A stretch of 64,000 nucleotides of DNA from Sphingomonas arenae (GTDB lineage: Bacteria; Pseudomonadota; Alphaproteobacteria; Sphingomonadales; Sphingomonadaceae): positions 806,001 to 870,000 of the forward strand of contig NZ_JAFFJU010000001.1 of NCBI RefSeq assembly GCF_016924655.1, given 5' to 3'. Positions within the stretch are counted from its first letter, which is position 1, and each line of letters begins with the position of its first letter. Below the pieces are notes generated by a model, which worked only from the letters and a program-made list of their open reading frames with translations, had not been told where the DNA came from and ran no database searches. Shown piece by piece: positions 1 through 64,000 of this stretch. Both the position numbers and the translations under genes were made by a program.

Positions 1-1
1 T

Positions 2-499
2 GACGTCCCTGGACCCGCAGAGCGGGCAGTCCTTGCCGCCCGCGCAGTAGAGAGGCTGGCAGGTTGGACCTGTTGGCCGCGATGCGATGTCGTGCCCCCG
101 TCGCTGCCCTGCCTCGGACTGGAAAGCTGCATCGATGCCCTGATCATCCCCGCGACAGTGGTCCCCGTGCAGACCATCAACCGGACGCTGCAGAAGGTCC
201 GCTGCGACGCCCTTGTGGTTGTCGCTGCCGATGACCCTTGTTCCCCCATCATGGGTCACCTCGCACTCGTGCAATCAGGCGCCGTCGACTGGCATGGTCC
301 CTGCCGTTTCTGGGCCTCCCCGCTCGGTGAGTTGTGGCTGGTCGGCGCTGCCGAGCTTGGGTCTGCGGGGATCGCAGCGCTCCTTGGCAGCACGCGTCTC
401 GCGCTCAATGCTGAGCCCTGGAAGACTACTGCCGAGGCGACGCTGGGCCTAGACCTCGCGGCCAAGCTCCTCACTCGTCAGATGGAGGCCCTGCGGTGA
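2..499 (+). CDS. Unrecognised protein, 5' end probably outside window
   Basis: I do not recognise this protein. The frame is open from base 2, with no stop before the first usable GTG at 92, so the gene probably begins left of the window. The visible part is about 165 residues of mixed alpha/beta character with several cysteines in the first half (Cys-Trp, Cys-Leu, Cys-Ile) and a hydrophobic strand near ALVVVAADD. It has no signal peptide or membrane segment. Its stop overlaps the GTG start of the next gene, so the two are probably co-transcribed. Both lie inside the element that ends at the tRNA-Pro gene and are likely accessory cargo. Function unknown. Confidence 0.5.
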   Translation, partial: DVPGPAERAVLAARAVERLAGWTCWPRCDVVPPSLPCLGLESCIDALIIPATVVPVQTINRTLQKVRCDALVVVAADDPCSPIMGHLALVQSGAVDWHGPCRFWASPLGELWLVGAAELGSAGIAALLGSTRLALNAEPWKTTAEATLGLDLAAKLLTRQMEALR

Positions 500-1251
500 G
501 CCTTCGTCCCGACTGGATCAGTCCGTCCCAAACCATGAACATGATGTTCACCGACCCGCTCGGGTCGATGGACGGTTTCTCGTTTGGCCTCTTGCGGACG
601 AGCATGCGCGGCCTCCGGAACAGTGTTGCCGGGTTCGCCTTCGCGAAGCTCAACCCGCGCCAGCCCAACGAAAACGAGCCCGCGACACGCGGCTTGTGGC
701 CGTCGACGGCGGCCGACGCGGCGGTCGCCCTCGCGCCGGGCGTCGCCGACGTGTGGAGTGATCCGGCGTTGCTGTTTACGCGCTACGAGAACGAGCTCCT
801 GCCGGGTCAAACGGGAGCACTGCTGGTGCTGACCCTGCGGTTTTCGCTCGACCATGCACGCCACGACATGTTCGACATGGGCTACGCATTCGCCCTTGAG
901 CGTCTCGCTCGCGCACGCCGGCTGTCGACGATGGTGGTGCTTCACGTACCCGGCGAGGCCGTGTCGCGGTCGCTGCCGCACGTTCATCTCGTGGCGCTCG
1001 CCCGAACTCACTCGGCAAGCGGGTTCGGGGCTTACGACGAGGAAGTCTTCTGCGACTCCGGTCAGAAGCTGCTCTTTGGTGAGTGGCAGGACTTCTCGAG
1101 TCGGTGGGCTGCGACGTGCGGCATCGTGCGAGTTAGCGTGATTGCCAGAGCGCTTGGGATCTGGTTGACTTGCGGGATCCCGCGTCGCTTCGGATGCGGC
1201 GGTGTCGGCCCGAACCGACGCGAGAGCGCTGGTCGATCGCAAGCAGTCTGA
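496..1251 (+). CDS. Unrecognised accessory protein with a His-Val-His motif
   Basis: Unrecognised, about 251 residues, starting at a GTG that overlaps the previous stop by 4 bases. The central part (about residues 110-200) looks like a folded domain. It contains the string LPHVHLVALAR, an H-hydrophobic-H pattern reminiscent of the metal-binding motif of HUH relaxases and Rep proteins, but the rest does not clearly match a Mob family, so this is only a hint. The last 40 residues or so overlap the 3' end of the integrase on the other strand and look low in information, so the true end of one of the two genes is uncertain. It sits at the edge of an integrated element. Confidence 0.45.
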   Translation: MSLRPDWISPSQTMNMMFTDPLGSMDGFSFGLLRTSMRGLRNSVAGFAFAKLNPRQPNENEPATRGLWPSTAADAAVALAPGVADVWSDPALLFTRYENELLPGQTGALLVLTLRFSLDHARHDMFDMGYAFALERLARARRLSTMVVLHVPGEAVSRSLPHVHLVALARTHSASGFGAYDEEVFCDSGQKLLFGEWQDFSSRWAATCGIVRVSVIARALGIWLTCGIPRRFGCGGVGPNRRESAGRSQAV

Positions 1252-3149
1252 TGGGCGCTGGCTTGAGGTGGTCGGTGATGATCGGCACGTAACGCAGCAA
1301 GAACTGGAGTCGCTCGGGCAAGACCACGTCCATCCCCTCCGTCTTCTCGCGCTTCGAATAATGCTTGGCGTTGGTGCCCTGCCGCGCATGCCCCATCACA
1401 TCCGCGCGCATGATTTCGTTGACACCGTCGACCTCGTAGAAAGAAGAGCCCAGCGAGCGGATAGAGTGGATGTCGGGGATCTTGCCGCCATTATTGGTGG
1501 GCAGCGGCATGCGGTCCGCAATCCATTCAACCATGAACCGCCAGCCGCGATCGTAGAACCAGGCGCCTCCGCGCTTTTCTTCGAAGAGGTAGAGCTCGGG
1601 GAAGAGGGCCCGATGGCCCTCCGCCTTGATCGCCTTCGCGTACTCGAGGAAGCCAAGCCGGATCATCTCCGGATGGATCGGCAGTGTCCGACGGCGGGCG
1701 GCGCGCTTCTCGCCAGCCATCTCGCCGTCGCGACCGCGCGTGAAGGTTATCGCGGACCTCGAAGTGAGGAACCGGATGGTCGATCACGATGTCAGCGACC
1801 TCGAGGCCGCACATCTCCTCGCGGCAGGTATGGTGGTAGTACCAGAGCAGCGGGGCGTAGTACGCGGCGTCGTGCCAGACTGTCGGTAGGGGCTCCCCCT
1901 CCTTGAGCCGGCGCTTCGCCCCGCCGCCACCGGTATAGATTGGAGACTCGAACAGGCACTTGAGGTGCGCGGTCGTCCAAGGCGGTCGCAGAACCGTGCT
2001 GTCGCTCTCCTTGATCGCGATCGTAGCCTCGGCAAAGTCGATGACCTTCGCGCCGGGCAGGCGCGGCTTCCACGCAGTCTGGGCGAGGTGCTTGGCGACC
2101 GTGCTCATGGTGCTGAGGTCACGGTTGATCGTCTTGTTGTTGCGCTGCTGGTCTCTGGCGAGCGGCGGGAGCTCGGCCAGGACGTCACTGAAGGGCCGCG
2201 ACATCGCTCCCGTCGCGGGCGTGCCGTAGCGGAACGTCGTGGGTAGGCGCTTCAGCCCATTCTTGAAAGCAGCGACGTCGCGATGGTCGTACGAGCCGAG
2301 TTCGCGGTTGCCCGTGATCCAGGCGAATGCCTGCATGATTCGGCGCTGCTGCTTGAGCTCACCTTTCCACGTGCCCTCGGACTTCAGCTCGGCGATCACG
2401 TCCTCGATCACGTCGCCGAAGCGGCGGGCGTCATAGATGAGGAACTGACCGCTCGTTACCTGCGCAGGAGGGACCGGCATGATCGAAGGGGGCGACGTTC
2501 CATGGAGAAGCTTTGCAGCCTCGTCCGAGGGCTCGGCCAGATCCCCCATAAGTGCGCGGACCGGATCAGGTGCGTCCATGATCTCATCGTCAAACAGCCG
2601 CTGAACTAGATTGCAGGCCACTGCGCGTGCACGGATCAGGTTCGTCCTAGCCGCAGCGACACTTCCGGGATGGACGGGAGCGCCGATAGCGACGAGCCTC
2701 TGCTCCACTGACTTATCAGGGATCATATCGCGGGCGAAGCTGAGCAACTCTTCGGCATGCCGGTCTGGCAGCCTCAGCAGGCGAAAGACTTCTCGATCAA
2801 GGGCAGCGACCTCGAGGGCCGAGGAGGACCAATCCCCGTCTTCAAAGGCTCGCTGGACATGTCCGCGGAGTTCGCACTCCAGCTCGTCCCTGAACAGGGC
2901 TTCAATCTCGGCCCTAGTGAGGGGGCCACCAGCTTCGATCATCTTGTTTACGCTCGACTTCACAACCGCAAATCGAGCCGAGAGAAGAGCCGCGCGCTCG
3001 CGCGCCACGCTTGGATCGGCCGTCTGCAGCGCCAGCGCTATCGGCTTGGAGATAATATTTCGGAAATGGACGCGGCGGCGAAAGACATACCGGCCGTTGC
3101 GACGGTGGACATGGGGGATGCGGCACACGGGTTCTGAACCTTCCCGCAT
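1133..3149 (-). pseudogene. Frameshifted tyrosine recombinase (phage/island integrase)
   Basis: Site-specific integrase of the long DUF6538/tyrosine-recombinase type, read in two frames. The N-terminal part runs from ATG 3149 (preceded by AAGGTG) through an N-terminal segment with PHVHRRNGRYVFRRRV, a core-binding region and the first catalytic Arg in CREEMCGLE. It keeps the right frame to about FEVRDN near 1752. The catalytic C-terminus continues in another frame from about 1750 to 1133 (FTRGRDGEM, then RRRTLPIHPE), with HSIR, GHAR and the Tyr of KHYSK. One extra base, or two missing, near 1750 explains the break. It abuts the 3' end of tRNA-Pro, the usual arrangement for tRNA-targeted islands. 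It is either inactivated or carries a sequencing error. Confidence 0.85.
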
Positions 3150-3237
3150 GTGTCACCTTGATGTGTACCGGTCGTGTGACCGGCACCGTCAGGGGACACA
3201 TGCTAAAAGGCGGAAATCCGTCGCTTTCGCGATAAAA

Positions 3238-3265
3238 TGGTCGGGGAGAGAGGATTCGAACCTCC
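3238..3265. other. Probable attachment-site core at the tRNA-Pro 3' end
   Basis: The integrase reads away from the 3' end of the tRNA-Pro gene and lies 88 bp from it. Integrases of this type usually recombine within the T-arm/acceptor end of their target tRNA and leave a direct repeat of that stretch at the far end of the island. The T-loop to CCA part of the tRNA is therefore the likely att core. The matching repeat would lie left of this window, so it cannot be seen here. Inference from gene order only. Confidence 0.35.
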
Positions 3266-3314
3266 GGCCCCTGCCTCCCGAAGACAGTGCTCTACCAGGC
3301 TGAGCTACTCCCCG
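3238..3314 (-). tRNA. tRNA-Pro (anticodon CGG)
   Basis: A 77-base cloverleaf on the minus strand. The acceptor stem CGGGGAG pairs with CTCCCCG, followed by discriminator A and an encoded CCA. The D-arm is AGCTCAG...GAGC. The anticodon stem CTGTC pairs with GGCAG around the loop TTCGGGA, giving anticodon CGG (reads CCG). The T-loop TTCGAAT is standard. Its 3' end is the likely integration target of the neighbouring recombinase and remains intact. A short hairpin (CCCGCTG/CAGCGGG, 3322-3338) lies just upstream of the mature 5' end. Confidence 0.97.
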
Positions 3315-3457
3315 ACCGGAACCCGCTGAACCAGCGGGAGCCAAGGCGGGGCGTCCTTTAGGCGGGCGGGCGGCGGAGCGCAACCTCTTGTCGGTGAATG
3401 GGCTGGAATGTCGCCGCAGCCCGCCCATATGCCGGAGCCGACCCGCAGCAAGGCGAC

Positions 3458-4162
3458 ATGCGCATGAATATTCTGATGGTGCTGACCAGCCACGAGCAGC
3501 TTGGCGATACCGGCAAGAAGACCGGCTTCTGGCTGGAGGAGTTCGCCGCGCCTTATTACGTGCTGAAGGAGGCGGGGCACCGGATCACGCTGGCCTCGCC
3601 CGCGGGCGGCCAGCCGCCGCTCGATCCCAAGAGCGACGAGCCCGACGCGCAGACGGACGCAACGCGGCGGTTCCAGGCGGACGAGGAAGCCGTTGCCGCA
3701 CTGGGCGACACGGAGCGGCTGGCAGACGTGGATCCCTCGCGGATCGACGCGGTGTTCTTCCCCGGCGGGCACGGACCGATGTGGGATCTGGCCGAGGACC
3801 GGGACGTCAAGCGGATCATCGAGGCGCTGGCCTCCGCGGGCAAGCCGGTGGCGGCGGTCTGCCATGGGCCGGCGGTCTTTCGGCGGACGCTCGGGTCCGA
3901 TGGGCGGTCGCTGGTGAGCGGCAAGCGGGTGACCGGATTCACCAATGCCGAAGAGGAAACGGTGGGGCTCACGGAGGTGGTGCCGTTCCTGCTGGAAGAC
4001 ATGCTGCGCGAGCAGGGCGCGGATTTCTCGCGGGCGGACGCGTTCACGCCGCACGTAGTCCGAGACGGGCTGCTGATCACCGGTCAGAACCCGGCATCGA
4101 GCGAGCCGGCCGCCGAAGCCCTGCTGGAAGCGCTGGTGGAGGAGACCGAGCCGGCGGCTTAG
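3458..4162 (+). CDS. DJ-1/PfpI family protein (type 1 glutamine amidotransferase-like)
   Basis: A 234-residue cytoplasmic protein of the DJ-1/PfpI superfamily, Hsp31-like branch. Visible family marks are GFWLEEFAAPYY near residue 25 (the conserved acidic residue), the FFPGGHGPMWDL loop and the nucleophile elbow AVCHGP with Cys135 followed by His136. Relatives act as protein/sugar deglycases or glyoxalase III-like enzymes; which applies here cannot be told. The start at 3458 (MRMNILMV) has AAGG four bases upstream; an ATG at 3464 is also possible. It is the first chromosomal gene beyond tRNA-Pro and converges with the reductase that follows. Confidence 0.9.
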   Translation: MRMNILMVLTSHEQLGDTGKKTGFWLEEFAAPYYVLKEAGHRITLASPAGGQPPLDPKSDEPDAQTDATRRFQADEEAVAALGDTERLADVDPSRIDAVFFPGGHGPMWDLAEDRDVKRIIEALASAGKPVAAVCHGPAVFRRTLGSDGRSLVSGKRVTGFTNAEEETVGLTEVVPFLLEDMLREQGADFSRADAFTPHVVRDGLLITGQNPASSEPAAEALLEALVEETEPAA

Positions 4163-4172
4163 GGTCCAGACC

Positions 4173-5486
4173 CTAGTCGCGCGAGGCGCGGATGAGGTCG
4201 TCGACCCTCACCATTTTCTCGCGCGGGTTGCCGGCCCGGGCCGCGGCGACCTCGGCCGCCTCGATCTTCTGCCAGTCCTGGAACTGGATGGGCTCGCAGC
4301 CGCGGCTGGCGAGGAGGCGGTCGAGGCCGGCAGGTCCGGCGCGCTCGCTCGCCTCGCCGTCGGGCGGAAACAGCGCGGCGACCTGCTCGGCGACTTCATA
4401 GCCGTCGGGCCGGTTGGTGCCGATTGTGCCGGTCGGACCCCGGCGGGCCCAGCCGACCCCGTAGAGGCGTTCGCCGATGCGCCCGCCCTGGTTGGAAAAG
4501 CGGCCCAGGTTGGGGTCATAGGGAACGCCCGGGATGGGCGGCGTGATGTAGCCGATGCAGCTGACCACGAGGCCGGCAGGGATGGTGTAGGTCTCGCCCG
4601 TGCCATGGGCGCTGCCATCGGGGCGAAGCCGGGTGCGTTCCACCACCACCCGCTCCGCCCGGCCGTTGCCTTCGATGGCGAGCGGCTTGGCAAAGAAATC
4701 GAACACGATGCGCTTCGGCTTGGACCCGTCGGGACCCGCGGCGGCGAAGTCGCGCAGGTGCTGCACGGACTTGCGCTGGCCCGGGTCGAGGGACGAGTCG
4801 GTGTCGGGCGGCGGGAGGTCGGCGGCATCGACCTCGGGGGTGGCGGCTTCGAGGTGGCCCAGCTCGCCGAGTTCCTTGGGGGTCATGGCGATCTGGTGCG
4901 GCCCGCGGCGGCCGATCACGGTGATGGTGCGGATGGCGCTGTTCGCCAGCGCTTCGAGCGCATGGGCGACGATGTCCGAGCCCGTGAACTCCGCCGGGGT
5001 CTTCGACAGGATGCGGGCGACGTCGAGCGCGACGTTGCCGTTGCCGATCACCGCGGCATGCTCGACATCCAGCGGCGGGTTCAAGTCGGCGAAGTCCGGG
5101 TGGCCGTTGTACCAACCGACAAAGGCCGCGGAGCCGATCACGCCCGGCAGGTCGTCGCCCTCGATCTCCAGCCGCCGGTCGTGCGGGGCGCCCGTCGCGA
5201 GGATCACGGCGTCGTAATAGTGGAGCAGCTCCTCGATCGACACGTCGCCGCCGAGGTGGACGTTGCCGAGAAAGCGGACTCCGGGGCTGAGCGCCACTTT
5301 CTCGTAGCGCTTGGCAACAGCCTTGATCGACTGGTGGTCGGGCGCGACACCGAAGCGGATCAGGCCGTACGGGACGGGCAGGCGGTCGAGAATGTCGATG
5401 GATGCGCGTTCGCCATAGGTCTTCGACAGGGCTTCGGCCGTATAGAAGCCGGCCGGACCCGAGCCGATCACCGCGAAATGGTGCAT
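4173..5486 (-). CDS. FAD-dependent ferredoxin/adrenodoxin-NADP reductase (FprA type)
   Basis: A 437-residue flavoprotein of the adrenodoxin reductase/FprA family, expected to move electrons between NADPH and a ferredoxin in the cytoplasm. The N-terminal FAD Rossmann motif AVIGSGPAG is at residues 5-13. The family signature LPVPYGLIRFGVAPDH is at 36-51. The NADPH-binding motif AVIGNGNVALDVARIL is at 145-160. RRGPTGTIGTNRPDG near residue 370 matches the conserved C-terminal FAD contact. Length is normal for the family. No ferredoxin or P450 gene is adjacent, so the partner is unknown. Upstream lie REP-like repeats. Confidence 0.93.
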   Translation of the reverse strand: MHHFAVIGSGPAGFYTAEALSKTYGERASIDILDRLPVPYGLIRFGVAPDHQSIKAVAKRYEKVALSPGVRFLGNVHLGGDVSIEELLHYYDAVILATGAPHDRRLEIEGDDLPGVIGSAAFVGWYNGHPDFADLNPPLDVEHAAVIGNGNVALDVARILSKTPAEFTGSDIVAHALEALANSAIRTITVIGRRGPHQIAMTPKELGELGHLEAATPEVDAADLPPPDTDSSLDPGQRKSVQHLRDFAAAGPDGSKPKRIVFDFFAKPLAIEGNGRAERVVVERTRLRPDGSAHGTGETYTIPAGLVVSCIGYITPPIPGVPYDPNLGRFSNQGGRIGERLYGVGWARRGPTGTIGTNRPDGYEVAEQVAALFPPDGEASERAGPAGLDRLLASRGCEPIQFQDWQKIEAAEVAAARAGNPREKMVRVDDLIRASRD

Positions 5487-5569
5487 GCTGCCCCCCGATG
5501 TTCGACAAGGAGGGTAGTGGGTTCTCGGCGAGGCGCAATCCCGGCGAGCTTACGTCAAGCGAAGCGTTG

Positions 5570-5720
5570 TTCTCCACCCTTCGACAGGCTCAGAGTGAGC
5601 GCAGCTTGATCGACAAGCTCTCTCGAGCTCAGGACAGACAGGGCGGGCACACTCGGGAGGCGCTCACGCTGAGCTTGTCGAAGCGTCGTTCTCGACCCTT
5701 CGACAGGCTCAGGGTGAGCG
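5570..5720. repeat. REP-like palindrome family A (three copies, one inverted pair)
   Basis: Three copies of a 25-30 base unit built on CCTTCGACAGGCTCAG. They lie direct at about 5570-5602, inverted at 5661-5687 and direct at 5696-5720. The last two form an inverted pair able to fold into a long imperfect hairpin (CGCTCAC...GTGAGCG outer ends), like the BIME arrangement of enterobacterial REPs. Between copies is degenerate sequence. The cluster fills the space between the reductase and the PHA-system gene, which are both on the minus strand. It is non-coding and may modulate mRNA 3' ends. Confidence 0.8.
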
Positions 5721-5732
5721 CAGCCCAAGCGC

Positions 5733-6056
5733 TCAGCTCCTTGTATGGTCTTCCAGCAGCAGCTCCCCGCCCTTGCTGCGGAGCATGGCTTCGATCGGCC
5801 TGGCGAACATGCCGAGAAGGCCCGGGAGGAGAATGTGGCAGCGCACGTGCCGCTCTTCCACTTCGATGCGGGCGTCGACGCTCTGGCCCATGGCGCCGAC
5901 GCCGAGGTTGAGCTGGCTGCCCTGCCAGTTGGAGGTGACCTGGGCGCCGCCCGGAATGAAGCCCTGGAGCTTGTGGATGTTGGCCGCGATGCGCCGCTGG
6001 GCCTCCTCGCGGCCAAGATTGTGCGGGAGGTCGACCTGGATGGGTTGCGCTTGCAT
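5733..6056 (-). CDS. Polyhydroxyalkanoic acid system family protein
   Basis: A small protein of about 107 residues matching the PHA granule-region family (PF09650 type): MQAQPIQVDLPHNLGREEAQRRI at the N-terminus, then a beta-rich part with WQGSQLNLGVGAMGQSVDARIEVEE and a C-terminal LPGLLGMFARPIEAML. Members are found with polyhydroxyalkanoate genes, but no phaC, phaZ or phasin gene is in this window, so the role here is only a family inference. The ATG at 6056 is preferred; an ATG at 6095 would leave only 20 bp to the divergent gene. Neither has a clear ribosome site. Confidence 0.8.
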   Translation of the reverse strand: MQAQPIQVDLPHNLGREEAQRRIAANIHKLQGFIPGGAQVTSNWQGSQLNLGVGAMGQSVDARIEVEERHVRCHILLPGLLGMFARPIEAMLRSKGGELLLEDHTRS

Positions 6057-6115
6057 AACGCCGAGGTGCGCCCTGGTTGGTGTCTTTTCAAGCATTCGGA
6101 CGTTATACTGCCGTC

Positions 6116-6898
6116 ATGAGCATGCTGGCCGCCCTCCTGCTGGTCGCCGCGGATGCGTCCTCTTCGCCAGTGATGGCGAGGACGCAGCCGCTGCAGCCGG
6201 CCGCATGGTGGAACCCTGCGGCGGAGTATGTGACGGCCGGCCAGGACGAGCCTGGCTACCGGGCCTGGATCGCGCGGCAGCCGTGGCGCGCGGGCAGCGT
6301 GTCCGCTTTCCACCGCTATCTGGACAGCGCGGGCGTGGCTTATGTCGTGCCCACCTGGCAGCTGCTGCGGACGGCCAGCGACTGGCAGCGCTGCGGCGCG
6401 GAGCCGTTCGACGTTCCTCCAGCCAGCGAGTGGGCAAACGTGGTCCAGACGCTGCGCTACGTGCGCGACTATGTGGTCCCGGCGGTGGGGCCGGTGGAAC
6501 CGGTGTCCGCCTATCGCAACCCGCTGCTGAACCGGTGCGCGGGCGGCGCGGCGAACAGCGTCCACCAGCACCTGTCGGCCATCGACATGGTGCCGCTGAC
6601 CCCGACCAACCGCGATGCGCTGATGGACCGGCTGTGCCCGATCCACGCGGCGGAAGGGCGCCGCTATTCGGTGGGCCTCGGCTTCTACGCCAAGCTGCGC
6701 TTCCATGTGGACAGTTCCAAGTTCCGTACGTGGGGGCGGAAGGACGAAGGCTCGCTGGCCTGCGCGCGGTCCTACGAACTGGCCCATCAGGGGAATGCGG
6801 CGCCGTCCGTCGCGACGGGCACGGCAGCAGCCCCGGTGTCCGTGTCCGTCTCCGCTTCAGCGGCTGCCGCGCAGGACCCCCTCGCCCCGCTCAAATAA
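6116..6898 (+). CDS. Peptidase M15-like secreted protein (D-Ala-D-Ala carboxypeptidase fold)
   Basis: A 260-residue protein with a short hydrophobic N-terminus (MSMLAALLLVAADA) that may act as a signal sequence. The M15 zinc triad is visible: His150 and Asp157 in NSVHQHLSAID (His-x6-Asp) and His197 in FHVD. The YRNPLLNRCAGG segment precedes the triad as in other M15A domains. It is expected to act on peptidoglycan peptides in the periplasm; the exact bond is unknown. The C-terminal 40 residues are Ala/Ser/Val-rich and low in complexity. The start lies within 12 bases of a TTATAC box, so the leader is very short. Confidence 0.8.
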   Translation: MSMLAALLLVAADASSSPVMARTQPLQPAAWWNPAAEYVTAGQDEPGYRAWIARQPWRAGSVSAFHRYLDSAGVAYVVPTWQLLRTASDWQRCGAEPFDVPPASEWANVVQTLRYVRDYVVPAVGPVEPVSAYRNPLLNRCAGGAANSVHQHLSAIDMVPLTPTNRDALMDRLCPIHAAEGRRYSVGLGFYAKLRFHVDSSKFRTWGRKDEGSLACARSYELAHQGNAAPSVATGTAAAPVSVSVSASAAAAQDPLAPLK

Positions 6899-6910
6899 TG
6901 GCTGCACCCC

Positions 6911-6936
6911 CTTGTGTTGCTCGATTGCAACACTAG
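6911..6936 (+). promoter_or_regulatory. Candidate heat-shock promoter/operator before clpB
   Basis: A CTTG box at 6911-6914 followed after about 16 bases by CACTAG resembles the spacing of an RpoH (sigma-32) promoter, which normally drives clpB. The -10 match is poor. The spacer is a perfect inverted repeat: GTGTTGC (6914-6920), a 6-base loop, then GCAACAC (6927-6933). It could be an operator, or a hairpin ending the upstream gene (no T-run follows). Tentative. Confidence 0.35.
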
Positions 6937-6966
6937 CTTGAGGGCACGAGAGGGGAACAGGACTTC

Positions 6967-9546
6967 ATGGATTTCGAGAAACTGACCGATCGCGCCAAGG
7001 GCTTTCTGCAGGCGGCGCAGACCATTGCCGTGCGCGAGCATCATCAGCGGATCGCGCCGGCCCATCTGCTCAAGGCGCTGCTCGACGACGAGCAGGGCAT
7101 GGCCGCGGGCCTGATCAACGCGGCGGGCGGGGACGGCAAGGCGGCCCAACGTGAGACGGACGCGCTGGTGGCAAAGATTCCGGCGGTGACGGGTTCGGGT
7201 GCGGCCAGTGCGCCGGCGCTGGACGGTGACACGATCCGCATCCTCGACCAGGCCGAGCAGGTCGCGAAGAAGAGCGGTGACAGCTACGTCACCGTCGAAC
7301 GCATCCTGCTGGCAATGGCGCTGGCCAAGGGCACGGACGTGGGCAACGCGCTGCAGCGTGCCGGCCTAACGCCGCAGAACCTCAACGCTGCGATCGACAA
7401 GCTGCGCGGCGGACGGACGGCGGATACGCAGGGCGCCGAGGATCGCTACGACGCGCTGAAGAAATTCGCGCGCGACCTTACGGAAGCGGCCCGCGCGGGC
7501 AAGCTGGACCCGGTCATTGGCCGCGACGAGGAGATCCGCCGCACCGTTCAGGTGCTGGCCCGCCGGACCAAGAACAACCCGGTGCTGATCGGGGAGCCGG
7601 GCGTCGGCAAGACGGCGATCGCGGAAGGGCTTGCCCTGCGCATCGCCAACGGTGACGTGCCGGACGGGATCAAGGACAAGAAGCTGCTGAGCCTCGACAT
7701 GGGCTCGCTGATCGCCGGCGCGAAGTACCGCGGGGAGTTCGAGGAGCGGCTGAAGGGCGTGCTCGACGAGGTCAAGCAGGCCGAGGGCGACATCATCCTG
7801 TTCATCGACGAGATGCACACCCTCGTCGGTGCAGGGAAGAGCGAGGGCGCGATGGACGCGTCCAACCTCCTGAAGCCCGCGCTGGCCCGTGGCGAGCTGC
7901 ACTGCATCGGCGCGACCACGCTCGACGAATATCGCAAGCATGTTGAAAAGGATGCGGCGCTGGAGCGGCGTTTCCAGCCGGTGTTCGTGGGCGAGCCAAC
8001 GGTGGAGGACACCATCTCGATCCTCCGCGGGCTGAAGGAGAAGTACGAGCTCCACCACGGCGTGCGGATCACGGACGCGGCGATCGTCGCGGCGGCGACG
8101 CTGTCCAACCGTTACATTTCCGACCGCTTCCTGCCGGACAAGGCGATCGACCTGATGGACGAGGCGGCGTCGCGAATCCGCATGGAGGTCGAGTCCAAGC
8201 CCGAGGAGATCGAGAACCTCGACCGCCGGATCATCCAGCTCAAGATCGAGCGCGAGGCGCTGAAGAAGGAGACGGATGCGGCATCCAAGGAGCGGCTGAC
8301 CAAGCTGGAAGCGGAGCTTGCCAACCTGGAACAGCAGGCGAGCGAGCTGACGACGCGCTGGCAGGCGGAAAAGGAGCAGATCGCCACTACGACCAAGCTG
8401 CAGGAGCAGATCGACCAGGCTCGACTGGAGCTGGAACAGGCGCAGCGCTCGGGCGACCTCGCCAAGGCGGGCGAGCTCCAGTACGGGCGCCTGCCGCAGC
8501 TTGAGAAGCAGCTGGAGGAGGCGCGCGCCGCGACCCAGCATGCCATGCTTCGCGAGGAGGTTACCGACCAGGATATCGCGGGCGTGGTCAGCCGCTGGAC
8601 CGGCGTTCCGGTCGAGCGGATGCTGGAGGGCGAGCGAGCCAAGCTGCTCGGCATGGAGCAGGCGATCGGCGCACGGGTCATCGGGCAGGAGGATGCGGTG
8701 AAGGCCGTGTCCGCCGCGGTGCGCCGGGCACGTGCGGGGCTGCAGGATCCGAACCGGCCGCTGGGCTCCTTCCTGTTCCTCGGGCCGACGGGCGTCGGTA
8801 AGACCGAGCTGACGAAGGCGCTGGCTGAGTTCCTGTTCGACGACCCCACGGCCATGGTCCGGATCGACATGTCGGAGTTCATGGAGAAGCATGCGGTCGC
8901 GAGGCTGATCGGCGCTCCTCCGGGCTATGTCGGCTATGAGGAAGGCGGCGTGCTGACCGAGGCGGTGCGGCGCCGCCCTTATCAGGTCGTGCTGTTCGAC
9001 GAGGTCGAGAAAGCGCACGCGGACGTGTTCAATGTGCTCCTGCAGGTGCTCGACGACGGGCGGCTGACGGACGGCCAGGGGCGCACGGTGGACTTCACCA
9101 ACACCCTGATCATCCTCACGTCCAACCTGGGGTCGCAGTATCTTGCATCACTCGGCGAGAACGAACCCGCCGAGAAGGTCGAGAGCCAGGTGATGGAGGT
9201 GGTTCGAGGGCACTTCCGGCCGGAATTCCTCAACCGCCTGGACGAGATCATCCTCTTCCACCGGCTGAGCGCGAGCCACATGGGGCCGATCGTGGACATC
9301 CAGGTGAAGCGTCTCGGCAAGCTGCTGGAAGACCGGAAGATCAGGCTCGATCTGACCGACGCGGCGCGGGCGTGGCTGGGGCGGGTCGGCTACGATCCGG
9401 TCTATGGCGCGCGGCCGCTCAAGCGGGCGGTGCAGAAGTATCTGCAGGACCCACTGGCGGATCGCATCCTCTCAGGCGAGGTCCGGGACGGTCAGACCGT
9501 CCGGGTGGACGAAGGCGACGGTGGGCTGGTGATCCAGCCCGCCTGA
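6967..9546 (+). CDS. clpB: ATP-dependent disaggregase chaperone ClpB
   Basis: An 859-residue, full-length ClpB, the Hsp100 AAA+ chaperone that rescues aggregated proteins with DnaK in the cytoplasm. Domains in order: Clp N domain (1-145), first AAA+ module with Walker A GEPGVGKT near 209-216 and Walker [11 protein letters not shown], the long coiled-coil middle domain (about 400-520, Glu/Lys/Gln-rich), and the second AAA+ module with GPTGVGKTE near 608-616 and [11 protein letters not shown]. The C-terminal D2-small domain ends in VIQPA. The middle domain separates it from ClpA/ClpC. AGGA lies five bases before the ATG. Single gene, probably heat-induced. Confidence 0.98.
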
Positions 9547-9559
9547 GGTCGTCCTGAAT

Positions 9560-9844
9560 TCAGCAGGCGGGGGCGCCGGTGTGGGTGTTGATCGTCGCGC
9601 AGGGGCCGTTCGGACTCATCTGCGCGCGGTCGATCGCCTCCTTGTCGAGGCGGCGGCGCTGCTCCCACTCGGCGCGGGTTCCGCAGACCCGTTTCACCGC
9701 AAGCCGGCTGCCGGTATGGACGATGTCCTCGCACACCTTTTCGTTGGGGTCCTTGGCCTTCGGGGCCTTTTGCGCCGGAGTTGCCGGGGCAGTGCCGGAG
9801 AGGGCGAAGCTGGCGGCGGACAGGAGCATGAGGAGCTGCTTCAT
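9560..9844 (-). CDS. Small secreted protein with two conserved cysteines (paralogue 1)
   Basis: A 94-residue protein of unknown function. It starts at an ATG preceded by GAAAGGGA. The signal peptide MKQLLMLLSAASFALSGTAPA is followed by a Lys/Ala/Pro stretch, then a core with KVCEDIVHTGSRLAVKRVC and TRAEWEQRRRLDKEAIDRAQ. It ends in a short tail with two more cysteines (PCATINTHTGAPAC). The core is clearly paralogous to the protein at 10717-10989, which lacks the tail. The two flank a PKHD-type hydroxylase on the same strand. Likely periplasmic. Confidence 0.8.
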   Translation of the reverse strand: MKQLLMLLSAASFALSGTAPATPAQKAPKAKDPNEKVCEDIVHTGSRLAVKRVCGTRAEWEQRRRLDKEAIDRAQMSPNGPCATINTHTGAPAC

Positions 9845-9937
9845 CGGGAATCCCTTTCGGCTGGGCCCTGGGTTCGCCGAGGCGTTATCGCTCAAGATGA
9901 GGCGTCGCCGAAACGGTTTTCGACCGACGGGCGAACG

Positions 9938-10600
9938 TCAGGGCTTGTCGGACCAGTAGCGGAGCAGGTTGGACTGGACGAGCTGCAGGCGGGAGAAGTT
10001 CTCCGGCTGCATGGTGAGGCCCTCCAGCGCCGCGACTTCGTTCAGGTCGAACAGCAAGTTGCGGCGGAAGGGATCGGGGATGCGGCTCTGGATGAAGGCG
10101 ATCGCGACCAGCCGCTCGCCGCTGGTGACCCGCTCGACCTCGTGGAAGGTATCGGACGGGTAGATGATCGCCTCCCCAGGCTGAAGCTTGAAGCGGATGC
10201 TGGCATCGCCCAAGCGGATGTGCAGCGCGCCGCCTTCGTAGCTGCCCGGATCGTTGAGGAAGACGGTGCAGCTCAAGTCGCTGCGCACGACCGCGTTGCC
10301 GAGGTTCAGGAAGGCCGCATCGGCATGGGCGCCGTAGTACATGCCCGGCTGGTACTTGGTGAGCAGCGGCGGCGTGATCTTCTGGGGAAAGGCGAACTCG
10401 CGGAATTCCTCGCTGCGGCCGAACGCCTGAAGGATCAGCTGCGCCGAAGCCTGCCCCGCGTTCGGCTCGTGCAACTGCTGATTGTTCTTGGCCTTGTTGT
10501 GCGGGTTCGAGATCCGGCCGTCGACGAAGTGGCTCGCGGCGGCGATGCGCCGGCACTCCGCGACTTCCGCCTCGGTGAGCAGCGGCAGGATGCGGTACAT
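9938..10600 (-). CDS. PKHD-type Fe(II)/2-oxoglutarate hydroxylase (PiuC/YbiX family)
   Basis: A 220-residue non-haem iron dioxygenase. Iron ligands are visible as His91-x-Asp93 in GAHADAAF and His152 in TFHEVERV, with Arg162 (GERLVAIAF) for 2-oxoglutarate. The N-terminus (MYRILPLLTEAEV) and length match the PiuC/YbiX group. In many proteobacteria these genes sit beside TonB-dependent iron-complex receptors. Here it lies in the same minus-strand block as a TonB receptor, but 5.3 kb downstream. GAAGGAAGA precedes the ATG at good spacing. Its natural substrate is not known for the family. Confidence 0.92.
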   Translation of the reverse strand: MYRILPLLTEAEVAECRRIAAASHFVDGRISNPHNKAKNNQQLHEPNAGQASAQLILQAFGRSEEFREFAFPQKITPPLLTKYQPGMYYGAHADAAFLNLGNAVVRSDLSCTVFLNDPGSYEGGALHIRLGDASIRFKLQPGEAIIYPSDTFHEVERVTSGERLVAIAFIQSRIPDPFRRNLLFDLNEVAALEGLTMQPENFSRLQLVQSNLLRYWSDKP

Positions 10601-10716
10601 TCGGGCGTCTTCCTTCGCTCGGCGTGGCAGGACATCTGCGCGCCGGCCCCGGACTGTGCAGGACGGGGTCGGGAGGTCAATGGGCTAGTCCAGGCGGAAG
10701 CGCTCAGGCGCGGCGA

Positions 10717-10989
10717 TCATTCACCCTTGGTCCCGCGCATCGTCTGCGCGCGCTCAATCTCCTGCTGGTCAGCGCGGCGCCGCTCAGCCCACTGCGCGCG
10801 GGTCATGCAGACCTTCTTGGTCGCGAGCCGGCTGCCGATCACTTCCGTCTTCTCGCAGACGACCTCATCCATGTTGCGCGCCTTGGGAGCTTTCGCCGCG
10901 GGCGCCTCGGCCGACTGAGCGGAAGCGGGCAAGATCCCGGTCAGGGTCATGGCGGCGGCGATGGTTGCTGCTGCAAGCTTGCTGTTCAT
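10717..10989 (-). CDS. Small secreted protein with two conserved cysteines (paralogue 2)
   Basis: A 90-residue protein of unknown function with signal peptide MNSKLAAATIAAAMTLTGILPASAQ, an Ala/Lys/Pro linker (PAAKAPKARN), then VVCEKTEVIGSRLATKKVC and TRAQWAERRRADQQEIERAQ. The core aligns with the protein at 9560-9844: Cys-Glu, about 14 residues, then Lys/Arg-Val-Cys and a basic helix. The two cysteines may form a disulphide in the periplasm. It sits between the PKHD hydroxylase and the 2OG-Fe(II) oxygenase, all on the minus strand, so the pair probably arose by local duplication around the hydroxylase gene. Confidence 0.8.
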   Translation of the reverse strand: MNSKLAAATIAAAMTLTGILPASAQSAEAPAAKAPKARNMDEVVCEKTEVIGSRLATKKVCMTRAQWAERRRADQQEIERAQTMRGTKGE

Positions 10990-11092
10990 TGCGACGCCCT
11001 CAAACTGCGATCGGCCATCACGCCAACCTGAGTGCCCGAGTGAATCCGCGCCGCCCGTTTGCGAGCAAGCCGGATTCGACGAACGACACCCG

Positions 11093-12589
11093 TCAGCGGG
11101 GCGGAGCGATATCGAACGCCGTTGTCAGGCGCTCCCCCGCTGCGAAGGGGATGGTGCCGTGCCACATCATGGAGGGGAACAGGACCAGCCGGCCAACCTT
11201 CGGCTCGACCGTCCGGAATGGCTCGAGTCCGCTGCCGAGCGAGTCCTGTGGTTGACCGAGGGTCAGCCAGCCCTCCGAACCGTCGAGCCGCGCGGGGAGG
11301 TCGACGTAAAGGGCGGAGCTGATCCACCCCTGCGGATGGACGTGCTGGCTGTGGAAGCCCTGCCCGGTCAGGCACACCGACCAGCTTCCCGCAAAGCGGA
11401 TCGGGCGGTCGCGAGCGTGCAGAAGCATGGGGTGGGTGGGATCGGGCGGCGGCAGCTTCGCGCGGTACTCCTCCACGGCGGTGACGATCGCCGCGCGCAG
11501 CTGGCGGATCGAAGGCTCGATGCGGGAGAAAAGGGGTCCGTCGGTCTGCGTGCCTCCGCGCACGGACTGATCGAGGAAGCGCCCTGAGCGCGCATGAATG
11601 CGGCGCAGGTCGGCAGCCACTGCGCCGAAGTCCACGGTGCCGCTGAGTTCGAGCACCTGGACCATGCCGTCCTGCCCCTCGAGCCACTCCCAGCGCGGGT
11701 CGCCCGACTGGCGCCACGCGATAGCGGCATAGGACCAGAACAGGTGGGCGTCGTCGCCGTGCAGCCACCTGTCCGCAAGCTGGCCGAGCGCCCCCAGGTT
11801 GCCGACGCGGACCAGATGTCGGGCGAGGAGCACCGCATGGTGGACGTGGCGTGGCTCACCAAGCCGGGCGAAGGCAGGGCCCGCCTGATCGTCGCGGCGG
11901 CTGTCCGAGAGGGCAGCCGCGCGAGCAAGGGCGAAGCGGGATTCGTCGCGGGTCGCGGCGATCGCCTGGTCGGCGAGCTGCCATGCCTCGTCGAAGCGCT
12001 CGGCCCGGTTTAGGATCTGGAGCGCGGCATCCCACAGGCTCGGGTCGGTGGGAGCCCGGGCAAGCGCGGGCTGGATCGTCGCCATCGCGTCCGCCGCTCG
12101 CCCGCACATCGCCGCGAGCTGCGCGTAGTGGACGTGTCCCGCCGCCCATTGAGGGCTGCCCGCGAGGAGGCCGGACAGCCGGTCGAGGGCAAGCGCCCCC
12201 TCCCCCATCGCATAGTGCGCGGCGCACCAGCCGAGCCAGACCTCACCGGAAGGAGAGAGACGCAGCGCCGCTTCGAACAGCCCGCGTGCATCCACGCCCG
12301 CTTCCAGAGCGGCCCGGGCGCGACCATGCGCGATCAGGGGGTCGGCCGGGGCAAGGTCCGCGGCCGTGGCGAAGGCGGCCATGGCCTCGGTGAGTTGACC
12401 GAGGGAGCGGTGGAGGAGGCCGGTCCACTGCCACAGACGCGCGCTTCGCAGCCGTTCCGCGGCGGGCTGGACGAGAGCCAGCGCGGCCTCCTCCTCGGCC
12501 TCGGCCAGCGCGGCTCGGGCGAGGTCCTCCAGCGCGTCAGGCGTGTTGGTGCCGGTCCTTGCCGCGGCGAGGGCGGCGCGAAAGCTCAC
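11093..12589 (-). CDS. TPR-containing putative 2OG-Fe(II) oxygenase
   Basis: A 498-residue protein. Residues 1 to about 300 are Ala/Leu-rich helical repeats of TPR type (for example LWQWTGLLHRSLGQLTEA). The C-terminal 200 residues match the 2OG-FeII_Oxy_5 family: GFHSQHVHPQGW near 411-422, distal His in MMWHGT near 477 and Arg at 487. The substrate is unknown; the TPR part may dock a protein or peptide. The GTG start overlaps the stop of the upstream Asp/Asn hydroxylase (GTGA), so translation is probably coupled. It is the third enzyme of the block behind the TonB receptor. Confidence 0.87.
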   Translation of the reverse strand: MSFRAALAAARTGTNTPDALEDLARAALAEAEEEAALALVQPAAERLRSARLWQWTGLLHRSLGQLTEAMAAFATAADLAPADPLIAHGRARAALEAGVDARGLFEAALRLSPSGEVWLGWCAAHYAMGEGALALDRLSGLLAGSPQWAAGHVHYAQLAAMCGRAADAMATIQPALARAPTDPSLWDAALQILNRAERFDEAWQLADQAIAATRDESRFALARAAALSDSRRDDQAGPAFARLGEPRHVHHAVLLARHLVRVGNLGALGQLADRWLHGDDAHLFWSYAAIAWRQSGDPRWEWLEGQDGMVQVLELSGTVDFGAVAADLRRIHARSGRFLDQSVRGGTQTDGPLFSRIEPSIRQLRAAIVTAVEEYRAKLPPPDPTHPMLLHARDRPIRFAGSWSVCLTGQGFHSQHVHPQGWISSALYVDLPARLDGSEGWLTLGQPQDSLGSGLEPFRTVEPKVGRLVLFPSMMWHGTIPFAAGERLTTAFDIAPPR

Positions 12590-13740
12590 AGCCCACCCGG
12601 GCCCTGACCATCCGCCGCCATCAGGGCCGTCACAGCCTCGCGCTCCGCGGCCGTCAGCTCGGGCGCCCACACATCGAAGATGAAGACCACGCGCAGCTGG
12701 TCGGTCGGGTTCAGCGCTTCATGTTCGATCGTGTCGTCGAACACGAAGGCTTGCCCGCGCTGCCAGTAGCGCGTCTCGGCTCCTACCCGGAACCAGCAGC
12801 CTTCGGGGACGATCAGTGGCAGGTGGCACACGAGGCGCGTGTTGCTGACCCCGACGTGCGGGGGGATGGCGGTGTTCGGCGCAAGGAGCGAGAACATCGC
12901 GTTTGGCGAGGCGCCGGGCACCTGCGGCTGCGGCAGGCCGGACAACAGCGCCATCGAGCGGGGGCAATGTTCGACATTGGCGCTGACCGGGCGGCCGCGG
13001 TCGAGCAGGTGGATGGCCGTCCAATTGCGATTGCGGTTGAGCGGCTTCCACTGATCCATCGGCAGGTGGTCGTCATACTGAATGTAGGGCACCAGCTCGG
13101 CGCGCTCCGACATCATGACCGCCTTGAGTTCCTCCGCGATCACGTCGGTCGCGGCTTCGAGCCGGTCGAGCCAGGGGAAGAGGGATCGGGGGTGGAACTC
13201 GCGCTCCGGCAGCGCAGGGAAGTGATAGTGAGTCGGCTCGCTATGGTAGGGCCGCGTCTTGCGCAGGACGTTGCTGCGGAAGCGAGCGATGCGGTCGCGC
13301 TCGTCCGGCGTGGCGCTCTGCTCGACCGCTGTCATGGAGGCTGCAAGCCGCATTTCACGTTCCGACAGCCACGCGGCATGACGCTCCCGCGCCTCGGCCA
13401 GCACGGGCGCGAACTGCGGCGGAAGCTCTCCGGCCGGCTGCTGGGCCAAGGCGTGCCCCCAGGCTTCGCCCGCCTGCGGGTCGTCGAGGCGCTGGAGAAG
13501 ACTTGCACGCAGGAGCAATGCGGCGAAGTCGCGCGGGGTGAAGGCCAGGGCGCGGTCGACCGCGACCAGGGCTGCCCGGGGCCGGCCGGCGGCGCGTTCC
13601 ACAGCAGCGAGCCGCAGCCACACCGCCTCGGAGCCGCCTCCCTCCCCGGCCCGCTTGAGCAGTTCACGGGCGCCGGCCAGATCCCCTGCGCCTGCGGCCC
13701 GGTCTGCCTGGTCGATGAGGGAGCGTTCGGCGGGCTGCAT
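12586..13740 (-). CDS. Aspartyl/asparaginyl beta-hydroxylase with N-terminal TPR-like region
   Basis: A 384-residue protein. Residues 1-120 form TPR-like helices (LAAVERAAGRPRAALVAVDR...). Residues 200-370 are the Asp/Asn beta-hydroxylase domain (PF05118 type): the GASPNAMFSLLAPNTAIPPHVGVSNTR region with His295 and Arg302, then His340 in TIEHEALNPTD and Arg350. Family members hydroxylate Asp/Asn residues, or related groups in lipids or peptides, using Fe(II) and 2-oxoglutarate. The start overlaps the sulfotransferase stop as TGATG, and its own stop overlaps the next start, so the three enzymes form a tight translational unit. Confidence 0.92.
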   Translation of the reverse strand: MQPAERSLIDQADRAAGAGDLAGARELLKRAGEGGGSEAVWLRLAAVERAAGRPRAALVAVDRALAFTPRDFAALLLRASLLQRLDDPQAGEAWGHALAQQPAGELPPQFAPVLAEARERHAAWLSEREMRLAASMTAVEQSATPDERDRIARFRSNVLRKTRPYHSEPTHYHFPALPEREFHPRSLFPWLDRLEAATDVIAEELKAVMMSERAELVPYIQYDDHLPMDQWKPLNRNRNWTAIHLLDRGRPVSANVEHCPRSMALLSGLPQPQVPGASPNAMFSLLAPNTAIPPHVGVSNTRLVCHLPLIVPEGCWFRVGAETRYWQRGQAFVFDDTIEHEALNPTDQLRVVFIFDVWAPELTAAEREAVTALMAADGQGPGGL

Positions 13741-15752
13741 CAGACCGAATAGCCGAACTTGTCGATCCAGGGCTGGAGCACCGGGAGCACCGGCTCGAGA
13801 TGGGTGCGGTACTTTTCCCAGCGGCCGGATGCGCGCTTGTAGAGCGGCTCCGTCACCTGGGCGTAGCTGGCGGTCTTGATCCGGCCGCGATCCCTGGCGG
13901 TCGCCTGGTGGTCGAGGACGCGATCGCTCCAGTCGAGACCGAGGAAGGCGGACAGGGCGCGGAGCTCCTGCTCGGGATCGGTGACTACCGCCTCGTAGCG
14001 AACCTGGTGGAGCGGGAGCCCGAGCAGTTCCTGCGCGCGCTCGAGGTTGCGGAAGGTGAGATCGTAGAGCTCGGCCGCGGTCGCCACGTCGAGGAAGCTC
14101 GCCATGCCGTCGTTCAGCCGGAAGTTGGTGATGACGCAGCTCAGCACCACGTCGCACGGGTGCCGCAGTGCCAGGATGATGCGCGCGTCCGGGAACAGGC
14201 GAGCGATCCACGGCAGCATGTTGGACGCGAGCGGGTTCTTGTCGATCAGCAGGCTGCCCGGCGCGAGCGGCGCCAGCGTGGCGGCGCGCGCGAAGTAGGC
14301 GTCGCGGGCGGCCTGGATCTGCGCATCGGCGAGGTCCGGGAGGGCGGTCACGTCCGGCAGGAGCTGCTGCGCGTCGCGGAGGGCCGGTTCCTCTTCCAGC
14401 ACCTCGAGCCCCGGATGGCCCATCAGCATGGTGTCGAGCAGGGTCGTGCCCGAGCGCGGGAAGCCGAGCAGGAAAGCGGGCGAGGAGCGGACGTCGGTCG
14501 GCTGGAACGGCCTCCACCGAGCCTGCCACGCGGGGGTGAGGCTGGCGGTCTGTGCCCGAACCTGCGCGCGGTAGGAGGCGCCCCGGCTGACCGGATCGGA
14601 AGGGTCGGCGATGGCGAGCGCGTTCATTCGGCCAAAGGCGCCGAACGCCTCGTCGTAACGCCCGGCCCCGTCGAGCAGCTGGCCGAGCAGGTGGGTCCGA
14701 CGCGGGGTCTCGAGCTCGTCCGGAACCTGTTCCAGCGCGACGAGGCCCTGATCGAACCGCTTGGCCCGGCGGTGGTCCATGGCCCGGATGAAGTTCAGCG
14801 CGTCGGCTCGGACGGCCTTGGCTTCCGCTTCCCGGGCGAGGGCGGCCAGTTCCTCGGTCCGGTTGGTGAGCTCGAACACGGATGCGAGGCCGAGATTGCC
14901 GACCGGGTGAGCCGGATCGAGCGCGATGGCGCGGCGATACTCCCGCTCAGCCGCGGGATAATCGAGCAGGCGGACGTGATGGCTGGCGAGCCCCACGAGA
15001 AGATCGATGTTGGAGCGGTCGCGCGCAACCGCCTCACGAATGGGCCCCAGCGCATCCTCGTCGCGGCCCTGGTCGCGGCGGAGCGCGTGCAGTTGCAGAA
15101 GCGCGGTGGTGTCGTCCGGAAACTCGTCTGCAAGCGCTTGGAGCAGCTGTTCGGCCTCGGCTCCCTCACCCGTTTCGGCGAGAGCTTGAGCGAGATTCAG
15201 GCGAACGGCGGCGGAGCCGGGCGCAATCTGCGCGGCCTGGCGAAGTGCGGCGACGCTGCCGGGGAAGTCGCCGGCGCAGCGGCGCGCATTGCCGAGGTTG
15301 TTCCACGCTTCCCAGTCGTCCGGCTCGGCCGCCAGGATGGTGTCGTAGGCCTGAACGGCGATGTCGAACCGCTCGGCAAGTTGGGCACAGAATGCTCGGA
15401 GCCGTAGCAGACGGAGCGAAGGATCAGCAGCGGCCGCGGCTTGTGTGGCGACGTCGAGGGCGGCCGCATAGTCCTTGTTCTCGGTCAGCGCGGTCGCGAG
15501 ATTGGTGCGGATGAGCAGGTCGTCAGGTCGCTCGTCGAGCGCATGGCGCAGGTGACCGATCCCGGCGGCAAGGTCGCCCGAGCGGGACCAGAGCATTCCG
15601 AGCATGGCATGAAGGGCGGCGCCGTCGTTGCCGGCCGCAAGGGCGCGTTCGCCGATAGCGCAGGCCTCGGCCAGCTGCCCGCGCCCGGCGGCGCTCATCG
15701 CCTGGCGGATTGCTGCGACCGTGTCCGGATCGAGTTGAGCAGGCTGGTTCAT
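13740..15752 (-). CDS. TPR-containing sulfotransferase
   Basis: A 670-residue cytoplasmic enzyme. About 400 residues of TPR repeats (for example WEAWNNLGNARRCAGDFPGS) precede a sulfotransferase domain. The PAPS 5'-phosphosulfate loop GFPRSGTT is near 430-437 and the 3'-phosphate motif LALRHPCDVVLSC is near 526, followed by NFRLNDGMASFLD. It transfers sulfate from PAPS to an unknown acceptor; large TPR domains in this family resemble tyrosylprotein sulfotransferase partners. The ATG at 15752 removes a 29-residue upstream extension lacking a ribosome site. It is the first enzyme after the TonB receptor, separated from it by a terminator-like hairpin. Confidence 0.92.
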   Translation of the reverse strand: MNQPAQLDPDTVAAIRQAMSAAGRGQLAEACAIGERALAAGNDGAALHAMLGMLWSRSGDLAAGIGHLRHALDERPDDLLIRTNLATALTENKDYAAALDVATQAAAAADPSLRLLRLRAFCAQLAERFDIAVQAYDTILAAEPDDWEAWNNLGNARRCAGDFPGSVAALRQAAQIAPGSAAVRLNLAQALAETGEGAEAEQLLQALADEFPDDTTALLQLHALRRDQGRDEDALGPIREAVARDRSNIDLLVGLASHHVRLLDYPAAEREYRRAIALDPAHPVGNLGLASVFELTNRTEELAALAREAEAKAVRADALNFIRAMDHRRAKRFDQGLVALEQVPDELETPRRTHLLGQLLDGAGRYDEAFGAFGRMNALAIADPSDPVSRGASYRAQVRAQTASLTPAWQARWRPFQPTDVRSSPAFLLGFPRSGTTLLDTMLMGHPGLEVLEEEPALRDAQQLLPDVTALPDLADAQIQAARDAYFARAATLAPLAPGSLLIDKNPLASNMLPWIARLFPDARIILALRHPCDVVLSCVITNFRLNDGMASFLDVATAAELYDLTFRNLERAQELLGLPLHQVRYEAVVTDPEQELRALSAFLGLDWSDRVLDHQATARDRGRIKTASYAQVTEPLYKRASGRWEKYRTHLEPVLPVLQPWIDKFGYSV

Positions 15753-15820
15753 CTGTTCTGGTGTGTAGCGCGTTGCCGTCCGCTTGCCAGTGGGCTTCGC
15801 GTCCCGGCGCGAAGGCCAAG

Positions 15821-15853
15821 AAAAAGGGGCGGCGGACATGATCCGCCACCCCC
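15821..15853 (-). terminator. Rho-independent terminator after the TonB receptor
   Basis: On the minus strand an 11-bp GC-rich stem (GGGGTGGCGGA pairing with TCCGCCGCCCC, one G-T pair, 5-base loop) is followed by TTTTTCTT. It lies 23 bases past the receptor stop and 68 bases before the sulfotransferase start. It should cut most read-through from the receptor into the enzyme genes, or set their level by partial termination. Confidence 0.8.
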
Positions 15854-15875
15854 TCTTCAGCGCATTCGTCGAGAC

Positions 15876-18800
15876 TTAGAACTCGAGCGTCACGCCTGCG
15901 TAGACGTAGCGGCCCAGCGAGTCCCAGGTGCCCGGGTAGGTGTTGCCGTTGCACGGACCGGCCGGGCAAAGGTTGGAGCCCTCGAGCCCACCGTTGCCGG
16001 AGGTAACCAGCGGCGGATCGTTGTCGAGGATGTTGTTCACACCAATCCGGAAGTTGTAGTTGTCGCCGATCGCGACCGTTCCGGCGAGATCGAAGTAGTG
16101 CTGCGCCTTGATCCGTAGACCCGGATCAAAGACCGTCGCGCCACCCAGCGTCTCGTTGTCTTCCAGCGTTTCAGCCTTGACCTTGCCGACCATGCGCCAC
16201 TGCAGCGACACGCCAATACCGTTGGCCATCTGCAGCGAGGTCCGGAGCTTATGACGCCACCTCGGCATCGGGGCCGAGCTTGCAACGGTGGCACCGCTGC
16301 AGGTCGGGCCGTACAGGCCGGCGCAATCATATTCTTCCGTCAGCCCGTTATCGACCTTGTAGCGCTTCAGGTAGGTTCCGATGAAGCTGGCTGACAGGTT
16401 GCCGAGGCCACCCAGGCGATGGCTGTACGACGTGTTGATGTCGAAGCCGTCGGTGGTGATCTCACCATTGTTGTTCGGCAGGTTGTTGATGAACCCGTCC
16501 GAGCTGAGCCAGAGCGAGCCAGCCGCATTGCGGTTGATCAGCGCGCAAGCCGGCGATTCAAACGTCGCGGTGGACTGATTGACGCACGCCGTGATGATCG
16601 AGTCCGAACCGTAGCCCTGGATCGCGTTCTTCAGGTTGATGTTCCAGTAGTCGACCGTGAAGGCGAAGCGCGGCAGGAAGCTGGGCTGCAGCACCACACC
16701 CACCGTCTTCGTGGTCGCCTTCTCTGGGTTCAGGTCGGGATCGCCGCCGAGCAGGCCGTTGTACTGGCCAGCAGGGTTGGAGGGCGTACCGCTACCCACG
16801 GCCAGACCGGAGTAGATGCACCCGTAATCCGTCGCGGTGATGATGCGATCGGCGCACGGATCCTTGGTTCCGTCCAGACCGACGAACTGCGGAGCGAACA
16901 GTTCCTGGATGTTCGGAGCACGAACAGCCCGGTTGTACGAACCGCGGAACCGCACGTCGCGGATCGGGGCAAACTCGAGCGAGAGCTTGTACGTATCGGT
17001 GTCGTACTTGCGGCCGCTGCTGAGCTTGTACCACGACTTACGATAGCCGGCGCCCAGGCTCAGATCCTGGACGAAGCCATTCTGCACGATCGGCAACTGC
17101 GCTTCGGCGAAGACCTCGTTCACCGAGAACGAGCCGTTGACCGGCAGCGTCGGGGCTCCCTGGCCCGTCAGGTCGCCCGTCTGGAACAGCTGGTCCGGAT
17201 TCAGCTCCAGCCGCTCCTTGCGGAACTCGTAACCGACGTTCACGCCAAGGCCGTCCTCCGCCCATGGAGTGCGGAAGCCGGACTCGCCGAGCTGGCCAGT
17301 GAAGTTGATGTTAGCCACCTGCTCGGACGTCTCGCCGGTGATGACACCGAAGACATTGAGGTAGTTGATCGACGCCGCCGAAGGACCGTCAGGACCGAAG
17401 ACGTCGTAGGGGACGCAGTTCGGGTCGGTTCCGGCCAGCGCCGAGCGGCAAACCGGGTTGCCGGTGACCGGGTCGGCGACCACGTCGAGAGCGCGGACCA
17501 GACGCGAGGCCGAGAACTCGTTCTTGTAGACCTGCGTATAGTTCGTCTTGCCGTACTGATAATACGCATCATACGACCAGGCGTTGCTGAGGTCCCCACG
17601 GGTTCCCAGCACACCACGGAAGCTGGTGTGCTTCAGGTCGCTGATGCGCGCACCACCCTCGGTGTTGCGGCGGCCCAGCTGGAACAACGCGCGCTGGTAG
17701 CTGAGGCCGGTGGTCGGATCGATGAAGTTGATCGGAGCACCGCCCGGTCCCGGCGTGCCATCGTTGCCGGTATTGTACGGCGCACCCGCGGCCAACGGGA
17801 AGTTGCCGATGAAGCCGTTGATGAGGTTGGCCGGGTTACAGATGACATCCAGCTGCTGCTGGCTGAGCAGAGGGTTGTCGCAGTTGATCGTGTTCGTGTT
17901 GAAGAAGTCGCCCGACGGCGCGATCTGCGCCAGCGTGCGGTCATCCATGAACATGAACTCGAGGTACGGCTTGATCGCGCTGTTGACCTCATAGTCCGCG
18001 AAGACGCCACCGATGTAGCGCTCGTCCGGACGCTGGAAGTAGTTCAGCGGAGCGAAGTTATAGAGGTTCGCGCCATTGCCGACCGTGATCGTTCCCGGCC
18101 CGAGCGCCGCCGTCGTGGACGACGGAGCACCGAAGGTCGTGAAGATGAAGGCGTTGCCCGGGTTCGCGGTGGCCGAGCCGCCGCAACGGGGGCTGCCGCT
18201 GCCGGTGTTCTGGATGACGCAAGCGCTGAAGTCACGGCGCGACTGCAGGATCGGGTTGACCTTGCGGTAACCGAAGTACGCAACCGCGTGACCACGGTTG
18301 TCGTCGAACTTGGTGCCGATCGTGATGGTGCCGTCGAAGGTGCCGCCATCAGTGACCATTCCGCCCGGAGCCGAGTAGCCGCGGCCCGCCAGGATGTCCT
18401 TGACGTACTGGGGATCACCCGGCGTCTGCCCGGCGCAGCTGAGCTGGCTTGCCGACACGCCAACGCAGTCGGCGACAAACGGGTTGCCGTTCTTGTGGTT
18501 GTAGAAGCTGTACTGGCCGTCGAACCGGACACCGGTGAAGTTGGTGTCCATGATGAAGTTGACGACGCCGGCGACCGCGTCGGCACCGTACACCGACGAT
18601 GCACCGCCGGTCAGCACCTCGACGCGCTTCACCAGCGAGGACGGGATGAAGTTCAAGTCGGCGGCCTGGGTGGTGCTGTTCGGGTCACCCGGGACGAGCC
18701 GGCGGCCGTTCACCAGCGCGAGGCTGCGCTTGGAACCGAGATAGCGAAGGTCGACTTCGGCCGTGCCGGTGGCGCCGTTCGCCAGGCCCGAGCTCTGCGA

Positions 18801-19133
18801 AGCGCCGACGGACGGCAGCGAGTTCAGGAGGTCCTCTACGCGGGTCACGCCCTGGAGCTTGATGTCCTGGCTGGACACGACGGTCACCGGAGCGGCCGAC
18901 TCAAGGTTCGGCTGCGGAATGCGGGTGCCGGTAACAACGATGTCCTGGGTTTCCTGGACCGCCTCGCCCGTGGACGAAGTGTTCGAAACCGGCTGCGCCT
19001 CGACCGGACCCGTAGGCTGAGTCGTGTCGGCGGCGGTGTCCGTCTGCGCATCCTGCGCAAGGGCGGGCGTAGCGAGCATGCCGGCACTGACCAAAAGGGT
19101 CGTGGCGAGCAGCCGCTGGCGGAAATCAGTCAT
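15876..19133 (-). CDS. TonB-dependent outer-membrane receptor (large, Oar/omp family)
   Basis: A 1085-residue outer-membrane transporter. It has a signal peptide (MTDFRQRLLATTLLVSAGMLATPALA), a Thr/Gln/Pro-rich linker and the probable TonB-box/plug start QDIVVTGTRIPQPN near residue 65. The plug carries SSVYGADAVAGVVNFIM, and a very long 22-strand-type barrel ends in aromatic YVYAGVTLEF. Several Cys pairs lie in the predicted extracellular loops. The ligand is unknown; the size fits receptors for peptides or oligosaccharides rather than small siderophores. AGGGGAAGAA precedes the ATG. It heads the minus-strand block of oxygenases and sulfotransferase, although a terminator separates it from them. 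Confidence 0.95.
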   Translation of the reverse strand: MTDFRQRLLATTLLVSAGMLATPALAQDAQTDTAADTTQPTGPVEAQPVSNTSSTGEAVQETQDIVVTGTRIPQPNLESAAPVTVVSSQDIKLQGVTRVEDLLNSLPSVGASQSSGLANGATGTAEVDLRYLGSKRSLALVNGRRLVPGDPNSTTQAADLNFIPSSLVKRVEVLTGGASSVYGADAVAGVVNFIMDTNFTGVRFDGQYSFYNHKNGNPFVADCVGVSASQLSCAGQTPGDPQYVKDILAGRGYSAPGGMVTDGGTFDGTITIGTKFDDNRGHAVAYFGYRKVNPILQSRRDFSACVIQNTGSGSPRCGGSATANPGNAFIFTTFGAPSSTTAALGPGTITVGNGANLYNFAPLNYFQRPDERYIGGVFADYEVNSAIKPYLEFMFMDDRTLAQIAPSGDFFNTNTINCDNPLLSQQQLDVICNPANLINGFIGNFPLAAGAPYNTGNDGTPGPGGAPINFIDPTTGLSYQRALFQLGRRNTEGGARISDLKHTSFRGVLGTRGDLSNAWSYDAYYQYGKTNYTQVYKNEFSASRLVRALDVVADPVTGNPVCRSALAGTDPNCVPYDVFGPDGPSAASINYLNVFGVITGETSEQVANINFTGQLGESGFRTPWAEDGLGVNVGYEFRKERLELNPDQLFQTGDLTGQGAPTLPVNGSFSVNEVFAEAQLPIVQNGFVQDLSLGAGYRKSWYKLSSGRKYDTDTYKLSLEFAPIRDVRFRGSYNRAVRAPNIQELFAPQFVGLDGTKDPCADRIITATDYGCIYSGLAVGSGTPSNPAGQYNGLLGGDPDLNPEKATTKTVGVVLQPSFLPRFAFTVDYWNINLKNAIQGYGSDSIITACVNQSTATFESPACALINRNAAGSLWLSSDGFINNLPNNNGEITTDGFDINTSYSHRLGGLGNLSASFIGTYLKRYKVDNGLTEEYDCAGLYGPTCSGATVASSAPMPRWRHKLRTSLQMANGIGVSLQWRMVGKVKAETLEDNETLGGATVFDPGLRIKAQHYFDLAGTVAIGDNYNFRIGVNNILDNDPPLVTSGNGGLEGSNLCPAGPCNGNTYPGTWDSLGRYVYAGVTLEF

Positions 19134-19365
19134 GCGTTCTTCCCCTAAAGTAGCCGCGTGTCCCCTGAAGACGCACGGCAGCTTCGCACAGCAATGTCAC
19201 ATTGCCGAACCAGCCCACGTCTAATTTAGAGGGAGAGACACTGGCAACGCATGCGCAACGACCTGCTGACGATAGCAGTCACTCTGTTTCAGATTTGCAA
19301 CAGTGTGAACTTGCCCGCCGGTTCCGCGGAAAGCTAGAAAGGTCATGAGCATAGGGGGTTTCAAG

Positions 19366-19911
19366 ATGCGTGATCGGGTGCTTTTCCTTGCCGCCGCGTT
19401 CACCATGGCAGGCGCCGCCGCTCCGGTGCACGCCGCGAGCTCCGCGCCGCCTGCAGCAACGGCAGGGCAGGCTGTCCCGGCGCAGATGCAGCGCTTGCTT
19501 GCGTGCCGTGACATCGACCAACCCACCGAGCGCCTCGCCTGTTTCGACCGCGAGATCGGGACCACCGCGGAGGCCGTCCAGCGCCAGGACCTGGTGGTGG
19601 TGGACCGGGACGAGGTCCGGCGGACCAAGCGGACGCTGTTCGGACTGTCCCTTCCCAAATTCCCGCTGCTTGGCGGAGATGGCGAAGAGGTCAGCCAGAT
19701 CGATGGCGTGATCGACGGCGTCGGACGCAACCGGGACGGCGGTTACGTTTTCCTGCTCCAGGACGGCAGCCGCTGGTCGCAGACCGACAGCCGGCCGATC
19801 GCGCTGGAGCCGGAGCGCGGGGACAAGGTGGTGGTGAAGCGCGCCGCGCTGGGCAGCTTCATGCTGAGCGTCGGCAAGCAACCGGGGGTCCGGGTCCAGC
19901 GCGTCAATTAA
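19366..19911 (+). CDS. Secreted hypothetical protein
   Basis: A 181-residue protein that I do not recognise as a named family. The signal peptide (MRDRVLFLAAAFTMAGAAAPVHA) is followed by an Ala/Pro linker, then QRLLACRDIDQPTERLACFDREI. That string, with two cysteines, is commonly seen at the start of type VI/periplasmic CRDI(xx)PxxRLACFD proteins of the TssA/VasI kind. The rest is beta-rich with GYVFLLQDGSRWSQTD. The ATG at 19366 with AGGGGG upstream fits the signal peptide better than the ATG at 19345. It is divergent from the TonB receptor; no secretion-system genes are near. Confidence 0.75.
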   Translation: MRDRVLFLAAAFTMAGAAAPVHAASSAPPAATAGQAVPAQMQRLLACRDIDQPTERLACFDREIGTTAEAVQRQDLVVVDRDEVRRTKRTLFGLSLPKFPLLGGDGEEVSQIDGVIDGVGRNRDGGYVFLLQDGSRWSQTDSRPIALEPERGDKVVVKRAALGSFMLSVGKQPGVRVQRVN

Positions 19912-19934
19912 GGCGCGTTCGAACCTGGCAATCG

Positions 19935-20141
19935 CTAGCGCCGGGCCCGCTCCTCCGCCTGGAGACTCGCGTCGGCGTCGATATAGGCCTCCTGACGCGC
20001 TACGCTCCAGTAGCGCAGTACGTCGAGCGGGATCTTAGCGCCCGTGACTGCGCAGCGGACGTGGTCGCCGTCCGACAGCAGGCGGAAGGTTCCTGCCATA
20101 TAGTGCACGCGCGCCTCGCGGCCGCTTCCGTGCATGAGCAT
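19935..20141 (-). CDS. DUF2093 domain-containing protein
   Basis: A 68-residue protein matching the alphaproteobacterial DUF2093 family: VHYMAGTFRLLSDGDHVRCAVTGAKIPLDVLRYWSV. It starts at an ATG five bases after the xseA stop, with GAGGAC inside the end of xseA as ribosome site, so it is the second gene of an xseA operon. One conserved Cys and a Tyr-Trp pair are visible. There is no signal or membrane segment. Function unknown. Earlier in-frame starts would lie inside xseA and are less likely. Confidence 0.88.
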   Translation of the reverse strand: MLMHGSGREARVHYMAGTFRLLSDGDHVRCAVTGAKIPLDVLRYWSVARQEAYIDADASLQAEERARR

Positions 20142-20145
20142 GCGT

Positions 20146-21531
20146 CTAGTCCTCGCTGTCGAACAGGCCGGGTTGGGGAGCGACATAGGGTCGCGAGGGC
20201 TTGCGCTCAACCTTCGGTGGTGGCTGCGGGCTGGCGCCGGCGGTCGCTTCCACGAGACCGTCGCCGAAGTGCAGCGAGAGATCGCGGGCGGCGCGGGCGT
20301 CGGCGGCGTGAGTGAGGGTGCGGCCGGAGCGGTCGGTGACGCGGACGAAGCCGCGGGACAGCGGGCGTTCGGGGTGCACCAGCTCGGCCATCTTCCAGGC
20401 AGCGGCGAGCTTGTCGGACAGGCGGTGGACTTTGTGCTGGATGAGTTCGGGCCGGAGCCGCGATGCCACCAGGTTCATGTCGGCGCGGGCGTGGCCGGTG
20501 CGGGCGGCGAGTGCGCGCGGTAGCCGCTCGCCGACCTCGTCGAGTCGCTGGCCGCGAGTGGCGAGCAGGGTTTCGCTGCTAGGCCAGCGACAGGTCGTCA
20601 GCGCCAGCCGCTCGCGCGCCAATTCCGCGCGGCGGGTGAGGCAACGGCGCTTGCGGGCCATGAGCTCGTCCAGTTGCGCCATCAGCTCCGCCCGGACCGG
20701 CACCGCCAGTTCGGCGGCGGCGGTGGGCGTCGGCGCGCGCAGGTCGGAAGCATGATCGATGAGGGTCGTGTCGGTCTCGTGCCCGACGGCGCTGATCAGC
20801 GGGATGGGCGACTCGGCGGCAGCGCGGACCACCTCTTCCTCGTTGAAGGCCCACAGGTCCTCGATCGAGCCGCCGCCGCGGGCGACGATCAGCAGGTCCG
20901 GGCGCGGCTCGAAGTTCGCGAAGCCGCGAATGGCGGCGGCGATGCGGGCCGACGCGCCCTCCCCTTGGACCGGCACCGGCCACACGATGACATGGGTCGG
21001 GCAGCGGTCCTCGAGTCGGTGGAGGATGTCGCGGATGACGGCTCCGGTCGGGGAAGTGACGACTCCGATGATGCGGGGGAGGAACGGGAGCCGGCGCTTG
21101 CGACCCGCGTCGAACAGGCCCTCGGCCGCGAGCGCGCGGCGGCGCTTGTCGAGCAGCGCCATGAGCGCGCCCTCGCCGGCCAGCTCCATCCGGTCGATGA
21201 CGATCTGGTACTTGGAGCGGCCGGGATAGGTGGTGAGCTTGCCGGTGGCGATGACTTCGGCCCCGTCCTCCGGGCGGAAGGCCAGCGTCGACGCGCCGGT
21301 GCGCCAGATCACCGCGTCAAGGCAGGCGTTCTCGTCCTTGAGGCTGAAGTAGCAGTGGCCGGACGAGTGGCGCTTCCAGCCGCTGATCTCGCCGCGCACC
21401 CGGACGCGGCCGAACGCGGTCTCTACCGTGCGCTTGAGCGCGCCCGCGAGTTCGCTCACCGTCTGCGGCGGCGAATTGTCGCCCGCGCGCGGCTCGGCTA
21501 GGAGGCCTGCACTGCTTTCGGGGAGGTCCAT
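20146..21531 (-). CDS. xseA: Exodeoxyribonuclease VII large subunit
   Basis: A 461-residue catalytic subunit of exonuclease VII, which degrades single-stranded DNA in both directions with XseB. It has an N-terminal OB fold (QTVSELAGALKRTVETAFGRVRVRGEISG, then GHCYFSLKD), the catalytic core with VVTSPTGAVIRDI and RGGGSIEDLWAFNEE...SAVGHETD, then a long Arg/Ala/Leu coiled-coil. The ATG at 21531 has AGGA five bases upstream; the ATG at 21537 has poor spacing. The start codon overlaps the divergent purD start. XseB is not encoded nearby. Followed by a DUF2093 gene. Confidence 0.97.
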   Translation of the reverse strand: MDLPESSAGLLAEPRAGDNSPPQTVSELAGALKRTVETAFGRVRVRGEISGWKRHSSGHCYFSLKDENACLDAVIWRTGASTLAFRPEDGAEVIATGKLTTYPGRSKYQIVIDRMELAGEGALMALLDKRRRALAAEGLFDAGRKRRLPFLPRIIGVVTSPTGAVIRDILHRLEDRCPTHVIVWPVPVQGEGASARIAAAIRGFANFEPRPDLLIVARGGGSIEDLWAFNEEEVVRAAAESPIPLISAVGHETDTTLIDHASDLRAPTPTAAAELAVPVRAELMAQLDELMARKRRCLTRRAELARERLALTTCRWPSSETLLATRGQRLDEVGERLPRALAARTGHARADMNLVASRLRPELIQHKVHRLSDKLAAAWKMAELVHPERPLSRGFVRVTDRSGRTLTHAADARAARDLSLHFGDGLVEATAGASPQPPPKVERKPSRPYVAPQPGLFDSED

Positions 21532-22804
21532 GAACATCCTGCTGTTGGGGTCGGGCGGGCGCGAGGATGCGCTGGCATGGCGGCTCAGGCAATCGCCGAG
21601 CTGCGATAGCCTGCTGGCCGCGCCGGGCAACCCCGGGATCGCGCGTTGGGCCGAGTGCGTGGCGATCGATCCGACGAGCCCGGAGGCGGTGGTTGCGCTG
21701 GCGCAGGAGCGTGGGGTCGACCTGGTGGTGGTCGGGCCAGAGGCGCCGCTGGTCGCCGGTGTCGCCGACGCCTGCCGGGCAGCGAGGATTGCGGTGTTCG
21801 GCCCGAATGCGGCGCCGGCACAGCTGGAGGGCTCCAAGGGCTTCACCAAGGATCTGTGCGCCGAGCATGGCATTCCGACCGCCGATTACGTTCGCGTGGA
21901 AACGGCTTCGGACGCGCTGGCCGCGCTGCACCGCTTCACCATCCCGGTCGTGATCAAGGCGGACGGTCTGGCGGCCGGCAAGGGCGTCACCGTCGCCCTG
22001 ACCCGGGACGAGGCGGAGCGGGCGATCCAGGCGGCCGGCGACGGACCCATGGTGATCGAGGAGTTCCTCGAAGGCGAGGAGGCCAGCCTGTTCGCGCTGG
22101 TCGACGGCGAGGTGGCGGTGCCGCTCGCCTCCGCCCAGGACCACAAGAGGGTTGGCGAAGGCGACACCGGTCCCAACACCGGCGGCATGGGCGCCTACAG
22201 CCCTGCCCCTGTGCTGACGCCGGAGCTGGAGCGGCGCGCGATGGAGGAGATCGTGCTGCCGACGGCCCGGGCGATGGCCTCGCGTGGAACGCCGTTCAGC
22301 GGAGTGCTCTATGCTGGTCTGATGCTGACGGCGGAAGGGCCGAAGCTCATCGAATATAATGTCCGCTTCGGCGATCCCGAGTGCGAGGCAATCATGCCAC
22401 GCATCGAAGGGGACTTTGCCGAGCTGCTGATGGCCGTGGCGAGCGGCCGGCTTGGCGCCACCGAGCCACCGGTGCTGTCGGACGAAACCACCATGACGGT
22501 GATCATCGCCGCAGAAGGTTATCCGGGCACTCCCAAGAAGGGTGGCCTCATCGACGAGATCGAACCAGCGGAACAGGTGGAAGGCGTAACAGTGTTCCAT
22601 GCCGGGACCGCGCGCCATGCGTCGGGTGCCCTGCTGTCCGTCGGCGGACGCGTGCTCGCCGTGACTGCCAAGGCCCCCAATCTTGCCCGCGCTCGGGCTC
22701 GGGCGTACCGAGCCGTGGACGCCATCCGTTTTGCCGACGGCTTCCACCGCCGCGACATCGGCTGGCGAGAGCTGGAGCGGTCCGCAGGAGAGCTTGCCAA
22801 ATGA
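21530..22804 (+). CDS. purD: Phosphoribosylamine-glycine ligase
   Basis: A 424-residue GAR synthetase, second step of de novo purine synthesis (phosphoribosylamine + glycine + ATP). It shows the N-terminal MNILLLGSGGREDALAW, the VVGPEAPL loop, the ATP-grasp part with VVIKADGLAAGKGV and EEFLEGEEASLFAL, and NTGGMGAYSP, LIEYNVRFGDPE and a C-terminal domain. Length is normal. GGGAGG lies three bases before the ATG. The start overlaps the divergent xseA start, so each promoter must lie inside the other gene. The stop overlaps the next gene (ATGA), which begins a four-gene run. Confidence 0.98.
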   Translation: MNILLLGSGGREDALAWRLRQSPSCDSLLAAPGNPGIARWAECVAIDPTSPEAVVALAQERGVDLVVVGPEAPLVAGVADACRAARIAVFGPNAAPAQLEGSKGFTKDLCAEHGIPTADYVRVETASDALAALHRFTIPVVIKADGLAAGKGVTVALTRDEAERAIQAAGDGPMVIEEFLEGEEASLFALVDGEVAVPLASAQDHKRVGEGDTGPNTGGMGAYSPAPVLTPELERRAMEEIVLPTARAMASRGTPFSGVLYAGLMLTAEGPKLIEYNVRFGDPECEAIMPRIEGDFAELLMAVASGRLGATEPPVLSDETTMTVIIAAEGYPGTPKKGGLIDEIEPAEQVEGVTVFHAGTARHASGALLSVGGRVLAVTAKAPNLARARARAYRAVDAIRFADGFHRRDIGWRELERSAGELAK

Positions 22805-23118
22805 AGTCGTCGCACCTGCTGCTGCTCGGCGTGGTTGCGACGCTGGGCGTGGCGGAGATCTACCACGGACCGCTGGGCGCATCGGACCGGCTGGAGCAGC
22901 GCGTCGAACGCGCGGTCCGGGCCGAACTCGAGCGCAACGAGATGGGCCAGATCAAAGCGGAACTGCGGGAGAAGCCGCTCAGCCGAACCGTCATCCTGTC
23001 AGGCCCCGCCGACGATTTCCAGCGCAGTGAGCTCGTGCGCGTTTTGGGTCAGGTGCCCGGGGTCGCGCGCGTCGAATGGGACCCGAACAGCCTCCCGGTG
23101 GAGCATTTTCCGCGATGA
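22801..23118 (+). CDS. Small membrane-anchored protein with a BON-like domain
   Basis: A 105-residue protein. The first 20 residues (MKSSHLLLLGVVATLGVAEI) are hydrophobic and could be a signal anchor. The remainder (RVERAVRAELERNEMGQIKAEL...RTVILSGPADDFQRSELVRVLGQVPGVARVEW) has the alpha-beta pattern of a BON domain, including the '.V.LSG...VPGV..V' signature. BON proteins usually bind membranes or lie in the periplasm. ATGA overlaps join it to purD upstream and to a 39-residue membrane protein downstream. No specific function can be assigned. Confidence 0.7.
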   Translation: MKSSHLLLLGVVATLGVAEIYHGPLGASDRLEQRVERAVRAELERNEMGQIKAELREKPLSRTVILSGPADDFQRSELVRVLGQVPGVARVEWDPNSLPVEHFPR

Positions 23119-23234
23119 TCCCGTTGTTCATCGAAGCAGCGCTGCTGGGCCTTGCGGGGTTCGGCTTCGGACTGCTGATCGCTTACATCGCCGAGCTGCA
23201 TCGCCGGCGCCAGTCGAGGGGTTGGAATGATTGA
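23115..23234 (+). CDS. 39-residue single-span membrane protein
   Basis: A very small gene in perfect ATGA overlap with the previous stop, ending inside the start of the next gene (23227). The translation is MIPLFIEAALLGLAGFGFG, then LLIAYIAELHRRRQSRGWND: one Gly/Leu-rich membrane span followed by a basic tail. That topology fits an inner-membrane peptide with a cytoplasmic C-terminus. Its coding status rests on the double overlap with coupled neighbours and the clean membrane pattern. It may assist the TM-HhH protein that follows. No homologue recognised. Confidence 0.6.
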   Translation: MIPLFIEAALLGLAGFGFGLLIAYIAELHRRRQSRGWND

Positions 23235-23805
23235 ATTGTGGAACAGCTACTGGCCGATGATTCTGGTCGCGGTTGCGATCGGCATCGTCGTCGGCTTCTT
23301 CATCTTCCGTCCCAAGCAGCGCGTGACGCTGAGCCGCGACGACACGCCAGTTCGGCCGCACATGCAGGCGCCGGCCGCCGCTCCGCCGGTCGCGGCCTCC
23401 CCGACCCACGATCCCGTTCCGCTCCGCAAGGCGCCCGCCCCCGATGACAATGATGGCGGTGGCGAAGGGGAAGATGTCGGCGACGAGATGGCCGCGGCCG
23501 CAAGCGACGTGGTCGGCGAGATCATCGGGACGGACGTGCATTCGAACTTGCCCGGCTCGCACGGCGTGCCGGACAATCTGCAGCGGATGAAGGGCGTCGG
23601 GCCGAAGCTCGCGGCCATGCTGGCGGGGCTCGGCTACACTCGCTTCGAGCAGATCGCGGCGCTCAGTGGCGACGACGTGGAGCGGATCGACGCGCAGCTC
23701 GGCGCTTTCCGGGGACGGCTGCAGCGCGACCGGATCGTGGAGCAGGCGTCCTATCTCGCCCGCGGAGACGAGGTCGGTTACGAGCGGGTGTTCGGCAAGC
23801 TGTAG
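23227..23805 (+). CDS. Membrane-anchored helix-hairpin-helix protein
   Basis: A 192-residue protein. An N-terminal membrane span (PMILVAVAIGIVVGFFIF) is followed by a basic stop, then a disordered Ala/Pro/Asp region (about 35-95). The C-terminal helix-hairpin-helix domain has LQRMKGVGPKLAAMLAGLGYTRFEQIAAL, resembling the HhH of ribosomal L21/NADH-dehydrogenase-like 'flap' proteins (Hdd4/SPOUT-like names vary). HhH domains bind DNA or proteins non-specifically. It overlaps the 39-residue membrane gene by 8 bases and ends the purD run. Function unknown. Confidence 0.8.
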   Translation: MIELWNSYWPMILVAVAIGIVVGFFIFRPKQRVTLSRDDTPVRPHMQAPAAAPPVAASPTHDPVPLRKAPAPDDNDGGGEGEDVGDEMAAAASDVVGEIIGTDVHSNLPGSHGVPDNLQRMKGVGPKLAAMLAGLGYTRFEQIAALSGDDVERIDAQLGAFRGRLQRDRIVEQASYLARGDEVGYERVFGKL

Positions 23806-23821
23806 CAAGGCCGGCCGCGCG

Positions 23822-25159
23822 TCAGAGCGCGGCCGCTTCCTCTTCGCGTTTCTTCTTGCGGGTGCGGATCGCGAGGAGCTTGTCGATCTTGCGCCCGTCC
23901 ATGTCGACGACCTCGAACTTCCAGCCGTTGTGGCCGAAGGTTTCGCCCGTTTCGGGTAGGTGCTTGAGGACGGACAAAGCGAAGCCGGCGACAGTGGAAT
24001 AGTCCCTGTCGTCCGGCAGGGCGATGCCGAGCCGGTCCTCGAGGAGATCGGCGCTGGCCGCACCGCTGACCAGCCAGCTCCCGTCCTCGCGCTCCACCAG
24101 CGGGGGATCGTCGTCCTCCACATCATGCGCGAAGGCCCCGGCGAGGGCGGCCAGGATTGAGCCCGGCGTCACGATCCCGTCGAGGTGTCCGTATTCATCG
24201 TGCACGAGGGCGAGCGGGACTTCCGCATGCCGCAGAACGGCGAGCGCATCCATGGCGTCCATGACGTCTGGGATGACAGGCGCGTCCTTTGCCAGCGAGC
24301 GGAGGTCGAGCGGCTTGCCGTCGAGCGCAGCGGTGAGCAGGTCACCCGTCTGCACCACGCCGACGATGTTCTCGACATTGCCCTCAGCGACGGGGATGCG
24401 GCTGTGCGGGGTTTCGGCAAGCGCCGCCCGCAGGTCCTCGCCAGTGGCGTCGATATCGATCCAGTCGATCTCCGTCCGGGGGGTCATGACCTCGCGGACG
24501 GGACGGTCGGCCAGGCGGACGACGCCCGAGATGATGGCGCGCTCATTCTCCTCGAGAACGCCGGCCGTCTTCGCCTCGGCCACGACGAGGTGCAGTTCCT
24601 CGGCGGTGACCTGGGTCTGGCTCTCGCGATTGAGGCCGAGCACATGGAAGACGAGCGCGCTGGTCCGGTCCAGCAACCACACGAAGGGTCCCGCGGCCTT
24701 GGACAGCCACAGCATCGGGCGCGCAACGGCAGCGGCAATCGGTTCCGGTGAGCGCAGCGCGAACTGCTTGGGCACGAGTTCGCCGACGACCAGGCTGGCA
24801 TAGGTCACGCCGCCGATCACCAGGGCGAAGCCGAGTGAACGGGCGGTGTCCGCGGCGAGGCCAAGCAGGGCCAGGCGTTGCGCCACGGGCTCTCCCAAGC
24901 TCGCTCCGGAATAAGCACCGGCCAGGATGCCGACGAGCGTGATGCCGATCTGCACCGTGGACAGGAAGCGGCTCGGATCGGCGGCGAGCGCGAGGGCGGT
25001 GCGCGCTCCGCCGCTGCCGGCCTTGACCATGGATTTGAGGCGCGCCTCACGCGAGGAGACGATCGCCAGCTCGCTCATCGCAAACACGCCGTTCACGGCG
25101 ATCAGCGCGAGGATCAGGACCAGGTCGAACCAGGGAAACGGGAGCAAGGGGCCGCTCAT
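23822..25159 (-). CDS. CNNM/HlyC-CorC (hemolysin-like) transporter family protein
   Basis: A 445-residue inner-membrane protein. The CNNM transmembrane domain comes first (about residues 10-150; FDLVLILALIAVNGVFAMSELAIV with the family's conserved small-acidic helix, then LSTVQIGITLVGILAGAYSG). A pair of CBS domains follows (about 205-325; RPVREVMTPRTEIDWID and VHDEYGHLDGIVT). The CorC_HlyC domain is at 340-430 (DGSWLVSGAASADLLEDRLG...GWKFEVVDMDGRKID). Relatives export or sense Mg2+/Co2+; haemolysis is a historical label. It converges with the HhH gene. Confidence 0.93.
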   Translation of the reverse strand: MSGPLLPFPWFDLVLILALIAVNGVFAMSELAIVSSREARLKSMVKAGSGGARTALALAADPSRFLSTVQIGITLVGILAGAYSGASLGEPVAQRLALLGLAADTARSLGFALVIGGVTYASLVVGELVPKQFALRSPEPIAAAVARPMLWLSKAAGPFVWLLDRTSALVFHVLGLNRESQTQVTAEELHLVVAEAKTAGVLEENERAIISGVVRLADRPVREVMTPRTEIDWIDIDATGEDLRAALAETPHSRIPVAEGNVENIVGVVQTGDLLTAALDGKPLDLRSLAKDAPVIPDVMDAMDALAVLRHAEVPLALVHDEYGHLDGIVTPGSILAALAGAFAHDVEDDDPPLVEREDGSWLVSGAASADLLEDRLGIALPDDRDYSTVAGFALSVLKHLPETGETFGHNGWKFEVVDMDGRKIDKLLAIRTRKKKREEEAAAL

Positions 25160-25286
25160 CGGAGGGTCAGCTATTAGCCTTCAGTGTGCGTGTGCAGCAA
25201 GGGACAGATCGATTCGTAAGCGGAACCATCTCGTTGTAGAGCCGGTTTCGCGGGAGAACGATCAACAACGAATGGAGAATATGGGG

Positions 25287-25952
25287 ATGAAGTTCAGCCG
25301 CACCATGACTGCCGTGGCGCTTTCCACCGCGCTTGTCACCACGTCCGCGTGCACCACCAATCCGGAAACCGGCAACCGGCGCCTGAGCAACACGGGCCTC
25401 GGCGCGATCATCGGCGCGGGCGCAGGCTATCTGCTGGGCGACATCGTCGGCGGCCGCAACAGCCGCACCGAGCAGATCGTCGGCGCGGGCATCGGCGCGA
25501 TCGCGGGTGGCGCCGTCGGGCGCTACATGGACCAGCAGGAAGCCGAGCTGCGCCGCGAGACTGCGGGCACGGGCGTAGACGTCATTCGCCAGGGCGACGA
25601 CATCATCCTGCGCATGCCGTCCGGCATCACCTTCGACGTCGACCGCTACGACGTGAAGCCGCAATTCCAGTCGACGCTGAACGAGGTGGCGAACACGCTG
25701 GCCCAGTATCAGCAGACGTACATCGACATTTATGGCCATACCGATTCGACTGGCAGCGACGCCTACAACCAGTCGCTGTCCGAGCGCCGGGCCCAGTCGG
25801 TGGCGAGCTACCTGTCATCACGCGGCGTGGCACCCGCCCGCATGGCGACGCGCGGTTTCGGCGAAACCCAGCCGATCGCGGACAATGCTACGGAGTACGG
25901 CCGTTCTCAGAACCGCCGGGTCGAGATCAAGGTCGTGCCCTTCCAGGGCTGA
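25287..25952 (+). CDS. OmpA-family lipoprotein with glycine zipper
   Basis: A 221-residue outer-membrane or periplasmic protein. The signal peptide MKFSRTMTAVALSTALVTTSAC ends in a probable lipidated Cys. A glycine-zipper region follows (GAIIGAGAGYLLGDIVGG and GAGIGAIAGGAVGRYM). The C-terminal OmpA domain (about 105-221) has the peptidoglycan-binding pattern GHTDSTGSDAYNQSLSERRA and NRRVEIKV. It likely tethers the outer membrane to peptidoglycan. The ATG at 25287 has GGAGA eight bases upstream; ATGs at 25272 and 25281 are badly placed. A strong terminator follows. Confidence 0.92.
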   Translation: MKFSRTMTAVALSTALVTTSACTTNPETGNRRLSNTGLGAIIGAGAGYLLGDIVGGRNSRTEQIVGAGIGAIAGGAVGRYMDQQEAELRRETAGTGVDVIRQGDDIILRMPSGITFDVDRYDVKPQFQSTLNEVANTLAQYQQTYIDIYGHTDSTGSDAYNQSLSERRAQSVASYLSSRGVAPARMATRGFGETQPIADNATEYGRSQNRRVEIKVVPFQG

Positions 25953-25976
25953 CGTCCGGCTTTCCCGGAACGAGGA

Positions 25977-26007
25977 GGGCGCCGCTTCGTCGAGCGGCGC
26001 CCTTTTT
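25977..26007 (+). terminator. Rho-independent terminator of the OmpA-family gene
   Basis: A ten-base-pair stem (GGGCGCCGCT with AGCGGCGCCC, 6-base loop TCGTCG) is followed directly by five T residues on the plus strand. It ends at the stop of the convergent tadA gene. Confidence 0.93.
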
Positions 26008-26462
26008 CATGTCCGCCGGTGCGCGAAGAAGGCGCGCAGCTGCCGGGCGGCCTCTTCCTCTCCGATGCCGCCGAGAACGTCCGGGCGATGGTGGCAGGTG
26101 GGTTGGCTGAAGACCCGCGCCCCGTGGATGACGCCGCCGCCCTTGGGATCCTCCGCGGCGAAGCGGAGCGCCTCGAGCCGGGCCAGCGCGATGGCCCCGG
26201 CGCACATGGCGCAGGGTTCGAGCGTCACCCACAACGTGCAGCCGTCCAGCCGCGGCTGACCGAGCGCCTCGGCTGCGCGCCGGATCGCGACGATCTCGGC
26301 GTGGGCGGTTGGATCGAGGCTACCGCGCATCGCGTTACGCGCCTGGGCGATGATCGCGCCGTCGCGGGTCACCACCGCGCCAACCGGCACCTCCCCCGCT
26401 GCAGCTGCTTCGGCGGCAAGGTCGAGCGCACGGCGCATCGGCAGCGGCAGCGGAAAGCTCAT
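26007..26462 (-). CDS. tadA: tRNA-specific adenosine deaminase (nucleoside deaminase family)
   Basis: A 151-residue zinc deaminase. The active site is complete: His54-Ala-Glu56 and Pro83-Cys84-x2-Cys87 (HAE...PCAMC). GAVVTRDGAIIAQARN and the C-terminal GGIGEEEAARQLRAFFAHRR are as in TadA, which converts wobble A34 to inosine in tRNA-Arg(ACG). A guanine-deaminase-like role is the alternative, but the neighbourhood and length favour TadA. Convergent with the OmpA gene across a strong terminator. Confidence 0.9.
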   Translation of the reverse strand: MSFPLPLPMRRALDLAAEAAAAGEVPVGAVVTRDGAIIAQARNAMRGSLDPTAHAEIVAIRRAAEALGQPRLDGCTLWVTLEPCAMCAGAIALARLEALRFAAEDPKGGGVIHGARVFSQPTCHHRPDVLGGIGEEEAARQLRAFFAHRRT

Positions 26463-26494
26463 CGGCCAGCGGCTAGCCGATGCCGCGGCGCTTG

Positions 26495-26824
26495 TCAGTT
26501 CTGGGTCGAGTCGGTCGTCGCGACGCCCGGCTGCTGCTGCGGCTGCGGAGCGGCCCCATTGGTTGGCTGAGCCGCGCCGCCGTCCGCGGGCCGAACTTCG
26601 AGCCGCGGAACCGGAATGGTAGCCTCCCCCTTGCCGATCGCCACCGCGCCGGTGTCCACGTCGAACTTCGGCGGCTGGCCTCCGCTGGCGGCGATGCCGT
26701 TGCGAGTCGCGTCGATATCGGGCGCCTTCGCCGACTGGGTCTGGTTGATGTCGAGGAACCCGGTGGCTACGGCGGCGATCACTCCCACCACCAGCAGGAT
26801 TAGCAACCGTAGGATCGCCCGCAT
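26495..26824 (-). CDS. Small single-span membrane hypothetical protein
   Basis: A 109-residue protein. The N-terminal hydrophobic helix RAILRLLILLVVGVIAAVATGFL is followed by DINQTQSAKAPDID and a Pro/Gln/Ala-rich, probably disordered C-terminus. It contains IPVPRLEVRPA, a pattern seen in short alphaproteobacterial envelope proteins. AGGGAG lies eight bases before the ATG at 26824, which decides against the longer frame from 26860. It is upstream of and co-directional with tadA (33 bp gap), so they may share a transcript. Function unknown. Confidence 0.72.
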   Translation of the reverse strand: MRAILRLLILLVVGVIAAVATGFLDINQTQSAKAPDIDATRNGIAASGGQPPKFDVDTGAVAIGKGEATIPVPRLEVRPADGGAAQPTNGAAPQPQQQPGVATTDSTQN

Positions 26825-26969
26825 TCTCGACACTCCCTGAAGATCGATACGGGGCCTCAACGCTCCGGACTGGGCGGAGGTTGCTTGACGCGAGGAGGGT
26901 CAGAAGGTATCGGGCGGCGCTTTCCGGGCGCCTTCGCGGGCGCTCGCTTTGTAATCAGGACCTAACATC

Positions 26970-27263
26970 ATGTCGCGCGTTTGCGAACTGACCGGCAAGG
27001 GCCGGCAGGTGGGCAACAACGTTTCCCACGCCAACAACAAGACCAAGCGCACGTTTCTGCCGAACCTGCAGAACGTGACCCTGATCAGCGATTCGCTCGG
27101 CAAGAGCGTGAAGCTGCGGGTTTCGACCCACGGGCTGCGCTCGGTCGAGCATAACGGCGGCCTCGACAACTGGCTGGCGAAGACCAGCGAGGACAAGCTG
27201 GGTCCGACGGCCCGCAAGCTGAAGCGTGAGCTTGCCAAGAAGGCGCAGACGACCGCCGCTTGA
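26970..27263 (+). CDS. rpmB: 50S ribosomal protein L28
   Basis: A 97-residue ribosomal protein L28 of the large subunit. It begins [26 protein letters not shown], with the family signature and [10 protein letters not shown], and continues with [23 protein letters not shown]. Cys at position 5 is the common alphaproteobacterial form; the zinc-ribbon cysteines are absent. AGGACC precedes the ATG by eight bases. It is followed by a Rid-like gene whose possible start lies inside the last codons. Confidence 0.98.
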
Positions 27264-27714
27264 GGCATGCGCCGCGGCGTTGGTCGTGGCCATGCTATCC
27301 GGCCCTGCCCTTGCCGGTGAACGGCAGCGGGCCAACGTTCTCATGTCCCAGGACCCGGGCACGCTCCGCTACCAAGAGGAGTGGGGCTATGCCGACGCGG
27401 TCGTCTCGGGTGACACAATCTATCTCTCCGGCGTGGTCGTCGGAGTGCGTGAGGGTGGTGATCCCGAGGTCGCATTCATCCGCGCGTTCGAGCGGATCGG
27501 CGAGATCCTGAAGCGGGCCGGCGCAAGCTGGGACGATGCGGTCGAGATGACCAGCTACCATACCGATCTTCAGACCCAAATGCCGGTGATGATCCGGGTC
27601 AAAAATCGGTTCGTGAAACCTCCGGCGATCGCCTGGACGGCGGTGGAGGTCAGCCGGCTCATACCCGATCGGGGAATCACCGAGATCAAGGTCGTCGCGA
27701 AGAAGCCGGGGTAG
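27226..27714 (+). CDS. Secreted Rid (YjgF/YER057c/UK114) family protein lacking the usual Arg
   Basis: A protein of about 140-162 residues. A possible signal peptide ([14 protein letters not shown]) precedes a Rid fold: [57 protein letters not shown] and [10 protein letters not shown]. Canonical RidA imine deaminases have Pro-Ala-Arg in the active site (PARxTVEV); here it reads [10 protein letters not shown], with no Arg, so classical imine hydrolysis is unlikely. The start is uncertain: the GTG at 27226 overlaps rpmB by 38 bases, and a TTG at 27280 or GTG at 27286 would shorten it. Its 3' end overlaps the convergent esterase-like gene by 29 bases. Confidence 0.75.
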
Positions 27715-28681
27715 CTTCGGGGAGGTCGAGGGCGATCAGCAGCGTCCGCCGCCGGTCGCTGAAATCATTGTCTGTCACCAGCCACAGGCGCGTTCCGCCA
27801 GCCTGACCCCGCTCCGCCGCGACCCCTTCGACATTGTCGAATGCTCCGAGCGGAAGCTCGGCGAAGGGTTCGAGCCTGAACGCTCCGCGTCCGGCCTTCA
27901 GCCAGGCGAGCCGATTGGCGATGCCCCATGGTCGCACACTTCGAAGCAGGACCAGCATGCGTCCGTCGGGCAGCCGGACCGCGTCGGCAGGGTGCTGCCC
28001 GTCTGCGCCAGAGAGCGGGTAAACGGACACGGCTCCGTCGGCTTCCCGGAACCAAACCTCTTGTCCCGTCTCCGGGACCAGCAGGAGCCACCTGCCCACA
28101 CCGATCACCGCTTCCAGGCTCTCGTTCGGAGGCCAGCGCTCTTGCGGGAAGCGAACTCGGTGGAGGGCACGCGTGAAGTCGTGGCTGAAGAGATAGAGCG
28201 AATGCTGGAACTCAAACCCGACCCACCAGCCGCGGCCTGAGGGATCGCGGGTCAGAGATTCGGAATCGCGGTACTTCTTCCAGAAGGGCGGACCCGGGCC
28301 AGCGGGGAGGTCCTGGAAAGTGGCGAGCCGTCCGCCACCGGGCTTGGGCAGGCCGATGACCGCACCATCGTCGGTTACGGCGAGCAGGCGATGTCCGTCT
28401 AATGCCAATCCCGAGAGGCCACCGAGCCGAGGGTCGGATGCGCGCACCTCCCATAAACCCGCGAGCGGGAGCGATCTGGCGGAAGCTTCAGGGATCGGCA
28501 GGGCTTCGAACCGCACCGGGACGGTGGCGATCCCCCGGGGTGTTCGGTTGGGCTTCTCCCAATTCCGGTCACCGCCCGTCATGAGAGTAGAAAACGCGAG
28601 AAGAATCAGAAGGATAGGCTTGCCAAACCTGAACCGGCGCTGCAAAGGCCGTTCACCCCGCTTCAACTGCGAATCAGGCAT
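27686..28681 (-). CDS. Esterase-like (phytase-like beta-propeller) secreted protein
   Basis: A 331-residue protein matching the 'esterase-like activity of phytase' family (PF13449 type). Marks are GGLSGLALDGHRLLAVTDDGAVI, the repeat RDSESLTRDPSGRGWWVGFE, NESLEAVIGVGRWLLLVPE, FDNVEGVAAERGQAGGTRLWLVTDNDFS and a C-terminal TLLIALDLP. A basic N-terminus and hydrophobic helix (FGKPILLILLAFSTLM) suggest a signal or membrane anchor, so it is periplasmic. No catalytic residues can be named with certainty. The ATG at 28681 has AAGGGC just upstream. The 3' end overlaps the Rid gene. Confidence 0.85.
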   Translation of the reverse strand: MPDSQLKRGERPLQRRFRFGKPILLILLAFSTLMTGGDRNWEKPNRTPRGIATVPVRFEALPIPEASARSLPLAGLWEVRASDPRLGGLSGLALDGHRLLAVTDDGAVIGLPKPGGGRLATFQDLPAGPGPPFWKKYRDSESLTRDPSGRGWWVGFEFQHSLYLFSHDFTRALHRVRFPQERWPPNESLEAVIGVGRWLLLVPETGQEVWFREADGAVSVYPLSGADGQHPADAVRLPDGRMLVLLRSVRPWGIANRLAWLKAGRGAFRLEPFAELPLGAFDNVEGVAAERGQAGGTRLWLVTDNDFSDRRRTLLIALDLPEATPASSRRP

Positions 28682-28713
28682 AAGCCCTTGAAGCGGACGG
28701 GTTTTCCCCCCTG

Positions 28714-28842
28714 TCACCCGTCACGCTGCCGGCCACGGCGGGTACGAGTTCCCTCGCGTCGCGTAACGAGGGGAGCCCGGTGCGTGTAGCGTAGCTGCAC
28801 CGGGCTCATCCGCCCGCCGTGGCCGCCTCTCTCCTCCATCAT
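28714..28842 (-). CDS. Possible 42-residue basic peptide overlapping cobT stop
   Basis: A short frame starting in ATGA overlap with the cobT stop: [17 protein letters not shown], then [19 protein letters not shown] and a basic end. It is entirely embedded in the palindromic element at 28730-28825, so the peptide is at least partly a by-product of that structure. Arg makes up about a quarter of it. The start position invites translational coupling to cobT, but nothing else proves coding. Low confidence; recorded because the overlap is exact. Confidence 0.22.
28730..28825. repeat. Large palindromic element foldable as a three-way junction
   Basis: An outer stem of 12-13 bp (GGCCACGGCGGG at 28731-28742 with CCCGCCGTGGCC at 28813-28824) encloses two hairpins. 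The first is CCCTCG/CGAGGG (28751-28756 with 28767-28772, 10-base loop). The second is an 11-bp perfect stem, GAGCCCGGTGC/GCACCGGGCTC (28773-28783 with 28797-28807, 13-base loop). Either strand can fold. It lies between cobT and the esterase-like gene, both on the minus strand. It has no T-run, so it is not a simple terminator. Candidate structured RNA, processing site or REP-like mobile palindrome. Confidence 0.7.
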
Positions 28843-30656
28843 TGTGCGTCGAAGAGGCCGGCCAACTGCTCGATCAGCGTGCCGCCGAGCTGCTCCGCAT
28901 CCATGATGGTAATGGCGTGCCGATAGTAGCGCGTCACGTCGTGACCGATGCCGATAGCGGTCAGCTCCACCGGCGAGCGCGCCTCGATCCAGCCGATCAC
29001 CTGCCGCAGATGCTTCTCGAGATAGGAGCCGCCGTTCGCGCTCGCCGTCGAGTCGTCGACCGGAGCGCCGTCGCTGATCACCATCAGGATGCGCCGCTCC
29101 TCGGATCGGGCGATCAGCCGGTTGTGCGCCCAGAGCAACGCCTCCCCGTCGATATTCTCCTTGAGTAGCCCCTCGCGCATCATCAGGCCGAGGTTGCGAC
29201 GCGAATGCCGGTAGGGCTCGTCGGCGCGCTTGTAGACGATGTGCCGGAGATCGTTCAGGCGGCCCGGGTTGGGTGGGCGTCCGTCGGCCAGCCAAGCCTC
29301 CCGGCTCTGCCCGCCCTTCCAGGCGCGCGTGGTGAAGCCGAGGATCTCGGTCGCCACCCCGCAGCGTTCCAGCGTCCGCGCCAGGATGTCGGCGGAGATG
29401 GCCGCGATCGAGATCGGCCGTCCGCGCATTGAACCTGAGTTGTCGATCAGCAGGCTGACGATCGTGTCCTTGAACTCGGTGTCGCGTTCGACCTTGTAGC
29501 TGAGCGAATGGCCCGGTGAGACGATAACGCGCGCAAGCCGCGCAGCGTCGAGGAGACCTTCTTCCTGGTCGAAGTCCCAGCTGCGTGCCTGCTGCGCCAT
29601 CAGCCGCCGCTGCAGCCGGTTGGCGAGGCGGGTCACGACGCTCGACAGTGGCCCCATCTGCTGATCGAGGTACGCGCGAAGGCGGTTGAGCTCGTCCTCG
29701 TCACACAGGTCCGAGGCTTCTACGACCTCGTCGAAGCGGTTGGTGAACGCGCGGTAATCGCCGGCGATCTCCGGCTCGGATGGGCGGCGGTTGGGCCGCG
29801 GCACGGCCGCTTCGTCGCCCTCGTCGCCGGGTGCCCCCTCGTCACCGTCGAAATCCTCTTCGCTATACTCGCTTTCCTGCTCCTCGCCCTCCTCGCGCTC
29901 GGAGCGCATTTCCATCTCGCCGTCGGCCGCACCCTGCGCGTCGCTGGACTCATCCTCCTGGTCCTCGCCGGCCTCCTCGCCCTGCTCGTCTTCGCCGCCT
30001 TCATCGGGCTCCTCCTGCGAGGGCTCTTCGGCGGCAGCAAGGTCGAGATCCTCGAGCAGCTTGCGGGCCAGGGTCGCGAAGGACTGCTGGTCGTCGATCG
30101 CGAGGCCGAGCGCGTCGAGGTCGCCGCCCGCCTTGTCCTCGATCCACTCGCGAACGAGCGCGAGCCCGGCTTCCGCTCCCGCGGGCGGGGGAGCCCCGGT
30201 CAGCCGCTCCCGGGCAAGCAGCGAGAGTGCCGTTGCAAGCGGGACTTCCTCCGCGGTTCGGGCTCGCGTGATCGCATCGCCGCGGACGCGCGCCTCGGCG
30301 AGTTCGGAGAGGTTGTCGCGCACGCCGGCCATGCTGCGGGCACCGAGGGCTTCCACGCGGGCGGATTCCAGCGCGTCGAACACGGCGCGGGCCTCGGCTT
30401 CAGCGGGCGCATGGCCCCCATGCAGCTTGGCATCATGGTAGCGCAGCCTGAGCGCGACCGCGTCCGCTGCGCCCCGCGCTTCGGCCACTAGCTTGGGCGA
30501 GAGGCCCGGTCCCGGAGAGACGACCCGCGCCAGCTTACCGCCCGTGGCTCCGCTCTCGGAGGCGAACGCGACTTCCACTTCCGCATCTTGAGCAATCGCG
30601 CGCGCCGCGCCGGCGAGAACGCGGCGGAACTGGTCGAGGGGGGTGGTCGCGCTCAT
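28839..30656 (-). CDS. cobT: Cobaltochelatase-type subunit CobT
   Basis: A 605-residue CobT, the partner of AAA+ CobS in aerobic cobalt chelatase. The N-terminal domain (about 1-200) is followed by a long acidic linker of Glu/Asp/Gly/Ser (about 205-290). The C-terminal von Willebrand A domain has its metal-ion site DNSGSM at 405-410 and [10 protein letters not shown]. The catalytic subunit CobN is not in the window; CobST pairs without CobN occur in many alphaproteobacteria and may serve another substrate. The ATG at 30656 drops an 11-residue extension. CobS lies upstream, separated by a membrane gene on the opposite strand. Confidence 0.95.
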
Positions 30657-30710
30657 CGCCTTGCCTTTGCCCCGGCTGCAACGCACCATGCAAGCAAGGG
30701 GGTCAGATCC

Positions 30711-31106
30711 ATGCCGCGGTTACACCTTCCCAAGAGCTTCATCGCAACGGAAAGCGAGTATCGTGCCAACCTCGCGGGCATGAACACCTTCTTCGGCGCC
30801 GTCCTGGGCTTCGTCATCGCCGACGTGAATGCCCCCGACAACATGGATTTCGCCATGTTCCTGATGGCCACCAGCACCGTGGTCATCTCCATCCTGTATA
30901 TCTCCGCGAGCCCCTACCGGCTGGCCTATTCGGCGCTGACGCTGGTTTTCGTCGTGGGACTTCCGCAGCTGGCGCCGGACAGCGTGGCGGTTCCGGCGCG
31001 GCTGCAGATCACCCTGGGGGTCTGGGCGCTTCTGACGGTCGGCATCGAATATTTCCCGCGCCGACCGGATCCTGCCCCAGCAGGCAAAGAGGCGCCGACC
31101 GCCTAA
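30711..31106 (+). CDS. Integral membrane hypothetical protein between cobS and cobT
   Basis: A 131-residue protein with three or four predicted membrane spans: [55 protein letters not shown] and [16 protein letters not shown]. The basic N-terminus [22 protein letters not shown] precedes the first. It is on the strand opposite to cobS and cobT, divergent from cobT (54 bp) and overlapping the cobS stop by 4 bases. The ATG at 30711 is chosen because upstream in-frame sequence overlaps cobT and is of low quality. Function unknown. Confidence 0.78.
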
Positions 31107-32107
31107 GCCTTGGCGACGACACTTTCGGGCAGGTCCTTGCCGAATACGCGCTGGTAATATTCTGCGATCAGCGGGCGCTCGGTCTCGTCGCACTTGTTGA
31201 GGAACGATACGCGGAAGGCGAAGCCAACGTCCCCGAAGATCATGGCGTTCTGCGCCCAGCTGATCACCGTGCGCGGACTCATGACCGTGGAAATGTCGCC
31301 GTTGATGAAGCCCTGACGGCTGAGCTCAGCGACCTTGATCATGCGCTCCACCGTCCCCTTGCCATCGGGATTGTCATACTCGCCTGACTTGGCGAGCACG
31401 ATCTGGGCTTCCACGGCGGCGGGAAGATAGTTGAGGGTTGTGACAATGTTCCAGCGGTCCATCTGACCCTGGTTGATCGCCTGCGTGCCATGGTAGAGCC
31501 CGGTCGTGTCGCCGAGGCCGATGGTGTTGGTCGTCGCGAACAGGCGGAAGAAAGGGTTGGGCCGGATGACCCGGTTCTGGTCCAGGAGGGTCAGCTTACC
31601 CTCGACCTCCAGCACGCGCTGGATGACGAACATCACGTCCGGGCGGCCGGCATCATATTCGTCGAACACGAGTGCGACAGGATGCTGCAGGGCCCAGGGA
31701 AGCAGGCCTTCGCGGAATTCCGTCACCTGCTGACCATCGCGCAGCACGATGGCGTCGCGGCCGATGAGATCGATGCGGCTGATGTGCGCGTCGAGGTTGA
31801 TGCGAATGCAAGGCCACTTCAGCCGCGCCGCGACCTGCTCGATGTGGGTGGATTTGCCAGTGCCATGATAGCCCTGAACCATCACTCGGCGATTGCGGGC
31901 GAAGCCGGCGCAGATCGCCAGCGTGGTGTCGGGGTCGAACACATAAGCTGGGTCGAGATCGGGCACCCGCTCGTCGGCCTCGGAGAAGGCGGGCACCTCC
32001 ATGTCGCTGTCGACGCCGAACAGGTCGCGGACCTTCACCATCTTGTCGGGCGCGTTCATGAGCGTTTCGCCGGTGGGGATCTGAGCTTCGTTGGAGATGT
32101 CGGCCAT
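31103..32107 (-). CDS. cobS: Cobaltochelatase-type AAA+ subunit CobS
   Basis: A 334-residue MoxR-like AAA+ ATPase that forms a ring with CobT. The N-terminal [20 protein letters not shown] is typical of CobS. Walker A is [10 protein letters not shown] at 79-88, Walker B is [14 protein letters not shown], and sensor-like [14 protein letters not shown] follows, with C-terminal [20 protein letters not shown]. Length is normal. In related genomes it usually follows a J-domain gene; here a regulator-plus-enzyme cassette lies between the two. The stop overlaps the opposite-strand membrane gene by 4 bases. Confidence 0.96.
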
Positions 32108-32138
32108 GCGCCGCCCTTAGCTGTGCGCCGCCCGGGCC

Positions 32139-32813
32139 TCAACTGGCCTTGGGCGGCAGGGTGAAGAGCGAGAGGAAACGCTTGGCCACCGCTCGGTCTC
32201 CGTCGATGGTCAAAAGATCCAGCGGGGCACCCCCGTACACCACGGCGGCGACATCGGTCGGCTCCCCCGTGACCAAAGCTTGCCCTTCCTCGGCCTCGCC
32301 ACGGCGCACCTGAATGGCTCCATCCTGAACCTCTGCCAGGTAGGTCATCTCGCCGAAGCGGAAGGCAACCTTGCCATCGAAACTCCCGGCCCGATCTGCA
32401 TTCAGCATGGCGGTGAAGGACAGCATGATCGACACGCCGGAAAGCGGGAGCGTCGGATCGTGCGAGGGGGAGCGGGCTGCCCAACGACCGAGCTCCCGGA
32501 TTAGGACGGCAGTTTCCAGGCCCCATTCCGTCGCTTCGTAGACTTGGACGGATGCGGGCGGCGGCAGCTTGCGCTTTCGCACCAAACCACGACTTTCGAG
32601 GTCGGTCAGGCGCTGCGTCAGCACGTTTGCGCTGATCGCCGGCAGGTCGGCCCGCAGGTCGGAGAAGCGCCGCGGGCCGAGCAGAAGCTCCCGCAGGACG
32701 AGCAGAGCCCAGCGCTCACCGATCAGCTCCAGGGCATGAGCGGTCCCGCAGGCATCGTCATAGCCCCGCTTCGGCTCCGTTCGCCCTCGCTTAGTTACTT
32801 TTTCTAACTGCAC
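32139..32813 (-). CDS. HxlR-type winged-helix regulator with C-terminal SCP2-like domain
   Basis: About 224 residues. The N-terminal HxlR winged helix (about 15-110) shows DACGTAHALELIGERWALLVLRELLLGPRRFSDLR and ISANVLTQRLTDLESRGLVRKR. The C-terminal part (about 130-224) resembles an SCP2-type small-ligand domain (LVTGEPTDVAAVVYGGAPLDLLTIDGDRAV). It lies divergent to the VOC/DHFR/GST cassette and probably controls it. The GTG at 32813 is preferred because the ATG at 32855 would place the shared palindromes inside the gene. The ligand is unknown; HxlR proteins often sense electrophiles or redox stress. Confidence 0.87.
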   Translation of the reverse strand: MQLEKVTKRGRTEPKRGYDDACGTAHALELIGERWALLVLRELLLGPRRFSDLRADLPAISANVLTQRLTDLESRGLVRKRKLPPPASVQVYEATEWGLETAVLIRELGRWAARSPSHDPTLPLSGVSIMLSFTAMLNADRAGSFDGKVAFRFGEMTYLAEVQDGAIQVRRGEAEEGQALVTGEPTDVAAVVYGGAPLDLLTIDGDRAVAKRFLSLFTLPPKAS

Positions 32814-32829
32814 AGTTGCAATGTATAAC
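32793..32829. promoter_or_regulatory. Divergent promoter/operator of the HxlR-VOC cassette
   Basis: An AT-rich patch in a GC-rich genome with two overlapping inverted repeats: AGTTA-7-TAACT (32793-32809) and AACTG-2-CAGTT (32806-32817). A TATAAC box follows at 32824-32829, about 47 bases before the first VOC start. The arrangement fits an autoregulated HxlR operator that also covers the plus-strand promoter. Inferred from position and symmetry only. Confidence 0.5.
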
Positions 32830-32875
32830 CTTCGTTGGCATGCTTCAAGGGTCATCGAGTCGCATGGAGTGCAAA

Positions 32876-33316
32876 ATGTCGCGCATGATCTTCATCAACT
32901 TGCCCGTGACCGACCTTGATCGGTCGATCCGCTTCTACGAGGCAATTGGCGGGCGGAAGGAGCCGAAGTTCTCCAACGAGGCGGCCGCGATGATCGTCCT
33001 GTCGGACGCCATTCACGTCATGCTGCTGACCCATCCCTTCTACTCGTCGTTCACCGGCAAGCCGATCGCGGATGCTCATCAGACGAGCCAGGTCATGCTC
33101 TGCCTTTCCGCGGAAAACCGGGAGGCTGTCGACGCCTTGGTACAAGCGGCCGGTGAGGCTGGTGGGCGCACCGATGTCGGCCTCAAGCAGGAGCCGACCC
33201 CCATGATGTACGGCCGCGACTTCGAGGATCCGGACGGGCACCAATGGGAAGTGATGTGGATGGACCCGGCCGCAGCGGAACAGGGCGCATCGGCATTCGA
33301 GAAAGAGGAGGCCTGA
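32876..33316 (+). CDS. VOC (glyoxalase/bleomycin-resistance) family protein
   Basis: A 146-residue VOC-fold protein with beta-alpha-beta-beta-beta modules: MIFINLPVTDLDRSIRFYEAIGG at the start and RDFEDPDGHQWEVMWMDP at the end, where the DPDGH-x-WE motif supplies the usual metal-side His and Glu. The N-terminal module lacks an obvious first His ligand, so metal use is uncertain. Substrate unknown. First gene of a plus-strand cassette of six with 1-10 base gaps or overlaps, divergent from the HxlR-type regulator. The start ATGTCGCGC at 32876 is nearest the domain. Confidence 0.9.
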   Translation: MSRMIFINLPVTDLDRSIRFYEAIGGRKEPKFSNEAAAMIVLSDAIHVMLLTHPFYSSFTGKPIADAHQTSQVMLCLSAENREAVDALVQAAGEAGGRTDVGLKQEPTPMMYGRDFEDPDGHQWEVMWMDPAAAEQGASAFEKEEA

Positions 33317-33317
33317 A

Positions 33318-33677
33318 ATGAGCTACGTTGACGGATTTGTTCTGCCGCTCCGTGAGGACAAGCTCGACGAGTACAAGGCCATGGCTGACATGTTCGCCCG
33401 CAAGGCCAAGGAGCTCGGCGCGTTATCGTCGCTCGAATCCATCGGCGATGGGCTGGAGCACGGCCATACGACCGACTTCTTCCGTGCCGTGCAGGCCCAG
33501 GAGGGCGAGAACGTCGTCTTCTCCTTCATCATCTGGCCGGACAAGTCGACCCGAGACGCGGCCTGGGAGAAACTCATGGGCGACCCGGAGATGCAACCGG
33601 GCGGAGAAATGCCATTCGACGGCAAGCGCATGTTCTGGGGCGGCTTCAAGCCATTCGCCGGGCACGGGGAGGCCTGA
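33318..33677 (+). CDS. DUF1428 family protein (YbaA-like)
   Basis: A 119-residue protein of the DUF1428 family, a dimeric alpha/beta barrel fold: MSYVDGFVLPLREDKLDEYKAMADMFARKAKELGALSS at the N-terminus, VFSFIIWPDKSTRDAAWEKLMGDPEMQP in the middle and PFDGKRMFWGGFKPF at the end. Biochemical role not established for the family. It begins one base after the preceding VOC stop and is followed two bases later by the next VOC gene, so it clearly shares their transcript. Members are often encoded next to VOC proteins. Confidence 0.92.
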   Translation: MSYVDGFVLPLREDKLDEYKAMADMFARKAKELGALSSLESIGDGLEHGHTTDFFRAVQAQEGENVVFSFIIWPDKSTRDAAWEKLMGDPEMQPGGEMPFDGKRMFWGGFKPFAGHGEA

Positions 33678-33678
33678 C

Positions 33679-34461
33679 ATGGAAACCAAGCAAGGTGATT
33701 TCGTCTGGTACGAGCTGATGAGCCCGGACACCGCGGCGTCCGGAGCTTTCTACACTGGCCTGCTCGGCTGGCGGGTAAGCGACAATCCCGATTACCGGGA
33801 GATCCGCGCCAGCGAGGGCATGGTCGGTGGAATGCTTCAGCTCACGCCCGAGATGAAGGCCGGTGGGGCACGGCCCGCGTGGCTCGGCTACATCGCAGTG
33901 GACGACGTCGATGCTACCTTGCGTCGGGCGGAAGCCGCGGGTGGACGGACCATCCTGCCAGCGCGCGACATGGTCGGCGTCGGTCGGTTCGCCATCGTCG
34001 CCGATCCGCAGGGTGCCGCCCTTTACGTCATCCGCCCCACTCCGCGCGAAGGCATGCATGATGCTACCAGCCATGCCTTCGCCGCTGAGCGGCCGATGGA
34101 AGGCCATTGTGCGTGGAACGAACTGTCCAGCGATGATCCTGCGGCAGCCTGGCGCTTCTACGGAGACCTGTTCGGGTGGGCCAAGGACGGCGACCTCGAT
34201 ATGGGGCCACTGGGCAAATACGAGTTCATCCGCCACGGCTTCATGCTGGGCGCGATCATGCCGCGCATGCCGCAAATGCCGGTGTCGGCCTGGACTTTCT
34301 ACTTCCGCGTACCGGACATCGACGCAGCCCACGACTACGCGAGGGCGCATGGGGCGACCATCCTGATGGAGCCGATGGAGATCCCGGGCGGCGAATATTC
34401 GCTCAACATCCTCGACCCCCAGGGCGCATCGGTGGGCCTGGTCGGTCCGCGCACGCAGTAG
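33679..34461 (+). CDS. Tandem-domain VOC family protein
   Basis: A 260-residue protein with two VOC domains. Domain 1 (about 5-120) begins [26 protein letters not shown] and ends [17 protein letters not shown]. Domain 2 (about 135-258) begins [26 protein letters not shown] and ends [16 protein letters not shown]. This double WxEL arrangement is typical of the '27 kDa antigen'/hydroxylase-like VOC group seen in actinobacteria and sphingomonads. Function unknown; possibly carbonyl or epoxide handling. The ATG at 33679 follows the previous stop by one base. Confidence 0.92.
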
Positions 34462-34471
34462 GAGCGATACG

Positions 34472-34969
34472 ATGAAAGACAAGCTGGTCACGTGCCTGTG
34501 GTTCGACCACGGTGAAGCCCGCAAGGCGGCCGAGTTCTACGCAGTCACCTTTCCGGACAGCAGCGTCGGAGCGCCGATGCATGCTCCGTCAGACTTCCCG
34601 GGAGGAGCGGCGGGAACGGAGCTAACGGTGGAGTTCACCGTGCTCGGCCGCTCGTTCGTCGGCCTGAATGGCGGGCCGAACTTCAAGGCTAACGAGGCGG
34701 TCAGCTTCATGGTCCTGACCGACACGCAGGAAGAAACCGACCGCTACTGGAACGCCATTGTCGGGAATGGCGGGCAGGAAAGCGAGTGCGGATGGTGCAA
34801 GGACCGCTGGGGCTTCTCGTGGCAGATCACGCCGCGGGCGCTGCTCCGGGCCAATTCGAACCCTGACAGGGCCGCGGCCAAGCGGGCGTTCGAAGCCATG
34901 ATGACCATGCGCAAAATCGACATCGCGACTATCGAGGCGGCGGAGCGGGGGGAATCAGTGCATGCGTAA
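34472..34969 (+). CDS. PhnB-like VOC protein (3-demethylubiquinone methyltransferase-like domain)
   Basis: A 165-residue protein of the PhnB/YjdN-like VOC branch: [94 protein letters not shown]. The label '3-demethylubiquinone-9 3-methyltransferase' is a database name for the fold, and no methyltransferase motif is seen. It contains a Cys-x2-Cys pair (ECGWCKD). It overlaps the next gene by 8 bases, so translation is probably coupled. Fourth gene of the cassette. Confidence 0.92.
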
Positions 34970-35684
34970 GATTCGCGGGAGCGTGTTCGTGTCGCTCGAT
35001 GGAGTGATGCAGGCCCCGGGTGGCCCGAGCGAGGATCCGACGGGCGGGTTCGCTCACGGCGGCTGGTTGCCACAGTTCTTCGACGAGGATGTCGGAGAGG
35101 CGATCGACCGCTTCTTCGGCGACCGCTACGACCTGCTGCTGGGGCGGCGGACCTATGAGATCTTCGCTGCCTACTGGCCGTACGTCGGCGGCGAGACGAC
35201 CGGCGTTGGCGAGGTCTTCGACAAGACGGGCAAAGACGATGGCGAGGCCGCCGCGATCGACATGGGCCGCGCATTCACGGACGCGAGGAAGTACGTGCTG
35301 ACCCGCGGTTCGCCCGACCTTGGTTGGTCGAACAGCCACCGAGTCGGCAGCATCGACGAGCTGCGCGCAATCAAGGAGGGGGACGGCCCGGACCTGCTGA
35401 TCCAGGGCAGCAGCACCCTCTACCCCGCGCTGATCGCTGCCCGGTTGCTGGACGAGCTGACCCTGATGACCTTTCCGGTGGTGTTAGGCGGCGGGAAGCG
35501 GATTTTCGGCGAAGGCACACCGGCGGAGGGATTGAAGCTGGTCGAGCATCGGGTGACGCGATCGGGCGCGGTTATCGCGACCTACGAGCCTGGCGGCGCG
35601 GTGGAGCATGGCTGGGCCGGTCCGCAGTCCACCAGCCAGCGCGAGCAGGCCCGGCAGGCGGCGATGGCGGAGGGCCGCTGGTGA
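34962..35684 (+). CDS. Dihydrofolate reductase/RibD C-terminal family reductase
   Basis: A 240-residue protein of the RibD C-terminal (DHFR-like) superfamily: [97 protein letters not shown] and a final strand. An NADPH-dependent reduction is expected; the substrate is not folate biosynthetic as judged by the insert and neighbours. The last 30 residues ([17 protein letters not shown]) are an extra polar tail. Its stop overlaps the GST start (GTGA). Fifth gene of the cassette. Confidence 0.92.
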
Positions 35685-36370
35685 GTTCTTCCACAAAGCT
35701 CGAGCTCCATGGACATCCCTTCTCGTCCTATTGCTGGAAGGCGCTGATCGCGCTCTACGCCAACGAGACGCCGTTCACGTTCAGAGCAATGACCGACGGC
35801 TTAACGCTGAGCGAGCAGTTCCCCGGCCGGGTGCATCCGGGCGGGCATATCCCGGTGCTGGTCGATGGAGACAAGGTGGTGGTGGAAGCCACCAGCATCG
35901 TCGAGCATCTGGCGGTGCACCACCCCGGTCCGGCGCCGCTGATCCCGTCGGATCCGGCGGAGGCGGTCGTGGCTCGCATGATCGACCGGGTGTTCGACAA
36001 CTATGTCATGGGCAACATGCAGCGAGTGGTCGCCGCCCACTTCATCAGCCGCGACCAGCCGGAGTTGGGCTTGCGTGAAACGCCGGACGAAGCGGAAGTC
36101 GCGGGCGGGAAGGCGAAGCTCCGGCGTGCCTACATGTGGCTTGAGCAATGGCTGGGCGAGAACGTCCTGCCGCCGCACGTGTCGCTGGTGACCTGCGCGG
36201 CGGCGCCCGCGCTATTCTATGCCGACTGGATCGAACGCATTCCGGCCGAATGCCCGCGCGTCGCGTCCTTGCGCGCGGAGCTGCTGGCGCTTCCGGCCGT
36301 CAGCCGCTGCGTCGAGGACGCTCGACCCTACCGACCCTACTTCCCGCTGGGCGCGCCCGATCGCGATTAG
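35681..36370 (+). CDS. Glutathione S-transferase family protein
   Basis: A 229-residue GST. The N-terminal thioredoxin-like domain has KLELHGHPFSSYCWKALIALYANETPF, with Ser/Tyr/Cys near the catalytic position, GGHIPVLVDGDKVVVEATSIVEHLA as the glutathione-binding cis-Pro and Glu-Ala/Ser motif, and an all-helical C-terminal domain ending in RCVEDARPYRPYFPLG. It likely conjugates or reduces electrophilic compounds with glutathione in the cytoplasm, in line with the VOC and reductase partners. The GTG start overlaps the preceding stop. It ends the cassette and overlaps the convergent J-domain gene by 4 bases. Confidence 0.92.
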   Translation: MSSSTKLELHGHPFSSYCWKALIALYANETPFTFRAMTDGLTLSEQFPGRVHPGGHIPVLVDGDKVVVEATSIVEHLAVHHPGPAPLIPSDPAEAVVARMIDRVFDNYVMGNMQRVVAAHFISRDQPELGLRETPDEAEVAGGKAKLRRAYMWLEQWLGENVLPPHVSLVTCAAAPALFYADWIERIPAECPRVASLRAELLALPAVSRCVEDARPYRPYFPLGAPDRD

Positions 36371-36927
36371 GCGAAGGCTGGCGCAGTCTTCAGGACCTGC
36401 CAGGCTTCCAGCACCTGGCCGAGCTTGCCTTCGTGCCGCCGGTCGCCGCCGTTACGGTCGGGGTGGTAGCGGCGCACGAGCTCCGAATAGCGCTTGCGGA
36501 CAGCGTGGAGGTCCGTGTCGGAGCCGAGCCCGAGGACGTGCAGTGCCCGCTGCTCCGCGCCCGAAAAGCGGACACGCTGGGGCTGGGCCTGCTCCCTGAA
36601 GCGCGATCCGAACCGGCCCGAGATGGCATCGAGCGGGTCCTTGAAGTCGCTCCATGGCGGGGCCGGATCGGCACCGGCATGCGCGAAGGCGCGGGTAGCC
36701 CTGTCCCAGCCGGCGGTCGGCGACTGCGCGGCCTCGATCTCCTCCGGGCTCATCCCCGTGAAGTAATTGTAGCGGGCATTATGCTCCCGCACGTGGTCGA
36801 GGCACAGCCATTGCCATTGTCCCGGACCATCGAAGCTGCTGGGCCGGAGAGGAGCGCGAAACTCGCCCGCATGCGTGCAGCCAGGAACGGCGCAGCGGTC
36901 CGCCGCGCCCTCCACTCGCCCGTGCAT
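36367..36927 (-). CDS. J-domain protein with C-terminal J and N-terminal Cys/His region
   Basis: 186 residues. The N-terminal part has CAVPGCTHAGEFRAP and WLCLDHVREHNARYNYF, where Cys and His residues could bind zinc. The J domain is at the C-terminus: LGLGSDTDLHAVRKRYSELVRRYHPDRNGG, with the HPD motif near 155-157 that stimulates DnaK. Such proteins usually sit directly before cobS opposite bolA; here bolA is adjacent but cobS is 4.2 kb away. The ATG at 36927 is chosen; a GTG at 36948 is possible, and neither has a strong ribosome site. Confidence 0.9.
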   Translation of the reverse strand: MHGRVEGAADRCAVPGCTHAGEFRAPLRPSSFDGPGQWQWLCLDHVREHNARYNYFTGMSPEEIEAAQSPTAGWDRATRAFAHAGADPAPPWSDFKDPLDAISGRFGSRFREQAQPQRVRFSGAEQRALHVLGLGSDTDLHAVRKRYSELVRRYHPDRNGGDRRHEGKLGQVLEAWQVLKTAPAFA

Positions 36928-36985
36928 TTTCTGATTGCGTGAAGCCACCGGTTACTCGTTCTCGAAGCCGCTCTATATAGGCCCA

Positions 36986-37270
36986 ATGAACGCATCTTTC
37001 ACCGGTCCGGTCGCAGCGGAAATGACTCGCAGGCTCCAGGCGGACCTGCAGCCGACCCGGCTGGACCTGACCGACGACAGCGAGAAGCACCGGGGTCACG
37101 GGGGCTACAATCCCGCGGGCGAGAGCCACTTCAGCCTGGTGATCGAGAGCCCGGTTTTTGCAGGCAAATCACGGGTCGAGCGGCAGCGCCTCGTCTACAA
37201 GGCCCTGGGCGAACTCATGCACGAGCGAGTGCACGCACTGGCAATCAGGGCGACGGCGCCCGGAGAATAA
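36986..37270 (+). CDS. BolA family protein
   Basis: A 94-residue BolA-like protein: VAAEMTRRLQADLQPTRLDLTDDSEKHRGHGGYNPAGESHFSLVIES and RQRLVYKALGELMHERVHALAIRA. The conserved His of SHFSLVI and the H-G-H in the variable loop are the ligand candidates for the [2Fe-2S] cluster shared with monothiol glutaredoxins. Involved in iron-sulfur trafficking and stress morphology. A TATATAG box lies 6-13 bases before the ATG, so the leader is very short or the promoter is further up. Divergent from the J-domain gene. Confidence 0.95.
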   Translation: MNASFTGPVAAEMTRRLQADLQPTRLDLTDDSEKHRGHGGYNPAGESHFSLVIESPVFAGKSRVERQRLVYKALGELMHERVHALAIRATAPGE

Positions 37271-37303
37271 GGAGGCAGCCGCCGGCCGCCTCCCCAATGC
37301 TCG

Positions 37304-40300
37304 TCAGAGCGCGAGGCTGATGCTGGCCTTGGCGCCGATGGACGCGCGGCCCTGCTGTTCCTCGCCGTTGACCTCGGCCCCGAGCGTCACGCCGGCGCCG
37401 CCACCGATCAGGCGAAGGGCCGCCAGGAAGCCGCTTGTGCGATCTTCCGGCGTCAGTGTGAAGGGCGTTCCGCCGGCGAAGCGCGCCGTGGTCTTGCCCA
37501 GCTTGCCGCTGATGATCTGGCGGCGACCACCGTCGAGCTCGACCCGGCCCCAGGCCGACGAGGAGTCGGTGCCGGGCTGACCGAAGATGCGGTAACCGAC
37601 AGTCACGATCCCGCTCACGGCAGTCTCGCTGCTGGTGCGGTCGTCCACGATCAGGTTGAACGCGTCCCCGCCACCCGTCTCCGTGTAGCCCTTCTCCTTC
37701 AGCTGGTAATATTCGACCAGCGCGGTCGGGCGGACGTTGAGCCGACCGCTGGTGAACTCGTACGAAGCACCAGCGGTCGCGGACATGGTCCGGCCCTTCC
37801 AGTCGCCCTTGGCCGTACGCGTGACGGACGACCCGTTCACCGTCCCGGTGAAGTTGCGTTCGCCGTCGAACTTGACGGTGCTGGCGGCGATCTTGGCGAA
37901 GCCGCGGATCGGACCAACCCCGGCCCGCCAATACAAGGCGCCCTCATATTGGCTGCTCTGCAGTTCGTTCTGGCTGTGGCTGTCGCGTCCGGACAGGTAG
38001 GCCAGGGAGGCGCCGATCGCACCAAGCTTGCCGAGCCCCATCTCGACGCCGCCGCCGGCACCCCAGCCCGTGAGGTCGTAGGACGAGGTGCTGCCGATCG
38101 ACTTGCTGGTGCCCCAGCCGACCTGCTGCAACCAGATGCCGAGGCCGCCCTGATCGATGACCGGCGGATTGGGATCGGCCAGCAGCTTGGTCAGCAGGCG
38201 TGCGCCCTTGGTCGCCGTCTCGAAGGCGCCGCCGGCATGCTCCGGCAGCAGCGCCTGCAGCGTGTCCTGGAGGACGTCGGTGTCGGCGGCTCCGAGCAGG
38301 GCGCCGGAGATCGCCGCGTCCTTGTCGGCCGAGCCGAGCACCGCCGCGAGGATGCTGCCTTCCGAGCTGTTGAGGTCAAGCTCGTCGGCTGTCTTGGTGC
38401 GGATGATGAGGTTGACCTCACCCGGGGTGGTCGTCGTGTCGAGCGAGCTGGCGAACAGGATCGGCAAGCTGCCCGTGGCGAGCAGGTTTCCGGCTCCGGT
38501 CAGCGTCGCCGCATCGACGATCTTGTAGGTTCCGGCCACGCCTCCGACGTTCAGCAGCTTCACGTCCACCTTGGTCCCGGTGCCGAAATCTGCCGCGCCC
38601 AGCACGTTGTAGAGGGTGTGGCCGGTCGAACCGATGGTCACGCCGATGGACGAGTTCGCGCCGGTGGTGAGCGAGGCGATGTCGACCTGACCGATGTTGG
38701 TGACATCGAGGGTCGTGCCCGCGCCGACGTTGACCGCGAGCCCAGACGCACCCGAGAGCTGGCCGCGGAACACGCTGGTGCCCGCAAGGGTCAGGCTGTC
38801 GCTGCCGCCGCCAAACGCCAGGTTGCCGATCAGCGACGAAGTCCCGCCGAGCTGAACGCTGTCGATGCCGGCGCCGAAGGTGGCCCCTCCGGTCATGGCC
38901 GCGTCACCGGAGAGCGTGAGGACATTGTTGCCCGCGCCGAACTTGGCCGTGCCCGCGATGGTGCCGTCGGCCGCATTCAGAACGTCATTGCCGCTGCCGA
39001 ACAGCATGGTGCCGGCAATGGTCGGCGCGGTTCCCGACGCGACGGCGAGCTGGTTCACCGTCACACCGCTGCTGTTGGCGGAAAGGTCGAAGGCCACCGC
39101 CTTGTCGCCAAGCGCGGCGGCGTTGCTAACGCCGATCGCTCCGCGGTTCTCGATCAGGGTGACGGTCCCGGACTTATCGACGATCGCCGCGGCGGTGCCG
39201 TCGGTTCCGTTGACACGCGCCACGATCGATCCGGCATTGCGGATCGTCGAGACGGTGCCGCCGGCGTCGATCAGCAGGCCTTGAGCCGAGGTGCTGGCCG
39301 TTCCGCCGCCGTCGGCGCCGATCGTTGCACCTGAGGCGAGGTCGATCACGGGAACGCTGGCGCCGCTGCCGATGCGCAGGCCGATCGCGTTTCCGTTCAG
39401 CGCGGAGCCCGTGATGGACCCCGTGACGCTCATGCCGTTAGTGACGGTGACTGCCTGGCCGAGACCGCCGATGACGAGGCCATTGCCGTTCACGCCCGAG
39501 TAAACGCCGCCGCCCGCGATCAGGCCCTTAACCACCAGCCCGTATCCGGCGCTCGAAGAAGCGACGGAGCCGAGCGTCACCGACTGGTTCGCCGAGCCGA
39601 TCGTGACTGCCGGTGCCGCGCCAAAGCTCACGACCGAGGCGGTGGTCTCCTGCGCGTCTGGGACGCCGTCGTCATCTTCATCGGGATCGCTGGTGTTGGT
39701 GTCGCGCGGGGCCGCGTCGAACAGGACACCACCAGCGACGTTGCCGCCAATCACGACCGCCGAGCCGCCCTGCAGCAGGTCATCGGCGTCGAGCTTGCTC
39801 GTGTCCGCCGGAGCCTGCGTGTAGCGATAGCCGCTGCTGTTGACGCTGTTCTGGAGCACGAACGCACCGCCGACATTGCCGACCGAAACGCCGACCGCGT
39901 TGGCTCCGCGAACGCTGATCGCACCCTTGGAGAGCGTGATGTTGCCGCTGACGTCACCCGCGCGGATGCCGTAGGCATTGTCGCCCAGAACGGAGATGTT
40001 GCCGCTGCTGGAGATGGACCCGGTCAATGAGCTCAGCACCGCGATACCGGCGCTGTTGTTGCCCTCCACCGTGATCGTGCCGCTGTTGGTGATATTCCCG
40101 GTGTAGGTCCCGCCACCCTGGACCAGGATGCCGTTCCGATTGGAACCCTGCGCGAACGGACCATCGATGTCGCCGTCGTTGTCGGTATCCGTCGGCGTGT
40201 AGTTCTCGTCGATCGTGATCGTGCCGGTGTTGATGATGTCGCCGGTCAGATTGATGTTGGCGAGGATGCCGGTCGAGCCGTTCGACCCCTGGATCGCGAT

Positions 40301-40519
40301 CGTGCCCTCGTTGGTGACCTTGTCGTTGGAGTTGATGGTTACCGCGGCGCCGCTGGTCGGCTTCACGGAGCCGGCTGACGTGATCCGCACGTCGTCGTTG
40401 GTGGCGCCGGTGGTGACCGGTGTGGTCACCGCCGTGCTGATCACGGTCTCGGCAGCGGCAGGAGCGGACAGGCCCAGCACCAGGGCGGAGACGCAAGTCG
40501 TCGCAAGCAAGGATCGCAT
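37304..40519 (-). CDS. Type V autotransporter with repetitive passenger
   Basis: A 1071-residue surface protein. The signal peptide is MRSLLATTCVSALVLGLSAPAAA. A Gly/Ser/Asn/Thr-rich beta-helix passenger (about 25-760) carries 'NxGTITI(E/D)' and 'GxGNDxL'-like turns. The C-terminal barrel (about 800-1071) begins at GIWLQQVGWG and ends in ASISLAL. Two Asp-rich calcium-type insertions are visible (DTDNDGDIDG and DPDEDDDGVPDA, thrombospondin type-3-like). Role likely adhesion or surface coat. ACGGGGAAG precedes the ATG at 40519. No partner genes nearby. The upstream 278 bp to the pirin gene holds no recognisable feature beyond its promoter. Confidence 0.93.
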   Translation of the reverse strand: MRSLLATTCVSALVLGLSAPAAAETVISTAVTTPVTTGATNDDVRITSAGSVKPTSGAAVTINSNDKVTNEGTIAIQGSNGSTGILANINLTGDIINTGTITIDENYTPTDTDNDGDIDGPFAQGSNRNGILVQGGGTYTGNITNSGTITVEGNNSAGIAVLSSLTGSISSSGNISVLGDNAYGIRAGDVSGNITLSKGAISVRGANAVGVSVGNVGGAFVLQNSVNSSGYRYTQAPADTSKLDADDLLQGGSAVVIGGNVAGGVLFDAAPRDTNTSDPDEDDDGVPDAQETTASVVSFGAAPAVTIGSANQSVTLGSVASSSAGYGLVVKGLIAGGGVYSGVNGNGLVIGGLGQAVTVTNGMSVTGSITGSALNGNAIGLRIGSGASVPVIDLASGATIGADGGGTASTSAQGLLIDAGGTVSTIRNAGSIVARVNGTDGTAAAIVDKSGTVTLIENRGAIGVSNAAALGDKAVAFDLSANSSGVTVNQLAVASGTAPTIAGTMLFGSGNDVLNAADGTIAGTAKFGAGNNVLTLSGDAAMTGGATFGAGIDSVQLGGTSSLIGNLAFGGGSDSLTLAGTSVFRGQLSGASGLAVNVGAGTTLDVTNIGQVDIASLTTGANSSIGVTIGSTGHTLYNVLGAADFGTGTKVDVKLLNVGGVAGTYKIVDAATLTGAGNLLATGSLPILFASSLDTTTTPGEVNLIIRTKTADELDLNSSEGSILAAVLGSADKDAAISGALLGAADTDVLQDTLQALLPEHAGGAFETATKGARLLTKLLADPNPPVIDQGGLGIWLQQVGWGTSKSIGSTSSYDLTGWGAGGGVEMGLGKLGAIGASLAYLSGRDSHSQNELQSSQYEGALYWRAGVGPIRGFAKIAASTVKFDGERNFTGTVNGSSVTRTAKGDWKGRTMSATAGASYEFTSGRLNVRPTALVEYYQLKEKGYTETGGGDAFNLIVDDRTSSETAVSGIVTVGYRIFGQPGTDSSSAWGRVELDGGRRQIISGKLGKTTARFAGGTPFTLTPEDRTSGFLAALRLIGGGAGVTLGAEVNGEEQQGRASIGAKASISLAL

Positions 40520-40797
40520 GAATTCTTCCCCGTCATGCTCGCGACCGCCGTTCCCCCGACGGTCACGAGGTTGCAGTAACTCGGCGACCCAAGGCGAGCC
40601 GGCGAGCAATGATGTGGAGATAGAACCGGCTCCGCTGGCAGGTCCGCGAACCGTTAACCCCCCGAAATGCTGGCCGGTCTAAAACGCTCCGGACCCTGAA
40701 GCCCCGATGAACGTCCCGGCCGGCGGTGCCCTAGACGCCCAACACAGACCGGGCAACCCGCTATCGCACCTCCGAGAACGGGAATAAGCTGACGCAC

Positions 40798-41694
40798 ATG
40801 GATTCGCCCATTCTCCTCAGCCTCGCCCCTGTCAGTCACGACCTCGGCGGCTTCAAGGTTCATCGAACGCTTCCCCACAAGCTCAGGACGATGGTCGGTC
40901 CCTTCATCTTCTTCGACCAGATGGGTCCAGCCCGACTCGGGGTGGACGAGGGCATCGACGTTCGGCCCCACCCGCACATCAACTTGGCAACCGTGACCTA
41001 CCTGTTCGAAGGCGCGATCGACCATCGGGACTCGCTCGGGACCGTGCAGCGGATCGAGCCGGGAGCGGTGAACCTGATGACGGCGGGGAGCGGGATCGCG
41101 CATTCGGAGCGCTCCCCGGCCGACCAGCGGTCGCGCGGACCGGCGCTCGACGGCATTCAGACCTGGCTGGCCCTACCCCGCGCGACGGAAGAGCAGGGTC
41201 CGGCGTTCGAGCATGTCGCCGCCGACCGGCTGCCCTGGATCGAGGGTGACGGCGTGCGCCTCAACCTCATCATGGGCGAGGCGTATGGCGCACGGTCGCC
41301 GGTGACCCAGCATTCGCCGACGCTCTATGCCGCAATCGATCTTGCGCCCGGGGCGGCGCTCGAGCTTGAGGGCGAAGCCGACGAGCGGGCGCTCTATTTG
41401 CTGGAGGGCGACGCCGGGGTGGACGGTCATTCTTTAGAGGTCATGCATCTCGTCCTGCTCGCCCCGGGTCACAAGCCGGTGCTCCGAAGCGAGCGGGGAG
41501 CAAGAATGATCCTGTGTGGCGGAGCACCGATGGATGGCGAGCGCCACGTGTGGTGGAACTTCGTCTCATCCAGTCGCGAACGCATCAATGAAGCCAAGCG
41601 CGCATGGAAGGCAGGCGAGTTCACGCTTCCTCCTGACGATCACGACGAGTGGATCCCGATCCCGGAGATCCCCAAGACGGTAAGCTATCCGTGA
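40798..41694 (+). CDS. Pirin family protein
   Basis: A 298-residue bicupin of the pirin family: HDLGGFKVHRTLPHKLRTMVGPFIFFDQMGP, HPHINLATVTYLFEGAIDHRDSLG with the metal-binding His residues, MTAGSGIAHSERSP and a C-terminal cupin with WWNFVSSSRERINEAKRAWK. Bacterial pirins bind Fe(II) and can act as quercetinase or redox sensors; the role here is unknown. The stop overlaps the start of an alpha/beta hydrolase by 4 bases, so the two are translated together. Confidence 0.95.
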   Translation: MDSPILLSLAPVSHDLGGFKVHRTLPHKLRTMVGPFIFFDQMGPARLGVDEGIDVRPHPHINLATVTYLFEGAIDHRDSLGTVQRIEPGAVNLMTAGSGIAHSERSPADQRSRGPALDGIQTWLALPRATEEQGPAFEHVAADRLPWIEGDGVRLNLIMGEAYGARSPVTQHSPTLYAAIDLAPGAALELEGEADERALYLLEGDAGVDGHSLEVMHLVLLAPGHKPVLRSERGARMILCGGAPMDGERHVWWNFVSSSRERINEAKRAWKAGEFTLPPDDHDEWIPIPEIPKTVSYP

Positions 41695-42590
41695 CAGAAT
41701 TTCGCCGACTGCCCGTGAGCCGAGGCGTCACCCTGAACGTGGCTCTGGCGGGTCCGGCGGACGCCCCGCCCGTCATCCTCCTCCACGGCTTTCCGGAGTC
41801 GCACCGAACCTGGCGCGGGATCGTGCCGCTCCTTGAGAACCGGTTCCGCCTGATCATGCCCGACCAGCGGGGCTTCGGCGCGTCGGACCAGCCCCAGGAC
41901 AAGGCGGAGTACGGCACGGACACAATCCTGGCGGATTTGTTCGCGGTGGCGGACTCCCTTGGGCTCGAGCGCTTCAGCCTCGTCGGTCATGACTGGGGCG
42001 GCGCCGTTGCGTGGGCGGCGGCGATCAAGGGCGATCAGAGGATCGAGCGGCTTGCCATTGTCAACGCGCCGCACCCCGTCATCTTCCAGAAGAGCCTGAT
42101 CGAGGACAAGGACCAACGCGCCGCCAGCCAGTATATTACTGCCTTCCGGACGCCGGGATTCGAGCAGGCGGTCGAGGCGATGGGCTTCGACACCTTCTTC
42201 GACAAGAGCTTTGGCGGGCATGTCGACCTCGGCATCATCCCGCCCGAGGAGCGGGCCCAGTATATTGCGGAATGGAGCCAGCCCGGGGCGCTCACCGCCA
42301 TGCTCAACTGGTACCGTGCGAGCCAGCTGGTCGTGCCTCCGCCCGTCCTCCCCCTTCCCGTGCCCGACTGGGTGCTCGGGGCCTTCCCGGTCGTCCGCAT
42401 TCCAACCTTGGTAGTATGGGGCATGAAGGACAAGGCGCTGCTGCCGATCCAGCTCGACGGACTGGAGCGGCTGGTGGAAGACCTGCGGATCGTCCGGGTG
42501 CCGGATGCGGGTCACTTCGTCCCGTGGGAGAAGCCGGAGGCCGTGGCAGAGGCGCTTGCGCCTTTCCTCTCGGGCCAAGACGGGGCATAG
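41691..42590 (+). CDS. Alpha/beta hydrolase, epoxide-hydrolase type
   Basis: A 299-residue hydrolase. The oxyanion motif HGFPES is near 32-37, and the nucleophile elbow GHDWGG has Asp101 rather than Ser, as in epoxide hydrolases and haloalkane dehalogenases. The catalytic His lies in PDAGHFVPWEKPE near the C-terminus, and the cap domain contains EWSQPGALTAMLNWYRA. The YxxxxY-type cap tyrosines of epoxide hydrolases are compatible but not proven. The GTG start overlaps the pirin stop. 11 bases separate it from nusB. Confidence 0.92.
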   Translation: MTEFRRLPVSRGVTLNVALAGPADAPPVILLHGFPESHRTWRGIVPLLENRFRLIMPDQRGFGASDQPQDKAEYGTDTILADLFAVADSLGLERFSLVGHDWGGAVAWAAAIKGDQRIERLAIVNAPHPVIFQKSLIEDKDQRAASQYITAFRTPGFEQAVEAMGFDTFFDKSFGGHVDLGIIPPEERAQYIAEWSQPGALTAMLNWYRASQLVVPPPVLPLPVPDWVLGAFPVVRIPTLVVWGMKDKALLPIQLDGLERLVEDLRIVRVPDAGHFVPWEKPEAVAEALAPFLSGQDGA

Positions 42591-42601
42591 GCCCGCCGCT
42601 C

Positions 42602-43054
42602 ATGACCCAAACCGACCGATCCCGCTCGCGTTCCGCCGCGCGGCTTGCCGCCGTCCAGGCGCTCTACCAGCAGGAGATGGAGGGCACGCCGCTGGCGCAG
42701 CTCCTCCACGAATTTCATCAGCATCGAATTGGCGAGACGATCGACGGCGCGACGCTGGTCGATGCCGAGGTCGATTTCTTCAATGACCTGGTGCGCGGCG
42801 TGGACTCTCGCCGAACCGAGATCGACGAGCAGATCACGGGCCGGCTGGCAGAAGGCTGGAAGCTGGAGCGGCTCGACCGGCCGATGCGCGCGATCCTGCG
42901 GGCGGGCTCTTATGAGTTGCTCGCCCGTCGGGACGTTCCGGTGGCGACCGTGATCAGCGAATATCTGGATGTTGCCCATGCCTTCTACGACAAGAAGGAA
43001 GTGGCGTTCGTGAACGGGTTGCTGGATGGCCTGGCGAAGGATGCGCGGGGCTAG
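42602..43054 (+). CDS. nusB: Transcription antitermination protein NusB
   Basis: A 150-residue all-helical protein that binds boxA RNA with NusE and supports rRNA antitermination. SRSAARLAAVQALYQQEMEG at the start, FFNDLVRGV in the middle and RPMRAILRAGSYELLARRDVPVATVISEYLDVAHAFYDKKEVAFVNGLLDGLAK at the end are the family signature. Length is normal. It is followed by a pair of REP-like repeats and thiL, the usual sphingomonad order nusB-thiL-hppA. Confidence 0.97.
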   Translation: MTQTDRSRSRSAARLAAVQALYQQEMEGTPLAQLLHEFHQHRIGETIDGATLVDAEVDFFNDLVRGVDSRRTEIDEQITGRLAEGWKLERLDRPMRAILRAGSYELLARRDVPVATVISEYLDVAHAFYDKKEVAFVNGLLDGLAKDARG

Positions 43055-43061
43055 TCGCTGT

Positions 43062-43150
43062 CGTCATCCCGCGAAGACAGGGATCCATATCCCGAGGTTT
43101 CAACATTACCGCACGATCGGAGATGGACTCCCGCTTTCGCGGGAGTGACG
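43062..43150. repeat. REP-like palindrome family B, inverted pair between nusB and thiL
   Basis: A unit of the form CGTCATCCCGCGAAGACAGG-GATCCA (43062-43087) faces its inverse TGGACTCCCGCTTTCGCGGG-AGTGACG (43124-43150), with 36 bases between them. Each unit has its own small hairpin (CCCGC.../...GCGGG) and the pair can form a larger stem. The same unit occurs at 46757 and twice at 61508-61599. The second arm ends nine bases before the thiL start codon. Confidence 0.82.
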
Positions 43151-43158
43151 ATGAAGCG

Positions 43159-44082
43159 ATGACCACCGAACACCAGATCATCGAGCGCCTCCGCAGCATC
43201 GCCACGGACCCCGGAGCCCGCGGATTGCTCGACGACGTGGCGGTGATCGGGGATCTGGTGCTCACCCACGACACGATCGCGGAGGGCGTCCATTACCTGC
43301 CCGACGATCCGCCGGCTTCGGTCGGGTGGAAACTGGTCGCGGTGAATCTGTCGGACCTCGCCGCCAAGGGTGCGGAGCCGGTTGCGGCGCTGCTGTCGCT
43401 GACGCTGACCGGGGCGGAGGGTTGGACCGAGGCCTTCCTGGGCGGCGTGGCGGCAGCATGCGAGAGCTATGGCTTGCCCCTCCTCGGCGGGGACACCATC
43501 AGCCTGCCCGGCGGAGCGCCGCGCGTGCTCGGCCTGACGGCCATCGGACGTTCGGCCAAAGCGCCCCCGCGCACCGGGGGTCGGGTTGGCGACCGGCTCT
43601 GGCTGGTCGGCACCCTCGGCGACAGCGCGGCGGGCCTCGCCCTTCTTCGAGTGAGCAAGCATGCGGATGGGCCGCTGGTGGACACCTACCGTCGACCCAT
43701 TCCGCTGCTCGCCGCCGGGCGGGCACTCGCCCCCCTGGCGAGCGCAATGATGGACATCTCCGACGGACTTCTCCTCGACCTTCAACGGCTCTGTCGAGCC
43801 AGCGGATGCGGCGCCGAGGTCGACCTCGGCGCGCTACCCCTTTCGCCAGCCTTCACCGCGGCACGCGGACGCGACCGAACCGCCCGCCTGTTCGCCGCGA
43901 CGGGGGGAGACGACTATGCCCTCCTCGCCGCCGTACCGCCGGAAGTAAGCCTTTCTTTACCCGGCGAGACCAGGGTGGCCTGCATCGGAGCCCTTGCGCC
44001 CGGCAGCATCCTGTCGCTGACCGACGCGAGCGGCTCCGTGCCGTTGCCGGAGCAGCTTGGTCATGAACATCGTACTTCCTAG
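43159..44082 (+). CDS. thiL: Thiamine-monophosphate kinase
   Basis: A 307-residue kinase that converts thiamine monophosphate to thiamine diphosphate. It shows DDVAVIGDLVLTHDTIAEGVHYLPDDPPASVGWKLVAVNLSDLAAKGAEP, with the Asp residues that bind Mg-ATP, and then GGDTISLPG, MDISDGLLLDLQRL and TGGDDYALLAAV. A complete PurM-like fold of normal length. The upstream REP arm leaves no room for a separate promoter, so it is probably expressed with nusB. No TPP riboswitch is seen. Its 3' end overlaps a 30-residue frame and precedes hppA. Confidence 0.97.
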   Translation: MTTEHQIIERLRSIATDPGARGLLDDVAVIGDLVLTHDTIAEGVHYLPDDPPASVGWKLVAVNLSDLAAKGAEPVAALLSLTLTGAEGWTEAFLGGVAAACESYGLPLLGGDTISLPGGAPRVLGLTAIGRSAKAPPRTGGRVGDRLWLVGTLGDSAAGLALLRVSKHADGPLVDTYRRPIPLLAAGRALAPLASAMMDISDGLLLDLQRLCRASGCGAEVDLGALPLSPAFTAARGRDRTARLFAATGGDDYALLAAVPPEVSLSLPGETRVACIGALAPGSILSLTDASGSVPLPEQLGHEHRTS

Positions 44083-44155
44083 CTCGCGCCAGTGGGTGGT
44101 CGGCCTTGCCGGCCTGCTGAGCGGCATGGCCACGGCCCTCCTGCTACTGGCCTAG
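44063..44155 (+). CDS. Possible 30-residue membrane peptide overlapping thiL 3' end
   Basis: A short frame whose ATG lies 20 bases before the thiL stop. It reads [20 protein letters not shown], then [10 protein letters not shown] and stop: a single hydrophobic span. It is too short for ordinary gene finders. The overlap with thiL and the clean membrane pattern favour a real small protein, but TTGGTC upstream is not a good ribosome site. It lies 89 bp before hppA, also a membrane protein. Confidence 0.35.
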
Positions 44156-44244
44156 ACAGGCCCGATTTCCTCCTTACAACCCTGCCCGCATCCCCACGCG
44201 GGGGCATCCTGCGTGGAAACAACAGGACAGGGGAAGAGCTACCC

Positions 44245-46407
<2,163 letters not shown>

Positions 46408-46426
46408 TCGTCACGCCACATTGAAG

Positions 46427-46467
46427 AAGGCGGGCGGAACCGGTTGGGACCGCCCGCCTTTCTTTTT
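46427..46467 (+). terminator. Rho-independent terminator of hppA
   Basis: An eleven-base-pair stem (AAGGCGGGCGG with CCGCCCGCCTT, 12-base loop) runs into TTTCTTTTT. It lies 20 bases past the hppA stop and 54 bases before infA. Confidence 0.94.
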
Positions 46468-46520
46468 GGACCGCTCGCCGCTAAGGGGCGCCAACTCAAC
46501 TCACAAATTCAAGGAATTGC

Positions 46521-46739
46521 ATGGCCAAGGAAGAACTTCTCGAGATGCGGGGGCGGGTGGTGGAACTGCTGCCCAACGCGATGTTCCGCGTCGAACTCGA
46601 GAACGGCCATGAGATTCTCGGCCACACGGCCGGCAAGATGCGCAAGAACCGCATCCGCGTGCTGACCGGCGACGAAGTGCTGGTGGAGCTGACACCATAC
46701 GACCTGACCAAGGGTCGGATTACTTACCGATTCAAGTGA
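46521..46739 (+). CDS. infA: Translation initiation factor IF-1
   Basis: A 72-residue S1/OB-fold factor binding the A site of the 30S subunit. [72 protein letters not shown] is the complete, highly conserved sequence (given here only as the family's landmark blocks [20 protein letters not shown] and [11 protein letters not shown]). CAAGGAATTGC lies before the ATG. The stop overlaps the frame of maf by 4 bases. Confidence 0.98.
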
Positions 46740-47362
46740 CGGCCCCTACTGGCCGTCGTCCCGGCGGGGGCCGGGATCCAGCCCTGTCGACACGCCTCGT
46801 CCTCGCATCGGCGAGCCCGCGCCGTCTCGACTTGCTCGCGCGGATCGGCGTCGTTCCGGACGCGGTCCTCCCCGCCGACATCGACGAGAGCGTTCCTCCG
46901 GGCGAGTTGCCCAAGGTCCATGCACTGCGTCTGGCCGAGGAGAAGGCCAAGGCCGTTGCCAGAATGAAGCCGGACGCGCTGGTCCTCGCCGCCGATACGG
47001 TGGTTGCGGTGGGCCGACGCATCCTGCCCAAGGTGGAGGACGAGCCGACGCTCCGTCGCTGCATGGCGCTACTCTCGGCGCGGCGTCACCGCGTGATGAC
47101 CGGGGTCGCCCTAGCCGCCCCAGGGCAGCCCCTGCGCAGCCGGGTGGTCGAGACTGCCATTGCGATGAAACGCCTGTCGCCCGAAGAGATCGACTATTAC
47201 GCCAGCCACGGCGAATGGCGTGGCAAGGCCGGCGGCTATGCGCTCCAGGGCTATGGCGAGGTCTATGTGCGGCACATCGCCGGCAGCTATTCCAACGTCG
47301 TGGGACTCCCGCTCGCCGAGACGCGGCACCTGCTGAAAGCGGCGGGCTACCCACTTGCCTGA
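46736..47362 (+). CDS. Maf family nucleotide pyrophosphatase
   Basis: Up to 208 residues. The Maf/YhdE fold starts at [18 protein letters not shown] (residue 22 here) and includes [26 protein letters not shown] with the catalytic Asp, and the [16 protein letters not shown]...VGLPLAET motif. Maf proteins hydrolyse dTTP/UTP or modified nucleotides. Residues 5-17 ([12 protein letters not shown]) are encoded by a REP-like palindrome, so the natural start may be a later codon: the in-frame GTG/TTG region near 46790-46800 (CTCGTCCTC) has no ATG. The GTG at 46736 overlaps infA. Confidence 0.93.
46757..46780. repeat. REP-like family B unit inside the 5' end of maf
   Basis: One unit of the second palindrome family: TCCCGGC (46759-46765) and GCCGGGA (46770-46776) form a 7-bp stem with a GGGG loop, followed by TCCA as in the other copies. 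It lies between the infA stop and the conserved start of the Maf domain and is read as the extra N-terminal residues. Confidence 0.72.
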
Positions 47363-48296
47363 GTGGCTTGTCGAGCGCGGGATCGGGGAGACCCGCGCCG
47401 CGCTGGTCGAGGCGGGTCGCATCCTCGAAAGCCGCATTCTGCTCGATGGCACGATCCCCGTAGGCAGTGTGGTGGAAGCGCGACTGGCAGGTGTCGGGGC
47501 CGATGGACGTAACGCCCTGGCGGTCTTGGACGATGGAACCGAGATCCTGCTTCCTCACAGACCCCAAGGGGTCAGCGAAGGGCAGCGCCTCCACATCGAG
47601 ATCACGCGAGAAGCCATCGCCGGTCCGGAGCCGTGGAAGCGCCCGCTTGGACGGTCCTCCGATACGCCTTCGTCCATCGCCGAGCTGACAGGCCGGCCTG
47701 CCATGCCGGGTGAGTTCGATGCGGCCGGATGGGGTGATGTGCTCGAAGAAGCCGCGAGTGGCGAGATCAGCTTCGCGGGGGGTGCACTGCGACTGTTCGT
47801 CACGCCGGCCATGACATTGTTCGACGTGGACGGAACCCTGCCCACGGATGAACTCGCTGTCCTTGGAGCGCGGGCCGCCGCGCAGGCCGTCCGCAGGCTT
47901 GGCATCGGTGGTTCGATTGGAGTGGACCTTCCGAACGCCGGCAAGACGGCGCGGGCAGCCGCCGCGGAGGCGATTGACCGGGTTCTAGACGGAACCCGCT
48001 TCGAACGCACGGCCGTGAACGGCTTCGGCTTCGTCCAGATCGTGCGTCCACGCCCCCATGCTTCCCTGCCGGAGATCTACGCGGGCGATCGCCCGGCGGC
48101 GGAAGCCCGGGCGCTGCTGCGGCGGGCCGAGTCTCACATCGGCGGTCTTTGTCTGGCGGTTCCCGCGGCCATCGGTGCCGTGTTGGAGCGGAACCGTGGG
48201 TGGCTGGACGAACTGGGCCGGAGGGTAGGCGGTCGGGTCACCTTGCGGGTCGATGCGCGGCTCGCCATGTCGGGCGGCCATGCCGAACCCCTCTGA
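47355..48296 (+). CDS. Ribonuclease E/G-like protein (short form)
   Basis: About 313 residues. An RNase E/G-family domain reduced to the core: [27 protein letters not shown] at the start, an S1-like part, FVTPAMTLFDVDGTLPTDE with the acidic residues that bind Mg2+, AAAQAVRRLGIGGSIGVDLPNAGKTARAAAAEAIDRVL and a C-terminal helix. It lacks the long N- and C-terminal scaffolds of RNase E. The TTG at 47355 overlaps the maf stop and gives the conserved [10 protein letters not shown] start; it has no better alternative. Its 3' end overlaps yacG by 17 bases. Confidence 0.85.
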   Translation: MPEWLVERGIGETRAALVEAGRILESRILLDGTIPVGSVVEARLAGVGADGRNALAVLDDGTEILLPHRPQGVSEGQRLHIEITREAIAGPEPWKRPLGRSSDTPSSIAELTGRPAMPGEFDAAGWGDVLEEAASGEISFAGGALRLFVTPAMTLFDVDGTLPTDELAVLGARAAAQAVRRLGIGGSIGVDLPNAGKTARAAAAEAIDRVLDGTRFERTAVNGFGFVQIVRPRPHASLPEIYAGDRPAAEARALLRRAESHIGGLCLAVPAAIGAVLERNRGWLDELGRRVGGRVTLRVDARLAMSGGHAEPL

Positions 48297-48465
48297 TCGA
48301 TCGAAGGGCTGCCCGCTGTGCGGTAAGCCGACCGGACCCGCCCATGCTCCGTTCTGCAGCCGCGGCTGCAAGGATCGCGATCTGCTGCAATGGCTTGGAG
48401 AGGGGTATCGGATTCCCGGACCGCCCGCCGATCCCGGGCTGGACAGCGACGAAGGCCCTCGTTAG
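48280..48465 (+). CDS. yacG: DNA gyrase inhibitor YacG
   Basis: A 61-residue zinc-finger protein with Cys11-x2-Cys14 and Cys26-x3-Cys30 (CPLCGK...FCSRGCKDRDLLQWLGEGYRIPG), the YacG signature. It binds GyrB and blocks gyrase. The ATG at 48280 lies inside the end of the RNase gene with GGGCGG just upstream. The acidic C-terminal tail (ADPGLDSDEGPR) is usual. Last protein gene before tRNA-Phe. Confidence 0.93.
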   Translation: MPNPSDRSKGCPLCGKPTGPAHAPFCSRGCKDRDLLQWLGEGYRIPGPPADPGLDSDEGPR

Positions 48466-48542
48466 GGGAGCGCTCGCCCCCCACGACGCCGCCTGCGGCG
48501 TTGCTCGGGACAGGCGCCGCGCCCTCGGGTCGCGAGCCGTGG

Positions 48543-48618
48543 GCCCAGGTAGCTCAGTTGGTAGAGCATGCGACTGAAAATCGCAGTGTCGGTGGTTCGA
48601 TCCCGCCCCTGGGCACCA
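48543..48618 (+). tRNA. tRNA-Phe (anticodon GAA)
   Basis: A 76-base cloverleaf. The acceptor GCCCAGG pairs with CCTGGGC, followed by ACCA. The D-arm is AGCTCAGTTGGTAGAGC. The anticodon loop CTGAAAA has GAA between GCGAC-type stems, reading UUC/UUU. The T-arm carries GTTCGATCC. It follows yacG by 77 bp. A small hairpin at 48626-48644 lies after it, without a T-run. The 184 bp to the next gene otherwise hold only its leader. Confidence 0.97.
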
Positions 48619-48802
48619 TCCCTCCCGGTAGCCTGAGCCTACCGTACCAACCTGCATTCAATGGATTTTCGACCGTTGATCGGAAGCCATTGGCGTTCTG
48701 TCGAAAAGACGTTGATCGCACATGAACAGGGTTAAGGCTGCCTTCCTATCCAGCAACCGTACAACTTCAGCTCGCGTCGCGGGGCTGAACTCGGGAGGTC
48801 GT

Positions 48803-51800
48803 ATGTCTGCTCGCAATCAAGTTCTGGATACCTGTGTGCTGCGCTCTGGGCGGGCGGGTCTCGGCCGTGGGGCATCGCTGGGCGCACTCGCGATTTCTCT
48901 CCTGAGCCTCTCTGCTCCGGCGTGGGCTCAAGGAACTCCCGACGCCGCGTCGGCGCCTGCAGATTGCTCCGGGCTGGCCGGTGCTGCGCTGACTGAGTGT
49001 GAGGCCCGGGCGGCGCAGCCGCCAGTCGAACCCGCACCCGGTGCTGCGCCTGCGGCTCAGGCCGACGCGCAAGCCGGGGAGCCGGAAGCGATCGTGGTCA
49101 CCGGTTCGCGCATTCCTCGGGCCAACTTTGACACGCCCCAGCCGGCTGTGGTGCTTGGCGGGGCGCAGATCGAGCAGCGCGGGTATTCGAACTTGGCGGA
49201 CGCGCTCGAAGAACTTCCGGCGTTTGGCGTCCCAGGATCAAGCCCCGTCGGAACGGGCCAGTCCGGGGACGTTGGCTCAGGCCAGAACTTCGTCAACTTC
49301 TTCGGCCTGGGCGACCAGCGCACGCTGACCCTGGTCAATGGCCGGCGCTTCGTCAGTTCGAATACGGCGTCCATTTTCGGGCCGACGGGCACCAATGGCT
49401 CGCAGGTCGACTTCAACGTTCTGCCGACCCTGCTGATCGATCGGGTGGAGACCGTGGCGGTGGGCGGCGCCCCTATCTACGGTGCGGACGCGATCGCCGG
49501 GACGATCAACGTCATCACGAAGCGGAACTTCAAGGGAGTCCAGCTGGACGGCCAGAACGCGATCTCTTCGCGTGGCGACCTTCAGGACTGGCGGATTCGT
49601 GGAGCGGCCGGGACCAGCTTCGCGGACGGGCGCGGCAACATCTCGGTCGCGGCGGAATACAACAAGGCCGGCGGTCTCGATTTCAGCGACCGCAAGAACA
49701 TGAACAACTTCTACACGACGCCGCTGGACCCAGCGTCACCGTTCCAGAATGTGCTCATCGGCGATCGACGGCTGCCATCGCTCTCACAATTCGGCCTCCC
49801 GCAGGTCTCTGATCTGTTCTTTGTGGTCGACCCTTTCACCGCGAACGACGTCCTTCCAGGATTGTTCGAGGTTCCTTTCCCGGTGCAGGTCGGCGTCACC
49901 AATGACGGGACGCCCACCGGTCTTCCACTCGCCTTCAATGAGCGCGGCGAGCTGGTGCCGATCGACTTCGGGGCTAGGACCGGCAACCTCCTGAACTACG
50001 ATGGGGGCAGTGGCTTCGTGCTCCCAGGCAACCTGGTTGCACCCTTGCGGCGCATCGTTGGCACAGCTCTCGCGCAATACGAGATCACTTCCAATGTCCG
50101 TCTCTTCGGGGAGGCCTGGTACGCGAACAGCAAGGGCACGACTTTCCGCGCCCAGCCGGAATACAACACAAACCTGTTCGCAGATGCTGGCGACCCCGCT
50201 GGTCAGTTCATCATTCAGCTCGACAACCCGTTCCTGTCGCCATCTGCGCGGACGCTCATTCAAAATGCGATCGCAAACAACATTATCAGCGATCAAAACC
50301 TCGGCGGCGCTCCGCAAGACTACTTCTACCTGACGCGCGCCAACACCGACATCATCTCGGGCAAGGCCAGTAGCACGGTTGAGCTGTATCGCTTCGTGGG
50401 TGGACTGGACGGAACGTTCAACGTGATGGACCGGGAGTTCCGGTTCGAGGTGGTCGGCAACTATGGCAAGTCCACCACCAAGGGCAACGGCCGAGCCGTC
50501 GTCCAGCAGAACCTGGAAAACGCCTTGGACGCCGTGGTGGACGCAAGCGGAAACATCGTCTGCCGGCCCGGTTACGTGAACGCGGATGTCCCCACGTTCA
50601 GCTCGACATGCGCGCCGCTCAACCCCTTCGGACGGCAGGTCAGTCCGGAAGCCGCAGCGTACATCACGGCGCCGACCAACCCGAAGAACGTCAACGACCA
50701 GAAGGTCTTCACGGCTTCGGTCTCGGGATCGCTGTTCGACATCTGGGGCGGTCCCGTTGCCTTTGCGCTCGGCTACGAGCATCGGGAGGAAAGCTCTGAG
50801 TTCAGCCCGGGGACCTTCTACAGCGGCGGTCCGGATCCGGACCCCACCGTGGACGAGAACGGCGATGGCGATCCGACGAACGACCGAGTGCCGTTCGGAC
50901 AATCTGCGATCTTCGATCCAGTGTCGGGCGAGTTCAACACGGACGAGTTCTTCGGCGAGCTGACGGTGCCACTGGTCAGCCGCGACCAGAACATCCCCGG
51001 CATCTACTCGCTCGAGCTGAACGGTGCGATCCGTCTCATCAACCACTCGCTGGCAGGCTCCGACCCGACCTATACTCTAGGCGCCACGTGGCAGCCGTTC
51101 CGGGACATCACGTTCCGGGGCAACTACACCCGCTCGGTGCGCTCGCCCGCCATCACGGAGTATTTCAATCCAACGAGCCAGATCTTCACTCTCGCGAACG
51201 ACCCGTGTGACGATCAGTTCATCAGTTCGGGGCCGGATCCGGCAACTCGCGCCGCGAACTGCGCGGCTGATGGAATCCAGCCGGGCTTCTCGTCCGACAT
51301 CGTGGATTTCACAGCCACAGGATCGCTGTCGGGCAATCCGAACCTGATCAACGAGACTGCCGATGCATGGACGATCGGGACGGTCCTGAGGCCGCGCTTC
51401 CTACCGGGCTTCACGGCCTCGGTCGACTGGATCGACATCAAGCTCAAGAACGCCGTGACGGCGCTGACCGCGACCCAGGTGCTGGAGGCGTGCTACGACT
51501 CCCCGGATTTCCCGAACTCGGTTTCGGCCTCGGGCACGAACTTCTGCGAGCAGTTCACCCGCGATGCCGACGGGCAGATTACCTTCATCGAGACCGGATT
51601 CGAAAACGCCGCGGGGCAGCGCTTCAAGGGCCTAATCTCCGAAATCGCTTACCGGAGGGACACGCCGTTCCTCGGTGCCGGAAGCTCCCTCGAGTTCGGC
51701 CTGAACTACCTGTACAACGACACGCTTACGGTCAGGGTCGGACGCGGGGACATCACGACGCTCGCCAGCAGCATCGGCTATTCGCGCCACCAGGCGACGG

Positions 51801-52102
51801 GCAACCTGACCTACCGGAACAAGGGGTTGGCGCTGCAGTGGCAGACGCAGTTCTTCGGCAAGGCGAAGATCGACCCGGATGCGGAGGATAACACTTACGA
51901 GTTCCCGACCATCGAGCGGGTGTTCCTGCACAACCTGTCGGCGACCTACAATGTAGGTGAACGCTTCCGGTTCAACGTGGTCGTGGACAACGTCTTCGAT
52001 CGCAAGAAACCGTTCCAGGTTCCAGCTTCCGGAGGAACGGTGACCTATTTCGATGCGATCCGTGGACGCTACTTCCGCTTTGGGGCGGGCGTTCGCTTCT
52101 GA
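48803..52102 (+). CDS. TonB-dependent outer-membrane receptor (second, large)
   Basis: A 1099-residue receptor. A long N-terminal signal region ends SLLSLSAPAWAQ, followed by an Ala/Pro/Glu linker with Cys pairs (DCSGLAG...ALTECEA). The TonB-box/plug start is AIVVTGSRIPRANFDTPQP near residue 108, then APIYGADAIAGTINVITKRNF. The big barrel ends in YFDAIRGRYFRFGAGVRF. It is related to, but not a close copy of, the receptor at 15876-19133. GGGAGG lies five bases before the ATG at 48803, which rules out the 48722 start. The ligand is unknown and no dedicated partner genes are nearby. Confidence 0.94.
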   Translation: MSARNQVLDTCVLRSGRAGLGRGASLGALAISLLSLSAPAWAQGTPDAASAPADCSGLAGAALTECEARAAQPPVEPAPGAAPAAQADAQAGEPEAIVVTGSRIPRANFDTPQPAVVLGGAQIEQRGYSNLADALEELPAFGVPGSSPVGTGQSGDVGSGQNFVNFFGLGDQRTLTLVNGRRFVSSNTASIFGPTGTNGSQVDFNVLPTLLIDRVETVAVGGAPIYGADAIAGTINVITKRNFKGVQLDGQNAISSRGDLQDWRIRGAAGTSFADGRGNISVAAEYNKAGGLDFSDRKNMNNFYTTPLDPASPFQNVLIGDRRLPSLSQFGLPQVSDLFFVVDPFTANDVLPGLFEVPFPVQVGVTNDGTPTGLPLAFNERGELVPIDFGARTGNLLNYDGGSGFVLPGNLVAPLRRIVGTALAQYEITSNVRLFGEAWYANSKGTTFRAQPEYNTNLFADAGDPAGQFIIQLDNPFLSPSARTLIQNAIANNIISDQNLGGAPQDYFYLTRANTDIISGKASSTVELYRFVGGLDGTFNVMDREFRFEVVGNYGKSTTKGNGRAVVQQNLENALDAVVDASGNIVCRPGYVNADVPTFSSTCAPLNPFGRQVSPEAAAYITAPTNPKNVNDQKVFTASVSGSLFDIWGGPVAFALGYEHREESSEFSPGTFYSGGPDPDPTVDENGDGDPTNDRVPFGQSAIFDPVSGEFNTDEFFGELTVPLVSRDQNIPGIYSLELNGAIRLINHSLAGSDPTYTLGATWQPFRDITFRGNYTRSVRSPAITEYFNPTSQIFTLANDPCDDQFISSGPDPATRAANCAADGIQPGFSSDIVDFTATGSLSGNPNLINETADAWTIGTVLRPRFLPGFTASVDWIDIKLKNAVTALTATQVLEACYDSPDFPNSVSASGTNFCEQFTRDADGQITFIETGFENAAGQRFKGLISEIAYRRDTPFLGAGSSLEFGLNYLYNDTLTVRVGRGDITTLASSIGYSRHQATGNLTYRNKGLALQWQTQFFGKAKIDPDAEDNTYEFPTIERVFLHNLSATYNVGERFRFNVVVDNVFDRKKPFQVPASGGTVTYFDAIRGRYFRFGAGVRF

Positions 52103-52160
52103 TCGGGAAGGCCGGACCGCGCGCTGCGTGGCCCGGCCGAACCGGCGAGTCTCATAGATT

Positions 52161-52190
52161 GTGAGCGATTCACCTCGTTGAAATTCAACG
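52161..52190. promoter_or_regulatory. Palindromes upstream of the EF-hand gene
   Basis: Two symmetrical sites lie in an AT-rich gap. The first is GTGA-5-TCAC at 52161-52173. The second is a perfect 15-base palindrome, CGTTGAA-A-TTCAACG, at 52176-52190. They lie 127-156 bp before the EF-hand start and just past the TonB receptor stop. They could be an operator pair. No clear -35/-10 boxes could be placed next to them. Confidence 0.35.
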
Positions 52191-52316
52191 GGAATTTATC
52201 CGCCCGAACGTTCTGAATCCGGGACAATGTCGAGATCGTTACGCCATGCCAGGCGTTTGTTCCCTCGCGCCGGTTGTAGCTGGCGCACGAGATTCTCACG
52301 ACATTGGAGTTCGACC

Positions 52317-52871
52317 ATGATCAAGTACGCGATCGCAGCTTCTACGCTGCTCCTCAGCACGACGGCGCTTGCGCAAACCGCTCAGCCCACCGCGGATCCT
52401 GCGGCGCCGGCGGGCCCTGTTGATCCGTTGTCGTCGACAACGACCACGACCACCACGGACCCGGCGACACCCACGACCACTACTGCCCAGCCGGCTCCGA
52501 CAGAGCAGTCCACGACGACGCCGTCGGGAGTCCAGCCGGCCCAGCCTGCCACTCCCGCCGATCCATCCACGTCCACTTCGGCGACCCCTGCGACTCCCGC
52601 CTCACCTGCGCAGCAGGATGCCGCGACCGGGGAGCAGGGCGGCGGCGACGCCGTCGCGACCACGGTGGAAGCGGACTGGGCCAAGTACGACACCAACAGC
52701 GGTGGCACGCTCAGCCGCACCGAGTTCAACAAGTGGGTGACGGACCTGCAGACTGCCGCGGACAAGAAAGCCCCCACCCGCGGCTACCTGAACTCGGCCT
52801 TCCGCAAGGCCGATTCCGACAAGAACGGCAACGTTTCCAAGGAAGAACTGCAGACCTTCCTGCGCGGCTAA
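52317..52871 (+). CDS. Secreted EF-hand calcium-binding protein
   Basis: A 184-residue protein with the signal peptide MIKYAIAASTLLLSTTALAQ. A 95-residue Thr/Pro/Ala/Ser-rich disordered linker follows, containing a run of Thr residues and many Thr-Pro/Ala-Thr repeats. Two EF-hands come last: DTNSGGTLSRTE from about residue 124 and DSDKNGNVSKEE from about 166, each with the Asp/Asn/Gly/Glu pattern of a 12-residue loop. It probably binds Ca2+ in the periplasm. GGAG precedes the ATG. It converges with the UvsE-like gene across a hairpin. Confidence 0.92.
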   Translation: MIKYAIAASTLLLSTTALAQTAQPTADPAAPAGPVDPLSSTTTTTTTDPATPTTTTAQPAPTEQSTTTPSGVQPAQPATPADPSTSTSATPATPASPAQQDAATGEQGGGDAVATTVEADWAKYDTNSGGTLSRTEFNKWVTDLQTAADKKAPTRGYLNSAFRKADSDKNGNVSKEELQTFLRG

Positions 52872-52884
52872 GCGCACGTATCAG

Positions 52885-52910
52885 CGGGCGGCCCGGACCC
52901 GGGCCGCCCG
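52885..52910. terminator. GC-rich hairpin between convergent genes
   Basis: A perfect 11-bp stem (CGGGCGGCCCG with CGGGCCGCCCG) with a GACC loop lies between the EF-hand stop and the UvsE-like stop. It has no T-run on either strand, so it may act as a bidirectional, weak or Rho-assisted terminator. Confidence 0.6.
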
Positions 52911-52917
52911 TCAGCGC

Positions 52918-54096
52918 TCAGGCGAATTCCTCCTCATCCGCGGCCGCCAGTGCGCCTTCATCAACGTCCGGTTCCTCCTCGGCGGAAACGCCCTGCTCCA
53001 GCCTCTTTTCCTCGGCCGCCAGTTCCTCCGCATCCTCCGCCGTGATCCCAAATCGCGCCGCAACGTCAGGCGCGAAGCGGAGCAGGTCCGGCCGAAGCTT
53101 GATAATCGACACGTCCTTCGACTTGCCCTCCATCATCACGTCGAATTCCAGCCCTTCGGCCATGCGCATGAAGGTCGCGAATTCAAACGGATTCGTGAAG
53201 TCGCTGTGACCCGTCCAGATCGGAGGCAGCAGGACGGTCTTGACCCGTGCAGTCGCCTTCACCGGCGCCTTGGTCAGTGCTTTTGAACGGCGACCCGTGC
53301 CAGCCTTTGCGGCAGCGCGCTGCTTGGCGGTGATCTGGCGCTTCACCTCCCGCATCTCAGTCCTAGGTGAGGAGAAGTGAATCTTCGGCCGGACTCCGTC
53401 AGGCCAAGTCGCCAGAAATTTCTCCAACGTTTCCCGGATGTCCAGTCGCTCAGGGTTGAGGCACCAGAAGTGCTGGTAGTCGAACACGCAGCGCACGCCC
53501 GTCCGCTCGTGGATCCAGAGTACGTCGGCCGCGGAGAATCGGATGTCGTCGTTCTCGAGCACCAGCCGCCGCTGCACATGCTCGGGGCACTGGTTCCATC
53601 CATCGATCCAACGGGCCCTGGAGGCTTCGCGGTCGTCGTAGACCCCGCCGACGTGCGTCACGAGCACCGCTTCCGGACCGCAGCCCATCCTGTCGAGCAT
53701 CTCGGCCTGACTGGACAGGTCCCAGATGCTCTTGCGGGTAAGGTCCGGGTCCGGGCTGTTGAGCAGAACGTACTGGGAGGGATGGAAGGACAGGCGGATG
53801 TCGAGCTCGCGCGCCTTCTTGCCGAACGCGGCCAGTTCCGCATCACTCTCCGCCACCATGTTGTGGAACTGCGGCATGTCCGGGTGGGTGGCGTAGGGCG
53901 CCAGGTCCGAGCTCAGCCGGTACATGTCGATCTCGACCTTCTTCAGGTAGTCGAGAATCTCGTCGACATGTTCGAGACTGCATTTCAGGTGCGGGTTCTT
54001 CTGCCAGCGACGGGTGTCGTTGCCCTTGAGGCCAGGCACTCCCAGTACCTTCACGGGAAAGCCTAGCCGCAACGGGCGGGTCGGGGTCGACGTCAT
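52918..54096 (-). CDS. uvsE: UV-damage endonuclease UvsE/UVDE-type
   Basis: A 392-residue TIM-barrel endonuclease that nicks DNA 5' to UV photoproducts in place of, or beside, excision repair. Conserved blocks are LGFPVKVLG, YRLSSDLAPYATHP, SFHPSQYVLLNSPDP, HVGGVYDDREASRARW, LVLENDD with the metal-binding Glu, and FDYQHFWCLN. A Lys/Ala-rich insert (about 285-310) and an acidic Glu/Asp tail (last 55 residues) make it longer than classic UVDE. GAGGAG precedes the ATG at 54096, which overlaps the stop of the DHH gene. Confidence 0.9.
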   Translation of the reverse strand: MTSTPTRPLRLGFPVKVLGVPGLKGNDTRRWQKNPHLKCSLEHVDEILDYLKKVEIDMYRLSSDLAPYATHPDMPQFHNMVAESDAELAAFGKKARELDIRLSFHPSQYVLLNSPDPDLTRKSIWDLSSQAEMLDRMGCGPEAVLVTHVGGVYDDREASRARWIDGWNQCPEHVQRRLVLENDDIRFSAADVLWIHERTGVRCVFDYQHFWCLNPERLDIRETLEKFLATWPDGVRPKIHFSSPRTEMREVKRQITAKQRAAAKAGTGRRSKALTKAPVKATARVKTVLLPPIWTGHSDFTNPFEFATFMRMAEGLEFDVMMEGKSKDVSIIKLRPDLLRFAPDVAARFGITAEDAEELAAEEKRLEQGVSAEEEPDVDEGALAAADEEEFA

Positions 54097-55121
54097 GCGA
54101 TCTGCTCCTCTGGAAAGCCGAGTTCGCGCACGAACTCGTTCCATTGCTCGTGCCGTAACGCACCGCCGCTCGCTGCGCGGTGGCCGCTGCCATATTCGCT
54201 GCCTGCGCCCTCCGGCCGGCGCTCGGCGAAGAAGCGGATGAGGTCGTGCCCGGCAGCCGTGCGCGCGGCGAAGTGGACCCAGCCGGGCCGGTAGTCGCGA
54301 TTGGCCGCGATTACGACCTTGTCCTTCAGGCGCGATCGCCATTGCTGGGCGACCAGAGGGTGGACCTGGCAGGGCGATGCGAGCGGAATCAGAGCGACAT
54401 CGCCCCGCACCTTCGGGGCCACCCGCCGCGCGATCTCCATCTCGGCCTTCACCTCTTCTTTGGCGGCGATCAATTCGGCGGTCTCGGGATACTCACCCGA
54501 CAGCAGTTCCTTCGGGGAGTTGCACTTCAGCAGCAGCTGCAGAGCCGGCGTGGCGTCGGCCGAGGCTGTGCGCCGGGGCGCGTTGATCAGCGAGACGGCG
54601 TTGCGGAGGGCGGTCTTGCCAAAGCGTCGCTGCGCTTCCTCCAGCTCGGAAAAGCCGGCGTCCTCGGCCATGTCGCCGATCAGCCCGATGGCTGCGAGCC
54701 ACAGCAGGTCCTCGGCCGCTCCGGCGCCCCGCGCGCACCAATAAGCGAGCAGCGCCGAGGTCGGCTCGGGCACCTGGCCGTGCCCGCTGATCACCAACGC
54801 TTCGCCCGGCACACCGGTCGGCACGTGATGGTCGATGAGAACTGTCGGCACGCCGGGTGCGATCTCGCCGTCGCGGACCCCAAGATCGGTGGCGATAAGG
54901 GCGGGAGGCGAACGCTCCGCCAGCTCCGCGCGGAGCTCCGGGGACCATGGGTTCTCGCCTTTGCCCACCAGCCTGACGTCCGATCCTTCAAGCGTACGCG
55001 CGAGGATCGCAACGGCCGACAGCCCGTCCGCATCGAAGTGCCCCAGGATCAGTGGCGAACCGGGCGCAAGGTCCAGCCAGGAGCGGAAGCGGTCACCGGT
55101 AGCTTGCGGGTCGAGAGCCAT
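54093..55121 (-). CDS. DHH-family phosphoesterase (RecJ-like)
   Basis: A 342-residue DHH phosphoesterase. The metal-site motifs are visible: HFDADGLSA, ATDLGVRD and LIDHHVP. They are followed by LAAIGLIGDMAE and a C-terminal DHHA1-like domain ending in GRSGGALRHE-type glycines (SGHRAASGGALRHE). This is the single-stranded nuclease/nanoRNase/pAp phosphatase superfamily; the exact substrate is unknown. The ATG at 55121 is chosen by homology length. Its stop overlaps the UvsE start, which suggests a shared repair-linked transcript. Confidence 0.88.
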   Translation of the reverse strand: MALDPQATGDRFRSWLDLAPGSPLILGHFDADGLSAVAILARTLEGSDVRLVGKGENPWSPELRAELAERSPPALIATDLGVRDGEIAPGVPTVLIDHHVPTGVPGEALVISGHGQVPEPTSALLAYWCARGAGAAEDLLWLAAIGLIGDMAEDAGFSELEEAQRRFGKTALRNAVSLINAPRRTASADATPALQLLLKCNSPKELLSGEYPETAELIAAKEEVKAEMEIARRVAPKVRGDVALIPLASPCQVHPLVAQQWRSRLKDKVVIAANRDYRPGWVHFAARTAAGHDLIRFFAERRPEGAGSEYGSGHRAASGGALRHEQWNEFVRELGFPEEQIA

Positions 55122-55212
55122 GGGGAGGGAACGACCCGGGCCGCATCCTGCTCCGCAACCAAGCCGCACCCTGCCCGTTCGTCCGTATGGGGCCACACAG
55201 GAGAGCGACCAG

Positions 55213-55653
55213 ATGATCACACGCACCGCGAGCGCGCGCTACGAGGGTATGGGGAAATCCGGGAAGGGCTGGATCAGCACACAATCTGGCGTCCTTCATG
55301 ACCAGCGCTATGGCTTCAACACTCGTTTCGAGAACGAGCCCGGCACCAATCCGGAGGAACTGATCGCGGCGGCTCACGCCGGCTGCTTCGCGATGGCGCT
55401 GAGCTTCGAACTGGCCAAGGTCGGTGTCGAGGATGGGACGCTTGAGGCGGAGGCGAGGGTCAAGCTTGACCAGGACGGCACCGGTTTCAAGGTCAGCCGC
55501 TCCGACCTCAGGCTACGCGCCTCCGTCCCGGGCATCGAGGAGGCGCGCTTGCGGGAGCTGGCGGAGAGCGCAAAGGCGAACTGCCCGATCTCCAAGCTCC
55601 TCAACGCGGAGACGAGCCTCGACGTGGAGATCGCTGCCGGCGCTTCGGCCTAG
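55213..55653 (+). CDS. OsmC/Ohr family peroxiredoxin-like protein
   Basis: A 146-residue OsmC-type protein: RTASARYEGMGKSGKGWISTQSGVL, NPEELIAAAHAGCFAMALSFEL with the first reactive Cys, and ESAKANCPISKLLNAETSLDVEIA with the second. The two cysteines form the peroxidatic and resolving pair that detoxifies organic hydroperoxides. The start at 55213 and the overall length match OsmC rather than Ohr. Divergent from the DHH gene by 92 bp. Confidence 0.95.
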   Translation: MITRTASARYEGMGKSGKGWISTQSGVLHDQRYGFNTRFENEPGTNPEELIAAAHAGCFAMALSFELAKVGVEDGTLEAEARVKLDQDGTGFKVSRSDLRLRASVPGIEEARLRELAESAKANCPISKLLNAETSLDVEIAAGASA

Positions 55654-55705
55654 GCGCCGCCGACTGCGAGTTGCGTGAGCTGAAGTAGCTGTGCATGGCC
55701 GTCCC

Positions 55706-56917
55706 ATGGCCGCCGGCAATCCTTCGAACCACGAGCGAAACGCGGGGCTGTTGCTCATGGCGGCGGCGGGGCTTGCGCTGGTCATCGCCAACTCGCCCAT
55801 GGCCGATGCTTACCACGGGGCCCTTCACGCATACGTCGGTCCGTTGACCATCCATTATTGGATCGCGGACGCGCTGATGGCGGTTTTCTTCCTGCTGGTC
55901 GGACTGGAGGTGAAGCGCGAGTGGTATGACGGTCAGCTGGCGACGCCGGCGGCGCGGCGTCTGCCGATGATCGCCGCCGCCGCCGGGATGGCGATGCCCG
56001 CGTTGGTGTACAAGATTGCCACCGGCTTCGATGCGGCGCTCAGCAGCGGCTGGGCGATTCCTGCTGCGACCGACATTGCCTTCGCGCTGGGGGTGCTGGC
56101 GCTGATCGGCAGCCGGGTGCCAGCATCGATCAAGCTGCTGCTCGTCACCATCGCCATCATTGATGACATCGGCGCAGTCGTGATCATCGCGCTTTTCTAT
56201 ACGTCGGACCTGAACGTGCAGGCGCTGGCCGTATCCGCGCTCATCGTCGGCATCATGGCGGCCATGACCATGTTCGGAGTCCGCAAGCTCTGGCCGTTTC
56301 TGGCGGGCTTCGTGCTGTTGTGGATCGCTGTGTTCCAGTCCGGTGTCCACGCGACCATCGCGGGCGTTCTCGCCGCGTTGACGATCCCGCTCGGCAAGGG
56401 GGAGCCATACTCCCCGCTCAAATTGCTCGAGCATCGCATCCACCCCTATGTCATGTTCGGGATCGTGCCCCTGTTCGGCTTTGCAAGTGCCGGTGTGACC
56501 TTTCCCGGCACGGACGCGATTCTGGCACCCCTCCCGATCGGCATCGCGCTTGGCCTGTTCCTGGGCAAGCAGGCCGGAGTATTAGGTGCGGTGTGGATCG
56601 CGGATCGGACGGGCGTTGCTCCCAAGCCGGCATCGCTTCGGTGGGTGCACATCTATGGAGCATCGCTTCTGTGCGGGATCGGCTTCACCATGAGCCTGTT
56701 CATCGGCGCCTTGGCTTTCGACGACCCGCTGCTGGTGGACGAGGCGAAGATCGGCACGCTGGCGGGATCACTGGCCTCTGGGCTCCTGGGCTTTGCCGTG
56801 CTCAAATGGGCCGGCCCCATCCCAAGCACCCGCTACGAACTGGACGAGGCTGAAGAAGTGTTCGGCGAGGATGCGGACAAGGACCCGACGGTATGCAAAG
56901 ACGAGCTCTCCCGCTGA
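55706..56917 (+). CDS. nhaA: Na+/H+ antiporter NhaA
   Basis: A 403-residue inner-membrane antiporter of about 12 spans that exports Na+ in exchange for protons. The ion-site Asp pair is in IAIIDDIGAVVIIALFY. MAVFFLLVGLEVKREWYDGQL, PAATDIAFALGVLALIGSRVPASIKLLL and GIGFTMSLFIGALAF are the family blocks. The C-terminal 30 residues are acidic. The ATG at 55706 is preferred over a GTG at 55691; neither has a strong ribosome site. The 3' end overlaps the DUF885 gene by 25 bases. Confidence 0.95.
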   Translation: MAAGNPSNHERNAGLLLMAAAGLALVIANSPMADAYHGALHAYVGPLTIHYWIADALMAVFFLLVGLEVKREWYDGQLATPAARRLPMIAAAAGMAMPALVYKIATGFDAALSSGWAIPAATDIAFALGVLALIGSRVPASIKLLLVTIAIIDDIGAVVIIALFYTSDLNVQALAVSALIVGIMAAMTMFGVRKLWPFLAGFVLLWIAVFQSGVHATIAGVLAALTIPLGKGEPYSPLKLLEHRIHPYVMFGIVPLFGFASAGVTFPGTDAILAPLPIGIALGLFLGKQAGVLGAVWIADRTGVAPKPASLRWVHIYGASLLCGIGFTMSLFIGALAFDDPLLVDEAKIGTLAGSLASGLLGFAVLKWAGPIPSTRYELDEAEEVFGEDADKDPTVCKDELSR

Positions 56918-58179
56918 TCCTGCTGGCGTTGCTCCTGGCAGCGTGCGTCAACGTCGGTGCGCCCAACGACAGCCTGGACGCCGTGGCTCGAGACTATGTG
57001 CGCACGCAGCTTGCGATCGGCGTGAAGGAAGATGGCTACATTGACGCCTACTACGGTCCCGCCGACCTGCAGGCGGACGGAAAGGCCATCGCTGCGGCGG
57101 AGGGCCTGCCGCAATTGGCCGCACGAGTCTCGCAGCTCCGCGCACGCATCGGTCCGCTCCACCAGTCGGAGCCGCGGCGCGCAGCCTTTCTGGACGCGCA
57201 GCTGAACGCGGCTGCCACACGGCTGCAGATGCTCCAAGGCGAGAAACTGCCGTTCGCCGAAGAAGCGCAAGGCCTGTTCGGAGTTCGTCCGCAACTCAAA
57301 CCCCTGTCGGCCTACGACCCGGTCCTTGCCCGCATCGATGCGCTCGTTCCCGGAGAGGATGCCCTGCCGGATCGGGTTGAGGCCTTCCAGAATCGCTTCA
57401 CGGTGGGGCGCAAGGAACTGGAGGACGTGTTCCGGAACGCTATCGCGGCCTGCCGGACAGCCACGCTGCGGCACATCACCCTGCCCCCGACGGAGCGCTT
57501 CAACCTGGCTTTCGTTCACGACAAGAGTTGGAGCGGCTACAACTATTATCTTGGTGATTACCAATCCCGGATCGAGATCAACACCGACTTGCCGATCCGC
57601 ATCAACCGGGCGATTGATCTTGGCTGTCACGAAGGTTATCCCGGGCACCACGCGCTGAACGTCTTGCTGGAAGAGCGACTGGTGCGCGGTCGCGGCTGGG
57701 TCGAGTTCAGCGTCTATCCCCTTTATTCGCCGCAGTCGCTGATCGCTGAAGGCTCCGCCAATTTTGGCATCGACCTGGCGTTTCCGCCGGCCCGCAAGCT
57801 CCGTTACGAGATGGCTGTCCTGTACCCGCTGGCGAAGCTGCCGACGCAGGACGCGGAGAGGTACGACCAGCTGTTGCTGGCACTACGGGATCTTCAGGGT
57901 GCGCGAATGACCATCGCGCAGATGTTCCTGGACGGCCAGATCGGCGAGGAAGAGGCGGTGCGGCTGACGCAGAAGTACCAGCTGTTCAGCGAAGCCCGTG
58001 CACGCCAGTCGGTGAACTTCACCAAACAGTATCGCAGCTACGTCATCAATTATGGTCTCGGCCGGGATATGGTGGCGGCGGATGTCGAGAGCGCCGGTGC
58101 AGCCGAGGAGGCGCGCTGGAGACGAATGGAGCAGCTCCTCTCCGAGCCCACCCTCCCGTCCGACTTGAAGGCGCGGTGA
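56893..58179 (+). CDS. DUF885 family lipoprotein (HExxxGHH metallohydrolase-like)
   Basis: A 428-residue protein with a lipoprotein signal MQRRALPLILLALLLAAC (Cys18). A mainly helical body has the putative zinc motif CHEGYPGHH near residue 245 (His-Glu...Gly-His-His) and IAEGSANFGIDLAFP downstream, which supplies a possible third ligand. DUF885 proteins are suspected metallopeptidases; none is assigned with certainty here. Its ATG lies inside the end of nhaA and its stop overlaps the next gene (TGATG). Confidence 0.87.
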   Translation: MQRRALPLILLALLLAACVNVGAPNDSLDAVARDYVRTQLAIGVKEDGYIDAYYGPADLQADGKAIAAAEGLPQLAARVSQLRARIGPLHQSEPRRAAFLDAQLNAAATRLQMLQGEKLPFAEEAQGLFGVRPQLKPLSAYDPVLARIDALVPGEDALPDRVEAFQNRFTVGRKELEDVFRNAIAACRTATLRHITLPPTERFNLAFVHDKSWSGYNYYLGDYQSRIEINTDLPIRINRAIDLGCHEGYPGHHALNVLLEERLVRGRGWVEFSVYPLYSPQSLIAEGSANFGIDLAFPPARKLRYEMAVLYPLAKLPTQDAERYDQLLLALRDLQGARMTIAQMFLDGQIGEEEAVRLTQKYQLFSEARARQSVNFTKQYRSYVINYGLGRDMVAADVESAGAAEEARWRRMEQLLSEPTLPSDLKAR

Positions 58180-59177
58180 TGCGCTGCTTCTGGGACGAGC
58201 GGCAGCGGGCCCATGCTCCCGCCGCCGAGTTCTTCAACGGCGCGCTGCATCCCGCCGCCGAGCATGGTGGTCGGGTGGATGCGGTTCTGTCGGCGATCCG
58301 CGCGACGGAACCTGCACGCGACCATGGATTGGAGCCGCTGTTACGGGTTCATTCCGCAGACTATCTCGACTTCCTTCGAGCGGCATTTGCCGAGTGGCGT
58401 GCTGCCGGACGCGAGGGTGACGCTTTCCCCTACGCCTTTCCGGTGGTGCATCGCCGAGCACTGGATTTCGACCGCATCGACGCCAAGCTCGGTCAGTACA
58501 GTTACGACACTTCCACACCGATCGGTGAGCATAGCTGGCAGGCCGCATACTGGGGCGCGCAGACGGCCCTGACAGCGCTCGAAGCCGCGCGTGCGGATGG
58601 CACCGCCTTCGCCTTCTGCCGCCCACCGGGACATCACGCGGGACGCGATTATCTTGGCGGCTACAGTTACGTCAACAATGCCGCAGTCGCCGCAGAACAG
58701 GCGCTCGCAGAAGGCGGGTCGAAGGTAGCGATTCTCGATGTAGACTATCATCATGGGAACGGCACACAGGACATTTTCACCGACCGGAACGATGTACGGT
58801 TCGTGTCCATTCATGCGGACCCGACGACCGACTACCCCTTCTTCTGGGGCCATGCCGACGAGAGTCGCGGAAACATCCTCAACCTGCCGCTTCCGCGCGG
58901 CACCGGCTATCCTGCCTACGAACGCGCGCTCGCTCAGGGGCTGGAGTGGGTCGCGGCCGGATCGCCCGACCTGCTGATCGTCAGCTACGGCGCCGACACC
59001 TACGCGGGCGACCCGATCAGCCACTTCGCGCTCGAGACACCCGACTACACGGCTATGGCGGGGTGCATCGCTGCACTAGACCTGCCAACGCTCATCGTGA
59101 TGGAAGGCGGGTATGCGATAGACGCGCTCGGCGCCAACATGGCCGCCTTCCTCGAAGGCTTTGCGCGTCGGGGTTAG
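58179..59177 (+). CDS. Histone-deacetylase/acetylpolyamine amidohydrolase family protein
   Basis: A 332-residue zinc amidohydrolase. Active-site blocks are FCRPPGHHAGRDYLGGYSYVNN (His-His dyad), AILDVDYHHGNGTQDIF with the zinc Asp/His, SIHADPTTDYPFFWG, and LIVSYGADTYAGDPISHF in the place of the usual GFDAHxxDPLG segment. It probably removes acetyl groups from polyamines or small amines in the cytoplasm. The ATG at 58179 (GTG at 58176 possible) overlaps the DUF885 stop. It converges with the yqhA-like pseudogene by 4 bases. Confidence 0.93.
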   Translation: MRCFWDERQRAHAPAAEFFNGALHPAAEHGGRVDAVLSAIRATEPARDHGLEPLLRVHSADYLDFLRAAFAEWRAAGREGDAFPYAFPVVHRRALDFDRIDAKLGQYSYDTSTPIGEHSWQAAYWGAQTALTALEAARADGTAFAFCRPPGHHAGRDYLGGYSYVNNAAVAAEQALAEGGSKVAILDVDYHHGNGTQDIFTDRNDVRFVSIHADPTTDYPFFWGHADESRGNILNLPLPRGTGYPAYERALAQGLEWVAAGSPDLLIVSYGADTYAGDPISHFALETPDYTAMAGCIAALDLPTLIVMEGGYAIDALGANMAAFLEGFARRG

Positions 59178-59748
59178 CGGTGGCCGTTCGTTGAGGCGGC
59201 AATCTTGTCCATGAAGGCGAGCATCACGCCCGACGCGATGAAGACCAGGTGGATGACGACCATCCAGAACAACTGCTGATCCGTTCCTGGGACCATCTTG
59301 CCGGGCTCCAGCGCCATGAAGTTCTTCAGAAGGTTGATGCCCGAGATTGCCACGATCGATGCGATCAGCTTGAGCTTCAGCCCGGCGAAATCGACCTTGC
59401 CCATCCACTCGGGTCGATCCTCATGGTCCTGCACATCCATCTTCGAGACGAAGTTTTCGTAGCCTGCGAACAGAACCATCAGGAGCAGATTGCCGGTGAG
59501 CGTGATGTCGATGAGGGACAGCACGGCCAGGACGGCATCGCTCTCACTCATGGTCAGAGTGTGCGTGACGATATGCCAGCTTTCCTGCGCGAACTTCACC
59601 AGCAGCATGCAAGCGCCACGACCATCAGCAGGTAGAAGGGCGCCATCAGCCAGCGACTGCCGAACAGCACGGCTTCGAGGCCCCGCTCCACTCGATCGAA
59701 CTTCGGACCGCGCCGCGCATTTCCCGGCACGATAGGTGTGTGCTTCAT
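59174..59748 (-). pseudogene. Frameshifted YqhA/TIGR00645 family inner-membrane protein
   Basis: The family's N-terminus (FDRVERGLEAVLFGSRWLMAPFYLLMVVALA) is read from ATG 59748 but runs into a stop at 59596. The rest (LLVKFAQESWHIVTHTLTMSESDAVLAVLSLIDITLTGNLLLMVLFAGYENFVS and following spans) is in another frame. Inserting one base in CTTGCATG at about 59607-59610 (read on the minus strand) restores a continuous protein of normal length. Three or four membrane spans; function of the family unknown. Either a recent single-base deletion or a base-call error; the rest looks under selection. Confidence 0.85.
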
Positions 59749-59752
59749 ATCT

Positions 59753-59796
59753 GAGCCCCCAACAAGTGGGGCTCTGGTTAACCACAAGCGGTTAAC
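59753..59796. other. Two tandem hairpins between etfA and the yqhA-like gene
   Basis: GAGCCCC/GGGGCTC (59753-59759 with 59768-59774) and GTTAACC/GGTTAAC (59777-59783 with 59790-59796). On the minus strand they follow the etfA stop and lie just before the ATG of the yqhA-like gene, without a T-run. They could terminate the etf transcript weakly or fold into the leader of the next gene. Confidence 0.5.
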
Positions 59797-59811
59797 GGCC
59801 GCCTAAGTGCG

Positions 59812-60744
59812 TTAGAGCTTCTCGGTCAGTTCCGGGACGACCTTGAACAGGTCGCCGACCAGCCCGACGTCCGCCACCTGGAAGATCGGCGCCTCTTCGT
59901 CCTTGTTGATCGCAACGATGACCTTGGAGTCCTTCATGCCGGCGAGGTGCTGGATCGCGCCCGAAATGCCGATCGCGATGTACAGCTCCGGAGCGACGAT
60001 CTTGCCGGTTTGCCCGACCTGATAGTCGTTGGGCGCATAGCCCGCGTCGACCGCCGCACGGCTGGCGCCGACCGCCGCGCCAAGCTTGTCGGCGAGGGGG
60101 TCAATCAGCTGGTGAAACGTATCGCTGGAGCCCAGGGCACGACCGCCGGAAACAATGATCTTGGCGCTGGTCAGCTCCGGCCGCTCGCTCTCGCTCGCTT
60201 CCATGGAGACGAAAGACGAGCGGTCGTTTGTCACGCCGGCTTCGACCTGCTCCACCGTGGCCGATCCGGCACCCCGCTCCGCCTTGGTGAAAGCCGTGCC
60301 GCGGACGGTGATCACCTTCTTGGCATCGTTGGAGCGCACCGTCGCGATGGCATTGCCCGCGTAGATGGGCCTGGTGAACGTGTCCGGCCCCTCGACGGAA
60401 ATGATATCGCTGATCTGCATGACATCGAGCAAGGCGGCGACACGCGGCGCGATGTTGCGGCCGGTCGTCGTCGACGAAGCCAGCAGGACGTCGTAGCCCT
60501 CCATCAGGCGCGCGAGCAGCGGGGCAACCGTCTCAGCGAGCTCATGATCCAGCGCGGAGTCAGCCGCCACCAGCACCTTCGACACCCCCGCGATGCTCTT
60601 TGCGTCGTCCGCAGCCGCAGGAGCCGCGCTGTCCGGCAGGAGCAGGTCGACCTCACCGCCGAGCGCGGCGGCCGCACCGAGCGTCGCGAGCGTCGAGTCC
60701 TTGACCTTGCCGTCGTGGTGCTCGCCCAAAACCAGGATCTTCAT
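59812..60744 (-). CDS. etfA: Electron transfer flavoprotein alpha subunit
   Basis: A 310-residue EtfA binding FAD with EtfB, passing electrons from acyl-CoA and other dehydrogenases to ETF-quinone oxidoreductase. It shows [126 protein letters not shown] (FAD-binding C-terminal domain) and [15 protein letters not shown]. The start overlaps the etfB stop by 4 bases. Confidence 0.98.
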
Positions 60745-61490
60745 GCCACCGCTCCAATCGCCTTCAGCTTCGCAACGAGCTCATCCACAGAGCCGACCTT
60801 GATTCCTGCTTGCCGCTTCGACGGCTCGACGACCTTGAGCGTTTGCAGCCGTGGAGCCGTGTCTACGCCATAATCCGCCGGCGACTTGGTCGCGAGCGGC
60901 TTCGACTTGGCCTTCATGATGTTGGGCAGCGAGGCGTAGCGCGGCTCGTTCAGGCGAAGGTCGGTGGTGACGATCGCGGGTAGCTTTAGCGCGACCGTTT
61001 CGAGGCCACCGTCAACTTCCCGAGTAACATTGGCGTTGGATCCGTCCACCTCCACCTTCGACGCGAAGGTGCCCTGGCCCCAGCCCAACAACGCAGCCAG
61101 CATCTGTCCGACCTGGCTGGCGTCGTCATCGATCGCCTGCTTGCCGAGCAGGAACAGTCCCGGCTGCTCTTCCTCCGCGATCTTCGCGAGGATCTTGGCG
61201 ACGGCGAGCGGCTCAACCTCATCGTCGGTCTGAACGAGAATGGCACGATCCGCACCCATGGCGAGCGACGTGCGGAGGGTTTCCTGTGCCTTCGCCGGGC
61301 CAATGGAGACGGTGACGATCTCGGTGGCCGCGCCCTTCTCCTTGAGCCTGATCGCTTCCTCGACAGCAATCTCGTCGAAGGGGTTCATGCTCATCTTGAC
61401 GTTGGCGAGATCGACGCCGGTGCCGTCCATCTTCACACGCGGTTTGACGTTGTAGTCGATGACCCGCTTGACCGCGACTAAGACCTTCAT
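60741..61490 (-). CDS. etfB: Electron transfer flavoprotein beta subunit
   Basis: A 249-residue EtfB that binds AMP and carries the recognition loop. It shows [124 protein letters not shown] and VDELVAKLK. The ATG at 61490 is right for the family. An upstream in-frame ATG at 61535 adds [11 protein letters not shown], which is REP sequence, and is rejected. First gene of the etf pair. Confidence 0.98.
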
Positions 61491-61507
61491 GCTCAAACCT
61501 CTTCTCG

Positions 61508-61599
61508 CGTCATTCCCGCGGAGGCGGGAATCCATTTCCTGAACCCTCGTTCCAGCGCCTGGGAGCAGGAGCTGGATCCCCGCCCTCGCGGGGATGACG
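61508..61599. repeat. REP-like palindrome family B, inverted pair between etfB and sucC
   Basis: CGTCATTCCCGCGGAGGCGG-GAATCCA at 61508-61534 faces CTGGATCCCCGCCCTCGCGG-GGATGACG at 61572-61599. Each arm has its own small hairpin (TTCCCGC...GCGGGAA; TCCCCGC...GCGGGGA) and the pair can form a longer stem with a 37-base loop. It lies between two minus-strand genes, just past the sucC stop, where REPs often stabilise the mRNA 3' end. Confidence 0.85.
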
Positions 61600-61600
61600 A

Positions 61601-62800
61601 TTAAGCGGCGCGCTTCACCTCGGCGACGATCTTGGCCGCAGCGTCGCCCAGGTCGTTGGCAGCAACAATCGGCAGGCCTGAACTCGCCAGAATGTCCTTG
61701 CCTTGCTGAACGTTGGTGCCCTCGAGCCGGACCACCAGCGGAACCTTGAGGTCGACCTCACGCGCCGCGGCGACGATGCCGTCTGCGATGATGTCGCACT
61801 TCATGATGCCGCCGAAAATGTTGACCAGGATGCCCTTCACCGCCGGATCGGCAAGGATGATCTTGAACGCTGCGGTGACCTTCTCCTTGGAGGCGCCGCC
61901 GCCGACATCGAGGAAGTTGGCCGGCTCGGCGCCGTTCAGCTTGATGATGTCCATTGTCGCCATGGCGAGACCCGCGCCATTGACCATGCAGCCGATGTCG
62001 CCGTCTAGCTTGATGTAGGCGAGATCGTACTTGCTCGCCTCGATCTCCTGCGGGTCCTCCTCGGTCAGGTCGCGCAGCTCGGCCAGGTCCTTGTGGCGGA
62101 ACATGGCGTTGGAGTCGAAGCCGACCTTGGCGTCAAGCACCATCAGCTTGCCGTCGTCGGTGATCGCCAGCGGATTGATCTCGATTTGCGAGGCGTCGGT
62201 ACCCTGGAAGGCCGCGTACAGGCCGGCGAGCACCTTTGCCGCCTGCTTGGCGAGGTCCCCCGTGAGCCCGAGCGCTGCCGCCACCGAGCGACCATGGTGG
62301 GGCATCAGGCCGGTCGCAGGATCGATGGTGATGGTGTGGATCTTCTCCGGCGTCTCGTGCGCCACATCCTCGATGTTCATGCCGCCCTCGGTGGAGGCGA
62401 CCACCGCGATGCGGCCGGTTTCGCGGTCGACCAGCAGTGCCAGGTAGAACTCTTTGGCGATGTCGACGCCATCGGTGATGTACAGCCGCTGCACTTCCTT
62501 GCCGCCATCGCCCGTCTGCACGGTCACCAGCGTCTTGCCTAGCATCTCCTCGGCGTGCGCCCGAACTTCCTCGATGCTCTTGGCCAGCCGCACGCCGCCC
62601 TTGGCGTCGGGCCCGAGTTCCTTGAACTTGCCCTTGCCACGACCGCCAGCGTGGATCTGCGCCTTGACCACCCACAGCGGCCCGGGGAGCTGCTCGGCGG
62701 CCTTCACCGCCTCCTCCACACTCAACGCCGCATGACCCGCGGGTACCGGCACGCCGAACTTCGCGAGCAATTCCTTGGCCTGGTATTCGTGGATGTTCAT
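61601..62800 (-). CDS. sucC: Succinate-CoA ligase (ADP-forming) beta subunit
   Basis: A 399-residue TCA-cycle enzyme forming succinate and ATP from succinyl-CoA with SucD. The ATP-grasp N-terminal part is [113 protein letters not shown] and [15 protein letters not shown] complete it. Length is normal. SucD is not in the window and would be expected elsewhere, since the gene on the 3' side is etfB. Confidence 0.98.
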
Positions 62801-62874
62801 GCAAGATTCCCGGGATTGCGTTTGCGCGGCCCTAAAGCATGACTCCGGAAGGATGCCAAGCTAGGGAACGGGGC

Positions 62875-63960
62875 GTGAACGCAGGGCCGCCTCGACCGAT
62901 CCGCAAGATCATCCATGTCGACATGGATGCCTTTTTCGCAAGCGTGGAGCAGCGCGACAACCCGGACCTTCGGGGAAGGCCGGTGGCAGTCGGCGGCGGC
63001 CACCGCGGCGTGGTCGCGGCGGCAAGCTACGAGGCCCGCCCGTTCGGCGTGCGATCGGCCATGCCGTCCGTCACCGCCAAGCGGCGCTGCCCGGACCTGG
63101 TCTTCGTCAAGCCGCGCTTCGACGCCTATCGGGAGGTGTCGCAGCAGATCCGGCGCATCTTCGCGGATTACACCGACCTGATCGAGCCGCTCAGCCTCGA
63201 CGAAGCTTATCTCGATGTCACGGAGGACCGGCACGGGCTCGGTTCCGCGCGCGCCATTGCCGAGGACATCCGGCGGCGGATTCGGGAGGAAACCCAGCTC
63301 ACGGCGTCAGCTGGCGTGTCCTACTGCAAGTTCGTCGCGAAGCTCGCCTCCGATCAGAACAAGCCCGACGGCCTGTGTGTCATCCGGCCGCAGGATGCAC
63401 CACGCTACATCGGCTCGCTTCCGGTCGGCCGCTTCCATGGCATCGGACCCAAGACCGCCGAGAAGCTCAACCGGATGGGGATCCATACCGGAGCCGATCT
63501 CCAGGGACTGAGCCTGGCGGAACTCGAGGGACGGTTCGGCAGCTCGGGCGAATGGTACTGGCGGATCTGCCGGGGCATCGACGAGCGCCCCGTGCGCCCG
63601 CATCGGGAAGCAAAGTCCGTCAGTGCGGAGCGCACGTTCGACACGGACCTCAGCGAGCCCGAAGCCCTCACGGTTGAGCTGGAAAGGGTGGCGACACTCG
63701 CCTGGGCGCGGATCGAGCGCGCTGAGGTCGCCGGGCGAACGGTTACGCTGAAGGTCAAGTTCGCGGACTTTCAGACCATCACGCGATCCAGGAGTTTCGT
63801 CGATCCGGTGACCGACAAGGTTGGATTCACGACCGCGGGACACCATCTCCTGGCTAGTCTGTTGCCCGTGCCCAAGGGCGTCAGGCTGCTCGGCCTCGGC
63901 ATCCACAACTTAATCGTGGTTAACGCGGGCGTGCCGTTACAGCTGGGTCTGGAGATTTAA
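62875..63960 (+). CDS. dinB: DNA polymerase IV
   Basis: A 361-residue Y-family translesion polymerase. The palm motif IIHVDMDAFFASVEQRDNP carries the first catalytic Asp; SLDEAYLDVT carries the Asp-Glu pair; SAGVSYCKFVAKLASDQNKP and FHGIGPKTAEKLNRMGIHT (HhH thumb) follow, then the little-finger domain. It ends GVPLQLGLEI without an obvious beta-clamp QLxLF box, though QLGLEI is a near match. The GTG at 62875 with AGGGAA upstream is preferred; the ATG at 62839 is possible. Divergent from sucC. Nothing is seen in the last 40 bases of the window. Confidence 0.95.
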   Translation: MNAGPPRPIRKIIHVDMDAFFASVEQRDNPDLRGRPVAVGGGHRGVVAAASYEARPFGVRSAMPSVTAKRRCPDLVFVKPRFDAYREVSQQIRRIFADYTDLIEPLSLDEAYLDVTEDRHGLGSARAIAEDIRRRIREETQLTASAGVSYCKFVAKLASDQNKPDGLCVIRPQDAPRYIGSLPVGRFHGIGPKTAEKLNRMGIHTGADLQGLSLAELEGRFGSSGEWYWRICRGIDERPVRPHREAKSVSAERTFDTDLSEPEALTVELERVATLAWARIERAEVAGRTVTLKVKFADFQTITRSRSFVDPVTDKVGFTTAGHHLLASLLPVPKGVRLLGLGIHNLIVVNAGVPLQLGLEI

Positions 63961-64000
63961 GTCAGTTTGTGTTACAGACTGATTTCAGAGGCAGCCGCGA

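What the first reader, a model, noticed from the sequence alone, without database searches (positions are those of the whole stretch)
9560..19133. TonB receptor with three helical-repeat-fused modifying enzymes, a PKHD hydroxylase and duplicated small secreted proteins
All seven genes are on the minus strand. Seen in sequence: a 1085-residue TonB receptor, then a sulfotransferase, an Asp/Asn beta-hydroxylase and a 2OG-Fe(II) oxygenase. Each enzyme starts with a TPR-like helical region and the three are joined by 1-4 base overlaps. A PKHD-type hydroxylase flanked by two paralogous Cys-containing secreted proteins follows. Three Fe(II)/2-oxoglutarate enzymes plus one PAPS enzyme with a shared docking-like architecture suggest sequential modification of one protein or peptide substrate, possibly linked to the receptor's cargo or to the receptor itself. 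The joint function is inference.
Basis: partly seen in the sequence, partly recalled or inferred. Interest (0 to 1): 0.72.

Follow-up and report, generated by a model that had tools for sequence, protein, structure and literature searches.

The report
Outer-membrane receptor with its modifying enzymes
A bacterial outer-membrane import receptor is encoded together with a changeable kit of cytoplasmic enzymes that probably add hydroxyl and sulfate groups to proteins; the partnership recurs in many Proteobacteria and offers a way to test why some such receptors need a cytoplasmic oxygenase to work.

Summary
The seven genes are as described: a TonB-dependent receptor (TBDR), TPR-sulfotransferase, TPR-AspH hydroxylase, TPR-2OG oxygenase, two small secreted Cys-pair proteins and a YbiX/PiuC/CciO-family dioxygenase. 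The grouping is conserved. A TBDR lies within 5 kb of the AspH relative in 34 of 60 stretches from an order-wide survey and 63 of 80 named loci from Alpha-, Beta- and Gammaproteobacteria (rough expectation 19%). A second TPR-sulfotransferase lineage, also in this genome, sits beside another TBDR in 20 of 20 loci examined. Order, orientation and enzyme set vary, yet receptor and AspH distances track each other (r 0.88) far better than receptor and neighbouring xseA (0.33). A terminator-like hairpin separates receptor from first enzyme in 39 of 53 pairs, against 26 of 268 other same-strand pairs. Best reading: a receptor-dedicated modification kit acting in the cytoplasm on the receptor or a co-exported protein before export. 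The substrate is not shown: no target site was found, and ligand- or peptide-directed models stay open. Closest precedent: Caulobacter CciT-CciO, where a TBDR strictly needs one such dioxygenase for unknown reasons. This looks like an expanded variant of that kind; my paper searches found no description of it.

The parts
15876..19133 (-). TonB-dependent receptor, 1085 aa, Sec-type N-terminus
   Evidence: PF07715 and PF00593; best partial NCBIfam hits are all far below cut-off
19191..19205 (.). perfect 15-base palindrome GCAATGTGACATTGC 58-72 bases before the receptor start; possible operator
   Evidence: sequence; not found by the same pattern before 82 other receptors
15820..15858 (-). terminator-like hairpin between receptor and first enzyme (18-pair stem, T-run)
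   Evidence: fold -40.8 kcal/mol, z -5.55 (66-base stretch); same arrangement in 39 of 53 relatives. The simple consensus scan did not list it
13740..15752 (-). TPR-sulfotransferase, 670 aa, cytoplasmic by its N-terminus
   Evidence: PF13469 E 3.9e-32 plus TPR; APS kinase, needed for PAPS, is in the genome
12586..13740 (-). TPR-AspH hydroxylase, 384 aa; H295, H340 and R350 invariant
   Evidence: PF05118 E 2e-41; alignments A2, A4; nearest solved relative human ASPH
11093..12589 (-). TPR-2OG-Fe(II) oxygenase, 498 aa (PF13759)
   Evidence: found beside AspH in 9 of 60 and 41 of 80 stretches
10717..10989 (-). small secreted protein 1, 90 aa, C-x15-C pair, no Tyr and no His
   Evidence: family A1/A5 with invariant C45, G52, C61, W67
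9938..10600 (-). PKHD-type Fe(II)/2OG dioxygenase, YbiX/PiuC/CciO family, 220 aa
   Evidence: NF003974 206.9 bits, cut-off 143
9560..9844 (-). small secreted protein 2, 94 aa, paralogue of protein 1

Best explanation
The locus is a TBDR with a dedicated, swappable set of cytoplasmic protein-modifying enzymes. The receptor precursor (and, where present, the small secreted protein) is made in the cytoplasm; TPR domains of the sulfotransferase, AspH and PF13759 oxygenase hold the unfolded chain and the catalytic domains hydroxylate Asp/Asn or other residues and sulfate a hydroxyl before Sec export; the modified protein then works at the outer membrane. A leaky terminator after the receptor gene keeps enzyme levels low relative to the receptor. 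Shown here: domain content, cytoplasmic-type N-termini of the enzymes, conserved co-localisation, correlated divergence, conserved hairpin. Inferred: catalytic activity, leakiness of the hairpin, pre-export timing, and that receptor or small protein is the substrate.
For: TBDR within 5 kb of AspH in 34 of 60 (order survey) and 63 of 80 (named) stretches, another enzyme in 28 of 60 and 54 of 80, against about 19% estimated by chance from Plug counts in 20 Sphingomonadales genomes (the estimate was not made for Beta-/Gammaproteobacteria). Receptor-AspH distance correlation 0.88, receptor-XseA 0.33, partial 0.87, 0 of 1000 permutations (n 27); holds inside the RRNxEGG receptor group (partial 0.72, n 19). 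Receptor-ST partial 0.42, receptor-Oxy5 0.61. The enzymes stay near the receptor although their order and orientation change. Second TPR-sulfotransferase lineage beside another TBDR in 20 of 20 loci; in this genome sulfotransferase and receptor (both confirmed by Pfam) are 86 bases apart. No hydrophobic N-terminus in AspH 0 of 76, Oxy5 0 of 40, ST 2 of 49 (crude hydropathy). AspH resembles human ASPH, a TPR-fused protein hydroxylase. PAPS supply present. Hairpin between receptor and enzyme 39 of 53, against 26 of 268 other pairs and 1 of 41 enzyme-enzyme pairs; 39 of 52 against 24 of 253 after dropping near-identical loci.
Against: No direct evidence for any modification. No receptor column tracks the presence of ST, Oxy5 or AspH once independent pairs are used (few pairs, low power). 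Receptors with ST are not richer in acidic-context Tyr (4.78 against 4.82 per 1000, p 0.93; 16 other TBDRs 7.05). AspH itself shows no clustering on the receptor tree (7 changes, shuffled mean 6.9), though only 7 of 83 lack it. The hairpin is also present after TBDRs followed by other genes (8 of 11), so it may simply be a TBDR terminator. Many AspH relatives have no TBDR nearby (26 of 60). Ligand-directed models explain the same co-localisation.
Confidence: 0.4

Rival explanations
1. Ligand model: the enzymes make, tailor or break down the molecule that the receptor imports (a siderophore-like, peptide or other ligand), as proposed for CciO/PiuC/YbiX.
For: Models given for CciO in PMC12004947 and PMC12004943. 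Beta-hydroxy-aspartate is a known Fe(III) ligand (recalled). Oligopeptide ABC transporter genes lie near the pair in some relatives (L194, L193).
Against: No siderophore or NRPS genes were seen among the window genes examined. Three enzymes carry TPR modules and the AspH is closest to a protein hydroxylase. The receptor is not of the Fiu or siderophore type by NCBIfam cut-offs.
Confidence: 0.27
2. Peptide (RiPP or lasso-like) model: the enzymes tailor a ribosomal peptide, perhaps the small Cys-pair protein, and the receptor takes it up or exports nothing itself.
For: Small secreted proteins in 35 of 83 receptor clusters, often tandem. A published table lists lasso B2, PqqD, two sulfotransferases and an aspartyl beta-hydroxylase under nearby cluster numbers (PMC10040529, passages; adjacency of genes is not stated there).
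Against: 48 of 83 receptor clusters lack the small protein by my rule. The small proteins have Sec-type N-termini (29 of 35), unlike usual RiPP precursors. The genome's one lasso B2 hit lies on another contig (C2). Small protein 1 has no Tyr and no His.
Confidence: 0.18
3. No shared substrate: genes sit together because of a conserved chromosomal site and co-transfer, and act separately.
For: Many stretches share the purD-xseA ... clpB site (XseA in 31 and ClpB in 31 of 83 tables), so part of the co-localisation is synteny.
Against: The association persists at other sites in Caulobacterales, Nevskiales/Steroidobacterales-type and Burkholderiales-type records, for an unrelated second sulfotransferase-receptor pair, and receptor-enzyme distances do not follow the neighbouring housekeeping genes.
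Confidence: 0.12

Closest known systems
CciT-CciO of Caulobacter crescentus and the Fiu-YbiX / PiuA-PiuC pairs (PMC12004947: abstract, outline and passages; PMC12004943: passages and Discussion)
   Same: A TBDR encoded with a cytoplasmic Fe(II)/2OG dioxygenase of the PKHD/PRK05467 family; in Caulobacter the receptor works only with the dioxygenase, and only that receptor does.
   Different: Here the receptor is a 1085-aa TBDR below the Fiu and siderophore-receptor cut-offs, the PKHD gene is not next to it, and a TPR-AspH, TPR-PF13759 oxygenase, TPR-sulfotransferase and small secreted proteins are added. In relatives the PKHD gene is the rarer member (2 of 60 and 8 of 80 stretches).
Human ASPH (aspartyl/asparaginyl beta-hydroxylase)
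   Same: TPR-type N-terminus plus PF05118 catalytic domain; two conserved His and the following Arg align.
   Different: Cytoplasmic in bacteria, no EGF-like substrate known; about 384 aa.
TPR-fused PF13469 sulfotransferases
   Same: TPR plus PAPS-type sulfotransferase domain.
   Different: No solved relative by sequence; no function found in the papers searched (one search returned no paper).
Proteobacterial lasso-peptide clusters with sulfotransferase and AspH
   Same: Peptide-directed sulfotransferase and AspH listed near lasso genes in one table (PMC10040529, passages).
   Different: No lasso B2 gene near this locus; the genome's one hit is on contig C2.

Membership tests
CciT-CciO / PiuA-PiuC / Fiu-YbiX pair | PKHD/PRK05467-family dioxygenase in the same gene group as a TBDR | tested here: met
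   NF003974 206.9 bits, cut-off 143; five genes from the receptor
CciT-CciO / PiuA-PiuC / Fiu-YbiX pair | receptor of the Fiu/PiuA siderophore type | tested here: not met
   Fiu model 15.9 bits against 686; TIGR01783 43.8 against 223.5
CciT-CciO / PiuA-PiuC / Fiu-YbiX pair | Fur regulation and receptor function that needs the dioxygenase | not testable with these tools
   needs genetics; a palindrome upstream was not matched to any regulator
ASPH-type aspartyl/asparaginyl beta-hydroxylase | PF05118 domain with the two-His iron site | tested here: met
ASPH-type aspartyl/asparaginyl beta-hydroxylase | TPR module before the catalytic domain | tested here: met
   profile A2 matches TPR chains in the PDB copy; single-sequence Pfam TPR hits just below cut-off
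ASPH-type aspartyl/asparaginyl beta-hydroxylase | hydroxylates Asp/Asn of a protein substrate | not testable with these tools
   no structure model obtained
PAPS-dependent TPR-sulfotransferase | PF13469 domain and a PAPS-making enzyme in the genome | tested here: met
PAPS-dependent TPR-sulfotransferase | tyrosine sulfation of the receptor (acidic-context Tyr enriched) | tested here: inconclusive
   no enrichment; bacterial site rules are unknown
Lasso peptide cluster | lasso B2 (PF13471) gene in the locus | tested here: not met
   one hit in the genome, on contig C2, none in the window

The most novel reading that the evidence does not exclude
Bacteria run a pre-export maturation line for outer-membrane receptors: TPR-guided cytoplasmic hydroxylases and sulfotransferases tailor a given TBDR (and a small co-exported partner), and exchanging the enzymes changes what the receptor binds or which phages and toxins it admits. 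The unexplained need of CciT, and perhaps PiuA and Fiu, for their cytoplasmic dioxygenase would be the single-enzyme form of this.
Probability: 0.33. Interest if true: 0.88.

Novelty: new variant of a known kind. Interest (0 to 1): 0.66.

Why it matters
It was shown in 2025 that an outer-membrane iron receptor can depend strictly on a cytoplasmic dioxygenase, with the mechanism left open (PMC12004947). This locus joins the same dioxygenase family to three TPR-fused enzymes of protein-modifying type beside a receptor, and shows that such partnerships recur across Proteobacteria and for a second sulfotransferase lineage. That turns a vague link into a direct test: look for hydroxyl and sulfate on the receptor. 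If positive, receptor specificity, phage susceptibility and siderophore-drug entry could depend on a so far unseen protein modification.

Tried and rejected
AspH target motif in the receptor: CDNP..C and RRNxEGG looked special (45 of 101 and 58 of 101 cluster receptors against 1 of 16 and 2 of 16 others) but also occur in clusters without AspH, and DNPxLS occurs in an unlinked receptor of the window, so this was dropped as a substrate site. Column-wise covariation of receptor residues with ST, Oxy5 and AspH gave nothing after phylogenetic pairing (output partly cut). Acidic Tyr content: negative. Conserved operator: the palindrome before the window receptor was not found before other receptors. 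Small protein against solved structures: no hit. ST and second sulfotransferase-like family ST2 against solved structures: no hit; ST2 has no Pfam match, so its naming as sulfotransferase-like rests on my iterated profile and a P-loop-like stretch. Plasmid search with AspH: 7 records, none covering 80% of the query. Structure prediction could not be completed. My gene caller missed AspH in 14 of 60 and 4 of 80 stretches; counts were therefore redone in six frames. A few loci are near duplicates across sets (L033 = L159, L048/L049, L046/L054, L217/L219); the counts include them. The 60 survey stretches are a choice of the better-scoring among the matches (94 by my sum of its table); the 20 second-sulfotransferase loci are the best match in each of 20 of 44 genomes with a match, and lower-scoring matches were not looked at.
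Full report
Observation. The seven genes exist at the stated place on the minus strand with the stated domains: a 1085-aa TBDR; a 670-aa TPR-sulfotransferase; a 384-aa TPR-AspH; a 498-aa TPR-2OG oxygenase (PF13759); small secreted protein 1; a PKHD dioxygenase of the YbiX/PiuC/CciO family; small secreted protein 2. The three TPR enzymes overlap by 1 and 4 bases. The TPR of AspH is weak in single-sequence Pfam but clear with a profile. clpB (+, 6967-9546) and xseA/purD (20146-22804) bound the locus; these names come from my reading of the proteins and the synteny, not from a family search.

Survey. AspH relatives occur in 64 of 147 Sphingomonadales genomes at E 1e-20. Sixty stretches around matches were fetched, twenty around further small-protein hits, and eighty named loci came from a scan of species genomes (best 80 kept). 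The same group recurs in Sphingomonas, Novosphingobium, Sphingopyxis, Sphingobium, Caulobacter, Nevskia, Povalibacter, Steroidobacter-type, Duganella and Rubrivivax records. In six-frame counts a TBDR lies within 5 kb of AspH in 34 of 60 and 63 of 80 stretches, and another enzyme of the kit in 28 of 60 and 54 of 80. From Plug-domain counts a random gene in 20 of these genomes would be that near a TBDR about 19% of the time; binomial odds of 1.5e-10 and 2.3e-30 are rough, because loci are related and the estimate is for Sphingomonadales only. The link fades with AspH divergence: 17, 13 and 6 of 20 within 8 kb in successive thirds of the survey.

Variable kit at a fixed place. In Sphingomonadaceae the receptor often sits between xseA and clpB, with any of ST, ST2 (about 340 aa, no Pfam), Oxy5, AspH, PKHD and one to three small genes, in either orientation. 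Further 2OG oxygenases (PF13640, one with a weak Sel1 hit; PF13661; JmjC_2) turn up in relatives. On the receptor tree of 83 loci, ST presence changes at least 15 times (shuffled mean 26), ST2 5 (15), Oxy5 14 (28), small 19 (27), AspH 7 (7): enzyme sets turn over but mostly follow the receptor type, AspH excepted, which is nearly always present.

Co-inheritance. Pairwise distances of receptor and AspH correlate at 0.88 while receptor and XseA from the same stretch correlate at 0.33; partial correlation 0.87, 0 of 1000 permutations as high (n 27). With ClpB or PurD as the background it is 0.74 and 0.88. Receptor-ST 0.42 and receptor-Oxy5 0.61; the control receptor-PurD given XseA is 0.04, receptor-XseA given PurD 0.24 (14 of 1000). 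Within RRNxEGG receptors alone receptor-AspH is 0.72 and receptor-ST 0.66 given XseA; for the other receptors receptor-ST given ClpB is only 0.18 (n 6).

Second instance. The genome holds seven PF13469 hits. The strongest is another TPR-sulfotransferase 86 bases before another TBDR (both confirmed by Pfam). Its best relatives in 20 of 44 genomes with a match all have a TBDR within 5 kb. The other own-genome sulfotransferase stretches looked at (L235, L236) showed no TBDR by my profiles.

Expression anatomy. Between receptor and first same-strand enzyme or small gene, 39 of 53 pairs hold a stable hairpin ending in a T-run; other same-strand pairs 26 of 268, enzyme-enzyme 1 of 41, enzyme-other 1 of 22, TBDR-other 8 of 11 (39 of 52 and 24 of 253 after removing near duplicates; a looser rule gave 47 of 54). 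In 13 of the 39 at most 31 bases remain before the predicted start codon, little room for a promoter. The window's hairpin folds at -40.8 kcal/mol, z -5.55, though the simple terminator scan did not list it and found no excess of terminators in the region. I infer low enzyme levels by read-through; this is not measured.

Mechanism. The enzymes lack hydrophobic N-termini, the receptor and small proteins tend to have them, and PAPS can be made. So modification, if of protein, happens before export. The catalytic AspH domain is nearest human ASPH among solved structures. I favour the receptor or co-exported small protein as substrate (0.4), with ligand (0.27), peptide (0.18) and no-shared-substrate (0.12) rivals. 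No target residue was identified; the motif, Tyr and covariation tests were negative.

What is known. PMC12004947 (abstract, outline, passages) shows that CciT strictly and specifically requires CciO, that CciT protein is still made without it, and offers three ligand-type models. PMC12004943 (passages, Discussion) adds copper resistance and the PiuC and YbiX parallels. PMC4176598 was seen in one passage. PMC10040529 (passages) lists an aspartyl beta-hydroxylase and two sulfotransferases under numbers near lasso genes. Searches found no paper on a TBDR with TPR-sulfotransferase and AspH; subscription papers and preprints are not held, so this is weak evidence of absence. Filing: an expanded variant of TBDR-dioxygenase partnerships, not a member of the Fiu/PiuA receptor type, which was tested and not met.

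Noticed in passing
L234 8331-9920 and 10007-12589 (G000 contig C2): A second TPR-sulfotransferase directly before another TBDR in the same genome; the pair is kept in 20 of 20 relatives examined.
   Followed up: yes
L130, L131, L133, L135, L138, L140: Another subfamily of the small Cys-pair protein sits at a different, conserved place without receptor or enzymes nearby.
   Followed up: partly
L038, L045, L046, L061 and others (alignment A3): A family of about 340 aa (ST2) with a sulfotransferase-like P-loop and no Pfam match recurs in these clusters.
   Followed up: partly
L194, L193: Oligopeptide ABC transporter genes close to the receptor-AspH pair.
   Followed up: partly
window 19191-19205: Perfect palindrome GCAATGTGACATTGC upstream of the receptor, not seen before relatives' receptors.
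   Followed up: partly
L034, L178: An AspH close to the window's (53-54% identical) sits in a similar, TBDR-free gene context in two records.
   Followed up: no
window 49094-52102: A second large TBDR in the window, without kit enzymes called nearby.
   Followed up: no
L235 1148-4457: A short protein that reads like PqqD and neighbours that may belong to a peptide-maturation group; judged by eye only.
   Followed up: no
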